From Patiria pectinifera (Eukaryota > Echinodermata > Asteroidea > Valvatida > Asterinidae), in contig CM057141.1 of assembly GCA_029964075.1 (NCBI GenBank), positions 9,176,001-9,240,000 on the forward strand: a stretch of DNA of 64,000 nucleotides. The letters are read 5' to 3'. This document shows positions 1 to 64,000 of the stretch, piece after piece. Each line of letters begins with the position of its first letter. Within the stretch, counting starts at the first letter, position 1. Under the pieces are notes generated by a model. It was not told the origin of the DNA. It saw only the letters and a list, made by a program, of their open reading frames with translations, and did no database searches. Made by a program: the position numbers and the translations under genes.

Positions 1-500
1 TTCCTTAGAAAATTCCTGAAAAATCAACCATGGCAGTTTTTATATTAGTTTTTACTTTAATTGTCGATTTAAGGGTAGGTCTAAAACATTTCAAAGCTTC
101 GAGGCAATTAGCAAACTCGAACATGCCCCGCGCACGCTTAAAACTTCAGGTTGACAATACCTCTGCTTTAAAATATGCACAGGACGTCCACAGTGTACAT
201 GTACCTGCACGTACATTGTACGTTGTACAAATCGTATGTCAGTCAGCCCGCGCGCAGCGCATGTGTTGCCAAGGTCAATTCCTGTCCACAGTGACCGTTT
301 TAGCCGATTTCCGGCTAACTTTGACAGATTTCATGTTCATGCATAGTGATAGTCAGGGACGTTGATAAAAACAAATCATAATGCGGAAAGCCCTATCTTC
401 TGTTGCAAAAAGACATAGATCTCTACTTATATGTCTATGGGTCCAACAGATAATCAATATTGGGAACAGCTCTGTGGTTGTTCACAACCACAATTTCTAG
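1..500 (+). repeat. Array unit, type A, 5'-truncated by window edge
   Basis: Only the 3' third of a type A unit is in the window. It contains the GTACAT-rich stretch, the TTAGCCG/CGGCTAA hairpin (about 300-320) and the terminal hairpin TGTGGTTG/CAACCACA followed by CTAG at 497-500. Confidence 0.75.
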
Positions 501-1849
501 TTTGTTTTTTTTTCTTTTTTTTTCTTTTTCCACTTTTCCCCATAGGTTTTGTACACGTTTTTATTCTACAAGCCACTTTGGCAATTATTTTAAATCCGAT
601 CAACTTTAAACTCAGCATAGTTATTAACCATCATCTGAGGATGTATGCCGAAACTTTTCGTCATGCTGACGTCATCACGTGATTTATTATAGATTTTTGA
701 ATATTTAATTTTTCCCATAGACTTTGTACACAGAAATTTCTAAAAAAATGTCGATTTTCAGAGGGCATTTTCAACTCTTTGCCAGTAATTCATTTACACC
801 AATCTTTGTCCAAGCAAAGACCCTAATTCAAACAACATTGTGTAATGATGACGTCATGATGACGTCATCCGGTGTTTATTTATAGGCAATTGAATAGTGA
901 CACTTTTAATATTAAAAAATGCATAACAAATCAACCATACGCGTCCGCAGCATTCTGTTGCCGGCAAGTGGTAGAGTAGGTTGAGGTCTTTATTTCATTC
1001 AGTGTGCGTGAAATCACGTGACCCTTGCTTCCGGTCGAAAAAGGCCAAAACCGGAAGTGGCTTCTTATTTGAAAGTGGTAATAGATATGAACTTGCTTTT
1101 AACGGTGTTAGTCTCTTGGCTGATAGTATTCTTCAAATCATCTACCGATGACGTCATGCAATCTTCGAGCGCCCTCTAGCGACAGGTTGAAAATTTTCAA
1201 AAATGTATTTTGAATAGATGTCTGTGGCGAAGTTTGTCGGAATTACCTAAATATTGGTGTATATGATGACCTTGACCCACTTGAGACGTGTGCGAAGTTT
1301 AAGGTGTATGACGTCATCAGACCGGAAGTTATAATGAAAAGACCCTTTTTCCTTAGAAAATTCCTGAAAAATCAACCATGGCAGTTTTTATATTAGTTTT
1401 TACTCTAATTGTCTATTTAAGGGTAGGTCTAAAACATTTCAAAGCTGCAAGGCAATAAGCAAACTCGGACATGCCCTGCGCACGCTTAAAACTTCAGGTT
1501 GACAATACCTCTGCTTTAAAACATGCACAAGACGACCACAATGAACATGTACATGTACATGCACGTACGTTGTACATATCGTATGTCAGTCAGCCCGCGC
1601 ACAGCGCACGTGTTGCTGGGGTCAAATCCTGTCCACAGTGACCGTTTTAGCCGATTTCCGGCTAACTTTGACAGATTTTATGTTCATGCATATAGTCAGG
1701 GACGTTTTATTGATAAAAACAAATCATACTGCGGAAAAGTCCTATCTTCTGTTGCAAACAGACATAGATCTCTACTTATATGTCTATGGGTCCAACAGAT
1801 AATCAATATTGGGAACAGCTCTGTGGTTGTTCACAACCACAATTTCTAG
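501..1849 (+). repeat. Array unit, type A (1,349 bp), canonical
   Basis: This is the best reference copy of type A. In order it has: a T-rich start; a CCATAGG...ACACG block shared with type B; a paired TGACGTCA motif (about 848-870); a CCGGAAGT pair near 1030-1060; a single TGACGTCA near 1148 and 1309; a TTAGCCG/CGGCTAA hairpin near 1650; nested arms CTGTTG...CAACAG with CATAGA/TCTATG inside; and the terminal hairpin plus CTAG. Confidence 0.75.
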
Positions 1850-3010
1850 TTTTCCTTTTTAGCTGTTTCGGTGTACACACCGAAACAGCTCTTGTTTTTG
1901 TTATTTTTAGTTTTTCTCTTTTTTTTTTTTCCACTTTTTTTCTCATAGGATAACACGTGTTTTCGTTCTACAAGTCACTTTTGGCATTTTTTCAAATCCG
2001 ATCGACTTCAAACCTGGCATACACTTAGACCACTATCTGAAGATGTGCACTGAATCATGACGTCATCATGACGTCATCACGTGTCACATGACATCATCCT
2101 TTAAGAGCATACTTTAAGGCCCTATATCTACACAACCGGAAGTCCGATTTGGTCCAAACCTGGTATGCAAGTATTCCGGGACGTGTTATAGACAAAAATT
2201 ACAGTGACGTCATGATGACGTCATCGTGTGATTTTATATAAATTATTTACTTTTTGGACCTTTTACTCATATCTCATTAACGGAATGTGGTAAATTCAAA
2301 ATTCTTTTTGTAACAGGTTTGTTAGGTCATAGATAGATGCACAAAATTTGTTAAAATGTGTGACGTCATCATGACGTCATCAAAAACGTGATTTTTTTAT
2401 TCACATATAAGGGTATGTCCGATCGTTATGAAACTTGGTGGGTAGGTAGGTATGGATAACAGCATTCAAAATCTGAAGTGACGTCATCATGACGTCATCA
2501 TCTGATTTTTTATGAATTTTTCAAATTTTAATATTTTCTTCAAATTTTGCAAAAATTATATAAAATACGGTCTGATCGACTTCAAACCTGGCACACACTT
2601 ATACAACCATCGGAAAATGTATGCCGAATCATGACATCATCATGACGTGATCACGTGTCACATTACGTAATCCTAAAAGTGCATACTTTAAGGCCCTATA
2701 TCTACAGAACCGGAGGTCGAATTGGGTTCAAACTTGGTATGCAAGTATTCTGGGACGTGTTGTAGATAGAAATTACAGTGACGTCACGATGACATCATCA
2801 TGTGATTTTATATAAATTTTACTCATATCTCATCAATGGAACGTGGTTAATTTTTTTTTTGCAAAAGGTTTGTTAGGTCGTAGATAGATACAGAAAATTT
2901 CAAAAAAATACGCATGTACATGTTTATTCGACCTGGATGAAACTCCTTTACAGCAGTCATTAATAAAACGGTCGAAACAGCTCAGTGTTTGTCCACAAAC
3001 ACATTTCTAG
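1850..3010 (+). repeat. Array unit, type B (1,161 bp)
   Basis: It opens with a 30-bp hairpin (1861-1890, stem AGCTGTTTCGGTGT). Its first ~130 bp match type A, but the interior is different: a chain of ~150-190-bp subunits, each with a CCGATT(T/G)GGTTCAAACTTGGTATG-like line and a TGACGTCA pair. It ends with the type B hairpin GTGTTTGT/ACAAACAC plus CTAG. Confidence 0.7.
1861..1890. repeat. 30-bp palindrome, type B stem
   Basis: Stem AGCTGTTTCGGTGT with ACACCGAAACAGCT and a 2-nt loop. It lies 11 nt after a unit end. The right arm resembles the sequence just before the type B terminal hairpin. Further copies are at 14251-14280 and 15954-15983. Confidence 0.85.
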
Positions 3011-4352
3011 TTTTTTTTTTTTTTCTTTTTCCACTTTTCCCATAGGTTTTGTACACGTTTTTATTCTACAAGCCACTTTGGCAATTATTTTAAATCCGAT
3101 CAACTTTAAACTCAGCATAGTTATTAAGCATCATCTGAAGATGTGTGCCGAATCTTTTCGTCATGCTGACGTCATCACGTGATTTATTATAGAATTTTGA
3201 ATATTTAATTTTTCCCATAGACTTTGTACACAGATTTTTTTTTAAAAATGTCGATTTTCAGAGGGCATTTTCAACTCTTTGCCAGTAATTTATTTACACC
3301 AATCTTTGTCCAAGCAAAGACCCTAATTCAAACAACATTGTGTAATGATGACGTCATGATGACGTCATCCGGTGTTTATTTATATGCAATTGAATAGTGA
3401 CACTTTTAATATTTAAAAATGCATAAGAAATCAACCGTACGCGTCCGCAGCATTCTGTTGCCGGCAAGTGGTAGAGTAGGTTCAGGTCTTTATTTCATTC
3501 AGTGTGCGTGAAATCACGTGACCCTTGCTTCCGGTCGAAAAAGGCCAAAACCGGAAGTGGCTTATTATTTGAAAGTGGTAATAGATATGAACTTGCTTTC
3601 AACGGTGTTAGTCTCTTGGCCAATAGTATTCTTTAAATCATCAACCGATGACGTCATGCAATCTTCGAGCGCCCTCTAGCGACAGGTTGAAAATTTATAA
3701 AAATGTATTTTGAATAGATGTCTGTGGCGAAGTTTGTCGGAATCGCCTAAATATTGGTGTATATGATGACCTTGACCCACCTAAGACGTGTGCGAAGTTT
3801 AAGGTGTATGACGTCATCAGACCGGAAGTTATAATGAAAAGACCCTTTTTCCTTAGAAAATTCCTGAAAAATCAACCATGGCAGTTTTTATATTAGTTTT
3901 TACTTTAATTGTCTATTGAAGGGTAGGTCTAAAACATTTGAAAGCTCTGAGGCAATAAGCAAACTCGGACATGCCCTGCGCACGCTTAAAACTTCAGGTT
4001 GACAATACCTCTGCTTTGAAACATGTACAGGACGTCCACAATGTACAGTACATGTACATGTACATGCACGTACGTTGTACATATCGTATGTCAGTCAGCC
4101 CGCGCACAGCGCACGTGTTGCTTAGGTCAAATCCTGTCCACAGTGACCGTTTTAGCCGATTTCCGGCTAACTTTGACAGATTTTATGTTCATGCATAGTC
4201 AGGGACGTATTATTGATAAAAACAAATCATAATGCGGAAAAGCCCTATCTTCTGTTGCAAACAGACATAGATCTCTACTGATATGTCTATGGGTCCAACA
4301 GATAATCAATATTGGGAACAGCTCTGTGGTTGTTCACAACCACAATTTCTAG
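3011..4352 (+). repeat. Array unit, type A (1,342 bp)
   Basis: Colinear with the canonical type A unit at 501-1849 with scattered substitutions. The GTACAT stretch is expanded near 4046-4082. Intact terminal hairpin and CTAG. Confidence 0.75.
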
Positions 4353-5831
4353 TTAGCTGTTCCCAATTTCAATTGGGAACAGCTCTTGTTTTCGTTAAAG
4401 TTTTTTTTTTTCCTTTTTTTTAGCTGTTCCCAATTTCAATTGGGAACAGCTCTTGTTTTCGTTAAAGTTTTTTTTTTTCCTTTTTTTTTTTTTTTTTTTT
4501 TTTTTTCTTTTTCCACTTTTCCCCATAGGTTTTGTACACGTTTTTATTCTACAAGCCACTTTGGCAATTATTTTAAATCCGATCAACTTTAAACTCAGCA
4601 TAGTTATTAACCATCATCTGAGGATGTATGCCGAAACTTTTCGTCATGCTGACGTCATCACGTGATTTATTATAGAATTTTGAATATTTAATTTTTCCCA
4701 TAGACTTTGTACACAGAAATTTAAAAAAAAATGTCAATTTTCAAAGGGCATTTTCGACTCTTTGCCAGTAATTCATTTACACCAATCCTTGTCCAAGCAA
4801 AGACCCTTACTTAAACAGCATTGTGTAATGATGACATCATGATGACGTCATCCGGTGTTTATTTATAGGCAATTAAATTGTGACACTTTTAATATTTAAA
4901 AATGCATAAGAAATCAACCGTACGCATCTGCAGCATTCGGTTGCCAGCAAGTGGTAGAGTAGGTTGAGGTCTTTATTTCATTCAGTGTGCGTGAAATCAC
5001 GTGACCCTTGCTTCCGGTCGAAAAAGGCCAAAACCGGAAGTGGCTTATTATTTAAAAGTGGTAATAGATATGAACTTGCTTTCAACGGTGTTAGTCTCTT
5101 GGCTGATAGTATTCTTCAAATCATCTACCGATGACGTCATGCAATCTTCGAGCGCCCTCTAGCGACAGGTTGAAAATTTTCAAAAATGTATTTTGAATAG
5201 ATGTCTGTGGCGAAGTTTGTCGGAATCACTTAAATATTGGTGTATATAATGACCTTGACCCACTTAAGCCGTGTGCGAAGTTTAACGTGTATGACGTCAT
5301 CAGACCGGAAGTTATAATGAAAAGACCCTTTTTCCTTAGAAAATTCCTGAAAAATCAACCATGGCAGTTTTTATATTAGTTTCTACTTTAATTGTCTATT
5401 TAAGGGTAGGTCTAAAACATTTCAAAGCTTCGAGGCAATAAGCAAACTCGGACATGCCCCGCGCACGCTTGAAACTTCAGGTTGACAATACCTCTGCTTT
5501 AAAAAATGCACAGGACGTCCACAATATACATTTACATGCACGTACATTGTACGTTGTACATATCGTATGTCAGTCAGCCCGCGCGCAGCGCACGTGTTGC
5601 TGAGGTCAAATCCTGTCCACAGTGACCGTTTCAGCCGATTTCCGGCTAACTTTGACAGATTTTATGTTCATGCATAGTGATAGTCAGGGGCGTTGTTAAA
5701 AACAAATCATTATGCGGAAAGCCCTATCTTCTGTTGCAAACAGACATAGATCTCTACTTATATGTCTATGGGTCCAACAGATAATCAATATTGGGAACAG
5801 CTCTGTGGTTGTTCACAACCACAATTTCTAG
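4353..5831 (+). repeat. Array unit, type A with duplicated leading hairpin (1,479 bp)
   Basis: Begins with two direct copies, 67 bp apart, of a 30-bp near-perfect palindrome (4355-4384 and 4422-4451; stem AGCTGTTCCCAATT, 2-nt loop) each followed by a pyrimidine run, then a normal type A unit. The extra module explains the greater length. Confidence 0.75.
4355..4384. repeat. 30-bp palindrome, type A stem
   Basis: Stem AGCTGTTCCCAATT with AATTGGGAACAGCT and loop TC, 2 nt after a unit end. Its right arm matches the TTGGGAACAGCTC that precedes the type A terminal hairpin. Other copies are at 4422-4451 and 8537-8566. Confidence 0.85.
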
Positions 5832-7179
5832 TTTTTTTCTTTTTTTTTCTTTTTCCACTTTTCCCATAGGTTTTGTACACGTTTTTATTCTACAAGCCAC
5901 TTTGGCAATTATTTTAAATCCGATCAACTTTAAACTTGGCATAGTCATTAACAATCATCTGAGGATGTATGCCGAAACTTTTCGTCATGCTGACGTCATC
6001 ACGTGATTTATTATAGAATTTTGAATATTTAATTTTTCCCATAGACTTTGTACACAGATTTTTATTTTTAAATCTCGATTTTCAGAGGGCATTTTCAACT
6101 CTTTGCCAGTAATTCATTTACACCAATCTTTGTCCAAGCAAAGACCCTAATTCAAACAACATTGTGTAATGATGACGTCATGATGACGTCATCCGGTGTT
6201 TATTTATAGTCAATTGAATAGTAACACTTTTAATATTAAAAAATGCATAAGAAATCAACCGTACGCGTCCGCAGCATTCTGTTGCCGGCAAGTGGTAGAG
6301 TAGGTTAGGGTCTTTATTTCATTCAGTGTGCGTGAAATCACGTGACCCTTGCTTCCGGTCGAAAAAGGCCAAAACCGGAAGTGGCTTATTATTTAAAAGT
6401 GGTAATAGATATGAACTTGCTTTTAACGGTGTTAGTGTCTTGGCTAATAGTATTCTTTAAATCATCTACCGATGACGTCATGCAATCTTCGAGCGCCCTC
6501 TAGCGACAGGTTGAAAATTTTCAAAAATGTATTTTGAATAGATGTCTGTGGCGAAGTTTGTCAGAATTGCCTAATAATCGGTATATATGATGACCTTGAC
6601 CCACTTAACACGTGTGCGAAGTTTAAGGGGTATGACGTCATCAGACCGGAAGTTATAATGAAAAGACCCTTTATCCTTAGAAAATTCCTGAAAAATCAAC
6701 CATGGCAGTTTTTATATTAGTTTTTACTTTAATTGTCTATTTAAGGTTAGGTCTAAAACATTTCAAAGCTTTGAGGCAATTAGCAAACTCGGACATGCCC
6801 CGCGCACGCTTAAAACTTCAGGTTGACAATATCTCTGCATTAAAACATGCACAAGACGTCCACAATGGACATGTACATACACGTACATTGTACGTTGTAC
6901 ATGTACATTATCGTATGTCAGTAAGCCCGCGCTTAGCGCCCGTGTCGCTGAGGTCAAATCCTGTCCACAGTGACCGTTTTAGCCGATTTCCGGCTAACTT
7001 TGACAGATTTTATGTTCATGCATAGTGATAGTCAGGGACGTTGATCAAAACAAATCATAATGCGGAAAGCCCTGTTTTCTGTTGCAAACAGACATAGATC
7101 TCTACTTATATGTCTATGGGTCCAACAGATAATCAATATTGGGAACAGCTCTGTGGTTGTTCACAACCACAATTTCTAG
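5832..7179 (+). repeat. Array unit, type A (1,348 bp)
   Basis: Full-length copy colinear with 501-1849; intact terminal hairpin and CTAG ending at 7179. Confidence 0.75.
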
Positions 7180-8527
7180 TTTTTTTTTTTTTTCTTTTCT
7201 TTTCTTTTTCCACTTTTCCGCATAGGTTTTGTACACGTTTTTATTCTACAAGCCACTTTGGCAATTATTTTAAATCCGATCAACTTTAAACTCAGCATAG
7301 TTATTAACCATCATCTGAGGATGTATGCCGAAACTTTTCGTCATGCTGACGTCATCACGTGATTTATTATAGAATTTTGAATATTTAATTTTTCCCATAG
7401 ACTTTGTACACAGAAATTTAAAAAAAATGTCAATTTTCAAAGGGCATTTTCGACTCTTTGCCAGTAATTCATTTACACCAATCCTTGTCCAAGCAAAGAC
7501 CCTTACTCAAACAGCATTGTGTAATGATGACGTCATGATGACGTCATCCGGTGTTTATTTATAGGCAATTAAATTGTTACACTTTTAATATTTAAAAATG
7601 CATAAGAAATCAACCGTACGCGTCCGCAGCATTCTGTTGCCAGCAAGTGGTAGAGTAGGTTGAGGTCTTTATTTCATTCAGTGTGCGTGAAATCACGTGA
7701 CCCTTGCTTCCGGTCGAAAAAGGCCAAAACCGGAAGTGGCTTATTATTTAAAAGTGGTAATAGATATGAACTTGCTTTCAACGGTGTTAGTCTCTTGGCT
7801 GATAGTATTCTTCAAATCATCTACCGATGACGTCATGCAATCTTCGAGCGCCCTCTAGCGACAGGTTGAAAATTTTCAAAAATGTATTTTGAATAGATGT
7901 CTGTGGCGAAGTTTGTCGGAATCGCTTTAATATTGGTGTATATAATGACCTTGACCCACTTAAGCCGTGTGCGAAGTTTAAGGTGTATGACGTCATCAGA
8001 CCGGAAGTTATAATGAAAAGACCCTTTTTCCTTAGAAAATTCCTGAAAAATCAACCATGGCAGTTTTTATATTAGTTTTTACTTTAATTGTCGATTTAAG
8101 GGTAGGTCTAAAACATTTCAAAGCTTCGAGGCAATAAGCAAACTCGGACATGCCCCGCGCACGCTTGAAACTTCAGGTTGACAATACCTCTGCTTTAAAA
8201 AATGCACAGGACGTCCACAATGTACATGTACATGCACGTACATTGTACGTTGTACATATCGTATGTCAGTCAGCCCGCGCGCAGCGCACGTGTTGCTGAG
8301 GTCAAATCCTGTCCACAGTGACCGTTTTAGCCGATTTCCGGCTAACTTTGACATATTTTATGTTCATGCATAGTGATAGTCAGGGACGTTGTTAAAAACA
8401 AATCATTATGCGGAAAGCCCTATCTTCTGTTGCAAACAGACCTAGATCTCTACCTATATGTCTATGGGTCCAACAGATAATCAATATTGGGAACAGCTCT
8501 GTGGTTGTTCACAACCACAATTTCTAT
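7180..8527 (+). repeat. Array unit, type A (1,348 bp), CTAG mutated
   Basis: Full-length type A copy. The terminal hairpin is intact but the following CTAG reads CTAT (8524-8527). Confidence 0.7.
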
Positions 8528-9779
8528 TTTTTTTTTAGCTGTTCCCAATTTCAATTGGGAACAGCTCTTGTTTTCGTTAAAGTTTTTTTTTTTCCTTTTT
8601 TTTTTTTTTGTTTTTCCGCCAGTTGGGGAAAAACCTTTGTTTTTTTTTAATTTTTTTTTTTTTTTTTTTTTTTTTCCTCTTGGGACTTCCAACCAAAATG
8701 CCATAGACTTTGTGCACGTTTTTTCTAGCAAACACTTTTGGCATAAAACAAAGTCATATGACATCAAAACTTAACATAGTCACAGAACATATAGCAAAGG
8801 TCGTTCGCGAAGATAGACGCAATGATGACGTCATCATGGGTCATGTGACGTCATCGCAATGTTGCATATTTCAAAGCCCTATATCTACAGAACGGTATGT
8901 CCGATTGGCTTGAAACTCAGCATGTGGTTAGACAGGGAAGTGTTATAGATAAAATTTGAGATGACGTCATCATGACGTCATCATGTGATTTTATATTTAA
9001 TTTTGAATTTTTGAAGACTTTTGCCATATCTCACTAACGCAATATGATAAATTCGAAATTCTTTTTGTATTAGGTTCGCTGGGCAATAGATATATGCACA
9101 CAATTTGGAAAAATGCGTGACGTCATGATGACGTCAGCAAAAATGCGATTTTTTGAAACACATATAAGGGAATGTCCGATCGTCATGAAACTTGGTGGGT
9201 GGGTAGATAATAACACTAGTACACAAAATCTTGAATGACGTCACGATGACGTCATCAGTCGATTTGTAAAGATTTTTTTAAATTTTGCTTATTTTATTCT
9301 GCTTACAAAATTTAACACTTATATTAATCCGATTGTTTTCAAACTTGGTACAGACTAAAACCACAATAAAATAATGAGCACTGCCAAGTAATGTTACGAT
9401 GACGTCATCATTGGACATGTGACATCATCTTTAACTTATATATTTTTAACTTATATTTTAAGCCCCTATATCTCACGAACAGTACGTCAGATTGGGTTAA
9501 AACTTGGTATTGGGGTAGGCCGGGATGTGTTACAAATAAATATTGAGGTGACGTCATCATGACGTCATCTTGTGATTATATATATATATTTTATATATAA
9601 GACTTGCCGTATCTCACAAATGCATTATGCCAAAATCAAATTTCCCTTCAAATGAGGTTTGTTAGACAAAACATAAATGCACACAGTTTTGCACCAAACC
9701 AAAAACATGACCCCAATTAAAAAAAAAACATAATGCGGAAAAGCCCTATGCTCTGTTGCAAACAGACATAGACCTCTAG
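8528..9779 (+). repeat. Array unit, divergent type C (1,252 bp)
   Basis: Starts with the type A palindrome (8537-8566) and long T runs, then an interior that differs from A and B in sequence but has the same plan: ~150-190-bp subunits each with a TGACGTCA pair (for example near 8962, 9117, 9237, 9549). It ends at GACCTCTAG without the terminal hairpin, which looks deleted. Confidence 0.6.
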
Positions 9780-11117
9780 TTTTTCCTTTTTTTTCTTTTT
9801 CCACTTTTCCCATAGGTTTTGTACACGTTTTTATTCTACAAGCCACTTTGGCAATTATTTTAAATCCGATCAACTTTAAACTTTGCATAGTCATTAACAA
9901 TCATCTGAGGATGTATGCCGAAACTTTTGGTCATGCTGACGTCATCACGTGATTTATTATAGAATTTTGAATATTTAATTTTTCCCATAGACTTTGTACA
10001 CAGATTTTTTTTTAAAAATGTCGATTTTCAGAGGGCATTTTCAACTCTTTGCCAGTAATTCATTTACACCAATCTTTGTCCAAGCAAAGACCCTAATTCA
10101 AACAACATTGTGTAATGATGACGTCATGATGACGTCATCCGGTGTTTATTTATAGGCAATTATATTGTGACACTTTTAATATTAAAAAATGCATAAGAAA
10201 TCAACCGTACGCGTCCGCAGCATTCTGTTGCCGGCAAGTGGTAGAGTAGGTTGAGGTCTTTATTTCATTCAGTGTGCGTGAAATCACGTGACCCTTGCTT
10301 CCGGTCGAAAAAGGTCAAAACCGGAAGTGGCTTATTATTTAAAAGTGGTAATAGATATGAACTTGCTTTCAACGGTGTTAGTCTCTTGGCTAATAGTATT
10401 CTTCAAATCATCTACCGATGACGTTATGCAATCTTCGAGCGCCCTCTAGCGACGGGTTGAAAATTTTCAAAAATGTATTTTGAATAGATGTCTGTGGCGA
10501 AGTTTGTCGGAATGGCCTAATGATTGGTGTATATAATGACCTTGACCCACTTAAGACGTGTGCGAAGTTTCAGGTGTATGACGTCATCAGACCGGAAGTT
10601 ATAATGAAAAGACCCTTTTTCCTTAGAAAATTCCTGAAAAATCAACCATGGCAGTTTTTATATTAGTTTTTACTTTAATTGTCGATTTAAGGGTAGGTCT
10701 AAAACATTTCAAAGCTTCGAGGCAATTAGCAAACTCGGACATGCCCTGCGCACGCTTAAAACTTCAGGTTGACAATACCTCTGCTTTAAAACATGCACAG
10801 ACGTCCACAGTGTACATGTACATGCACGTACATTGTACGTTGTACATATCGTATGTCAGTCAGCCCGCGCGCAGCGCACGTGTTGCTGAGGTCAAATCCT
10901 GTCCACAGTGACCGTTTCAGCCGATTTCCGGCTAACTTTGACAGATTTTATGTTCATGCATAGTGATAGTCAGAGACTTTGTTAAAAACAAATCATTATG
11001 CGGAAAGCCCTATCTTCTGTTGCAAACAGACATAGATCTCTACTTATATGTCTATGGGTCCAACAGATAATCAATATTGGGAACAGCTCTGTGGTTGTTC
11101 ACAACCACAATTTCTAG
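9780..11117 (+). repeat. Array unit, type A (1,338 bp)
   Basis: Full-length type A copy with intact terminal hairpin and CTAG at 11114-11117. Confidence 0.75.
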
Positions 11118-13176
11118 TTTTTTTATTTTTTTTTTATTTTTCCACTTTTCCCATAGGTTTTGTACATGTTTTTATTCTACAAGCCACTTTGGCAATTATT
11201 TGAAATCCGGTCAACTTTAAACTCAGCCTAGTTATTAACCATCATCTGAGGATGTATGCCGAAACTTTTCGTCATGCTGACGTCATCACATGATTTATTA
11301 TAGAATTTTGAATATTTAATTTTTCCCATAGACTTTGTACACAGAAATTAAAAAAAAAATGTCGATTTTCAGAGGGCATTTTCAACTCTTTGCCAGTAAT
11401 TCATTTACACCAATCTTTGTCCAAGCAAAGACCCTGATTCAAACAACATTGTGTAATGATGACGTCATGATGACGTCATCCGGTGTTTATTTATAGGCAA
11501 TTAAATTGTGACACTTTTAACATTTAAAAATGTATAAGAAATCAACCGTACGCGTCCGCAGCATTCTGTTGCCGGCAAGTGGTAGAGTAGGTTCAGGTCT
11601 TTATTTCATTCAGTGTGCGTGAAATCACGTGACCCTTGCTTCCGGTCGAAAAAGGCCAAAACCGGAAGTGGCTTATTATTTGAAAGTTGTAATAGATATG
11701 AACTTGCTTTTAACGGTGTTAGTCTTTTGGCTGATAATATTCTTCAAATCATTTACCGATGACGTCATGCAAGCTTCGAGCACCCTCTAGCGACAGGTTG
11801 AACATTTTCAAAAATGTATTTTGGATAGATGTCTGTGGCGAAGTTTGTCGGAATCGCTTAAATATTGGTGAACATGATGACCTTGAACCACTTAAGACGT
11901 GTGCGAAGTTTAAGGTGTATGACGTCATCAGACCGGAAGTTATAATGAAAAGACTCTTTTTCCTTAGAAAATTCCTGAAAAATCAACCATGAAAGTTTTT
12001 ATATTAGTTTTTACTTTAATTGTCTATTGAAGGGTAGGTCTAAAACATTTCAAAGCTCCGAGGCAATAAGCAAACTCGGACATGCCCTGCGCACGCTTTA
12101 AACTTTAGGTTGACAATACCTCTGCTTTGAAACATGCACCGGACGTCCACAATGTACAGTACATGTACATGTACATGCACGTACGTTGTACATATCGTAT
12201 GTCAGTCAGCCCGCGCACAGCGCACGTATTGCTTAGGTCAAATCCTGTCCACAGTGACCGTTTTAGCCGATTTCCGGCTAACTTTGACAGATTTTATGTT
12301 CATGCATAGTCAGGGACGTATTATTGATAAAAACAAATCATAATGCGGAAAAGCCCTATCTTCTGTTATAGATATATAGATATGAACTTGCTTTTAACGG
12401 TGTTAGTCTCTTGGCTGATAGTATTCTTCAAATCATCTACCGATGACGTCATGCAATCTTCGAGCGCCCTCTAGCGACAGGTTAAAAAAATTCAAAAATG
12501 TATTTTGAATAGATGTCTGTGGCGAAGTTTGTCGGAATCGCCTAAATATCGGTGTATAGAATGACCTCGACCCACTTAAGACGTGTGCGAAGTTTAAGGT
12601 GCATGACGTCATCAGACCGGAAGTTATAATGAAAAGACTCTTTTTCCTTAAAAAACTCCTGAAAAATCAACCATGGCAGTTTTTGTATTAGTTTTTACTT
12701 TAATTGTCTATTTAAGGGTAGGTCTAAAACATTTCAAAGCTTCGAGGCAATAAGCAAACTTGGACATGCCCTGCGCACGCTTAAAACTTCAGGTTGACAA
12801 TAACTCTGCTTTAAAACATGCAGGACGTCCACTGTGACAATGTACATGTACATGTACACTGTACATGTACATGTACACTGTAGCCTACATGCACGTACGT
12901 TATACATATCGTAGTCAGTCAGCCCGCGCGCAGCCCACGTGTTGCTAAGGTCAAATCCTGTCCACAGTGACCGTTTTAGCCGATTTCCGGCTAACTTTGA
13001 CAGATTTTATGTTCATGCATAGTCAGGGACGTGTTATTGATAATAACAAATCATAATGCGGAAAAGCCATATCTTCTGTTGCAAACAGACATAGATCTCT
13101 ACTTATATGTCTATGGGTCCAACAGAAAATCAATATTGGAAACAGCTCTGTGGTTGTTCACAACCACAATTTCTCT
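11118..13176 (+). repeat. Array unit, rearranged double type A (2,059 bp)
   Basis: A type A copy runs to about 12367, stops inside the pre-terminal CTTCTGTT segment and jumps back to the internal ATAGATATGAACTTGC line, so the 3' half of a second type A copy follows. The end at 13176 has the hairpin but CTCT instead of CTAG. Confidence 0.65.
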
Positions 13177-14245
13177 TTTTTTTTCTTCCACTGTTTTTTC
13201 TCATAGGATAACACGTGTTTTCGTTCTACAAGGCACTTTTGGACTTTTTTCAAATCCGATCAACTTTAAACCTGGCACACACTTAGACCACCATCTGAAG
13301 ATGTATGCCGAATCATGACGTCATCATGACGTCATCACGTGTCACATGACGTCATCCTAAAAGAGCATAATTTAAGGCCCTATATCTGCAGAACCGAAAG
13401 TTCGATTTGGTTCAAACTTGGTATGCAAGTATGCAAGTATTCCGGGACGTGTAATAGACGAAAATTGCAGTGACGTCATGATGACGTCATCGCGTGATTT
13501 TATATAAATTATTCAATTTTTGGACCTTTTACTCATATTTCATAAACGGAATGTGGTAAATTCAAAATTCTTTTTGTAAAAGGTTTGTTAGGTCATACAT
13601 AGATGCATTACGTAAAATGTGTGACGTCATCATGACGTCATCAAAAACGTGATTTTTTTATTCGCATATATGTCCGATCGTTATGAAACTTGGTGGGTAG
13701 GTAGGTATAGATAAAAGCATTCAAAATCTGAAGTGACGTCATCATGACGTCATCGTCTGATTTTTTATGACTTTTTCAACTTTTAATATTTTCTTCAAAT
13801 TTTGCAAAAATTATACAAAATAAGGTCCGATCGACCTCAGAGAACCTGACGTCCGATTGGGTTCAATGTCGGTATGCAGATATTCCAGGAAGTGTTATAG
13901 ACAAAAACTGCAGTGACGTCACGATGACGTCATCATGTGATTTTATATGAATTATTCAATTTTTGGACCTTTCACTCATATTTCATCAATGGAACGTGGT
14001 AAATTCGAAATTCTTTTTTGCAAAAGGTTTGATAGGTCGTAGATAGATACAGAAAATTTCAAAAATGTGTGCCGTCATCATGACGTCATGAAAAAATGGG
14101 GTTTTTTTTGTACATAGGATGTACTTTTTGTATAGAATACACATGTACATGTACATGTTCATTCGACCTGGATGAAACTACTTTACAGCAGTCATTAATA
14201 AAACAGTCGAAACAGCTCAGTGTTTGTCCACAAACACATTTCTAG
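13177..14245 (+). repeat. Array unit, type B (1,069 bp)
   Basis: Type B start and interior with TGACGTCA pairs near 13318, 13471, 13623, 13736 and 13918, ending with the type B hairpin and CTAG at 14242-14245. Confidence 0.7.
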
Positions 14246-15951
14246 TTTTTAGCTGTTTCGGTGTACACACCGAAACAGCTCTTGTTTTTGTTATTTTTTT
14301 TTTTCTCTTTTTTTTTTTTTTCTTCCACTTTTTTTCCCATAGGATAACACGTGTTTTCGTTCTACAAGGCACTTTTGGACTTTTTTCAAATCCTATCGAC
14401 TTCAAACCTGGCACACACTTAGACCACCATCTGAAGATGTATGCCGAAACTTTTCGTCATCATGACGTCATCACGTGTCACGTGACGTCATTCTAAAAGA
14501 ACATACTTCAAGGCCCTATATCTACAGAACCGGAAGTCCGATTTGGTTCAAACTTGGTATGCAAGTATTCCGGGACGTGTTATAGACGAAAATTGCAGTG
14601 ACGTCATGATGACGTCATCGTATGATTTTATATGAATTATTCAATTTTTGGACCTTTTACTCATATCTCATAAACAGAATGTGGTAAATTCGAAATTCTT
14701 TTTGTAACAGGTTTGTTAGGTCATAGATAGATGTACAGAATTTCGTTAAATGTGTGACGTCATCATGACGTCATCAAAAACGTGATTTTTTGATTCACAT
14801 AGAAGGGTATGTCCGATCGTCATGAAACTTGGTGGGTAGGTAGGTATGGATAACAGAATTAAAAATCTGAAGTTACGTCATCGTGACGTCATCATCTTAT
14901 TGTTTATGAATTTTTCAAATTTTAATATTTTCTTCAAATTTTGCATAATTATATAAAATACGGTCCGATCGACTTCAAACCTGGCACACACTTATACAAC
15001 CATCTGAAGATGTATGCCGAATCATGACGTCATCATGACGTCATCACGTGTCACATGACGTCATCCTAAAAGTGTATACTTTAAGGCCCTATATCTACAG
15101 AACCGGAGGTCCGATTTGGTTCAAACTTGGTATGGAAGTTTCCGGGACTTGTTATAGACAAAAATTGCAGTGACGTCACAATGACGTTATCATGTGATTT
15201 TATATAAATTATGCAATTTTTGGTTCTTTTACTCAAATCTCATCAATGGAACATGGTAAATTCAAAATTCTTTTTGTAACATGTTTGTCAGGTGAAAGAT
15301 AGATGCACAACATTTCATAAAATGTGTGACGTCATCATGACATCATCAAAAACGTGATGTTGTGATTCACATATAAGGGTATGTCTGATCGTTATGAAAC
15401 TTAGTGGGTAGGTAGGTATAGATAAAAGCATTCAAAATCTGAAGTTACGTCATCATGACGTCATCGTCTAATTTTGTATGAATTTTTCAAATTTTAATAT
15501 TTTCTTCACATTTTTCAAAAATGATATAAAATATGGTCCGATCGACTTCAGAGAACCTGATGTCCGATTGGGTTCAATGTCGGTATGCAGATATTCCAGG
15601 AAGTTTTATAGACAAAAATTGCAGTGACGTCACGATAACGTCATCATGTCATTTGATATGAATTATTCAATTTTTGGATCTTTTACTCATATCTCATCAA
15701 TGGAACGTGGTTAATTCGACATTCTTTTTTGCAAAAGGTTTGTTCGGTCGTAGATAGATACAGACAATTTCAAAAAATGTGTGGCGTCATCATGACGTCA
15801 TGAGAAATGGTGTTTTTTTTACATAGCATGGAGACTTTTTGTATAGAATACGCATGTACATGTTCATTCAACCTGGATGAAACTCCTTTTACGGCAGTCA
15901 TTAATAAAACGGTCGAAACAGCTCAGTGTTTGTCCACAAACACATTTCTAG
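14246..15951 (+). repeat. Array unit, type B, long (1,706 bp)
   Basis: Opens with the type B palindrome (14251-14280). The interior repeats the subunit series about 1.5 times relative to the 13177-14245 copy, so it probably arose by internal duplication. Intact terminal hairpin and CTAG. Confidence 0.7.
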
Positions 15952-17530
15952 TTAGCTGTTTCGGTGTACACACCGAAACAGCTCTTGTTTCTGTTATTTT
16001 TTTTTTTCTCTTTTTTTTTTTTTTCCACTTTTTTCCCCATAGGATAACACGTGTTTTCGTTCTACAAGTCACTTTTTGCCTTGTTTCAAATCTGATCGAC
16101 TTCAAACCTGGCACACAGTTAAACTATCATCTGAAGATGTATGCCGAAACTTTTCGTCATGCTGACGTCATCACTTGATTTATTATAGAATTTTGAATAT
16201 TTAATTTTTCCCATAGACTTTGTACACAGAAATTTAAAAAAAAATGTCAATTTTCAGAGGGCATTTTCGACACTTTGCCAGTAATTCATTTACACCAATC
16301 TTTGTCCAAGCAATGACCCTAATTCAAACAACATTGTGTAATGATGATGTCATGATGACGTCATCCGGTGTTTATTTATAGGCAATTAAATTGTGACATT
16401 TTTAATATTTAAAAATGCATAAGAAATCAACCGTACGCGTCCGCAGCATTCTGTTGCCGGCAAGTGGTAGAGTAGGTTGAGGTCTTTATTTCATTCAGTG
16501 TGCGTGAAATCACGTGACCCTTGCTTCCGGTCGAAAAAGGCCAAAACCGGAAGTGGCTTATTATTTAAAAGTGGTAATAGATATGAACTTGCTTTTAACG
16601 GTGTTAGTCTTTTGGCTAATAGTATTCTTTAAATCATCTACCGATGACGTCATGCAATCTTCGAGCGCCCTCTAGCGACAGGTTGAAAATTTTCAAAAAT
16701 GTATTTTGAATAGATGTCTGTGGCGAAGTTTGTCGGAATCGCCTAATTATTGGTGTATATGATGACCTTGACCCACTTAAGACGTGTGCGAAGTTTAAGG
16801 CTTATGACGTCATCAGACCGGAAGTTATAATAAAAAGACCCTTTTTCCTAAGAAAATTCCTGAAAAATCAACCATGGCAGTTTTTATATTAGTTTTTACT
16901 TTAATTGTTTATTTAAGGGTAGGTCTAAAATATTTCAAAGCTTCGAGGCAATAAGCAAACTCGGACATGCTCTGCGCACGCTTAAAACTTCAGGTTGACA
17001 ATAACTCTGCTTTAAAACATGCACAGGAAGTTTATGTACTTTTACATGTACATGTACATGCACGTACATTGTACATATCGTATGTCAGTCAGCCCGCGTG
17101 CAGCGCACGTGTTGCTGAGGTCAAATCCTGTCCACAGTGACCGTTTTAGCCGATTTCCGGCTAACTTTGACAGATTTTATGTTCATGCATAGTCAAAAAT
17201 TGCAGTGACGTGACGATGATGTCATCATGTGTTTTATATGAATTATTCAATTTTTGGACCTTTTACTCATATTTCATCAATGGAACGTGGTAAATTCGAA
17301 ATTCTTTTTTGCAAAAGGTTTGTTAGGTCGTAGATAGATACAGAAAATTTCAAAAATGTGTGCCGTCATCATGACGTCATGAAAAAAATGTTTTTTTTTT
17401 ACATAGCATAGACACTTTTTGTATAGAATACGCATGTACATGTTCATTCGTCCTGGATGAAACTCCTTTACGGCAGTCATTAATAAAACGGTCGAAACAG
17501 CTCAGTGTTTGTCCACAAACACATTTCTAG
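15952..17530 (+). repeat. Array unit, B/A/B mosaic (1,579 bp)
   Basis: Starts with the type B palindrome (15954-15983) and type B 5' block, switches to type A near 16140 (the ATGTATGCCGAAAC line), follows type A to about 17193, then switches back to type B (CAAAAATTGCAGTGACG) and finishes with the type B hairpin plus CTAG. Confidence 0.65.
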
Positions 17531-19111
17531 TTTTTCTTTTTTTTTCTTTTTCCACTTTTCCCCATAGGTTTTGTACACGTATTTATTCTACAAGCCACTT
17601 TGGCAATTATTTTAAATCCGATCAACTTTAAACTCAGCATAGTCATTAACCATCATCTGAGGATGTGTGCCGAAACTTTTCGTCATGCTGACGTCATCAC
17701 GTGATTTATTATAGAATTTTGAATATTTAATTTTTCCCATAGACTTTGTACACAGAAATTTCTAAAAAAATGTCGATTTTCAGAGGGCATTTTCAACTCT
17801 TTGCCAGTAATTCATTTACACCAATCTTTGTCCAAGCAAAGACCCTAATTCAAACAACATTGTGTTATGATGACGTCGTGATGACGTCATCCGGTGTTTA
17901 TTTATAGGCAATTAAATTGTGACACTTTTAATATTCAAAAATGTATAAGAAATCAACCGTACGCGTCCGCAGCATTCTGTTGCCGGCAAGTGGTAGAGTA
18001 GGTTGAGGTCTTTATTTCATTCAGTGTGCGTGAAATCACGTGACCCTTGCTTCCGGTCGAAAAAGACCAAAACCGGAAGTGGCTTTTTATTTGAAAGTGG
18101 TAATAGATATGAACTTGCTTTTAACGGTGTTAGTGTCTTGGCTGATAGTGTTCTTCAAATCATCTACCGATGACGTCATGCAATCTTCGAGCGTCCTCTA
18201 GCGACAGGTTGAAAATTATCAACAATGTATTTTGAATAGATGTCTGTGGCGAAGTTTGTCAGAATGGCTTAATTATTGGTGTATATGATGACCTTGACCC
18301 ACTTAAGATGTGTGCGAAGTTTAAGGTGTATGACGTCATCACACCGGAAGTCATGAATATTTAATGAGATACTCTTTACAGTCTTATAACTATGGAACTA
18401 TTTGACCGATTGATCTCAAATTCAGTAGGTATACAGACAGGGATGTGTTATAAATGAAAATTGATATGTCAAGGTCATGTGACCTTCACTTCCGGTTTTA
18501 CCGGAAGTGGTAATTTTAGACCCCTAAATCATATTTCATGAATTATTAATCTGATTTGGTTGAAACTTCACATTAATACAAAGCTATATTGACAGATAAT
18601 TTTATTGCATTATTATTACTGTGCACTTAATTATTGTCATGTCATGACGTCATGAATATTTAATGAGACAATTTGTACAGTCCTATAACTATAGAACTAT
18701 TTGACCGATTGATCTCAATCCTGGCAGGTATACAGACAGGGAAGTGTTATAGATAAAAATTTACATGTCAAGGTCATGTGACCTTCACTTCCGGTTTTAC
18801 CGGAAGTGGTAATGTTAGACCCTTATATCATATTTCATGAATTATTAATCTGATCAGGTTGAAATTTCACATTAATACAAAGCTATATTGACAGATAATT
18901 ATATTGAATTATTATTACTGTGCACATAATTATTGTTATGCTATGACGTCATGAATATATAAAAGGTTGTACCGGAAGTGGAATCTTTAAAAGTAATAAT
19001 TTCAATTTATTACTTTCATTTCTTGTTAATCATTAAATCATTTTGTTTATGGTCCAATAGAGAATCAAAACTGGGAACAGCTCTGTGGTTGTTCACAACC
19101 ACAACCTCTAG
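17531..19111 (+). repeat. Array unit, type A joined to ~300-bp repeat D (1,581 bp)
   Basis: Type A sequence runs to about 18345, after which two copies of a ~300-bp repeat replace the usual 3' part. The unit still ends with the type A hairpin TGTGGTTG/CAACCACA and CTAG at 19108-19111, the last copy of this end in the array. Confidence 0.65.
18346..18955 (+). repeat. Two tandem copies of a ~300-bp repeat (D)
   Basis: Copies start at the CATGAATATTTAATGAGA line near 18352 and 18651. Each contains an inverted AGGTCA pair (AGGTCA-TG-TGACCT) and a perfect 9-bp inverted repeat ACTTCCGGT-TTT-ACCGGAAGT, followed by an AT-rich stretch ending in TGACGTCA or a close variant. Confidence 0.75.
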
Positions 19112-20188
19112 TTGTTATGGTTATTGTCACCAGTTGATACTGTTATGGATATTGATGAGTGTTACAATACACTGTGATGTGAACTTTGTAAGGGGTCAGC
19201 CACTCTCTCTTAATCTTATGTACCCAGGGGTTTGGGTGTGCTGTATCTTCCAAAACACAACCATGGCTGTCCCCAAAATGTTAACCAGATAATTTGGTTC
19301 TGGCATGATTACTCCTGGGCCTGGGTGCCCATTCAGTAATAATTGGCCTGGGTGCCAAATGGTAATTGATGTACATGTACATTGGACCTGGGTGTCCATT
19401 GATTAATGTGGTTGAAATAGCAGACCTGTGTTTGCCAAGTACACGTATAAAGGATTATGTCAAAATACATGCATTGTGACAAAATCTCATTTCAAGTTAA
19501 TGCACATGTACTTGTATGATTTAATGTAATTCAAGGAGTTCATTCATTGTTTGAATATCAAGTCAATGTACAAGTTCTTATTTAGTAACATGAATCATTA
19601 ATTATAAGTTCACATATTGTCATTGTGAATCTTGAAATTGTTCATATGATTTTTTGATGGAATGATGACAAATCATACTCTGTTCCTCAGTGCAAGTTCG
19701 ATGATTGTAATGATTATTACAAAATAAACTGACCTTTTAGTGTCAATCATGTTTAACATTAACACTTTTACATTTTTTTTAGAATTTAAATTGGGATCGT
19801 ATCTTATTGCATTTTTTGTTGTTAATTTCGTCAGTATTAATTGATTTTTTTTTCTAATGGTTTAACGTTGTATTGTCATCTTAATTTGGCATGTGTCGCT
19901 ACAGTGATTTTTTTTCATAAAATAGTCTAGTATCTATCTAAACCACCCCTTAACGAAATGTTTGAACCCAACTCTGTGGTGCCCTCTTTTGGGAACAATA
20001 TGCGCTACACGCAACGCTCAGTAGAGGTGTTATAATCTTTTATATAAAAGACCCATGATAATAATTAGCAGTAGAATTGTATGTGATTGCTGGGAATATT
20101 CAAGATATGATAGTAATGTATTACTTATGTAATGATTTATTGCATAACAGGCTCCACTCCATTTTTCATTTCAATTGTCATGTTACAG
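19112..20188. other. Intronic or intergenic, no gene seen
   Basis: AT-rich sequence between the array and the first exon. It contains an imperfect ~30-40-bp tandem repeat built on GCCTGGGTGCC (about 19315-19410). No convincing exon or transposon coding region was found. Confidence 0.4.
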
Positions 20189-20344
20189 GAAATAAAAGTT
20201 ATAAGACAACAACACAATGCAAGAGAGAATATTGGGGAGAATAAGGCCAGGCAGGAGGAGGATGCCATGATGGAAGCTTTGAGAGGCCAAGTCAGGACAT
20301 TACAAGAGAAACTGAAACAACATCAGCCACACCATTTTGTTCAG
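20189..20344 (+). CDS. Host gene exon (coiled-coil), exon i of five seen
   Basis: This 52-codon internal exon is bounded by a TGTTACAG acceptor and a CAG|GTTGGT donor. It enters and leaves in phase 0. The product is strongly charged and helix-forming (KARQEEDAMMEALRGQVRTL, then a KLKQHQ stretch), consistent with a coiled coil, and ends in HHFVQ. I do not recognise the protein family. It is grouped with the exons at 25822, 26865, 54312 and 59880 because strand, intron phases and amino-acid style agree. The annotated start of the whole gene lies upstream or in an exon I could not see; the methionines preceding residue E in the open frame are intronic. A solitary unspliced ORF is less likely, since the frame outside the splice sites is not helical. 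Confidence 0.7.
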
Positions 20345-20529
20345 GTTGGTAGTTATCACCAAAGTATCCTATTAGTGAAATCATCACAAGACAATTATAT
20401 CACAAGTCAAATCACAAGTAAGGATGATCGAGGAATGATAAAAGACTGCGTCTATCACCTTTCATTTTAATTTTTGTTACTATGCCCCGTGGCGAAGTCA
20501 AAGGGGCATACTGTTTCCCCCTTGTCATT

Positions 20530-20713
20530 CGGTGTGTGTGGGTGAGTTTGTAAACACTGGCAATCGAGGACCAGGGACAAAACAGTTGAGGCACAAAAAA
20601 AGAGTCCATGATTGGCCGATTGAAATTCGTGTGCAAAACCAATGAAAGCTGTTGCTAAAACGTTAAGAGTACAAAAGGGGTCCACGGTTGCTGGTGTTTA
20701 CAAAGATGGGTGT
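20530..20713. mobile_element. Small MITE with ~36-bp terminal inverted repeats
   Basis: The left end (GTGTGTGGGTGAGTTTG... CGAGGAC) is matched in reverse by the right end (GTCCACGGTTGCTGGTG...CACAC) with a few mismatches. A related, differently sized copy is at 58277-58500. No coding capacity. Flanking duplication not clear. Confidence 0.5.
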
Positions 20714-20739
20714 GCATGTGTACATTTATGGCTTTATGA

Positions 20740-20925
20740 TAGAGGGCAGACACACAAAGGGAGAACACCCAGTCTTGTTACGTAGTTTTGGGGACATACA
20801 CTTGTTTAGATACGAGGTTTTTGTAGGGACTGAAAACGCTGTGGGGACAGCACAAAGTCCCCACAACTTGATCCTAATTAACCTAACAATGAAAAACTTC
20901 CCTCATAACGTAGTGTAGGCCAGGG
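20740..20925. repeat. Dispersed repeat, copy 1 of 2
   Basis: The ACTGAAAACGCTGTGGGGACAGCACAAAGTCCCCACAACT region and the flanking ...CCTAACAATGAAAA line are matched by 42150-42315 (GGTATGGGGATGGCAGAAAGTCCCCATAACT and CCTAACAATAAAAA). Function unknown. Confidence 0.5.
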
Positions 20926-21185
20926 CAAAAGATCCTTTCAGTCCTCGAGCATTGGGTCTTTTGTTGAAAACGGTCCTTGATGGTACGGTTTTGTGCCGAG
21001 TCTATAGGAGAGTGTTATATTACAGGGGCAAAGGGAAAAACAAAGCATTTCCCTCAGGCGTATAGAAATTCACGACGGTGTGTGCGTGTGTGTGTTATGT
21101 TTTGGTTTGGTTAATTTTTGTCAGCACAATAACTTGAGAAATTCTTTACTTGGGAACTTGTATTTGGTTTGTGGATTGTTCTTAA

Positions 21186-22079
21186 TCCCGGTACATACCG
21201 TTAGTTTGTTTTACCGTTTTGGATTTCTTCAAAAACAAAAACACTAAAAGAACCATTGACTGTTTTGTCGTTTTACAGTTTTGCAAAAAGGTCAAACGGT
21301 ATTGTAACGTAGAACGAATCTGGGGTTCTCACACGCCAGACGAAGAAAACCACAGACACTATTCTTCAGGGTTTCGGGGTTCTCCGGCCATTTATTCTCG
21401 CCACTTTCTTTACACGAGGCTCTCTCTTTATACAACTCACAACAAAAAGGAACGCTATACAAAAGTCACATTACTGAGCAGGCGCAGTCTGGCAATGGGT
21501 CTCCCTGGCCCAGCAGCAGGGTCCCAGCGCTACGGTTGCACCGTGGGTCCATGCTGGCGCCCTCTGCCGGCGGCCGGGCACCGCCGTTACAGTATTATAA
21601 AGTGACCACATTTTTGTACCTTTTTTTAATTTTATTTTATTGTAAAAAGCGATAAACGGTTAGTTGCTTTATTTTGAGAGTGTTGTTTTACAAAAACATG
21701 ACAATGACAAAATGGTCAGTCTTGTCGACCATTTTTTGATTCAGGTTCGGCAATTAAGCAATGCACCTTGGAATCTTAATGTGTCCTGGCCTTGGGATCG
21801 AGTCAATGCCTGGGACCCAAATTGCCCACCTTACATTTTTGTCGTTCTGCTAGTGTTTTTTTTTTTCAAAGTTATTTGTCAAAACTGTTAAACAAAAATC
21901 ATTGATCGTTTGCTGTTATGAATTTTACTAAACTGATAAAACGGAATAACCGTATTTATCTTCATACCGTTTGACCGTTTACAAAATTGTAAAACGACAA
22001 AACAGTCAATGGTTCGTTTACTGTCTTTGTTTTTGAGGAAATCCAAAACGGTAAAACAAAATAACGGAATGTACCGGGA
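21186..22079. mobile_element. Mutator-like non-autonomous DNA transposon (894 bp)
   Basis: Terminal inverted repeats of about 118 bp (21186-21303 and 21963-22079, roughly 90 percent identical, starting TCCCGGTACAT) enclose ~660 bp without coding capacity. The flanks carry a 10-bp direct repeat, TTGTTCTTAA at 21176-21185 and TTGTTCTTGA at 22080-22089, with one mismatch. Long TIRs with a 9-10-bp target duplication are typical of Mutator-like elements (family knowledge). It inserted into a ~150-bp tandem repeat whose uninterrupted copies read GGTTGTTCTTGG at the same point, which confirms the boundaries. Confidence 0.75.
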
Positions 22080-22084
22080 TTGTT

Positions 22085-22385
22085 CTTGATAGTCTTAAGA
22101 AGCCTATTGATTTTTGGGCTGGCAGGTCAAAGGTCAAGGTACTATTCCTAAAACAAAGGAAATCTTGTCAACACGATAACCTGAGAAATACTTTGCTTAG
22201 GAACTTGAAATTTGGTTTGTGGGTTGTTCTTGGTAGTCCTAAGAAGCCTATTGCTTTAGGGGTCGACGGGTCAAGATCACCATATTGCTAAAACAATGGA
22301 AATCTTGTCAATGCTATAACTTGAGAAACACTTTACTTAGGAACTTGAAATTTGGTTGTGGGTTGTTCTTGAAAGTCTTATCAAG
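22085..22385 (+). repeat. ~145-bp tandem repeat, about 2.5 copies
   Basis: The line GGAACTTGAAATTTGGTTGTG followed by GGTTGTTCTTG and AAGAAGCCTATTG recurs. The unit also extends left of the Mutator-like insertion (21119-21185). Each unit includes CTTGTCAA and ATAACTTGAGAAA. Confidence 0.7.
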
Positions 22386-22389
22386 GTTC

Positions 22390-23165
22390 CCCAGTTCTAA
22401 CTGGTTCCAATCTTTTCGAGAACTGGGTACCCGCAATGCTCGGTTCTGGCTCCAAAAGAATCGGTTGTACATTAAATTACCTATTCTCCGTGCACAAAAC
22501 CCAGTGCGGAGAATCGGCTCCATTGAAATTCAATCACATGAAGGTCCGGGATATTTTCTGTGGCTAGTCAAAACAATGGCAGGAAAACCACACAGACTTC
22601 CATACATCACGCGTCGGAGACAAATGCTAAACAGAGCCCTTTGCGGCCAAGAGGCATAAAGCATTGAACCCAATACTGGCCCAGTACCATGGATAATATT
22701 GCTTTGAATTACATAATGTTGCATGGGGCGTGGCCAGACCGACCAGGGTTACTTGGACAAGTGCTGTAGAGGGTTTAACCAATAAAATGAAAAGGAGTCC
22801 AATTTTCACTACGGCTCTTGGTGCTGGAATCGGCTCTGATGGACCCAGCTCTGATTATGAGTGCTGGGCGAATCAGTTCTACGGGCCCGGGTACAGGTAC
22901 AAAGTACCCAGCTCCAAACGAGTTGCGAATCCGCCATTGCATGAAAACAAATTAATCCTTCATTTTGGTTTATTCTGATCTGGTGCACGTGGTGAAGAAT
23001 GACAAGTCACGCAGTGCACACTAAAAGATGGGCTGCTAGATAATAATAATTGTGTTCATGCAACTTAAGCCCAGTAAATCTGGACTGTCCGTGACTCATT
23101 CGGATCAGAGCCGGGTATTTGGACCCGGGTCCATCAGAGCCGATTCCAGTGGCGTAACCGAGGAG
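22390..23165. repeat. Dispersed repeat family E, copy 1
   Basis: Several lines match the copy at 55176-56015: AACTGG(T/G)TTCCAAT, GAATCGGCTCTGATGG(A/C)CCCAGCTC, GCATGAAAA..AATTA, GCACATGGTGAA and GACTCATTCG. It has GC-rich GGTTC/GAACC palindromes. No coding capacity. At 23147 it is followed by CAGTGGCGTAACC and a G run, which resembles a hAT-type MITE end. Confidence 0.5.
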
Positions 23166-23286
23166 GGGGGGGGGGGGCACGGGGGGCCAACCGCTGTAAA
23201 CAAAAACTATATGAAAAAAACAGTAAATAAATTTGAACAAAACCTGATGCAAATTTTATCTATATAAAATACGATTATATGTAACT

Positions 23287-23443
23287 TGTGGAAAAGTTAC
23301 AAAGCACTTTACTGACTGACTAAGATTAAACTTTGCATGAGATTTCGTGGCAACAACTGCTTCATCTGATGAAGTAGTTGTTGCCACGAAAACTCATGCA
23401 AAGTTTTACCATATTTCTTAAAGTGTTACATAACTTTTCCATT
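23287..23443. repeat. Fold-back hairpin with ~75-bp arms
   Basis: Left arm (GGAAAAGTTAC...CACTTTA...AAACTTTGCATGAG...CTTCATC) and right arm pair around a TG centre at about 23366. The inner 38 bp per arm (23328-23405) have only two mismatches; the outer parts have small indels. It may be a MITE with almost no loop. Confidence 0.75.
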
Positions 23444-23509
23444 TATTACTGTCTGACTGACACAGCTACCATCCACTTAATTGAGTATATATGTGTGTCT
23501 ACTTCGCTC

Positions 23510-25490
23510 AACTTACTTGTAGAGCAATCTACTTACGCATATTCCCTCCGTTCCGTTCACAAGTACCCTCACACCGGCAAAGGAAGTACAGCTGGGGCTG
23601 ACCGACCGACGCCATCTTGCCTGACTCCAATTCATTTGCCGCAAAGCGCGACCACTGCGTGTACATAGTAAAAATCCCCTGGTGTACGTGCGTCACACAC
23701 AAGGAACGGTGCTTGTCAACCAGCGAAATGTCCCACCCATGGGACGTCGTTGCTAGGTAAAAGGGCACCCTCTTTTTCGGCGCACGGAGCGCATACCGGC
23801 AGGTATTTCCCGCTAAGAGCTTTATAAAATAGCGCCCTCTGGCGCATTACTCATAATACCCCGCAGTATGCGTGCCTCGTGAGCGTCCTCGTTAGTGTCC
23901 TCTTTTCTCTTAGCGGCAGGTCGGGTATGACGTGTGTAAAATAGCTCCTGTTTTCATCGTCATTTTACTACCCTTTTTCTGCTTTAGAGAAGTTTATTGA
24001 GTAAAAGAGTGAGTTTGTAGAGTTTCTCATCATCTTCTTGTTTTATTTGTTATATTTATTCGATTATTATGAAGCCTTTTGGGAGAACCGATCTGTCAGA
24101 AACAGGGGAGAATTACTCTTGTACGGGACGGACCAGATGTTTTCCGTTGTTCGGGGTCCTGGTGCCCCAGGTGTCTTCAGACATTTCCTCGGACACACCC
24201 CGGCGCCATTCTTCAAGGGAGAAGAACAAGAAGAAGAAGGATGATCGCCGATCATGCCATTCTTCTTCAACAATCATGCCATTCTTCTTTCTCAACGTCA
24301 TCATCAACAATTATTTACTGTATTTTTTTACATAACAAAAAGACGAATCCACCTTCAAAATGTGTCGTACCATGTGGGAATTGCAATCATGGCGCCGAAA
24401 GGCTAGGCCCGATGTCTCTTATCTGTAAAGATCAGACGCATGTATACGAACTAGGCTGATTGTTTCACACAATTTGTCTTGCTGCGCCGCCGATCTGGTG
24501 ATGGTTTATTTATAAATACATGTACTAGCCTCTATTCTTGAAATTGAAACTGGACTGAATTAAAAGAAAATTTCGTTAAAATGCATTTTACATCATGCAA
24601 AAAAAAGAGGGAGAAACTTGGAGGACCGCATGATTAATTTCTGTAGTCATGAGATAAAATTGAGCTGTGAAGTTACAATCTGCATGGAGGCCTTATTGCT
24701 CCTCTGTTTTAGTTTGATTAAATTACACTAATTTTAAACTTGAATTCAATTGACATGTTCAAGCGGTTTGTTCTTGTTGATCAATTGAAAATTTCAACTT
24801 GAAACCAAAACATTAGAAAGCTTCCTTGCAACAGTTTACAAACTGAGCTTTTACAATTCCTTTTTCAAAAATATAATGCACGAAAGCATGTAGAAGAAAC
24901 TACATGGTATCGAGCGAAGAACAGAAGATACTTAGAAGGCTTGTAAAAGCAAGATTATGTTTTAATCAATGAACAAAATGTTATAATCTTAAAACAATTT
25001 ACTCAAATAACTCAGGGGAAAAGGGGCCAGGAATCCCCTCAAAATACACCACGGAGCATCTAGAATTCAAATTTCTAGATGCCATAAGACATTTGTGCTC
25101 CACGCTTCTATTAGTTCTCGTAGCAAATGCCCTAATGCATCGTTGCAAAAATAAAATGCAAGAAATTATAAAGACAAAAATACATGGTTTTCAACTCTCA
25201 AACACAGTAACTTAAAATCTGTAAAAGAAATGGTATATTTAAGAAAATCCTTATATTATAATCTTTAAAACTTTTGCCCAAATAATTCAGGGGAAAGGAG
25301 CTAGGTATCGCCTCAGATTGCACCACAGAGCATCTAGAATCCAAAATTTCGCTCACGGATGCTCATGAGGCACGTATGCCACTGAGTATTATGGGTAGAG
25401 ACACCAGAGAGCCCTTTTGTGTAAACTCTGATACCTGCCGGTCTAGGGAATATGCATAAGTAGATTGCTCTACAGGTAAGTATTCCTTCA
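23510..25490. mobile_element. DNA transposon relic with ~38-bp and inner inverted repeats
   Basis: The left end (ACTTACTTGTAGAGCAATCT through ACGCATATTCCCT, to 23547) is repeated inverted at 25446-25485 (AGGGAATATGCATAAGT... CAGGTAAGT). A second inverted match lies inside: 23850-23890 against 25345-25385. The interior has no recognisable transposase. It contains a ~280-bp direct repeat (24978-25085 and 25256-25355, AATAACTCAGGGGAAA...GAGCATCTAGAAT) and a segment (24600-24860) related to 57750-58050. Confidence 0.5.
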
Positions 25491-25554
25491 TAGACCCTAA
25501 CCACACTTCTGTGTGTGTTTTTTTTTCATTTCTTCCTGTCCTTTCATCTTTGCT

Positions 25555-25672
25555 GTAGCCGAATTTTGTTGACTCACCAGCCAGGCTACTTAAGAAATAG
25601 TTTGACTAGCCTGCAGTTGTTTTAACTAGCATTTGGCTAGCAGGCTTCCGCTAATGTCGAACCCTGATCACA
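25555..25672. repeat. Dispersed short repeat, copy 1 of 2
   Basis: The line TTGACTCACCAGCCAGGCTACTT ... AACTAGCATTTGGCTAGC is matched on the same strand at 56985-57092. It looks like a SINE or MITE fragment; class not determined. Confidence 0.55.
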
Positions 25673-25821
25673 CTTTTTCACAAGTTGTAAGAAATGAAAC
25701 TCCAGTCTTCCAAATGTAACAAATGCATGTTTGGTTTACTGTTCATCCTCTATACATTTGACTGGACATGTGAGTGACTTTATTACAACTCTGCTTATTT
25801 CATCTCTTTGTATGTTTTTAG

Positions 25822-25975
25822 GTTGAGTCTTTAGCCAAGGCAAGAGCTCGACAAATTGTCCAGGAGCTTGCAAGAGCTGAAGATAAGATGTTAAAACTAC
25901 ATCAGGCCCTAGTTGATAGAGAGAAACTATTGCAACATGAGATGCAACGAGGGGATGTAGCCTCCCAGACTCTGG
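25822..25975 (+). CDS. Host gene exon (coiled-coil), exon ii
   Basis: Acceptor TGTTTTTAG, donor CTCTGG|GTTAGT; 154 nt, entering in phase 0 and leaving in phase 1. The product begins VESLAKARARQIVQELARAE and continues with EDKMLKLHQALVDREKLLQ. Heptad-like leucines and dense charge point to a parallel coiled coil. The KMLKLHQAL segment resembles EILKLHDAL in the next exon, suggesting an old internal repeat. Family not recognised. Confidence 0.75.
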
Positions 25976-26864
25976 GTTAGTCAAGGTTCAGAGATGCCAC
26001 TTTTCCAGTTTTAACCAGAATTCCTGTGTTTTTTAAATCTCACAAAATTCCTGACCGTCAGGAATTTTCTGGCCGTCTAAATAAACTGAAAAAAGAGAAG
26101 AAAACTGTGGAAATACGTCGATTTTTACCTTGTTTAGCGCTCTTGATTTAGTACATTTAGGTACACGCACGGCACAACGTTGTTCGTTGAAGTAGTCTTA
26201 AATACAGTCCTTGTTGTTGCCGAGCCTGCATGCGATACAGGCAGCCAACGTACTTGCACGCAGTATACAACGGCGTCTCATGCATGTGCGGGCGTGTTGT
26301 TTGATAAGCACACGTAGCATTCAGCCTGGAAATCAAGTCTAGTTATCGGTGGTTTCCGATCGCAGTGATATATGTGAATACAAAATACGCCAGGTCCCAA
26401 CCATGGTTTCGTCGAACGCATCGTGTGGTGCAAAGATAACATTTAAGATTTTGGCTAACACCACTGTGAACTATTTAAGCATTCAACCCTAATGCAAAAT
26501 TTCAACACACAAAACTTTGTTTAATCCATTGCTATATCGCATTCTAACTACTCATTTAATTCGAATTAGCTCTGTGATTGTGTGGTTAAGATGTCTGCAC
26601 TCGTAAGCAGGAGGTCATAGTGATAGGTCTCAGTTCCCCCAAGCAAGCTCATGATTTATATCTTACAACAACATAAATGAAGAGAAAACACACACATTTA
26701 GTGCTTTAGAATTACATAGTAAAAGGTAAACCCAGATTAACAGTTACATGTACTAAGTGGTTCATTAATAAAGGCTTGACAGTTCTGCAAGTTGCCTTCA
26801 TGAGGGCGTTCCTTTTTATCCCCCTGGCTGTAAGTATTGTTGCTGTTCTGTGTTTCTAATTTAG
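25976..26864. other. Intron with palindrome and tRNA-like SINE fragment
   Basis: Contains a 25-bp near-perfect palindrome around 26042-26068 (AAAATTCCTGAC/GTCAGGAATTTT). Near 26568-26645 a tRNA-like stretch (TGTGGTTAAGATGTCTGCACTC and AAGCAGGAGGTC) suggests a tRNA-derived SINE head, but the B box is poor. The rest shows nothing I can identify. Confidence 0.35.
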
Positions 26865-26981
26865 CTACTCAGCAGATACAGATGGATGCTTTATATGACA
26901 CACTGGAAGAGCAGAAAGCTGAGATACTGAAACTACATGATGCACTGAACAGGCTTGTGATACCAAAACCAGGTATGGCAG
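26865..26981 (+). CDS. Host gene exon (coiled-coil), exon iii, two possible donors
   Basis: Acceptor TTTCTAATTTAG. It enters in phase 1, joining the single G of exon ii. Two donors lie 9 nt apart in the same frame: AACCAG|GTATGG (ends 26972) and GGCAG|GTATGT (ends 26981). Using the second adds three residues (G-M-A). The product (TQQIQMDALYDTLEEQKAEI then LKLHDALNRLVIPKP) is coiled-coil and ends with a proline-containing break. It leaves in phase 1 with either donor. Family not recognised. Confidence 0.75.
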
Positions 26982-27279
26982 GTATGTGGCTAAGGATTTT
27001 ATATGTGTGAAATTGGGTTGTGGTTGTGTTCCTGTAATACAGGCTGGGAGCACAGAGCAGAGATAATAAAGAGCATATCTATGGTACAATGAAAAAGGCT
27101 TTTTAATTTTTAAATGGATTTTTTTTTAAATATACCACAAATATATAAACAATCTTAATGGTCAGGCAGCTTAGGCCAGGTTTTAGAATGGATGTGGACA
27201 TTCCGTACAAAAGCGCCAAATTGTCCATAACATGCTCCTCATAGCCTTAGCTTTGAATTTTTGATAGGAACCGCCTTAT

Positions 27280-27990
27280 CCAATTACATTATGGTGGCCA
27301 TCTTGGATTTTTAAAGATGGAGGCCATTGAAAAATCTATATCTACCTATATCTCATCTTCTAAGCCACTTAGGAATCAAATCTTGGTGTCTTAATATACA
27401 TTTTCAGGGTCAAGGAACGCAAGTGTACCATTTGGGATAGTGTCAAACAGTTGGTTTGTCCAGATACACTATTGTGGCCATCTTATGTTTGAAAGATGGC
27501 CACCATTTAAAACATATCTACGAATACATGTATTGCATCTTTAAGCCACTCTGGATTTAAATCTTGGTGTCTAAACATATATTTTCAGGGTCAAGGAACG
27601 CAACTGAACCCTTTGGATTAGTGCAAAATGGTTAATTTTTCCAGATAGATTACGGCGGCCATCTTGGATTTAAAGATGGCCACCACTAAAACCCTATATC
27701 TACCAATACCTGTTCTTCTAAGCCACTGAGGATTAGCATTTTGCCATCTAAACATACATTTGGAGGAGTACAACTACACCATTTAGGATAGTGTCAAATG
27801 GTTAGGTTGTACACATACACTATTGTGGCCATCTTCGATTTTAAAGATGGCCGCCAGATAATTGCATTTACTGATATCTCAGCTACTACGCCACATTGAA
27901 TCACAGTCTAGGTTTCAAAACATACATTTTGAGGGTCAGGAAATACAACTCTTTTATTTAGAAGAGCCTCAGATAGTTCAGTTTCATTTA
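27280..27990 (+). repeat. ~180-bp tandem repeat, four copies
   Basis: Starts recur at about 27288, 27470, 27653 and 27821 with TGTGGCCATCTTGGATTT, AAAGATGGCC(A/G)CCA, a CTAAGCCACT line and TTTCAGGGTCAAGGAACGCAA. A two-copy stretch in the opposite orientation is at 33060-33350. Confidence 0.8.
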
Positions 27991-28649
27991 CACACAGAAG
28001 AGACAAACTGAACATGAAATCTCTAAAAGAATACCGTTGATACACTGCAGTCACTGAACATACTGCGTGAAGTATATATAAAACAAAATTATGTGAGAAT
28101 AACTGTCATCACTCACCACAGTTTACAGTTTAAAAGTGCTCGCCTTATTTCTCACAGTTGCAACGGTAGAGTTTAGTGCACTTGCAGTATACCTTCCAGC
28201 TGCATGCACGTCTTGCATCGCATTTGCTTTGACTCTTGCAGTCACATTGAACTAGTTCACTGTAGGCTTTGGAGGCCACAGGTAACATCGCTCAGACAGG
28301 AACCCATTACTGTTGTTGTTCATGTTCAAGCGCCTGATTCTGCACAGGCTTGCCCTTGTTGCTGAAACACCCCTTATCCCTTAGCAACCCAGTTTGCAAC
28401 ATTGCGAGTCAACAACAAGCCAACGATTAATCTGACACAGCATGTCGAGGATGGGCTCCAAAAGGACAAATAAGTAGAGTATTTTTGTCGATTTTTGGCC
28501 GCATAATGATACTGTAAACCAACACCGCCTCCTGAAAAAGATCAAGGAGTTGACCAAAATACCTGGCATTTACAGATCTTATCGGAGCCCATCTCAAAGA
28601 CAGATGCTTCCTTGTTGTTCTGAAAAACAACAACAACAAATTCCCTGGC
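27991..28649. other. Intron, no gene seen
   Basis: Low-copy-looking sequence before the LINE remnant. It may include more of the LINE 5' part, but no reading frame longer than a few dozen codons supports that. Confidence 0.3.
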
Positions 28650-29640
28650 GACGGCAACAAAACGGCCTACCTCAAGGCAGTGTGCTAGCTCCGTTGCTGT
28701 ATAATGTCTATACAAATCACCAACCGATAAGCCAGGACACTGAGCATTTCATCTACGTGGACAATGTTTGTGTTACATCTCAAGAGATTCCGTTTGAAGC
28801 CATAGAAGCAAAACTTACCTCAGCACTTGGCCGTCTCTATACTATTGAGCGCAATCACCTCCGTGTCAATCTCACTAAGACCCAAGTCTGCTCGTTCCAT
28901 CTCAGGAACGTAATAACCGCGAAGCCAACCGACCACTTAACATCGAACGGTCCGGAACACCATTGGCCCATTGTAGGCATCCTGTCTACCTTGGAGTGAC
29001 CCTCTATTGTATCCTGTCATTCAAGGAGCCCCTCAAAAAAATAAAACAAATCCAGATTTAGCTCCCCTTAACAACATCAAACGAACATTGAACAAACTCC
29101 AAATGGGGAGTCAAACCATATACCCTAAGATCAACCACTTTGGCTCTGTGCTATTCTTGAGCACAGTATGCGTGCCCCGTCTGGGAGCTGAGAGATCAAC
29201 CCATACCATGAAACCTGACCCAGCCTTAAACAACACGCAGTTTGATCACTGGATGCTTGAAACCCACCAACACAAGTAATTTGCACCTTCTTGCTGGCAT
29301 TCCCCCTCCGGATAACCGAAGGGAAGTTGCCAGTCCACTCCCTCTTAACATCCAGGGAAGAGGCCAGACTCCAACTCTGGAAGCAAAGACTGGGAAGCAA
29401 CCGCCCACTGATTATCATGGCAATTACACCAGCGGGAAACCTTTCAACAGGTGCTACATCGACATGGGTTCAATGGAAAACTATCAACCGCTTGAGAACC
29501 AGGACTGGCAGATCACAGACCGCCTTAATCAAGTGGAGCTACAAAAGTGGATCAGTTGCATGTGGTTGTGGAGAGGCAGAGCATACCATATACCATGCCC
29601 TCGTCTGTTTGGGGTTCAATGAAAATCCAGCCTGATACAC
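28650..29640 (+). pseudogene. LINE (jockey-like) reverse transcriptase 3' remnant
   Basis: The frame up to 28999 has RT motifs: LPQGSVLAPLLYNVYTN, then FIYVDNVCVTSQ at the active-site position, where YADD is expected. The second catalytic Asp is Asn, so the enzyme is dead. RNHLRVNLTKTQVCSFHLRN follows as in jockey-clade RTs. After 29000 the homology continues in broken frames: ITGCLKPTNTSNLHLLAGIP near 29242-29300 and, in another frame, a C-terminal CGCGEAEHTIYHALVC cysteine-histidine motif near 29565-29615. Several frameshifts and stops are needed to join them. A 3'-truncation-style LINE end, (GTTTG)n-rich sequence and no clear poly(A) follow. Confidence 0.75.
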
Positions 29641-31270
29641 TACTCGCTTTGTGTGCTGCATTGTTGGGTTTTAATGGCTTTTTAATACATGATTTCTGGT
29701 GTTCCCTCCACATTTTAAATGGTAAAATAAAGTTCTTGTACTTATTTCTAGTAATATGTTTACATGTTGGTAATCATATACTCGCTTAGTTTCTGATTGC
29801 TTAGTGTATGACTGATTTCCTGTCTGTTTATGAAGGTGTGTTTCTTTGTCGGCTTCCTGTTGTAGTCTGTCGTTTCCTAGTTGGGGTGTCTGTCCGTTTG
29901 TTTTGGTCTGTTTGTTTGATTGTCTTTCCTGTTTTGGTCGTTTGTCATTTGCTGGTTGTTTGTTTGTTTGATGGGGTGTTGGGGTTGTTTGTTTGTTTGT
30001 TTGTTTGTTTGCTTGCTTTTGTTTATTTGTGTGTCCTATAGTTGAACTTTGTACGGTTGGTGTTTGTCATGTTGTTTTTCTACGCGGCGTAAATTAAGTA
30101 CATGTTTTTAAAGTGTTTTTGACTGTAGGCTATAATAACATTTTTAAAATTTTAACTGTCAAGAATCCATTTTATCTTGTAATATAACTGGCCATATTTT
30201 AATATTAACGTTTACTTTTCTAACCTCAGTAACATATTTATTCGAATAAGTTAATTAGGCCAAACAAAATAAATGGTGTGTTTACGATAACGGCCTGAAA
30301 AAAATCCAGGTAGGTAGGTAGGGAAATAATTTTATTTTGTAATTTTTTTTTTTCATTTCAGTTCTGCATGCCCATGCGTGTTCTTTCGCAAAAAATTGTA
30401 TAAAACCACTATTCAAGCATTGAAGATATTCAATCGATACATTTCAATCCAAATTAATTTGTTTCGTCGGCCAGGGTTCTCCCCAGGATTTTTTCAAACA
30501 TGTGGGGGAAGATTTGCTGTGATTCAACAACCCGAAAATGTTTGAACTTTAGAAGCTCTCTGGTGCATTTTAGAGCAAATCTGGGGGTCTTTATCTTAAG
30601 ATTTGTCCTTGAAATTCAGAGGAGATCTTGTAGGTTATTAACATTTTTGTAATTAAAGAAAAAAATCAAAATTGTTAACTTAAAAAAAATTAACATTTCA
30701 CAACCTGTGTTTCATTGCTTCCTAACTAGAAAAGTATGCATTACATTTACATGTAAGTTTCAAATTAAGAAATTAAGGTGGAGAAAAAAACAACTTTTGC
30801 TTCCGATTACATGCCTTTCAAAATAGCGTCAGTAGGTCGAAAAATTATTTCGTCAATTTTTTTGGGTGTTGATTAATGGAGCATCATTCGTACTAATCAT
30901 AGAGCAAGGAATCATGTTTATTTTGTGCCTGGATTATTTTCATTTGCGCCACGAAAATTATCAAGACTGGCTATCAGAAGTGATTAAAACTTGCCTCACC
31001 TAATTAAAAATATATTTGAGGTCGGTGATTCCACTTTATATTCCACTTTATACTTAACATACATCACGGCCGCTGGCACCACCAACATTCCGCCTGGCTG
31101 GCCGAACATCGCGCCGTGCTCACGGCCCACGTGGCCGAAAATCTTGCACTACTGCAGAAACACGCTACGATGTTTCGCCACAAGTTCGAGCTTTGCAATC
31201 TCGTCATTTTAATGGAAAACACATACACATAAAGTAAAGATCACGTTCTGTGAATTAATTCGCAGAAATT
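29641..31270. other. Intron, low-complexity and unassigned sequence
   Basis: 29800-30030 is a TTTG/GTTTG-rich simple repeat. GGTAGGTAGG occurs near 30309. The rest is AT-rich and shows no transposon ends or exons I can support. Confidence 0.4.
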
Positions 31271-32150
31271 CTCTTTCTCCAGCGATGTTTGTTTGGTAAT
31301 ATTTTTTATGATCCAACTTCGGCCCACTTCATCATCATTCTGTATGGTACGAAGTATGGACTGGAGAGAGGCAGTAGTCACTGGTTCCGGTCCTTCATCA
31401 TAGCATTGATTCCGTTAGCTGGCGAAGGGAACCAGTGCACCATGCTGTATGTTAGCTGGGTGCTGCTGATGGTCAATGTGTGCATTTTGATCACACATGC
31501 ATCGGAAAAACAGGATTTTGGTCAAGATTTTGAAATAATGGCGTATGTAACGATCAAATTGTGCATTTTAATGACGTGTATGATAATTATATTATGCGTA
31601 TCAGGGGCTAACAAATGTGATCGGCATTTTTTTGTCGGCGTATCGGGCCGGCCGCAATTCCAGCGTATCGGGCAGATACGCAGTACGCACGTTTGTATCT
31701 GGGGAGAACCATGCCGTCCATCGGCCAGCCAGGCGTACCCCGATGCGTTTGTGCAAAAGTAATCGTACTTCGTGGTTTGAGAGTTCAAGTTTTGAGATCG
31801 TCGCGATTTTCGCACGTTTAACACAGGTATGTTTGTGTCAAATCATGGTCAGATTCAAGTGTGGAAAATGTTTTTTGTTCCTGGCAAATAATTAAAAGTA
31901 CTTGAAATGTTTGAAATTTGTCAATTATCAACCTTCAAAATGGCAATAAAAAGTTTGAGGTCCAGTTCGGTCGGGTTACCGTAAACACACCATTTTTTTT
32001 GTTCGGCCTTATTGGTTTTATAGTTTATGTGATGTATTTTGTCATTTTTTATGTAGTTTAAATAACGAATCCAACCCGTTTATGGTTGCTAATAAAATGA
32101 TCCTTACCTTACCGAATCCTGGGTTGGAGGAAGCCAGAGACAGTGAGGGC
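31271..32150. other. Unassigned; 157-codon open frame of unknown nature
   Basis: An open frame at 31289-31762 has hydrophobic stretches (SWVLLMVNVCILITH; IKLCILMTCMIIILCV) but no recognisable family, no splice support and no matching frame elsewhere in the window. I do not call it a gene. Confidence 0.2.
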
Positions 32151-32159
32151 CAGAGATTT

Positions 32160-33060
32160 CAAAGATGGCATGTATCCAGTAACAGGATGGTATTGGGCCA
32201 ATACCGGCTTATATGGGTTTGTTCTGGCAGTACCCATACAGTTTAAACGGTACAATACCAGAAGTAGGCTAATGTTGGCTTGATTGCGGCAAAACGGTTC
32301 GGTGTTGACGGTACAGAGTCAGAATTGGTCCAGTGCTGGCCCTATTATGGCAAACGGTAACGGTAACACAATTCAGAGCCTGCATCGGGCAAGTTATAAT
32401 CTTTTTAAGGCAAACCATGTTCAGCAAGACGGCGCACAGCCTGAAGCAGGCCATTGCAAGTCCTCTTACGACAAACCATGACAAAAAGACGGTATTATGA
32501 CCTGAATCGGGCCAGTGTTGGTCCCTTTACGGGAAATCATAACGGCAAGACGGTACACCACCTAAATTGGGCCATGCCAGCCCTTTTACGGAAAATCCAT
32601 AATGGCAAGGAGGTACATGTACATGTGAATCGGGCCAGTACCAGCCCGATTAAGTCAAACCACAACGGCAAGACGGCACCATGGGCGTCGCTAGGATTTT
32701 TTCTAGAGGGGGCAAAACATACTTTTCCCAAAACAATTCCTGTATTTCGCAACATATTCCAAATTTCTCAGTTTTAGAGGGGGGCAGGGACATTTTGCCC
32801 CCCAAAAAACTCATTAAATTTACACCACTATGACTTCACTTCGCGTCTCTTTTTCTTTTATTTTTTGTAAAAAAAATTTCTTCCTTTTTTTTTTTTTTTT
32901 TTTTTTTTTTGTTTTTCCAGGGGGGGGGGGCAAGCGCCCCCCTTGCCCCCCCCTTCGCGACGCCCATGGACGGCACATAGCCTGAATCTGGCCAGTGCTG
33001 GCCCTTTTACGGCAAACCAAAATGGTCAGCCTTAAATGGGCCAGTACTGGTCTTTTACGG
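32160..33060 (+). repeat. Degenerate ~65-75-bp tandem repeat, about 12 copies
   Basis: The consensus line GGCAAGACGGTAC.. CCTGAATCGGGCCAGTGCTGG CCCTTTTACGGCAAACC recurs along the region with many changes. A hAT-type MITE (32680-32968) splits it. Confidence 0.75.
32680..32968. mobile_element. hAT-like MITE with perfect 8-bp target duplication
   Basis: Ends are CATGGGCGTCGC and GCGACGCCCATG (12-bp perfect inverted repeats), flanked by GACGGCAC at 32672-32679 and 32969-32976. An 8-bp duplication and a CA(T/G)GGGCGTCGC-like end fit the hAT superfamily. The interior has a long T run, a G run and no coding capacity. The duplication falls inside the tandem repeat consensus, so the empty site is readable from neighbouring copies. 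Confidence 0.85.
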
Positions 33061-33350
33061 CAAACCAAATGGCCGCCGTAAAGTATCTGGACAAATTTAC
33101 CATATGACACGATCCCAAATAGTACAGTTGAATTCCTTGACCCTGAAAATGTGTCGTTAGACACCAAAATTGTATTCCTAAGTGGTTTAGAAGATGATAT
33201 ATTGGAAGATATAGGTTTTCAATGGCGGCCATCTTTAAAATCCAAGATGGCCGCCGGAAGGTTTCCGGACAAGTAAACCATTTGGCACTAACCAAAATGG
33301 TTCAGTTGCGTTCCTTGACCCTGAAAATATATGTTTAGTAAAGCAGACTT
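33060..33350 (-). repeat. Reverse-oriented copies of the ~180-bp repeat
   Basis: AATGGCGGCCATCTTTAAAATC and GTTCCTTGACCCTGAAAATAT are reverse complements of the 27280-27990 repeat lines. About 1.5 units. Confidence 0.8.
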
Positions 33351-33499
33351 TACAGAAGGCGGGCGGGGGTTGATAAGAGTTATTGATAGTGTTAACATCA
33401 AGGCTAGAACTTTTCAGGGTTACGTCAATTGGGCTCTGAAGGACTGTTGAAGTTGTCAAATGTGTCATGGGAATTGAAAGTGATCCTGTTGGGTACAAG

Positions 33500-33680
33500 A
33501 GCTAAAGGAAGGAGGAAAGGCTCAGGGATTGGGAAGAAAAGTCGCTGCAAGGACACCCTACGCATGTAATGACGGGAAGGATGGAGAGAGTGAAAGTATT
33601 AACTTGGATGTGTAGGATGTGTGTGGAGAAAGAGGAGACAGTATTTAATTTGGTTTGTGAGTGAAGTAAGATGGCCCAGT
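33500..33680 (+). pseudogene. Possible LINE C-terminal cysteine-motif remnant
   Basis: Conceptual reading VLTWMCRMCVEKEETVFNLV near 33593-33655 resembles the CxxC...EET..H..C ends of jockey/I-type LINE proteins, with the histidine replaced by Asn. Too short and degenerate to assign firmly. Confidence 0.3.
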
Positions 33681-33734
33681 TGGAATACAAGGGGGTGAAC
33701 ACCAAGTCGGCCAAGATGCTACTTGTTAGCTGTT

Positions 33735-34130
33735 TTGGTCAAGGTACATATTAACTGTCAAAACATTCAGACCTGTAGTTATGTAGATATAGGCCTTAAA
33801 TGCACCTTTATGTCATATGTCATATGAGGACGTCATCATGACATCACTTCAATTTTCATCTATAACACACCCCTGTCTAGGTATATGTACATACCAACTT
33901 TCAACCCAATCAAACTTGTAGTTCTGTAGATATAAGCCTTCAAAATGTGCACCTTGAATGTAATGTTACTTGTGCTGATGTCATGAAGATGTCAATGTTC
34001 AGCAAACATCTGCAGGTGCTGGTCTATGTGTGTGCCAAATAGAAAAGCAATCGGATGCACGATGAAAACATGTAAAAATGCTATGGGAAAAGTCTGGAAA
34101 AAAATAGATCTATGTCTGTTCCATAAACAT
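33735..34130 (-). repeat. Array-related repeat in reverse orientation
   Basis: Read on the - strand from 34110, it has the same plan as type B array units: TTTCCCATAGCA, a CATCCGATTGCTTTTC-like line, GGCACACACATAGACC, ATCTGCAGATGTT, then ATATCTACAGAAC, GATTGGGTTGAAAGTTGG, and a TGTCATGATGACGTC pair. Divergent from the array copies, with no terminal hairpin seen. Confidence 0.65.
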
Positions 34131-35140
34131 AATATCTAGGCTCTTTTACATTATTTGTTTGTACATGAATTGGGTGTTCTTGGTTCCCTTATTCATATTT
34201 GTCCAAATCAATTTGGAATGTACATTCAATCAGTACTGGGACGGTATATTTCCGTCCCAACAGATACATTCCTAACCGCTCAGAAATCTTCTGGTTGTGT
34301 CTTCCGCTTGGCAACCCTTAGTGACTTTCACTTCAGGGCCGTTACATCACAGTATGCTTTCATTGGCCCAAAATTTGTCCACAGAACCGATGATTTACTC
34401 TCTGTCTTCAACTTGTTATGAAGAAAATAAAGGGAAGAAAATAAACATCATAAATCTGTTTGTAGATAATGTGTTGAGGGAAAACTGCGGGGGAGGCAAA
34501 ACTGGGGTGCAAGGAAACAATTTTTTTTTTTTAGGGGGGGGTATGGCAAATGACTTCCCCCTCCCATGCCCCCCCCCCCCATAGCACTGCCACTGAATGA
34601 GATCCTGGGCTGATCATATGGTCAGAACATGGTCTGAGCGCTGGCTTGTAGTGTGGTATGGTATGTCAAGAAAACAGCTCCTGTAGGATTTTTGTGCTAA
34701 AATTGGTGTATTTGCATTTCTAGGTTCTGTTGGGTCCAATCTATCAGAAATTGATGGGGTTTAAATTTTTCGGACCCCCAACCACTTTCTGGGGGTCACC
34801 CGTTTTGGGACACACCCCCCCCCCCCAGGACAATATGTCAGTCAGTTTTTATAATACTAGAGTTGTTTTGTAGGTTTTTAAACATTCCGAGTTGATTTAT
34901 TACACTTTTAAAGCAGCCAGAAGTGTCTTTGTCTGACTTTTGGTTCAGCAGCTGGGGTCTCTCTACATCTGGGACCCCCGGACTGACCCCTGGGCCTATC
35001 TCAGTCATCATGACAATTCCTCGCCCTACTCCTGCTCTTTTCTCGGCCAGTAGGAGACAAACTGAGGGGTCAGAGACAAGGCCGTCATGAATTCCTGGTG
35101 ACCAGCAGGGATTCAAGTCTGACCAACCAGTTCACGACTG
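34131..35140. other. Intron, hAT-type MITE debris
   Basis: G- and C-runs next to AACAATTTTTTTTTT (34495-34600 and 34770-34830) resemble fragments of GC-run MITEs like the one at 32680. No gene seen. Confidence 0.35.
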
Positions 35141-35276
35141 GACTGCAAGACAAATGAGTCCTGCAGAGAGTTGCACCCATGCATTCCCACTCTGCGTTCA
35201 AGGATCTGAGGACGGAAATGAGGGTTGTCGCCGAGGAGAGTAAGCAACGAGACGAACAAAGGAGGCTGACCAGGAC

Positions 35277-35693
35277 ATGGAGAGTCCGCTTTATACCATG
35301 AGTGAGATGGTTCACAGTCTCCCCCAGCAAAAATCGGGAGGCAAGACCACAGATAAGCAGAGGCAGCCAGGGAAAGATGCCACACCCCCTCAGCCAAGAG
35401 ATGATGTACCACCTGCCCTGCAGCAGCTCATCGCACAGCAAGTGGGCGAGATACGGGTGATGTGTAACAGTCGGGTGGAGGCACTAGGCCAAGAGTTCCG
35501 AGAACAAAGACAACATGGACAGCGTCTAATGCAGCTAGAGAGAGCAGTATTCCCTCCTCAGCCTATGAGTCAGCCCCGCCAAAATAAGCCATACTCGGGA
35601 TGCTACAACTGTGGTAGCAGACAACACCTCACAAGAAACTGCCCTGGAGGGCACAACGAACCACATCCATCGGCACCAGCCCCTACAACCTAA
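35277..35693 (+). pseudogene. Degenerate Gypsy element 2: gag with zinc knuckle
   Basis: The frame ends with CYNCGSRQHLTRNC, a CX2CX4HX4C nucleocapsid zinc knuckle, preceded by a Gln/Arg-rich helical stretch. It would package element RNA. At 138 codons it is only the C-terminal part of a normal gag, and no LTR or primer-binding site is found upstream. Protease and polymerase remnants follow on the same strand. Confidence 0.7.
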
Positions 35694-35829
35694 CCTCAGA
35701 TCCAGCATACGTCAATGCAGCAAACCCCATTAAACTAGACCAACACGTGGATAAAGGGCTATCTGCGGGTTCTACAATAGAACTACCACAAAACATGTCC
35801 ACAAAACTACCCAACTACCCCTGGCAGGA

Positions 35830-36200
35830 CCGGTGAACAGAGCAGAGGTTAGAGTCACTGGAGTTTCTTGTTCAGCGCTGCTCAATTCAACACCGGGTCC
35901 CGCGCCCGAACAACTACAGTAACTGATGATTTTGTGGAACGACATCCCAGTTTGAGCCGACAGAATCTACGTCCATCCGATGTGTCCATTGAAGGAGCTG
36001 GAGGACAGCCAGTTCAGCAATCTGGTGTTATCGTGATAGACATTCACATTATGAGGCAGCAGATTAACAAAGTCCCGGTCTTTGTTGTTCCGCTAACTGA
36101 ATTTCAATGGGAGACCCCGGTACTTATTGGGACCAATGTGATACAAGCCTGCCAAGATAAGATGAAGTCAGCCTGTGGAAAGCGCTTTATGATGGACTAG
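35830..36200 (+). pseudogene. Degenerate Gypsy element 2: aspartic protease
   Basis: The sequence FNTGSRARTTTVTDDFVERH aligns with the retroelement protease active site (DTGS...). The catalytic Asp is Asn here, and the frame changes just upstream (SCSALL in another frame). A flap-like IGTNVIQAC follows near 36130. Inactive. Confidence 0.65.
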
Positions 36201-36556
36201 CCTTAGTTCCAGCCCTTTCAGTTCGTCAATGAAGACAGAGCAGATCTCGCAAGGGAGACGGGAGACATTGGTTTCTTGAGGTACACAGGGAGGCATCCGT
36301 TAGCCATACAACCTGCTGGTGAAAAAGCTGCCATTTCGGTAAAAAGTCCAAGATCTACTCGAAGGAGAACCGTAACTGCCCTCGAAGAGAGTTCTGGTAG
36401 CAATGGTTTAGCAGTAGGGCGGGTGTTGGTAGATGTACGAGGTTCCAGAGTGCCAGTTCAGTTGCGTAATATGTCTGGTCACATTGTAAAACTCAGACGA
36501 AATCGGCGGTAGCGACCCTGTCGTGTGTCACAAAAGTTGGTCCCTCAGCTGCAGAT

Positions 36557-37560
36557 GTGTTTAACCAGGGTGATGTTGTAATGATGGAACAAGCTGTCAA
36601 GGGTCCCAGTACCTTCCCAGATGTTGACCTCAGTTGTGCAGCTTTATCCCCAACCGAGAAGGCAGCCATGGAGATACTCCTTACCCAAAACAGGGATGTG
36701 TTCTCAACAAGCTCCTTGAACGTCGGTTCCACCAGCACCGCAGAGCATGAAATCCCACTGAGTGATCCAACCCCCTTCAGACTACCCATATCTAGCTAAT
36801 CCCCCCCCCTCGCAGTTCCAAGAAGTTAGAAGCCATATATATAAGAGCTGAGACAGGCAGGTGTGATACATCCCAACCAGAGTCCTAATACATGTATACA
36901 TCCCCAAATTGTAGTCGTGCAGAAGAAGGATGGAAAGATAAGTTTGTGCATTGACTACCTCCAGCTGAACTCGAAGACCATACAGTATGCCTACCCCCCA
37001 CCACGTATAGTCAAAGCACTCGATGCCCTGGGAAAGGCAACATATTTATCTTGCCTTGATCTAACGTCCAGCTACCACCAGGTCAAGATGGCTACAAAAG
37101 ACCAGCAGAAGACAGCTTTCACCTCACTGATGGGGCTATTTGAGTTAAGCCGAAGCCCTTCGGACTCGTGAACGCGCCAGCTACATTTCAGAGGTTGATG
37201 TCAACTGTTTTTGGTGACATGGCGTTTGAGAGTCTGCTCATCTACCTGATTGACATCATTGCCTTCAGCACCATGATGGAGGAGCACGTGGAGCATCTCA
37301 GCAAAGTGTTTGCCAGATTACAAGAGCATGGGCTAAAGTTGAAAGCGTCAAAATGTCAACTCTTCAGAACCAGTGTGCACTATCTGCGTCACAAAGTGTC
37401 AGCGGAGGGAATCACCAAAGATCCTGGGAAGGTTTCGGCAGTGAAGAATTGGCGTATCCCGAAATGCAAGAAGGATGTCAGGAGTTTTCTGGGGATCACC
37501 GGTTATTACCGAAGGTTTGTTCACCAGTATGCAAAGATTGCAGCTCCCCTTTTGCACTGA
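36557..37560 (+). pseudogene. Degenerate Gypsy element 2: reverse transcriptase
   Basis: Pieces in order: a linker with AAMEILLTQNRDVFSTSS; a break near 36800; VVVQKKDGKISLCIDYLQLN; YLSCLDLTSSYHQVKMATKD; a frameshift near 37160; NAPATFQRLMSTVFGDMAF; then LIYLIDIIAFS where YLDDIIVF is expected, so the first catalytic Asp is lost. KKDVRSFLGITGYYRRFV closes the thumb. At least three frame breaks. Insert into the same intron as the young Gypsy but from a different, older lineage. Confidence 0.85.
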
Positions 37561-37920
37561 TCGGAGGCAAGCTGAACACCAGAGATCCACCCTTTGCATG
37601 GACTGAAGGATGTCAAGAAGCATTCACCAACCCGATCACCGGATTAACCTCTGCACCAATACTGGCATATGCCTACTACACTCTTCCATTCTCGGTTCAG
37701 ACTGATGACTCCCTTGACGGTTTTGGTGCAGTGCTAACTCAGGAGCAGGTGGCAAAGAAAGGGTAACTGCCTGCACGAGCCGGACCCTAACTCCATCTGA
37801 AGCAAGAAATCCTGCCTACAAGTTGAAATTTAAAGCGCTTCATTGGGCTGTTACCAACAAATTTAGAGATTGCCTGTATGGCAACCAGGTGACAGCAGTG
37901 ACTGACAATAATCCCTTGAC
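37561..37920 (+). pseudogene. Degenerate Gypsy element 2: RNase H
   Basis: FSVQTDDSLDGFGAVLTQEQ (about 37690-37745) is the RNase H start (DAS usually, here DDS). It continues in another frame with KALHWAVTNKFRDCLYGNQV and TDNNPLTY near 37835-37920. Confidence 0.8.
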
Positions 37921-37934
37921 CTACCGGTACATGA

Positions 37935-38332
37935 TTCCATGGGCCACGCCAAAGACAGATACTTCTGGCCAGAAATGTATTCTGAAGTGAAGAGGTACAT
38001 CACAAAATGCAGACGATGCGCACTCAGCAAGACACCAGACAAGAAGACGAGCAGGTCTGCAGAGCATCAGGACAAGTAGGCCATTGGAATTAGTGTGAAT
38101 CAATTTTTTAGGTTTGGAGACTTCCAAGGGAGAGTACGAACACATACTGGTCATCACAGACCACCACACCCGATATTCTCAAGCCTATCCTACTAGAAAG
38201 GCAAGGACTGTGGCACGAGTTCTATGGGAGAAATTCATCTCCAACTATGGAATCCCAGAACGACTCCACTCCGACCGGGAGGGGTCAGAAAATGTGAACC
38301 CCATCATTTTCTCACAGTCTGGTCCCTATTGA
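37935..38332 (+). pseudogene. Degenerate Gypsy element 2: integrase, truncated
   Basis: DRYFWPEMYSEVKRYITKCR then RCALSK gives the zinc-binding domain end, then VITDHHTRYSQAYPTRKART and FISNYGIPERLHSDREGS, the catalytic core up to the second Asp. The first Asp region is shifted. Homology stops at about 38330, where the DIRS-like element starts, so the 3' third of the Gypsy element is missing. Confidence 0.8.
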
Positions 38333-39256
38333 AGCCAAAACAGCAAAAATAATCAATTTTAGCATAAAAATCCTACGGGAGTGCATGCGATACCGCACTA
38401 TTGCCCCCAAACCTGTGACTGTTTCCTTTATCGCTGCTGGCGTAAGTTTCAGACTGTTGTGCCAAGAAGTCTTGGTTGCAATGACCCTGTACACATTGCG
38501 AAGCAACAGTTTTGCAGGTAAGATCACCTGTGCCATAGACACACACTGTCTGGCTATGCGTGCAAGGGCCCTTGCTTGTATGGTTGGTTTCCGTAGCGCC
38601 CTCTGAATGTCGCGCCGGAGTTTTCGCGTTTTCTCTTGAGGAATGCATATTGTTGGCACAGTGCCCGGGCAGGTTGAGATATTTTACCTGATCCACAATT
38701 TTGTTTGTTCAGGTACCAATGAGGATTTGTCATAATTAATTGTCCACCCGAGATCCTCAAGAGTGGCAATTAGGAAGTCTGATTGAGCAGCAATATTACT
38801 TGGGGATGCCGCAAGTAACCAGTCATCAACAAACAGGGCTGCACGTAAACCACAGACCCTAACATATTCAAGAACCGGTCGCAAAACTTTTGCAAAGAAG
38901 TAAGGTGAGGCATTTAACCCAAATGGAAGTCTGGTCCAGCAATAATAATTATGATTCCATTTAAAACCTAGGAAGGTTTGATGAGATTCACAAACAGGCA
39001 CATGATAAAACCCATCCTTGAGATCAATCGTAATTAACTGGTCCTCACTCTTCACTAATGAATAAACAACGTCAATTTTTTCGTTAGAAAACTTGGGAGC
39101 ATCAATGTAAGAATTCACAACACGTAAATCAATAATAAGTCTCCACTTATTTTTGCCCTTCTTCGGTACCACATTCAGTGGAGAGACAACTCTAGATTTA
39201 AAGGCACATCTGGCAATAATACCTTTCTGAAGCAAGTTCTTAATCTCACTATTCAA
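38312..39256 (-). pseudogene. DIRS-like retroelement reverse transcriptase/RNase H
   Basis: The - strand frame from 39256 has VVSPLNVVPKKGKNKWRLII, DLRVVNSYI, LITIDLKDGFYHVPV, LPFGLNASPYFFAKVLRPVL and the active site LFVDDWLLAASP. LPFGLN.SP and VDDWL(L) are characteristic of DIRS/Ngaro tyrosine-recombinase retroelements rather than Gypsy or LINEs (family knowledge). Near 38680 the frame shifts, and the RNase H part continues to 38312 (ICIPQEKTRKLRRDIQRALR; QVILPAKLLLRNVY). The RT catalytic residues are intact but the frameshift and upstream stops break the ORF. It lies 108 nt after the gag-like frame and in the same phase. Confidence 0.8.
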
Positions 39257-39364
39257 AAATGTTATTTGATCACTTGAAAAATTTCTGTTAGGTAATTAAA
39301 TCACCGGTGGGTCAGTGGTAAACGGTAGTAGTTAGGAATAGTTAGAGAGTGGCATGATTCAGAA

Positions 39365-40198
39365 CTATTCTCCTCCATATTGAGGTTGGTTGGGAGGATA
39401 GTTGGCTGCTAAGCCATGGAACACATCCGTTCTACCTTGACCACGACCACCTACACCTCTACCATAATTTCTATAAGAATAACCCCTGCCTCTGGAGGAA
39501 TATGACCTAGTATTTGAAAGTGCCCCTGATGCTGGTTTTCTTGAAGCTGCGGCTAGTTCTGCTGCTAATTTTAGCTGGTTCACCCCTCGATCAGAGAAGC
39601 AAGCATTGTTTTTCTGAAAGCTGCGAAACAACTTGGAGGTATCCTTGTCGAATTGTGATGCCACAGTAACTGCCTCGTACTCACGCTGATTGTAGTCCAA
39701 GTTGGCTTTCAAAATTACAGCCAGCTGGTCCAAGAATGCTGGATCCACACTTTCATTCTTGTGAAGGTCGCTGTACGCTAGCTGAAGGACTTTCAGAGCT
39801 GTTTCTACGTAGCGACTGCTCTTTTGTAGCAGAAAGTAAAGTTCCCTCTCAGTTTTATTATTGGTACCTGATGGGCAGGGGCCCTCACACAGCCTGAGGG
39901 AAGAGTCCAGATGTACTCGTGAGACGGTATCCTTAACCGCACTGAATTCTTTTTGGATATCTCCTTTACTGATGGCGGCCGCACCGGTGTCAGTGGCTGG
40001 TGTGTCTGCCTGATTATCACAGGCGCAATCGGGCTTGTCGTGTTGTGTCGTTTCGACCACACTGTCCTTTGTAACGGCTGACGTTTCCTCCAAATTCGGG
40101 GCAATCCTCGTTTCTAGTGCCGATAATCTCTTCTGAATATCGTTGAGCAAAGTCAACAGTTGTGTATTTTCACCAGAATCGTGCTCTGCAACAGACAT
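39365..40198 (-). CDS. DIRS-like retroelement gag-like protein
   Basis: A 277-codon intact frame starting at ATG (40198). Residues ~12-35 (LLTLLNDIQKRLSALETRIA) form a coiled coil, a central helical region contains AVILKANLDYNQREYEAV, and the C-terminus is Gly/Arg/Tyr-rich (SSRGRGYSYRNYGRG), which suggests RNA binding. No zinc knuckle. Position just upstream of the RT in the same orientation indicates the gag of the DIRS-like element. Four in-frame stops (TAG, TGA, TAA, TAA between 39367 and 39300) separate it from the RT frame, which is in the same phase. Confidence 0.6.
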   Translation of the reverse strand: MSVAEHDSGENTQLLTLLNDIQKRLSALETRIAPNLEETSAVTKDSVVETTQHDKPDCACDNQADTPATDTGAAAISKGDIQKEFSAVKDTVSRVHLDSSLRLCEGPCPSGTNNKTERELYFLLQKSSRYVETALKVLQLAYSDLHKNESVDPAFLDQLAVILKANLDYNQREYEAVTVASQFDKDTSKLFRSFQKNNACFSDRGVNQLKLAAELAAASRKPASGALSNTRSYSSRGRGYSYRNYGRGVGGRGQGRTDVFHGLAANYPPNQPQYGGE

Positions 40199-40267
40199 TT
40201 TGTGTCAATTTGACGATTTTTTACGCCGGATCATGCGGCGTGAATGCGCGATAGAACACAAGACCCC

Positions 40268-40313
40268 GGATGTCATGACCTGAATTGTAAATAGGGCAGA
40301 GGTCATGACATCC
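40268..40313. repeat. Inverted repeat, 14-bp arms
   Basis: GGATGTCATGACCT (40268-40281) is perfectly repeated inverted at 40300-40313 with an 18-nt loop. It sits just upstream of the gag-like ATG and at the turning point between the - strand DIRS-like genes and the + strand recombinase remnant. Confidence 0.8.
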
Positions 40314-40389
40314 AAGCCAACAGTGTGGGGGCGCTGTTCCATTGTAATTACTGTTTGCCCAGGTTTCGGGATGGTTCTTCAATTTCCAG

Positions 40390-40895
40390 TTGGACTGTCC
40401 TCACACACCACCTCTGAGGCATGTATGTTTCTCAAACCGATTGGACCGTCCTCACACACCACCTCCGAGACATGTATGTTTCACAAACCGATTGGACCGT
40501 CCTCACACACCACCTCCGAGGCATGTGTGTTTCACAAACCGATTGGACCGTCCTCACACACCACCTCCGATGCATGTATGTTTCACAAACCGATTGGACC
40601 GTCCTCACACACCACCTCCGAGACATGTGTGTTTCACAAACCGATTGGACCGTCCTCACACACCACCTCCGAGGCATGTATGTTTCACAAACCGATTGGA
40701 CCGTCCTCACACACCACCTCCGAGGCATGTGTGTTTCACAAACCGATTAGACCGGCCTCACACACCACCTCCGAGGCATGTATGTTTCACAAACCGATTG
40801 GACCATCTTCACACACCACCTCTGAGGCATGTGTTTCACAAACTGATTGGACCGTCCACACACACCACCTCTGAGGCATGTATGTTTCTCAAACC
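40390..40895 (+). repeat. 51-bp minisatellite, 10 copies
   Basis: CACACACCACCT recurs at 51-bp steps from 40402 to about 40859. Because 51 is divisible by three, three + frames and one - frame stay open, producing artefactual repeat proteins (for example HKPIGPSSHTTSEACVF). TGTATG and TGTGTG alternate between successive copies, giving a 102-bp higher-order unit. Confidence 0.9.
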
Positions 40896-41640
40896 TCGCA
40901 ACGGACATTCTCCTCCGTCGTGAGATCGTGGGTGGGTCTGCAAGCTCACTTTGGTCCCTGTTTGAACCTCTAGACCAGGCTACTGTTCTTAATGCTTCCT
41001 TGAGAACAGTTTTCCTCCTGACGGCAGCTACAGTGCACCGCATGAGTGAACTCCACACCCTGGCCATAGGTCAAGGACAATTGTGTTGGGAGCCTGGCGG
41101 GGTCCAACTGATCCCCCATCGATATTTCCTCTTGAAGAACCAGTCGGGATATTCTCCCCACCTGACATCTTCGTTCCTGACTTAAAGTCTTTCTGCTCTG
41201 TCCCAGAGGACAAGCTCTGGTGTCCTATCCGGACCCGCGAGTGGTGCCTCCATCAGACTGCACCGCTCTGCTGTGACCACGACTCTGTTCATAACTACGG
41301 TTTCACCACATCCTCCAGCAATACAATCACTCGCTGGGTCATGACTGTCACATGACTCGTATCATCTGACTGGCTTATCCCGAACAGAGTACACGCCCAA
41401 GAAGTTTGCAACTTGACGACCTCTTTGGCCTCTTTTTGAAAGGAGTGGCCCTTGCACCTCCTGTTACTTCAGGGATGTGCTGCAAGCTGATAGCAGAACT
41501 GTCGTGCAGCCCTCTCTACTGCCTCATCAGTGGCACAACCGGATCCAGTTGCTCCTCCGCTGGTGCCCTGCAGTACCGACCAGTGACGGCTTACCCGATT
41601 ATATTAACAGCCAATTCCTCTGGTTTACTTTAGTGGGTTT
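40880..41640 (+). pseudogene. Tyrosine recombinase remnant (DIRS/Crypton type)
   Basis: On the + strand, SLRTVFLLTAATVHRMSELH is the box with the first catalytic Arg of tyrosine recombinases (typically RxSEL), preceded by LWSLFEPLDQATVLNA. In a second frame DIFVPDLKSFCSVPEDKLWC, PIRTREWCLHQTAPL and SSSNTITRWVM follow, as in DIRS-type recombinases. The HxxR/Y part (41360-41640) is only traceable across frames. At least two frameshifts. It faces away from the RT/gag at 38.3-40.2 kb, which is not the normal DIRS gene order, so it probably belongs to a second, inverted copy. Confidence 0.7.
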
Positions 41641-41699
41641 TTCTGTTGGCTTTGGGCTCACGCTTCGTTGTGGCCTGCCTTACACATAGTACAGTCATA

Positions 41700-42149
41700 T
41701 GGTGTACACACTCCCACCTACCTAAAACAGTGCTATTCTGCATAATGCAGTAATAATCTACAGGTTAGTAGAGGGCAGAAGAATCTCCACCCCCCACGCA
41801 GGTGTTTTTACTTGAGAATACTTACCTGCAGAGTGCCCACCCACCTCCCCACTCTCACGTACGCATTCACTTACGCACCTTACACTCGAGATAAGAGGAA
41901 GTATGGCGGGCGGGCCATAATGTACTGTGAGTAATTAATCTTGGCGAATCGATAGCACCCTCTAGGGAATAACACGTATGTAGTAATACTCTAAAGGAAA
42001 GTATTCGCTAGTAGAATCGGCCCACACCTTTGTGGAGGGGGGGGGGGGATTTTCTATTGTTCCTCATCATCGATTTTCTGTTTTTGCCACAGCTGCCGTT
42101 GGTTTTCCTTGATTTTCCTCCAGCCCTCGAGTAATCGAAGATGCTTTGC
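41700..42149. other. Spacer with possible short MITE
   Basis: GAATACTTACCTGCAGAG (about 41815) and CTCTAAAGGAAAGTATTC (about 41990) form imperfect inverted ends of a ~195-bp stretch that resembles the ends of the 23510-25490 element. No gene seen. Confidence 0.35.
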
Positions 42150-42315
42150 ATGTGTGTCCTCAATTTACACAATAAACATGCACAAATAACTGTGGGGACT
42201 ACACACATGCTGTCCCATGGTACTATGGGGACCAAAGACGGTATGGGGATGGCAGAAAGTCCCCATAACTCAGTCCTTATTTCCCTAACAATAAAAATCT
42301 TCCCCATATGCAGTG
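42150..42315. repeat. Dispersed repeat, copy 2 of 2
   Basis: Partner of 20740-20925; shares the GGGGA...AAAGTCCCCA palindrome and the CCTAACAAT line. Confidence 0.5.
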
Positions 42316-42389
42316 ATGGCATTGTCCTGGCAATTGTCTAGCATTATGAAGGCGAAATAAATGTATGACTGCAAATTTCTTGGTAAATT

Positions 42390-44024
42390 TGTAACCGGGG
42401 AGAGTGGAATTAGTTTTAAAATGGGGCACTCTCCTTATGTCCGAGTGGTTCCACTAAAAATGATTTGGGTGGAGCGAAGTTTCTGTAGTCTCAATAATAT
42501 GAAATGGTTTATTTGAGACAATTTATATACAAAAGATCAGGTACAGTATTTACAAAAGAATATTAGGAACTTTGGTGAGTATATAAAAACAGAACTTTGT
42601 TGGGTCTATAAAAACAGAACTTTGTCTATAAAAACGACAGTCAAATAGGGAAGATAGGGTGGTGAACTGTCACTCCAAGGATGGTATCTGAAATGTATAT
42701 AAACGATAAATGACTAATGAATTATGGAAATTACTATGGCATAAAATGACTGTTGCCCAAATGGAGAATTATTTAAATGGCAATTATGCAAGAATATGAA
42801 TATTTTATATACATGTAGTGTAATTTTAAATCCGAAAATAGAAATGAACTATTCACCAAGTTATGTTATAAAATGAAATAAGAATATAATACCATGCTCT
42901 AATAACGAATTCCCGAATGATCATAGCAATAGAAAACTGATAGTTTTGGGAAAATGGGAAAGTCTATTTTAAATGATACATGAGAACGTAAATATTATAC
43001 ATGTAGCAACACTAACATTTAAGTTGAAGTTATTTGCATATTCAGGTTGCTCAGAAGTTCCAATTTGTGTTTGTTTCAAAAAGGAAAAATGGAAATTCAC
43101 AAAATATAAAGTACATGATAACATTGTTTTCCGGAATTGCCGAAAAATAGTAAAATAGCAGGAAATTGTATTTAAATAAATCGACCTAGTTTACCCGAAA
43201 TGTTCAAAGTATAAAATAAAGTCAACAGAAAATCCTTTTTGCCATCTCATGCAGGGATTAAATAGAGAATCATTAGGGAAAAACTAATTCTCAAAAATAC
43301 TTGCAAATCACGACAACAGATTGATTTCAAAAGTTAATCAGTCGTGATCGCAAGGCAAATTTCAGGCCGTGTCCGTTTTGACGGCCTTAATTTCTGGCAA
43401 TAAACAAAGCATACAAAAGACCAGAATGTTACATAAATGATGGCATAAAAAGATTCAGGCATAAAAAGGTTTTAGGCATAAAAATGTTAAATATCAGATA
43501 AGGGATTTACTCACCACTTGGGAGGATCTACGCTCATGCCTACTCCGTGTCCGATGTCAAAAATCGACGATCAGCAGTGAAAATTCAATGAAGATGTAAA
43601 TATTCTACTGCTATTGGGAGCCTCTCTCAAAATTTCAGTAAAAGTGGAGAGTGTAAGATGCTGGTAAAAGATGGTCTGTTTGCAACGATGTGTTGGATCT
43701 AAATCAAAGTATTTCGCAGCTAGCCCTTCAAGAAAACTATACCGAAACGCCCGGAATGTCGGCTATTCCTCTTAAACAAAGCGCGGTGGAATGCAAAACT
43801 TGCACGCTCGCTACGCCCATTGCATATTTGAGAAAATTCTAGGCGGCGCGCGCTGTAAAAAAAAAGTTTAGTTGGCCGCGAGAGGGCGCTAGGCAAAAAG
43901 CATAATCGCAATGGCTGCTCACATGTGAATCGACACAAACACGAAATTACAAAAGTTATGAAATGAATGCTGGAGTAAGGAACCAGTCGGGTAAAAGTAA
44001 GTATTGAAACCCGACCTGGTTACA
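42390..44024 (-). repeat. 3' LTR (1,635 bp) of the young Gypsy element
   Basis: Starts TGTAACC and ends GGTTACA in + orientation. On the - strand an AATAAA is present at 42508-42513, about 120 nt from the outer end, a plausible polyadenylation signal. It holds a tandem TCTATAAAAACAGAACTTTG stretch (about 42575-42645, + sense). Differs from the other LTR by a handful of substitutions and small indels. Confidence 0.95.
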
Positions 44025-44038
44025 CTCACCCCCTAATT
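44025..44038 (-). promoter_or_regulatory. Polypurine tract
   Basis: On the - strand AATTAGGGGGTGAG abuts the TGTAACC start of the 3' LTR; it is the expected primer for plus-strand DNA synthesis and fixes the inner LTR boundary. Confidence 0.85.
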
Positions 44039-44806
44039 TTAAAGAAAAAAAAGAATTTTTATAGAAGGGAAATCAAAGTTATCAGAGAAATAGGCAAAGC
44101 TGAATTGCAAAGGAAAAGTGAGTGACCATCACAGTGCACTGCAATTATCTTGTTCATGTCCACAAATATGTACATGTACTCTTAGACCACATGATGATAA
44201 AAATGAAGGAAACTAGATCTTGTAGAATCAGGAGTCCATCCTTAGTCTGTCACTAAGGCAGAGTTTATCTCATATATAGACAAATAGAACTCTCCAAGAA
44301 GGTTATTTCCTTAATAATTGCAAAAATTTGCAAAATATAGGCAAATAAATGCCAAGAATAGAAAATACCATGACGAAGCGTATTAGACGTATATATCCAA
44401 TCCAGGATGTCCCTGGCCTGAGTTTATCTCGTTGGACCGTCTTATTAACCTCGTATGGATTCAATAGAAGTGATCAAGAGACATGAAAGAATGAAGAAAA
44501 GAACAAGAATGGCAGCAAGGTCATAAAGGTAAGATTATTTTCTAAGGATGTTGTTTTCAGAGTTGGAAATCATGATTGTAGTAATGACACATTTGTTTTA
44601 GTTGTGTCTAAATAGGGGAATTGGAAATAATGAGACAAGATTTCAAGACTGAGTAAAAGATCACAAGTGTGTTCTTAAACACAGATTAAAAGATTTATGA
44701 TGCAGAAAGGCAATCACAGTAGGATATAAGTGGTGATCAAATCATGTCATAAAAAGACTCTTTTTAAAAAAAAAAAAATTATATACATATGTTATTCAGA
44801 ACATCA
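44039..44806 (-). other. Gypsy internal 3' non-coding region
   Basis: About 770 nt between the pol stop and the polypurine tract. No env-like frame is visible. Confidence 0.6.
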
Positions 44807-47035
44807 CTATCCATCAGTATAGTTCTGAAAAGTCTGCAGCCAACCATAGAGTCTAGCTATATGCTCGATCAGCCACCGAAAATAGAGTTTGCACCCAATA
44901 AGCAAGGTGACAGATGGAACAATCCAAAGCAGATGGAAATAGCCGAATGTCTGTCCAATATTCAGGCCTATCAACATGACTATGGCACTGACCAGCAACA
45001 TAATTATTTGTCTGTCGCTAGTGAGAAGCAGATGTTGTTGTTGGAGGACAGAGCGAGGTAGCCTGTGGACGTTGCTATGTTTCCCTCTGGTGGATCGAGT
45101 GGAACGTCGTATGGTTGGCTGTTGAGGAGAAGGAGGCTGTGCTTCTTGCTGTTGGGGAGGAGCAGTATCTTCATCTTCCTCAGGTAAAAACACTTCAACT
45201 TCATATTCAGTGTCTGATGATGAAGAACTAGAATCTGAAGATGTTTCCTCTTGAAAAGGACTAGGAAAAGATGGAGAAGTAGCTAGCTCACCCAAAGGGG
45301 TAGTAACAAGTTTAAGTTCAGAAGAATTCACAGTTTTCTGCCCACCAGATCCATCCGCTAATTCGATGGTGTATACAAAGGAATCCTCTGAATGGTGACG
45401 GATAACTTTGTAAATGTCGGGAAAGTAGTGATCTTGGATTTTACTTCTACCTTTGTGGTGTTTACGAAGATAGACAAGATCGCCTACTTTAAACCTGTTG
45501 GGATTCGATCTACGGTCAAAATGCTTCTTGCTCTTCCCTAACTCATGTTGTGTTCTTCTTTGTGCCAGGTGATATGCCTCCTTTAACCGGGATTGATGTA
45601 GAGCAACCCAGTCATTGGTGATGTCTTCAGGTAGGTCTCTGTTTAGTAGGAGATCTACTGGCAGCAAAGGCTCTCGGCCAAACATAAGATAGAAAGGGGA
45701 GAAACCTGTAGATGAATGCTCAGTAGCATTATAAGCAAAGAGAAGTTCTGATAGGTGTTTTGGCCAGGCTTGTTTCTGCTTTGCAGACAAAGTGCGAAGA
45801 AGATTATGCATAGTGCGGTTAAACCTCTCGCACTGTGCATTGCCCTGGGGATGGTAGGGAGTAGTTCTGGACTTGGTGACGTTGTACAGCTTGCACAGAT
45901 TGGCAATGAGTTCTCCCTCAAATTGGCGTCCTTGGTCAGAGTGAATCCGATGCGGGACTCCATACTTAAAAAACCACTCTTTTACTAGAGCATTCGCTGT
46001 AGTTTTGGCTGTCTGATCCTTGGTCGGGACTGCCACGGTGAATTTGCTGAAAACATCAGTGATGATAAGGACATTCTCAGTTCTATCAGACGCCTGCTCC
46101 AATAAAGTAAAATCTATAGCTATTGTCTCCAGTGGTCTAGAGGCAACTAAATGACCAAGAGGGTTTCTCACCGATGGTGAGGGTAACTTAGCCACAGAAC
46201 AACGTTCACACTCCCGAATCCACTTCTTTATGTCCCTATACATGAATGGCCAAAAACAACGTCGACGAACTAGAGACATCGTCCTCTCTTCACCTTGATG
46301 ACCAAAGTCGTTGTGCAGGCTAGTCAAGATTTTAGATCTTAAGCTAGATGGAAGAACCACTTGGTGCAACTCACCAAGGACAGGATCTTGAACTTCTCTG
46401 CAGAGGACACCATTGTCAAGTTTCAGACGTTTAGCTTGGCTAAACAAAACCTTGACTGCCGACGATTCATGCTTTCTCGACGATTTATCTAAGTTGTCTG
46501 AACAGTGAAACTGCAAAAACCTGTGAATGTCAGGATCAGCCTGCTGTAATTTGGCTAATTCCGATGCAGACAGAGATGGAAAAGAAGCTATAGTGGAACA
46601 AACATCTGCTTGGACTCGAGCTGGACAAAGTTCACCAACAGTGTGGAATATCTTTACTTGCAAGGTTGCAGGTAAAGAAGTTGAAGAGGCATTGCAATTG
46701 CTTTCCTCTGCTATTACTTCAGAGACACTGCCTTGATCACTCTCTATGTGATGTTGACGAGAAAGTCCATCTGCATTGGAGTTGACACGGCCAGGGCGAT
46801 ATATGATGTTGAAATTGTAAGCTGCCAGAGTGGCAACCCACCGTTGCTCAGTAGCACCGAGTTTCGATGTATCGAGATGGCTTAACGGGTTATTATCCGT
46901 CCTGACAGTGAAAACTGAACCATAGAGGTAATCTTTAAACTTCTCTGTGATAGCCCACTTCAGTCCTAATAATTCTAACTTGCGAGCTGTAATTTTCCAT
47001 GTTCCTCTCATTTTCTCGCAGGCAACGACTGGCAA
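44807..47035 (-). CDS. Gypsy pol, part 2: RNase H and integrase with hydrophobic tail
   Basis: This frame starts inside RNase H (ARKLELLGLKWAITEKFKDY; TDNNPLSHL) and continues with the integrase: zinc-binding HNDFGHQ...CERC, core with AIDFTLL, HSDQGRQFEG and NAQCERFNRTMHNLL (D,D,E all present), and a C-terminal KVGDLVYLRKHH domain. An acidic Ser/Pro/Gln linker and RRSTRSTRGKHSNVHRLPRS, a usual Gypsy pol end, follow. The frame then goes on for ~75 residues with two hydrophobic segments (about residues 676-694 and 698-720). The first ATG-like start is not a real start; it should be translated as one polyprotein with part 1, but two indels between 47090 and 47010 put it out of frame. Confidence 0.9.
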   Translation of the reverse strand: MPVVACEKMRGTWKITARKLELLGLKWAITEKFKDYLYGSVFTVRTDNNPLSHLDTSKLGATEQRWVATLAAYNFNIIYRPGRVNSNADGLSRQHHIESDQGSVSEVIAEESNCNASSTSLPATLQVKIFHTVGELCPARVQADVCSTIASFPSLSASELAKLQQADPDIHRFLQFHCSDNLDKSSRKHESSAVKVLFSQAKRLKLDNGVLCREVQDPVLGELHQVVLPSSLRSKILTSLHNDFGHQGEERTMSLVRRRCFWPFMYRDIKKWIRECERCSVAKLPSPSVRNPLGHLVASRPLETIAIDFTLLEQASDRTENVLIITDVFSKFTVAVPTKDQTAKTTANALVKEWFFKYGVPHRIHSDQGRQFEGELIANLCKLYNVTKSRTTPYHPQGNAQCERFNRTMHNLLRTLSAKQKQAWPKHLSELLFAYNATEHSSTGFSPFYLMFGREPLLPVDLLLNRDLPEDITNDWVALHQSRLKEAYHLAQRRTQHELGKSKKHFDRRSNPNRFKVGDLVYLRKHHKGRSKIQDHYFPDIYKVIRHHSEDSFVYTIELADGSGGQKTVNSSELKLVTTPLGELATSPSFPSPFQEETSSDSSSSSSDTEYEVEVFLPEEDEDTAPPQQQEAQPPSPQQPTIRRSTRSTRGKHSNVHRLPRSVLQQQHLLLTSDRQIIMLLVSAIVMLIGLNIGQTFGYFHLLWIVPSVTLLIGCKLYFRWLIEHIARLYGWLQTFQNYTDG

Positions 47036-49098
47036 AGGCCACCACCTTCTCCTCTCCTCCCTGAACTTGCGACAAGACAGCCCCTGCCGGACAGACTCGC
47101 ATCTACATCCAGTATGAAAGGTAAGTCAAAATCAGCAAATGTCAGGATAGGAGGTTCTACAAACTTCGATTTTAGTTCCTCAAAGGCAGTCTGACAAGCT
47201 TCTGACCACTGTTTCCGAAACACTTTTGGAGTACAATGTTGAGTCATACCAACCAAAGCATGGAGCGGTCTAGCTATCCGGGCAAAGTCTTTGATGTAAC
47301 GCCGGTAATAGCTTGCAAAGCCTAGAAAGGAACGAAGCTGCTTGGTCGTACGAGGCACAGGCCATTCGACGATTGCCTTCGTCTTGTCAGAGTTTGTAGA
47401 AATGCCATCTTCCGACAGAGTATGACCCAGATAGTTGATCTGCTTGCAGAAAAGATGACACTTAGAGGGTTTAAGCTTCAGGTTGTGTTCTTTTAACCTG
47501 CAGAAAACAGTGTCAAGATGTTGCAAGTGCTCATCGAAGGTCTTGGAGTAGATGCACACATCGTCAAGGTAAACAAAAATGAGTTGATATATGAGATCAC
47601 CCATGCATCTCTGCATCAACCTTTGAAATGTTGCAGGTGCACCACAAAGACCAAAAGGCATCCGGGTGTATTCATACAAGCCCATAGGTGTGATAAAGGC
47701 TGTCTTCTCCCGATCAGACTCTCTAACCCGCACTTGATGGTATCCGCTGGCCAAGTCTAACGACGAAAAGAATTTCGCACCAACAGGAGCGTCGATGAGT
47801 TCGTCGATGCGAGGGAGAGGAAATGCATCCTTCTTGGTGACAGCATTAAGGCGCCGGTAGTCAACGCACATGCGGAGGCTACCATCCTTCTTTCTGACGA
47901 GAACTATGGGTGAGGCATATGGACTGTGACTCTCCTGGATGATGTTGTGGGTGAGTAGCATCTGTATATGCTTCTTGACTTCCTCGTACTGATTGGGGGG
48001 TATTCTTCTATAGGTTTGTGAAACTGGTTGAGAATTGGTAGTTTCAATGTGATGCTCAACTGTGTCGGTATCACCCAAGTCAAAGTCATGACTAGCAAAG
48101 ACATCTCTGTGTTTCTCAAGCAGGTCTTTGATTCTATTCTGTTGTTCTAGGGTGCCTTCAAAGCCGGAGATGTCTACTGGCACTGAAGGAGAGGCAACAG
48201 GGACTTCTGCTTTATTGACTCTAATCTCTTCAGAGGTTACTTCGAAATCAACTTTCAATACATCATCCACCACACGATCAACTCCACGGAGGACACCTAC
48301 TCGGGTTCTACGACGCAAGGTAAAACCTGAGCTGGAAATGTTGTCAATCCTGACTGGAACAGTCCTGCCAGTCCTGACCAGAGAAGATGCCACAAGGATA
48401 CCAACTGGAAAGTGATCACTGTTACGGAGTGGCTCAACAACTGCTGTTTGAAAGGACACATGTTGAGGAGCTGAACACATGACAGTAACAGAAGTGTTAG
48501 CAGGAATGTAGACAGACTGATTGGAAGATCGCACAAAAGACACAACATCTTGCTCTCTGGCCTGAGCATCAATCTGAAGACAGAGAACAGACTGCAAAAA
48601 GTGCAGAGGAGATGTTGTGGCTAAGCTGGCATCACCCAAAGCGCTAACCAACGGAGCTAAAACATTCATCCCAAGGAGACCTGGAACTAGTTGTTTCTCC
48701 TTCTTGATGTCAACATCAACTGGATCGCGGACGACTAGAAAACCCATCTGAGGCAAAATGATCCCGTCACAATTCAGGTCTAACTCCAAATAACCAACAT
48801 ATGGTATCTCCAAGCCATTAGCAGCTGTGATCCGCAAACAGGGGCCGTAGGACCTCAACTCGGTACCTTTTGGTTTCAGATGGTTCAGGAAAAACTCTTC
48901 AGTTACAGTAGAAACCATTGAGCCTGTGTCAAGGAGACACTTTGTCTCAACAGTCCCTAGTCTAAGAGTGAGTGTGGGACAACTACCAACAACATTAGAG
49001 GTGGAAGGACTCGCCTCAGCAAAACAAGAACTACAAAAAGGGTCCGTAGTTTCCCTCTCTTCGAAGGGACCCTGGTCCGAGAGAGGAGTTAGTTTCCC
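47008..49098 (-). CDS. Gypsy pol, part 1: protease and reverse transcriptase
   Basis: Entered by -1 frameshifting from gag at 49092-49098 (no ATG in the overlap). Aspartic protease site CLLDTGSMVSTV near 48930; a ~90-residue linker; RT with SPIVLVRKKDGSLRMCVDYR, FSSLDLASGYHQVRV, MPFGLCGAPATFQRLM and the active site FVYLDDVCIYS (47560-47571), all intact; LRSFLGFASYYRRYI thumb; then the RNase H start FILDVDASLSG. The last ~25 codons before the stop at 47008 are out of the conserved frame. The enzyme copies element RNA into DNA inside the virus-like particle. Some 320 residues of normal RT are complete. Confidence 0.93.
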   Translation of the reverse strand, partial: GKLTPLSDQGPFEERETTDPFCSSCFAEASPSTSNVVGSCPTLTLRLGTVETKCLLDTGSMVSTVTEEFFLNHLKPKGTELRSYGPCLRITAANGLEIPYVGYLELDLNCDGIILPQMGFLVVRDPVDVDIKKEKQLVPGLLGMNVLAPLVSALGDASLATTSPLHFLQSVLCLQIDAQAREQDVVSFVRSSNQSVYIPANTSVTVMCSAPQHVSFQTAVVEPLRNSDHFPVGILVASSLVRTGRTVPVRIDNISSSGFTLRRRTRVGVLRGVDRVVDDVLKVDFEVTSEEIRVNKAEVPVASPSVPVDISGFEGTLEQQNRIKDLLEKHRDVFASHDFDLGDTDTVEHHIETTNSQPVSQTYRRIPPNQYEEVKKHIQMLLTHNIIQESHSPYASPIVLVRKKDGSLRMCVDYRRLNAVTKKDAFPLPRIDELIDAPVGAKFFSSLDLASGYHQVRVRESDREKTAFITPMGLYEYTRMPFGLCGAPATFQRLMQRCMGDLIYQLIFVYLDDVCIYSKTFDEHLQHLDTVFCRLKEHNLKLKPSKCHLFCKQINYLGHTLSEDGISTNSDKTKAIVEWPVPRTTKQLRSFLGFASYYRRYIKDFARIARPLHALVGMTQHCTPKVFRKQWSEACQTAFEELKSKFVEPPILTFADFDLPFILDVDASLSGRGCLVASSGRRGEGGGLCQSLPARK
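49039..49098 (-). promoter_or_regulatory. -1 ribosomal frameshift signal (slippery site plus pseudoknot)
   Basis: On the - strand, G GGA AAC in the gag frame (49098-49092) sits directly before the gag stop TAA (49091-49089). After a 5-nt spacer, CCTCTCT (49086-49080) pairs with AGAGAGG (49060-49054), and the loop segment AGGGTCC (49073-49067) pairs with GGACCCT (49045-49039), an H-type pseudoknot with two 7-bp stems. The pol frame is exactly -1 relative to gag. GGGAAAC is a known retroviral slippery heptamer. Confidence 0.85.
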
Positions 49099-50072
49099 TG
49101 ACTTGGAGGGGATTTCGTTGCTTTCCTCAACTCTTCTATCGTACCATGTGCTTCTTTGAGTTGTCGCTTGAAGCACCTCTCTGCTGTGTGTCCTGCCTTG
49201 CTACAAAATGTACAAGTTACCTTCGTCTGCTGTCTGCCAGTGGAGTTATTGGGTTTGGCTTGGGCTAATTGCTGGACAAGGGTAGTCAATTCATCCAGTT
49301 GTTTCTGCTGATGATCAATCTGCTCTTGTTGTTTGACCATGATCTCAAGTAACGATCTGGCACTCGGTTCTTCTTTTGCCGATTGTCTACTGATGGTAAC
49401 AGGATTGGAAGAAGAGGCAGCCCCTTCACTCTCCTCAGCCCACTCGATGGCTTCCGTCCTCAAGGCAAAGAAGTCGATGCCAGGTGAACCACGAAGCTTA
49501 CTTTTCAAGTACTTTCGAAGTAGAACATCGTGGACCCCCTCTGCAAACTGGTCTTTTAAGAGATGCTCTCGCTTCTCCATGAGCTGAGGGCACTTCCTGG
49601 CAGCCTTAGTGAACAGGTCAAGAAGGGAGTGAGAAAAAGATGTTAAGGACTCTTCCTGTGTCTGCTTCCGTTCAAAAAATGTCCGTTGCAGACGAACAGA
49701 TGAACCATGGTCCCCAAATGTGTCTCGTAAGACAGAAAATAGGGCTTCCAAACTACCTACTTTGTGGTATTTGACCTCCTCTCTAGCTGAACTAGTTAGA
49801 TACTGGAGGGCAAAATCTATTTCTGCCTTCTTAGACAAGGGTCGGGCCTTTACAGCAGTACTGACATCATAAATCCAGTCCTCTAACTTAATATCTGAAG
49901 ATTTTCCAGAAAAAGACTGTAGTTTCTTTTGGCTAGGAACCAACAGATAAGTTGGACTTTTGACTTTGGAAAATTCCTGTGTTTGATGGAATAAGGAACG
50001 CAAGTCTTCAAGTTCATCCATGAGATGTGACACACTAGGACCTCCTTCTGCCCCCTCCATTTCCTTAGGCAT
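49089..50072 (-). CDS. Gypsy gag with one zinc knuckle (327 aa)
   Basis: Starts at ATG 50072 (MPKEMEG). Residues ~60-230 are helical and match the capsid-type region of Gypsy gags (KLEDWIYDVSTAVKARPLS; RLQRTFFERKQTQEESLTSF). A Gln-rich coiled coil (EQIDHQQKQLDELTTLVQQL) precedes the nucleocapsid knuckle CTFCSKAGHTAERC (CX2CX4HX4C). It forms the particle and binds element RNA. The stop lies right after the slippery heptamer. No break seen. Confidence 0.92.
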   Translation of the reverse strand: MPKEMEGAEGGPSVSHLMDELEDLRSLFHQTQEFSKVKSPTYLLVPSQKKLQSFSGKSSDIKLEDWIYDVSTAVKARPLSKKAEIDFALQYLTSSAREEVKYHKVGSLEALFSVLRDTFGDHGSSVRLQRTFFERKQTQEESLTSFSHSLLDLFTKAARKCPQLMEKREHLLKDQFAEGVHDVLLRKYLKSKLRGSPGIDFFALRTEAIEWAEESEGAASSSNPVTISRQSAKEEPSARSLLEIMVKQQEQIDHQQKQLDELTTLVQQLAQAKPNNSTGRQQTKVTCTFCSKAGHTAERCFKRQLKEAHGTIEELRKATKSPPSQGN

Positions 50073-51496
50073 GACTAGTGTTATGATAGGAAAACCTGCT
50101 GCTTATTGGGGATAAAAGGTTAATATATGTACAAAAATATGTGGTTTTGCTTACAAATGCCTGTATGCAGCAAGCGCAACCTAATTATGCAACCTTAACG
50201 CTTAGCAGCAGTGCACTTACACAGTCCACTAAGTCTAGTACCCAAGCACGATAGATCACGTGCAGCTAGATGACAGGTGAATCACGGGGTGGAAGAAGGG
50301 ATGGATGGCATGAACGTAGTCACCCAAGTGGTAGTATGTCCCAAATCTGCATGCACAGAAAAATATAAATGCAAAGACATCTGCCACAGGGGCATTAAAA
50401 TGTTCACACCAAAAAGACTTGTGACAAAGCTCAAATAGAGACTATGAAGAATAATCAAGAATTCCAAACACTTAAATAGAAATTCCAAAAATTCTAAAAA
50501 TTCCAAAGGTGATACTGAAATGCTATAAAACAGCAAATCTAGAGCTAAGGTCACTGAAATACCAACTCTTAGAATGTTATGAGGAGAGACAAATTCTTGG
50601 ATGCTCCTTAAATTGCTATAAAAGAGCAAATTTAGAGCTAAGGAGCAGGTTACTATAACACCAACTCTCTAGAATATTATGAGAAGAGACAAAATTCTTG
50701 GATGCTCCTTCTATTCTACTTTAAGTGCTAATTTTACAAATGCAGTATACAAATGACAATATAAATTTTCTCACATAATATGTACAATTTTGTTTTGTTC
50801 TTTGTTTTTTTTCTAGGTTTTCAGAACACAATGATAATGCAATGAATCACAACAAGCAAGAAATATTACCACCACCAGCAAAAATATGAAAATGAAGCTT
50901 CTACAGCCTGCTCCAGAGACCAATCGTCGCTGTCGGATCGATGGACGGCCACCAAGATGGAAGGAGTTTGGATTTCGCCAAAAGAAGACAGTTCAATCTA
51001 ATGGCAGCAGATGACACACTCCTGCAGCTCACTCTGGAGGTCAGTCAGTGGTTCCCCGGCGGGGGGACGGCACCAAGAAGACGCAGTCAATTGGACGACC
51101 GCAATGACCAGTTCAGGAACAACCGCCCAGATGCAACAGGAACAGTCCAGCCGAAATAGGATTTAGTGCTTCTGCGGTGTCTAAAGGCAGCACCAGAGTC
51201 TCTTGGAGAAAAATGTGTGTCTTTCAAGATGGCACCAAGTAAGGAAGGCGGCAGGAACCTGGGCCGGTACACCCCTCCTTGGTCAACCTGGTCTGGTACC
51301 CAACCTCCGCTGGGCCTACTATGCCGATGCTGAGCTTAGCCTGGACTCCCAATCGTCATGAGCAGAACGACGCCACAGCTAGAGCTCCCGGTCTCATCAG
51401 TGCCAGGCGAATTCCCTTTATATTTGACTGTCGTTATCCCAGATTTAATTTATTTAATTTCGCTCCCAAATACAAAATAAAGTGGATAGCAAAGCT
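50073..51496 (-). other. Gypsy 5' leader (about 1.4 kb)
   Basis: Between the primer-binding site and the gag ATG. No conserved frame. It contains an imperfect ~95-100-bp direct duplication at 50521-50710 (TGCTATAAAA.AGCAAAT.TAGAGCTAAGG ... TTCTTGGATGCTCCTT). Confidence 0.7.
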
Positions 51497-51514
51497 ATCC
51501 TGCCGACTACGCCA
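51497..51514 (-). promoter_or_regulatory. Primer-binding site matching tRNA-Ser
   Basis: On the - strand, TGGCGTAGTCGGCAGGAT lies 2 nt inside the 5' LTR end. Its complement is the 3' end of a typical eukaryotic tRNA-Ser (acceptor CGACTACG plus CCA). It would prime minus-strand synthesis. Confidence 0.88.
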
Positions 51515-51516
51515 AG

Positions 51517-53141
51517 TGTAACCGGGGAGAGTGGAATTAGTTTTAAAATGGGGCACTCTCCTTATGTCCGAGTGGTTCCACTAAAAATGATTTGGGTGGA
51601 GCGAAGTTTCTGTAGTCTCAATAATATGAAATGGTTTATTTGAGACAATTTATATACAAAAGATCAGGTACAGTATTTACAAAAGAATATTAGGAACTTT
51701 GGTGAGTATATAAAAACAGAACTTTGTTGGGTCTATAAAAACAGAACTTTGTCTATAAAAACGACAGTCAAATAGGGAAGATAGGGTGGTGAACTGTCAC
51801 TCCAAGGATGGTATCTGAAATGTATATAAACGATAAATGACTAATGAATTATGGAAATTACTGTGGCATAAAATGACTGTTGCCCAAATGGAGAATTATT
51901 TAAATGGCAATTATGCAAGAATATGAATATTTTATATACATGTAGTGTAATTTTAAATCCGAAAATAGAAATGAACTATTCACCAAGTTATGTTATAAAA
52001 TGAAATAAGAATATAATACCATGCTCTAATAACGAATTCCCGAATGATCATAGCAATAGAAAACTGATAGTTTTGGGAAAATGGGAAAGTCTATTTTAAA
52101 TGATACATGAGAACGTAAATATTATACATGTAGCAACACTAACATTTAAGTTGAAGTTATTTGCATATTCAGGTTGCTCAGAAGTTCCAATTTGTGTTTG
52201 TTTCAAAAAGGAAAAATGGAAATTCACAAAATATAAAGTACATGATAACATTGTTTTCCGGAATTGCCGAAAAATATTAAAATAGCAGGAAATTGTATTT
52301 AAATAAATCGACCTAGTTTACCCGAAATGTTCAAAGTATAAAATAAAGTCAACAGAAAATCCTTTTTGCCATCTCATGCAGGGATTAAATAGAGAATCAT
52401 TAGGGAAAAACTAATTCTCAAAAATACTTGCAAATCACGACAACAGATTGATTTCAAAAGTTAATCAGTCGTGATCGCAAGGCAAATTAGGCCGTGTCCG
52501 TTTTGACGGCCTTAATTTCTGGCAATAAACCAAGCATACAAACGACCAGAATGTTACATAAATGATGGCATAAAAAGATTCAGGCATAAAAAGGTTTTAG
52601 GCATAAAAATATCAGATAAGGGATTTACTCACCACTTGGGAGGATCTACGCTCATGCCTACTCCGTGTCCGATGTAAAAATCGACGATCAGCAGTGAAAA
52701 TACAATGAAGATGTAAATATTCTACTGCTATTGGGAGCCTCTCTCAAAATTTCAGTAAAAGTGGAGAGTGTAAGATGCTGGTAAAAGATGGTCTGTTTGC
52801 AACGATGTGTTGGATCTAAATCAAAGTATTTCGCAGCTAGCCCTTCAAGAAAACTATACCGAAACGCCCGGAATGTCGGCTATTCCTCTTAAACAAAGCG
52901 CGGTGGAATGCAAAACTTGCACGCTCGCTACGCCCATTGCATATTTGAGAAAATTCTAGGCGGCGCGCGCTGTAAAAAAAAAGTTTAGTTGGCCGCGAGA
53001 GGGCGCTAGGCAAAAAGCATAATCGCAGTGGCTGCTCACATGTGAATCGACACAAACACGAAATTACAAAAGTTATGAAATGAATGCTGGAGTAAGGAAC
53101 CAGTCGGGTAAAAGTAAGTATTGAAACCCGACCTGGTTACA
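51517..53141 (-). repeat. 5' LTR (1,625 bp) of the young Gypsy element
   Basis: Copy of 42390-44024. Differences include a 3-nt shortening near 52486 (AAATTAGGCC versus AAATTTCAGGCC), a 7-nt shortening near 52605 and single-base changes. It would hold the promoter for - strand transcription; I cannot place the start site. Confidence 0.95.
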
Positions 53142-54311
53142 AATTTAACAGTTAAGTTTTTTTTCCCTGGGTTGTATTGGGAAAGAGAGGTCATTAATTG
53201 TCTTCACTACACTCCCAATGCTACTGAAAAGTTTAGCTTTACATTTACAGCATTAGCTTCCGATTCGGCAATGTCCACTGCAGTAAAATACTATTAAAGT
53301 CATTCTATACTGACGTGGATGTGTATGGGCAAACAATGATGGTATTCATGTAACAGATTAAATGCAACAATCCATGTTTATGCAGAATTTGTGTGTATGA
53401 GCACATTTCCATAATTTCCCTATTAAAACCCATCACTGTTGTTTCACTCAAGAGTTGTCAGGGGTTATCCCTGTATGTAGGCCATGTATTCTAGGTTAAT
53501 CCGCATTGTCACTGTTGTGTTTGTTGGTCAATAAAATAGTAATAAAGAAACACAAACAGGGATACTTTTCAGTTGGTGTTTGCTTGTATTGATTGTAAGA
53601 CCAAGCCATGCTTTTATTGAGTCACAGCCATTATTACTCAACACATTACCTCTAAAGGGATTTATGTGACAGTGCCATATGTGACAAATAATGGTGTACA
53701 TTTGCCTCATCTTTCGTATTCTTTGAAGTGACCTGTAAAATTTGATATCTGAAAGTAAAATATTTCAGAAAATTGTTTGAGTCCTTTTTTTCCATAGCAC
53801 TGAATGGAGCTCTCTACCTCTTTACCACTTGATATTATACAAGCAATGAATGTTTACAAGTGCAATAGTAAGAATAATTTCATAAGGTCATACATGGAAT
53901 GTGCCAGGAGGCAAAGCCAAGTGGAATGGAGCAATGCTATCTGTCACCGCATAAAATTATTCTTTCTATTGCAGGAATTTTAAACATTCATTATTGGTTT
54001 TTAAACAACATCTGAATAAAGTTCTCTTCATCTGATCTGAGGCAACAATCATGTGACCGTCTAATGGAAGTTCCGTAGAACGGGACTTCTATTTTTACAA
54101 TGAACTTGGGCTGTGCATTGGGAGGAATAATTAGTGACACGTGATCAGTGACCCACCAGTTAGACAACTGTAAGTTATTGAGGCATTGTTAAATGGCATT
54201 AACAAAAAATATATTTGTGAATTTTTTTCAGTTTTCAGTTACAGGTATTTGCCATAAATTTTTGATTGTTTTTGCAATTGATATACTCAATAATGACTTA
54301 TTCTATTACAG
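53142..54311. other. Intron between Gypsy element and exon iv
   Basis: Unique-looking AT-rich sequence. No repeat ends or coding exons seen. Confidence 0.4.
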
Positions 54312-54526
54312 CTGCTCAACCTTCTGTACGTGATTATGATATTGAACATTTGTTCCGAGAGATTGAAAGACTGAACTATGCACTACAGCAGCAGGAGAAG
54401 CACATGTCAACCCAGGGGCTCCTACAGTTCGGGGATCAACCTATAAATAACCTTAGACCCACCTTTGTTGGTGACCTGCAAGCAGGGTTGCATCCTATTC
54501 CGTATACATACACTTCACCTGAGCAG
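54312..54526 (+). CDS. Host gene exon, exon iv
   Basis: Acceptor TTCTATTACAG, donor GAGCAG|GTAAAA; 215 nt, entering in phase 1 and leaving in phase 0. The product starts with AAQPSVRDYDIEHLFREIER and LNYALQQQEKHM, a last short coiled coil, then becomes Gly/Pro/Thr-rich and probably disordered (RPTFVGDLQAGLHPIPYTYT). The phase matches exon iii although 27.3 kb of transposons lie between. Family not recognised. Confidence 0.75.
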
Positions 54527-55175
54527 GTAAAAAAAATTGACCACACCTTCCATATTGATAATTTGGGTTTGAATCCATCAAGACTTGTGATATCATTTGC
54601 TTTCAGTGCTCACACAAATCTGGGATCCAGGGGATGGGGCCAAATGGGGGCAGGGCGGGGTGAGGGGACCACAGGGGTACCTTCGCCCCCTAAAATATTG
54701 TTTAAAAATAAATATTGTTAAAAATAGAGAGATGATAGAGAGAGAAAGAGAGGGAGGGGTAGGGCAACACCTTTAAAATACGTAATGTACAGTATGGTGC
54801 TTGCGGCAGAATGGGGGAGGGGCCATTACTTGCCCCACTCTTAGCAGGTCCCAAATTAGTGTTTGCAATGGTGGCGGAATGGTTTTCAACCTGGGGGGGG
54901 GGGAGGGAGGGGCACTTGCTTAGTAAAAGGCAACTTCCATCGGTGCAGCAGTGTATCCAGCATTGGGGGGGGGGCCACATTCATGCAGAAATGTCGACAC
55001 GTTGTTTTTTTTAACTGGATACTTGGCCTCCGTAAAATCAAATGGGGGCGGGAGTGCTCTTCAAAACCGGCCATTATGCAAAGTACGCATTGTGTGCCCA
55101 TTTTCAGGGCGCATTGTAAGGGTTTAGAGGGGCTTGGTTGGTTTTCATATTCGTCGTTCATATCAGAACTAGTAT
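54527..55175. other. Intron with GC-run MITE debris
   Basis: G-rich runs near 54895-54915 and 54965-54975 and GGGGCGGG tracts resemble decayed hAT-type MITE interiors. No gene. Confidence 0.35.
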
Positions 55176-56015
55176 TGCGAGGTTCCCTCAGTTGTACCCG
55201 GTTCCAATACGAGAACCGGAACCGCGAGTCCAATTTTTTTGAAAACCGGCTCTGAGTGCTGGAATCGGCTCTGATGGCCCCAGCTCCGATGCGTGCCGCG
55301 GGAATCGGCTCTACGCACAGACCCGTACCCACAGTGCGCATCACTGGGTTCAGCGCTTTTTGAGATTCGGATTTTGCGAGCCGTTGGCCGGTGTACATGT
55401 AAAAAAATCCCCAGCTCCGTATGAGTCTCGAATGTACAGTTGCATGAAAATGAATTATTCCTATGCTTCATTTCTAAAACTTCTTTTTGATATCGGCGCA
55501 CATGGTGAAAAATAGGCTGCCATACCTGCTAGATATATAAGGGGACCGCCCATGACTCGTTCGAATCAGCCGGGGTAAATTTGTACATGGGGCCGGCCGG
55601 CTCCGTCGGAGCCGATTGCAGCACTCGACCGGTTCGACGTCTTCATTGAAAGCAAGGTACCAGTGTATATGTAGCGTGTGCTTGTGCAGTGCAGTGAATC
55701 GTTTATTCTCGGCTGCATGACAGTGTCGTCGCGGTAAATATTAATCATGGGAAAGAACAGAGCATATAAAGTAATAAATCTTGCAGTTTCACAGGAAAAA
55801 GACACTGTTTGAAAACAAATACGTAGTAGAATGTACAGTGTATTGCACATCGAAATCCACGGAGCACGGCCTCACAAGGTGACACAGCAATTGTTTAAAT
55901 GTGATTTCCAGAGCTTATGTTTTTCATTGAATTTTCTGAGAGCCAGTTCCAACTCAGAACCGGTTCTTTTTTGGGAACCGGAACCGGCTCCAGGAAGATT
56001 GGAACAGCTCAAGCC
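55176..56015. repeat. Dispersed repeat family E, copy 2
   Basis: Related to 22390-23165. Both ends carry GGTTC/GAACC-rich sequence (GGTTCCAATACGAGAACCGG near 55200; CCAGTTCCAACTCAGAACCGG near 55943), so it may be a MITE with GC-rich inverted ends. Confidence 0.5.
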
Positions 56016-56294
56016 TAATCAGAACTCTCTGTACCATTTTGGGAAGTGGTTACTGAAAACAAACTATCAGAAATTATAGGGCCAGATTTGATTTCATCTC
56101 CAGGGGGCAGATTTATGCTAGAGGGGGGGCCCATTTAAGAGGGGCACTTGGGTAAATCGGGGGATCGAGGGGGGGGGCAAGTATCCCCTCCAGTTCTGCG
56201 GCCCCCCGAGTGTTTGAACTGGGCAAACTTAAAAAATTTAATTCTGTAGTCTACTGTTACTGGAAATAACAGAGTTTAATTATCAATCTCAATT

Positions 56295-56472
56295 ATCTGG
56301 AAGGCCACTATAACGAACATCGCTTTAACGAACATTTGGCTATAACGAACATCTCCTTTGGCTCCCAAAATGGTTAATTATATTATTACGCACAATCCCC
56401 ATAACGAATGACCACTATAAGGAACATTTTTTATGGCCCAATGGTGTTCGTTATAACGGCATTCTACTGTAC
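56295..56472. mobile_element. pogo/Tigger-like MITE
   Basis: The right end GTTCGTTATAACGGCATTCT + ACTGTA and the left end GGCCACTATAACGAACAT are imperfect inverted repeats around several TATAACGAACA lines. This sequence style is typical of pogo-type MITEs with TA targets. No coding capacity. Confidence 0.6.
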
Positions 56473-57749
56473 ACTGCAGTTGCCATGGCATAAGCTGCAG
56501 CACCAGGGAGAGTGGAACATACCCCGAAAAAATTTAATATGAATGAATTGTAGGGCCCCCCCCCCCCCAGCGGTGTAGCTATGGGAATTTTTGAAATTAG
56601 TTTTGGTACATTGATTTCTTAAAAAAATCACCCTCGGAATTTCGTGAAGCTGAAAAATCGCATGACTCGAAAGAAAAATATCTTGCAAAAAATTGACCTC
56701 TCTCTTCCGAAAACTTCCGTGAGGACTCGTGGAACTCGATCACTCGTTTAAGCATGAACATTTAAGAAATAATCGTTATCATTTTCGTTCTCATGCAAGT
56801 ATGTGATGTGAAACAAACGTGATCCAACAAGGCGACCTAGGAATGATAAAAGGTCGTAAGTAACATTCGTTGTTTACCTATTACCAACTGATTTCTCATC
56901 TATTCCGAGGCAATTTTTCAGTGTTTTTGATAAACAGGTTTAATACTTTAACCCTTTAAAACAGTTTTGTACAAATACATATCCCAATAATTTTTTGACT
57001 CGCCAGCTGAGCTACTTAAAGAATAGTTTGACTAGCCCGCCTCTGTTTTGACTAGCATTTGGCTAGCGGGCTACCGCTAATTTTGAACCCTGGCTATTCA
57101 GAGGAAACTGCGCACCTCATATCTTCTACACATCAAGTAAAACATTTTTTTTTTCAAGACTGCGCGATACCTTTTCGATTTGGATTCTGGAAGCCTAGTT
57201 TTACCGCCCAAAAAAACATGTATTCTTGGTAAAGAAATGAAGAAAAAATGTGTCACTTCAAGTTATTTACTTGAAACTGAATGACTTGTTATCTACATGT
57301 GATTGATTTGTATTGTACAGGGACGGCAGAGGTGCATACATAAAATCCTTATAAGTAACGCCACGTCAAAATCTCATCATGCTCATGTTTTAATATAAAA
57401 GGATCGATTCTACAAAAATAAACTTTAAGCACCGTGTTGTGCGTTAAATAATGACTTATATTGTTCCTGCTGACTTCCTTTTTATCTGTTGTGTCAAATT
57501 TGAAAACATTTGAACTTAAAACATAGAAGTTATGGCAACAATACTATTTTTGACCAAAAATGGGCAAAATAATAAGAAGAAAATAATGTCCTCATAACGT
57601 TAATGTGCAGTTTGGGCCAATGTGAACAAACAGATTCAGATTCAGCAGTATTGAATTAGTAAAGTTGACCTTAAGCTGACATCAAAAATGTAAGACTCAA
57701 AACCATGAAAAAAAATCAGGATAAATCAAAAATGAAGGGCAAACTGCAA
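56473..57749. other. Intron, mostly unassigned
   Basis: CAGCGGTGTAGCTATGG near 56568 looks like a hAT-type MITE end next to a C run. A SINE/MITE-like segment at 56985-57092 matches 25555-25672. Otherwise nothing identifiable. Confidence 0.4.
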
Positions 57750-58050
57750 ATTACATGCCCCAAAAAATGGGGAGGGAGAAACTTAGATTTTCAGAGTGCT
57801 GACAAGGCTAAAAACTAGGCTAAGGACAGTTGCAATGTTGCTCTTCTGTTTTAGTTTTTACTTTGATTCAATAACACTGATTTCAAATTGAATTCAGTGG
57901 GTAATTAAATGAAATGTTCAAGCATTTTCTTCTGCTCATATAGTAATCATTGATAAACTAAACTTTTAATGTTGCTGAAACATTGAGGTATGCATAGTAA
58001 CCAACAGAAAGCAGCCTTACAACAATTTACAAATTATGTCCTACAAAATG
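57750..58050. repeat. Segment related to the interior of the 23.5-25.5 kb element
   Basis: Matches 24600-24860 over GGGAGAAACTT, TTGCTC(T/C)TCTGTTTTAGTTT, TGTTCAAGC and CAA(T/C)(A/T)GTTTACAAA lines, with indels. Confidence 0.5.
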
Positions 58051-58276
58051 AGCAAATCAGTTTTCCGAAATAAAATGGATAAAATGGACATAAAAGGGGC
58101 AGATCAGGGGCAGATCCAAAGGGGGGGGGGGAGGTATAGGCCTGAGAGTTTTTTTTTATGTCCAAGTGACCTAAGTTAATTTTTATTGTAAAACGTTCGT
58201 GAAAAGGGCTTTCGCAAATCAGTGCTGAAATGTGGACAGGTTTTTTTTCCGGACACTCGACCTCCGTAGAAATGAA

Positions 58277-58500
58277 AAGTGTGTGTCGGTTTGTTTATGG
58301 TGTAATTCGAGGACACACATGTGCAACATCATCGGTGAATCGAGGACAGGAACCAAATCGAGGATGACCTCGATTAGAAAACTTGTACAAAACAAATGAG
58401 AGATGTTGTCAAAAAGTTAAGAGTATAAACAAAGGAAAAGGGAAGAGGAACGAAAGAAAATCCTCGATTTACACCTAAACAAACGTGTATGTGTGTGGAG
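58277..58500. mobile_element. Small MITE with ~35-bp inverted ends
   Basis: Left TCGGTTTGTTTATGGTGTAA + TTCGAGGAC and right ATCCTCGATTTACACCTAAA + CAAACGT are inverted repeats; related to 20530-20713. Confidence 0.6.
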
Positions 58501-59879
58501 GGGGTATTCACATCACACAATAATGCACACTATCGGACCAAAACAAATGTGCAAATTACCTCCCTTACCCAATGCTCGCTATGCCTCTGTGTCTGATTGT
58601 TTCGGACAGGCAGACATATAGGCAATAGTTATTACTATAATTGTCATAATTAATAATGGGCCCAGACCCCACGCCAAAGGGCTTTGTTATCTGCGCTCGA
58701 AATGCATCTTTGCTATTATTTAACCCAGGCTAGAATATCGGTTCCAGCACCCCCTGGCAAAAATATTTAATAAATCACTTCCCGTTTGCTCAAAATGAGA
58801 TGGCTTCAAAAGGGCTTTGCCCCCACTTTAAAGGGAAGATACAACATTTACAAACATAAAAAAATGAAATGATCACCTTATCACAAAATATCTCACTGGA
58901 TTCTTAGGGAATGGCAGTCTAAAGCATCCTGTTAAATCGTAGCTGCTGGTGTGCTGACATTTTCAAGAAAAATTGTATTTTTCCAACTTTGGTTGGCCGA
59001 CCAGCATTGGAGAAAGCTGTTTTTTTTATTATTCCGCATTTTGTTTGCAATTGATTACACACCTGTGAAGGAGTACAAGCCTGCTAGACTGATTCTCTGA
59101 CCTTACAATTCCCCAAGGTCTATAAACTGCTCAGTTTCATCTTAAGTAGGGCCAGGGAACCAGACTAAAAGAACATGATTGGTTTTCTTGTTGTTTTTTT
59201 CCAGCACCTACAAACTCAAAACGTAAAACAAATCAGTGTAACAATATTGCTATAACCACTAATCCTCCAAATCCATTTATTTTTGAAAATTGCAGCAAAA
59301 GCAAATATTGTAAATTCCCTTTAACCTAAGTCGACACCACTTGCAAACCCCATTTTGGGTATGCCCCTCATCTAACGAAATTCTGGATCCAAAATCCATG
59401 CTTAGTATCAATGGAACTTTCTTCCCATCTCTAAAACAAAACAAGTTTTCATTGTTATTACTCAGTTTCTTTGTATATGGGTGACCACAAGTGTGGAATT
59501 ATCCATAGTAGGCGTCAGATTATTAAATGGTATGTTGTTTAATAAAAAATCTGTTATGAGTTGTTCCTTTATTTTTGCAATTATGGCATTTGCCACCCAT
59601 ACTTTCATCGTCATCATCTTTTGTTCAGTACCCCCACATAGGACATAGCTTGCCTACCGCGCCTATTCCTGCCATGTTTTGGGCTCCCACAGAACCATCT
59701 AATGGGCTGTGAGATCAGGGTGGCACTGACAGTGCCCCGCGAGTCACACCCATACGTTGCTAACTACTTTTTGGTAAAAATAAAAATCTGGATGTGGTGT
59801 AGCAAAATACAGGTCCGTAAAAACAAATGGAATTACAATCCCTTCTATAAACTATTCTTATTGCACTGTTCTATTGCAG
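58501..59879. other. Intron, no gene seen
   Basis: Unassigned sequence up to exon v; no exon-like frame or transposon end could be supported. Confidence 0.4.
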
Positions 59880-60225
59880 CCTACAGGAAAAGCTGCGGAC
59901 CATTTGCAATCCCAAACTTCACCCATCCGTACATATCAGCAATACCTATCACCAGCCTCTACCCATAACACAGTTCAAGACTTCCCAACAAACCAACCAA
60001 CAGATCAACAGCAAGAATTCCTGCAATCCTCTGGACATACAAGGCCTGGTAGGATATTATCCAGTGTTGCTTCAATGATGCAACCAGTTGGTAACACATA
60101 TGGACAACAACAGGCTGCAGATACCCAGACAAGTTCTGTACATGTCCCTGTTCTGCTGGCTAATGCCCAAACATTTGGAACTACAGAAGTACAGCAGCAA
60201 GTTGGCAATGTACCAGGAACAAAAG
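59880..60225 (+). CDS. Host gene exon, exon v (Gln/Thr/Ser-rich)
   Basis: Acceptor TTCTATTGCAG, donor AAAAG|GTGGGC; 346 nt, entering in phase 0 and leaving in phase 1, so at least one more exon lies beyond. The 115-codon product is low-complexity and rich in Q, T, S and P (SPIRTYQQYLSPASTHNTVQ; QPTDQQQEFLQSSGHTRPGR), probably disordered. It has no known domain. Splice phase agrees with exon iv. An upstream in-frame ATG is absent, so an independent gene start here is unlikely. Confidence 0.7.
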
Positions 60226-60773
60226 GTGGGCTACAACTTTATATTATAATTATTTGATGAAACCTTGTACACATTAATGTTGAATGCACTTCTGTCATCT
60301 GTCATTATGGTTATTTAAATGATTTAAAGTGTCAATTAAGTAATTAAAATATCACTAGATAATTTTTTGTGTTACACATTAAACCCAAATACCTAAAAAC
60401 TCTGTTTATCTCGGGTCTTAGCATATTTTAAATGGGGGCGCTGTTCAAATCAATTACTCCAACTATATTACAAAATAGTGTACAAATACCCCCTAACCCA
60501 ACTAGTCTGAGTATCACCCGCTATCCACGGAGCAAGTCTCCTGTATATCGTCTGATATGTCTAGACATGCAGATAAATGCAAGCCACGCGCCAGCCAATC
60601 TGAGTCGACTTTACTTAATTGTGATGTCATTTCATTCCTAAATTGGTCAATGATTGGTCAATTCGAATGCACTGTTTTGTAATACAACAACAGCTGGGCA
60701 CGATATCGCGTAAAATGATACAGACTCTTATGTACGACACGCAACGGGTGACTGACTGAAGACCCGATATTGT
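60226..60773. other. Intron after exon v
   Basis: Unassigned AT-rich sequence; no further exon with matching phase could be identified. Confidence 0.35.
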
Positions 60774-61387
60774 TGGTGTACCCTAACATGGCGTGGCCCC
60801 TAATGTGGCGCATTTTTATTTTTCGCCTGTAGCGCCTAGCTAGAGCAAAAGTTTTAACTGAAATTTCACAGAAACTGAAATTTCATCAAGTTCTTAACAC
60901 TCCGGTTCATAAATCACAAGTTTATCTACCCGTTACAAAGTTAGAAGAAAAATTTATTTCGGCGTGATTTTCCAATTTTATTTTGAAGTGCACAGTGAAC
61001 CCTTTGAAAATGTCCCAAAAAATTAGAAAATAATTTTCTGACAAACTTCTAGTTGGGTGTGAAAGTAGACATAAATATGGTTTATCAGAATACATTTACA
61101 GAAATTCTTAAATGTTTATTTCGATTTTCGGACATTTATTCAAGTGCGCTACGTTGTGGAACACTCAGCCGATTTGTGCCCAATTTTTAGATGCCACTGT
61201 TTTTGAATTTCGGATTAAATTTCATGACATCGAAAATATTCACAGAGGTTATAAATAGCAAGCATTAATAGGCTAAAAGTACCAGTATTTTACTGAATGA
61301 AATTGAAGTTTGTCAACAAAGAAGTTTGGCAACACTGATGTGGAAAGTTGGGGTAAACGTTGGAGTGTGCCACGTTAGGGAACACCA
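60774..61387. mobile_element. MITE-like element with ~22-bp inverted ends (614 bp)
   Basis: GGTGTACCCTAACATGGCG at 60775 and CGTTAGGGAACACC at 61373-61386 (as part of GTGTGCCACGTTAGGGAA) form imperfect terminal inverted repeats. No transposase. Target duplication not evident. Confidence 0.5.
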
Positions 61388-62390
61388 CTATATAGAGAGT
61401 GGCCGCTGATTGGTCAAAATCTAGGAGGTCAAGAGGCGGAGTCTTGCCTAATTAATCAGCAAATCTGTTCACGCATTCGCCGCGGTCTATTAAATAGACT
61501 TATTTCACCGTGGTCTATTACATAGACTAATTTTGTTCACAGGCAGACTTTATTACCAGTATATTTTTGGGGGGATGTCGTAGCAGGGGGGGATGGGGGG
61601 CTTGCATTATTTGTAATGAATTGCTATGACAAAAAAAATGGACAGCTTTTAAACCCCCCCCCCCCCCCCAGGATCCTCACCTGATATCCCTGTACTTCAA
61701 AATACCTGCACTGGTACCGGTACCGGTATGTTTAACTCAAACTTTTGTTTGGCCAGTCCATAGCAAACATTGCCAAAGCAGTCACAAAGAAACGTATAAG
61801 CAACATCCCAAAACTTTTGTCATGACTCATTACTGCCCAACGGACTTGGTCTTTTCATGTGGGGATGCAGCTTGCATGCAGCATTGTAATTGGACATCCA
61901 GCACGTAACTGCAACAAGTCCTGGCTTTTGAGAAAGCCCAATCACTACCACTGGCCCAATTGTGGCCCGCATGTCAGCAGTCCAATCAATAGCTCTTTGC
62001 GGTGGCCATGTGACCGCATTAGAAACTGCTGAGGATGCACACGAGATAGCCCAGTTGCAAGTGGTGCGCCATCTATCTATTAAATAGGACCGGCCATGCG
62101 ACCGTGTCGCACATTGAAAAAAAAAACGAGGGTGGTGCGTTGGTATTAACAAACAACATGAAAGAAAGATTTACTACACATTGTTACACAACTTGAGTGG
62201 TTTATTGTCATGTTTTATGTAAGAACAATGTGAAATCTGAGTAAAACAATGCTTGGTGACTAAAAATAAAACATTAGAATTTAAAAACAAAAAGGAAAGT
62301 GGTCAAATGTTAACACTGTGAATGGGAATGGGAAAATTTGTGACAGGAATTCGAGTTCCCCTTTCGCATTGGCATTTCCGCTTTCATGAA
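61388..62390. other. Unassigned sequence with small palindromes
   Basis: GGTCTATTAAATAGAC (about 61486-61501) and GGTCTATTACATAGAC (about 61513-61528) are two similar palindromes. A C-run at 61650-61670. No gene seen. Confidence 0.35.
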
Positions 62391-62392
62391 AA

Positions 62393-62607
62393 TGTTCTCC
62401 ACCTGTGTGAAAAGGGTGTGAAAATATTTTTCCACTTGTGTGAAAAGGTGTAAATATTTTCCCACTTGTGTGAAAAGGTTTGAAAATATTTTCCCACTTG
62501 TATGAAAAGGTGTGAAAATATTTTCCCACTTGTGTGAAACGGTGTGAAAATATTTCCCACTTGCGTAAAAAGGTGTGAAAATATTTTTCCAATGTGGGAA
62601 GACATTT
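62393..62607. repeat. ~31-32-bp minisatellite, about 7 copies
   Basis: CCACTTGTGTGAAAAGGTGT + GAAAATATTTTC recurs with single-base and 1-2-nt length differences. It produces artefactual overlapping open frames on the - strand. Confidence 0.9.
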
Positions 62608-62689
62608 TCATACTTTGTGAAATAAAAATGTGTTTCCTGGGAAGAGAAAAAGTGTGACAGAATTTCCCACTGCCGGGTTAACTTTCAGT

Positions 62690-63095
62690 TGCACTGTACT
62701 GTATAATGACGCCACTTATTTCATCTATAACGTACCCCATCCCAGGTAAGGTACCTACCAAATTAAAACCAAACCAATGGACATACCATTCTTTGGATAT
62801 AGACATTTGAAAATGACTTGTGTTGACATCATCAGGATGTCACTTCAATTTTCATCTATTCCACATCCCTGTCTATATACATACCATTTTTCAACCCAAT
62901 CGGATGTGTACTTTGGAAGATATAGCAACTGGAAAAATGCACCTTTTGTATGACGTGATGTGACACAATTGTAGCAAACCATCTTCGGATGGAGGTCTAA
63001 ATGTCTGCCAAGCCTTAAGTCAATCAGACATGGGAAAGTGCCAGAGGGTATGGTTGGGGGGGAAAAAAACATGTTCAAACCCTATAGATAGAGAA
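62690..63095 (-). repeat. Array-related repeat in reverse orientation
   Basis: On the - strand it follows the type B plan: CATGTCTGATTGACTTAAGG, GGCAGACATTTAGACC, CCATCCGAAGATGG, GTGACATCACGTCATACAAA, ATATCTTCCAAAGTACACAT, CCGATTGGGTTGAAAAATGG and GACATCCTGATGATGTC. Divergent and without the terminal hairpin. Confidence 0.65.
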
Positions 63096-63188
63096 CAAAT
63101 TAAAAATAATAACCTTTGTGTTGAAATTCCATTAAAAGTGTTAAATTTTGTTAGCAGAATAAAATCGTGGGTGTGTTTTATTTTCTCT

Positions 63189-63905
63189 GTACACCAGTGA
63201 TTATATCTTAGGGAGCGACGTTTGTGCTCTGAACAAATATGCAGATGATACTGCATTGTCTGGGACGATTTTTAATGAACGAAACAGCCTACAGGAATGA
63301 AGTTCTGAAACTACTTCAATGGTGTGAACATAATTCCTTAGTTCTTAATGTGAAGAAAACAAAAGAAATTGTATTTGATTTTTGGACAGAAATCAGATTG
63401 AGCCAATTGTAATTAATGACGAAACTGTGGATATTGTGACGGAATACAAATACTTAGGTACATGTATTGACAATCGGTTGAACTGGAATTCTAACACGGC
63501 GAACATATTCAAAAAGGTCAATCAAAGAATGTATTTCCTTTATAGGAAACTCAGTTTTTTTAGGATAGATGAAACAATTTTAAAGTTATTTTATCAAAGT
63601 ACTATCCAATCCGTCATTACTTTCTGTTGTGTTGTTTGGTTTAACTTACTTCATGTGAGTGACGGCAAAAAGATTGAGCGTGTAAAGATCATTGGCTGCG
63701 AATTGAATGATGTGTGGGATATTCTGGAGGGCACAATGCGTGCAAAGTTTGAACAGATCAAAGGTGACATTACCCATCCACTCAATTCATCTATTGTTGT
63801 TAATCATTCTGGGAGGGTCCGCCAAATTGCCACTAAAACCAATCGTTTCAAGAATTCTTTTCTGCCTTGTGCAGTCAGTATATTCAATTCTAGCTTTTGC
63901 CGATA
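63189..63905 (+). pseudogene. CR1-like LINE reverse transcriptase C-terminal part
   Basis: The active site NKYADDTALSGTI is at 63229-63267, preceded by YTSDYILGSD. A frameshift near 63296 leads to EVLKLLQWCEHNSLVLNVKK + TKEIVFDF, and another near 63380 to the 174-codon frame (63382-63906) with TEYKYLGTCIDNRLNWNSNT and a C-terminal segment ending FNSSFCR. KYADDTA and YLGT.ID..L.W are typical of CR1/Rex-type LINEs. The 5' part is missing and the catalytic motif is intact, but the frame breaks make it inactive. Its 3' tail runs to the window edge. Confidence 0.8.
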
Positions 63906-64000
63906 GTTTACATTATGTTATGGATTCCTGGTGTTTTTATATGGGTTTTTACATACATGTATCTTACAATGGGATCGAATTTATTTGTATATTGTATGTA

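Follow-up and report, generated by a model that had tools for sequence, protein, structure and literature searches.

How does a mobile element become satellite DNA? This question is raised by a locus of Patiria pectinifera, where a head-to-tail row of small Helentron-like elements, about 15 in number and 14 when counted by their 3' ends, occupies positions 1-19111 of the window, the 64,000 nt analysed here (contig CM057141.1, 9,176,001 to 9,240,000). The row gives the impression of a transposon cluster on its way to becoming satellite DNA.

Units and junctions of the array

The 14 unit ends lie at positions 500, 1849, 3010, 4352, 5831, 7179, 8526, 9779, 11117, 13174, 14245, 15951, 17530 and 19111. 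Twelve read CTAG, that at 8526 reads CTAT and that at 13174 reads CTCT, and this tally of CTAG and variant ends agrees with the original prediction. The hairpin described in front of them is also real. A perfect hairpin, defined as a stem of at least 6 bp finishing 7-9 nt ahead of the end, precedes 11 of the 26 CTAG on the forward strand of the array, whereas 200 first-order Markov sequences averaged 0.105 and none had more than 1. Elsewhere in the window it precedes 0 of 104 CTAG on the forward strand and 1 of 104 on the reverse strand, and the three found among 26 on the reverse strand of the array each lie where a head hairpin adjoins the palindromic CTAG. The 3' hairpin folds in all 14 tails, being interrupted at 9779. 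It stops short of the end by 8 nt in every CTAG tail (12 in all) and, as the tails were cut here, by 7 nt in the CTAT tail and 6 nt in the CTCT tail; the folding energy of the tails was matched by 1-9 of 300 shuffles. The array runs off the left edge of the window, as had been predicted, and is at least 19 kb long. A period near 1.34 kb does exist, with units 2, 4, 6, 7 and 9 measuring 1338-1349 bp, although five of 13 complete units is slightly fewer than the half that had been claimed.

All units lie on the forward strand, and they mix two sister families (A and B), an odd unit and a chimera. Unit 1 (1-500), an A unit cut by the window edge with its CTAG at 497-500, is 91-97% identical to the other A units. 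Units 2 (501-1849, starting in a T-run), 4 (3011-4352), 6 (5832-7179) and 7 (7180-8526, with the CTAT end) are A units that lack a 5' head, and unit 5 (4353-5831) is an A unit with two stacked heads in a 67-bp direct duplication (4353-4488). Unit 3 (1850-3010), of family B, has its head at 1859, with the T-rich remnant TTTTCCTTT on its left and T14CT5CCAC on its right. Unit 8 (8527-9779) combines an A-type head (8535) and a diverged body with a short tail that has the interrupted hairpin and no matching subterminal repeat. This tail may be a former 3' terminus, bypassed at a later time by the A family; a similar hairpin followed by CTAC lies 94-96 bp before the ends of seven A units. Alternatively, judging by eye, it may stem from a deletion between two TCTA repeats. 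Unit 9 (9780-11117) is a headless A mosaic, whose 5' third groups with unit 6 and whose 3' third groups with units 5 and 7, and unit 10 (11118-13174), also headless and bearing the CTCT end, consists of two A units joined by a deletion near 12366. Headless unit 11 (13175-14245) and headed unit 12 (14246-15951, head at 14249) belong to family B, unit 13 (15952-17530) is a chimera with B head, A middle and B tail, and headless unit 14 (17531-19111), at the right end of the array, has an A-like 5' half and a 3' half of its own with a 299-bp direct repeat (18350-18962).

Thus, a 5' head is present in only five of the 13 complete units, which carry six heads in total. The other eight all begin in a T-run and all retain a 3' end, either the usual one or the CTAT or CTCT variant. 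Accordingly, the 13 junctions comprise two exact 3'-to-5' joins (after 4352 and 15951), three joins with 3-9 extra T-rich bases and eight headless ones. The head hairpins, the two families, the division into headed and headless units, the double head, the fusion in unit 10 and the chimeric unit 13 all go beyond the original prediction.

This layout bears directly on the original prediction, which related the tandem copies to rolling-circle elements; the mechanism would be a multimer left by missed termination. Such an origin is thought to account for tandem Helitrons of bat and silkworm, according to the account in PMC4067079, and it agrees with the two exact joins; the predicted head-to-tail order was confirmed. 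However, a simple concatemer should show full 3'-to-5' junctions, and the eight headless units reject it; nor is one multimer insertion sufficient, because the row contains both families as well as the odd unit and the chimera, with the families and the chimera alternating, and the A units are only 91.0-98.6% identical to one another. We consider this explanation very improbable for the whole array, although it could still hold for the adjoining headed B units 12 and 13. Even less credible is a plain satellite or an assembly artefact. The regular period in five units and the position at the window edge would fit it, but the ends are discrete and family-matched, one junction rule is common to several element types, and the units differ from each other by percents.

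Heads, tails and the class of the elements

All six heads consist of TT followed by a palindrome with a 13-bp stem, as in the A head at 4353-4388 (other A heads at 4420 and 8535; B heads at 1859, 14249 and 15952), and none of 300 shuffles reached the energy of any head. The A tail, exemplified by 458-500, contains a 13-bp match to the A head arm, the 3' hairpin, and an 8-nt spacer ending in CTAG. This subterminal repeat sits inside the 3' hairpin, 27-29 nt from the unit end, and it follows the family. For the arm of the A head, the match is 13 bp long in seven of 14 tails, 11 bp at 19111 and 7 bp in B tails; for that of the B head, it is 10 bp in four of 14 tails and 7 bp in A tails. Arm and repeat show a full family match in 11 of 14 tails. 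Two tails break the rule: that at 9779 matches no head by more than 3 bp, and that at 13174 belongs to family A but shares more with the B head arm (9 bp) than with the A one (7 bp).

The original prediction called these elements Helitron-like. The 3' ends are indeed of rolling-circle type, since the canonical combination of hairpin and CTRR appears as a hairpin in 14 of 14 tails and as CTAG in 12 of 14. The canonical type did not stand, however. The heads begin with TTAGCTG, no unit starts with TC, and the units are flanked by T-runs, so the insertion between A and T typical of canonical Helitrons is not seen. Based on the palindromic 5' subterminal repeat, the family-matched repeat in the 3' hairpin and the location in T-runs, we tentatively classify the elements as HINEs, non-autonomous members of the Helentrons, which are relatives of Helitrons.

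As far as HINE / DINE-1 elements are described in Thomas et al. 2014 (PMC4067079), they resemble the present ones in several ways: their subterminal inverted repeats are palindromic and lie 2-4 nt inside the 5' end, a 3' palindrome is set back from the terminus by about 8 nt, and tandem modules occur internally. They are also described as having a T-rich target with variable flanking Ts, with which the junctions inside the array are consistent. Here, the 5' feature is present at six of six heads and absent in the eight headless units, and the 3' hairpins, which as cut leave 6-8 nt up to the end and 8 nt in the CTAG tails, agree with a palindrome 8-35 nt from the 3' end. The same account places the 3' subterminal repeat of mite HINEs at 38-60 nt from the end, farther than here, and gives CTAG as the end of a proto-Helentron. 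Unlike the elements it describes, those of P. pectinifera have a long internal 5' T-tract and form an array of at least 19 kb.

Of the listed stop-to-stop frames of the array, all wholly inside the window, the longest measures 124 aa. For Rep or helicase, no Pfam match was found in 10 frames outside the array, of 92 frames of at least 90 aa in the window; Pfam matches in these 10 were to reverse transcriptase, integrase, zinc-finger and ALKBH8_N. The Gypsy polyprotein matched, among the best 120 of 2490 hits (7982 candidates scored), named sequences of fish, sea anemone, gorgonian and mussel at 42-50% identity and unnamed sequences at up to 61%, which is too remote to indicate a host. Short end and body motifs gave 0 matches in viral and prokaryote contig collections, which is uninformative on animal distribution.

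Possible origin of the headless units

We tentatively favour, as a real possibility a little short of probable, an origin in which one HINE landed in the 5' T-tract of another, recombination multiplied the resulting headless repeat, and intact HINEs later landed in T-runs. A complete copy reads 5'-TT, palindromic subterminal repeat, T-tract of roughly 30-45 nt, a body with ATGACGTCAT-rich modules, subterminal repeat, hairpin, and 8 nt ending in CTAG-3', and would be mobilised in trans by a putative Rep-helicase of Helentron/Helitron2 type. The target would be T-runs, and with a T-tract just behind its 5' end, an element landing in T-runs would bring its own preferred target. Presumably, two HINEs of like orientation, one inserted in the 5' T-tract of the other, first gave the order body-CTAG-T-run-body. 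Homologous exchange among the long direct repeats may then have raised the number of headless monomers and mixed sequence between copies, and further intact A and B HINEs may have entered T-runs behind existing CTAG ends to give the headed units; both steps are partly supported. Deletion and exchange, visible in the sequence, left fused unit 10 and chimeric unit 13. The order of these four steps is our reconstruction.

The later insertions can be mimicked by in-silico cut-out. Removal of unit 3, unit 5 with both heads, unit 8, unit 13, or units 12 and 13 together leaves CTAG (CTAT at unit 8), a T-run and CCAC, and the products look like the headless junctions that were left alone. Apart from Ts, whose duplication a T-run would mask, no duplicated bases are visible. 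Removal of unit 12 alone leaves the head of unit 13. This outcome is partly true by construction, because removal of any CTAG-to-CTAG unit must yield a headless junction whenever the next unit is headless. The T-remnant on the left of B unit 3 has CC as in the A T-tract rather than the CTC of B, a two-base marker.

Could nesting alone have built the array? If each unit had inserted at full length into an older T-tract, the missing heads would have been pushed to the left, beyond the window. Stacked heads at 4353-4488 fit such serial self-nesting, as does the headless state of the rightmost unit, which the model trivially requires, and self-insertion with several 5' termini is reported for Fusarium Helitrons (PMC5148889). 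However, in simulations with random site choice (16 settings of 3000 runs each), 14 or 15 bodies carried 9.8-11.7 heads on average, compared with the six observed, and in no setting did more than 1.2% of runs end with six heads or fewer among the last 14 or 15 bodies. Nesting alone would be saved if insertions strongly preferred headed T-tracts; we regard this model as quite unlikely.

Recombination is suggested by the variation among seven aligned A units, taken from 11 A or A-like pieces. Their 51 informative sites (with 105 singletons) form 1275 pairs, of which 447 are incompatible, and incompatibility rises from 54 of 340 pairs (16%) within 200 bp to all 28 pairs beyond 1200 bp. These mosaics could have arisen in source copies, before the array. 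Simple duplication of neighbours was dropped as an explanation, since the identity of copies shows no relation to how far apart they stand (r = -0.11, P = 0.26 for the 11 pieces; r = 0.05, P = 0.58 for the seven units). Local unequal exchange might likewise be expected to make neighbours alike, contrary to this flat pattern. A hint of two-unit duplication comes only from units 5 and 7 (98.6% identity between unit 7 and the body of unit 5) and units 6 and 9 (96.1%). In six aligned A units, one of the last 60 columns varies, but as low a number occurs in 101 of 1258 windows, and end conservation is therefore not counted as evidence.

The headless copies may instead have been mobile themselves, with the transposase nicking the internal T-tract as a substitute 5' end, a rolling-circle headless concatemer forming, and complete HINEs inserting later. 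This would explain why every headless unit runs from a T-run to a 3' end, and in the account of Thomas et al. 2014 (PMC4067079) the Helentron endonuclease is proposed to cut indiscriminately between Ts. On the other hand, the shared and private variant sites form a mosaic, not a simple star from one concatemer, and within the window no solo headless copy has an unrelated left flank. We judge this possible but fairly improbable.

Comparison with other arrays and with relatives in the window

If HINEs bring their own 5' target, one self-insertion can start an array and ordinary recombination can enlarge it. In a published model of the Helitron-to-satellite transition, as described in PMC12628747, rolling-circle multimers have many 5' ends and one 3' end, and the polarity of the present array is the opposite. 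The tandem Helitrons found in plant centromeres (Xiong et al. 2016, per PMC12628747) are likewise long arrays of truncated rolling-circle elements, but many of them are described as having multiple 5' ends and a single 3' end. Fusarium FoHeli, of Helitron2 type, also shows self-insertion, and its duplicated 5' termini of 73 or 85 nt are like the 67-bp double head here; as described (PMC5148889), it has several 5' ends per 3' end, in contrast to 14 3' ends and six heads here. The same source notes a three-copy tandem in Metarhizium. Cg_HINE of Crassostrea gigas is alike by its description (PMC7492417) in HINE ends, satellite-like modules and T-rich sites, with no target duplication reported there, but its arrays are repeats within one element, whereas here whole, mostly headless elements repeat.

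It is an unlikely idea that the internal 5' T-tract serves both as built-in landing pad and as substitute 5' end, so that any HINE possessing one could seed a self-targeting array whose headless units move or multiply by starting from the T-run behind the CTAG of a neighbour. If true, an element would become a satellite that keeps complete 3' ends but lacks 5' ends, and its polarity would be the reverse of that in plant tandem Helitron arrays and in Fusarium elements with multiple 5' ends.

Reverse-strand relatives, which had been predicted as a sign of mobility, are present in the window but short and diverged, and give no proof of it. Near 62.8-63.2 kb (62821-63165), pieces of 33, 40 and 87 bp are diverged fragments of related modules. 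An old diverged relative of the element body lies at 33820-34130, matching over about 220 bp (33820-34037) at 70-74% identity; by eye, a tail-like remnant and a T-run stand ahead of its body match.

Unit ends and element type

The plus strand of the array (1-19111), a head-to-tail series of units u1 to u14, contains 14 unit ends: twelve CTAG, one CTAT (8526) and one CTCT (13174). Eleven of the array's 26 plus-strand CTAG have upstream a perfect hairpin that stops 7-9 nt short of the unit end, compared with a mean of 0.105 and a maximum of 1 in Markov sequences (n = 200). At 9779, the twelfth CTAG end, the hairpin is interrupted; it is complete in the CTAT and CTCT tails (3' hairpin ends). Every one of the 14 tails folds into a hairpin, with equal energy in 1-9 of 300 shuffles. 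In the rest of the window, hairpin-CTAG was found at 0/104 sites on the plus strand and 1/104 on the minus strand; the 3 of 26 minus-strand cases within the array are head hairpins adjoining CTAG. Thus, the twelve CTAG ends and their CTAT and CTCT variants in the original prediction are borne out.

Six heads (5' palindromes), each consisting of TT and a palindrome with a 13-bp stem, start at 1859, 4353, 4420, 8535, 14249 and 15952, and for each of them the folding energy was reached by 0/300 shuffles. The heads are of two sequence types, A and B, and are followed by a T-tract (T11CCT26CT5 in u5) and then the body. The A head arm recurs as a 13-bp match 28-29 nt from the end in seven of the 14 tails, and as 11 bp at 19111, and the B head arm as a 10-bp match at 28 nt in four of the 14, whereas cross-family pairing amounts to 7 bp. 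Two tails fall outside this rule: that of u8 (9779) pairs over 3 bp with any head, and that of u10 (13174), an A tail carrying a single change, matches B over 9 bp and A over 7.

HINEs, non-autonomous Helentrons, are described in PMC4067079 as having palindromic subterminal repeats close to the 5' end, another copy ahead of the 3' palindrome, and T-rich sites with a varying number of Ts. Judged by sequence features, the headed array elements, with head, T-tract, body, and 3' repeat plus hairpin, have this published structure, albeit with a 3' subterminal repeat that lies closer to the end, at 27-29 nt rather than the 38-60 nt of mite HINEs (PMC4067079). The 5' TC and A|T insertion given there for canonical Helitrons were not seen among the array units.

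Composition of the array

The A units, u1 (1-500, cut by the left window edge), u2 (501-1849), u4 (3011-4352), u5 (4353-5831), u6 (5832-7179), u7 (7180-8526), u9 (9780-11117) and both parts of u10 (11118-13174), the latter being two A units joined by a deletion near 12366, share 91.0-98.6% identity. The B units, u3 (1850-3010), u11 (13175-14245) and u12 (14246-15951), resemble A in their 5' part, as judged by eye, but have different bodies made of repeated modules rich in ATGACGTCAT. In u8 (8527-9779), an A-type head is followed by a diverged body (68-76% to B units) and a tail that is short; u13 (15952-17530) combines a B head and a B tail with an A middle; and u14 (17531-19111), at the right end, has an A-like start and its own 299-bp repeat at the end. 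Heads are present on five of the 13 complete units (u3, u5 with two, u8, u12 and u13), and the other eight are headless, their T-run starting directly after the neighbour's end.

A weaker second hairpin lies 94-96 bp before the end in seven A units (1734, 4237, 5716, 7064, 8412, 11002 and 13061), followed by CTCTAC; at the same place u8 has CTCTAG, its end. This hairpin may be an old 3' end, bypassed once a new tail was gained.

Origin of the array

Tandem copying by rolling-circle replication, as originally predicted, would through missed termination link each complete 3' end to a complete 5' end. Such joins are exact at two of the 13 junctions, but eight lack a full 5' end and three carry 3-9 extra T-rich bases, which disfavours this explanation for the array as a whole. 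Pure self-nesting, in which every new copy lands in the T-tract of an older copy and heads are conserved overall, is also disfavoured: in simulations of the last 14 or 15 bodies (two random site-choice rules, four sizes, 3000 runs per setting) 9.8-11.7 heads remained on average, and six or fewer, as in the array, in at most 1.2% of runs per setting.

When u3, u5 (both heads), u8, u13 or u12 and u13 together are removed, the flanks meet as in an ordinary headless junction; when u12 alone is removed they do not, because u13 carries a head. The outcome is in part built into the test, since a headless unit follows each removed unit or pair; beyond that, the test shows that the T-remnants on the left fit the same T-tract. 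Given this fit, the CC left of the B unit u3, as in the A T-tract, and the complete, family-matched ends of the headed units, we read these units as insertions into an already existing headless array.

The A units are also mosaic. When seven of them are aligned, 447 of the 1275 informative site pairs fit no single tree, the incompatible fraction climbing with distance from 16% to 100%, and u9 is nearest u6 in its 5' third and u5 and u7 in its 3' third. Based on the headless junctions, the nesting simulation, the cut-outs and these mosaics, we propose that one HINE self-insertion would have yielded a headless direct repeat, which would then have been multiplied by homologous exchange, with intact copies inserted later. 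We infer the seed step and the order of steps; for exchange and later insertion there is partial support. Counting against this proposal, A units close together are no more similar than those far apart (r = -0.11, P = 0.26 for 11 pieces; r = 0.05 for seven), exchange could have happened among source copies prior to insertion, and the tails of u8 and u10 break the family rule.

In the passages available, tandem Helitrons of bat and silkworm are ascribed to bypassed termination (PMC4067079), a three-copy Metarhizium tandem either to successive insertions into the 5' end or to rolling-circle replication (PMC5148889), and oyster loci are described as shuffled Helitron/satellite (PMC12628747). The present array, in which 3' ends are many and 5' ends few, differs from Fusarium Helitron2-type self-insertions, where one 3' terminus goes with multiple 5' termini (PMC5148889), and from many plant Helitron arrays, where a single 3' end accompanies multiple 5' ends (Xiong et al. 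2016, cited from PMC12628747); no array of its polarity was seen in the passages obtained from a full-text literature search that covered few of the subscription journals.

Other elements in the window

A young Gypsy-type LTR retrotransposon occupies 42390-53141 on the minus strand, with 1.63-kb LTRs of 99.0% identity (LTR ends TGTAACC...GGTTACA), AATT at both outer flanks and long gag-like and pol frames. A second retroelement (38684-40204, minus strand) contains a reverse transcriptase domain (RVT_1, 67 bits) next to a frame without Pfam match, and adjoins a tandem array of ten 51-bp copies (40390-40895). Another RVT_1 match, slightly below the family cut-off, lies at 36845-37171 (plus strand); with the frames to 37990, judged by eye, it apparently belongs to a broken Gypsy-like element in several frames. 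A 32-bp tandem repeat of 6.5 copies (62387-62591) adjoins a diverged element fragment. Finally, a plus-strand reading frame at 63379-63906 matches ALKBH8_N (42 bits), and is probably a LINE remnant, because matches to this Pfam model are common on the reverse transcriptases of retrotransposons.
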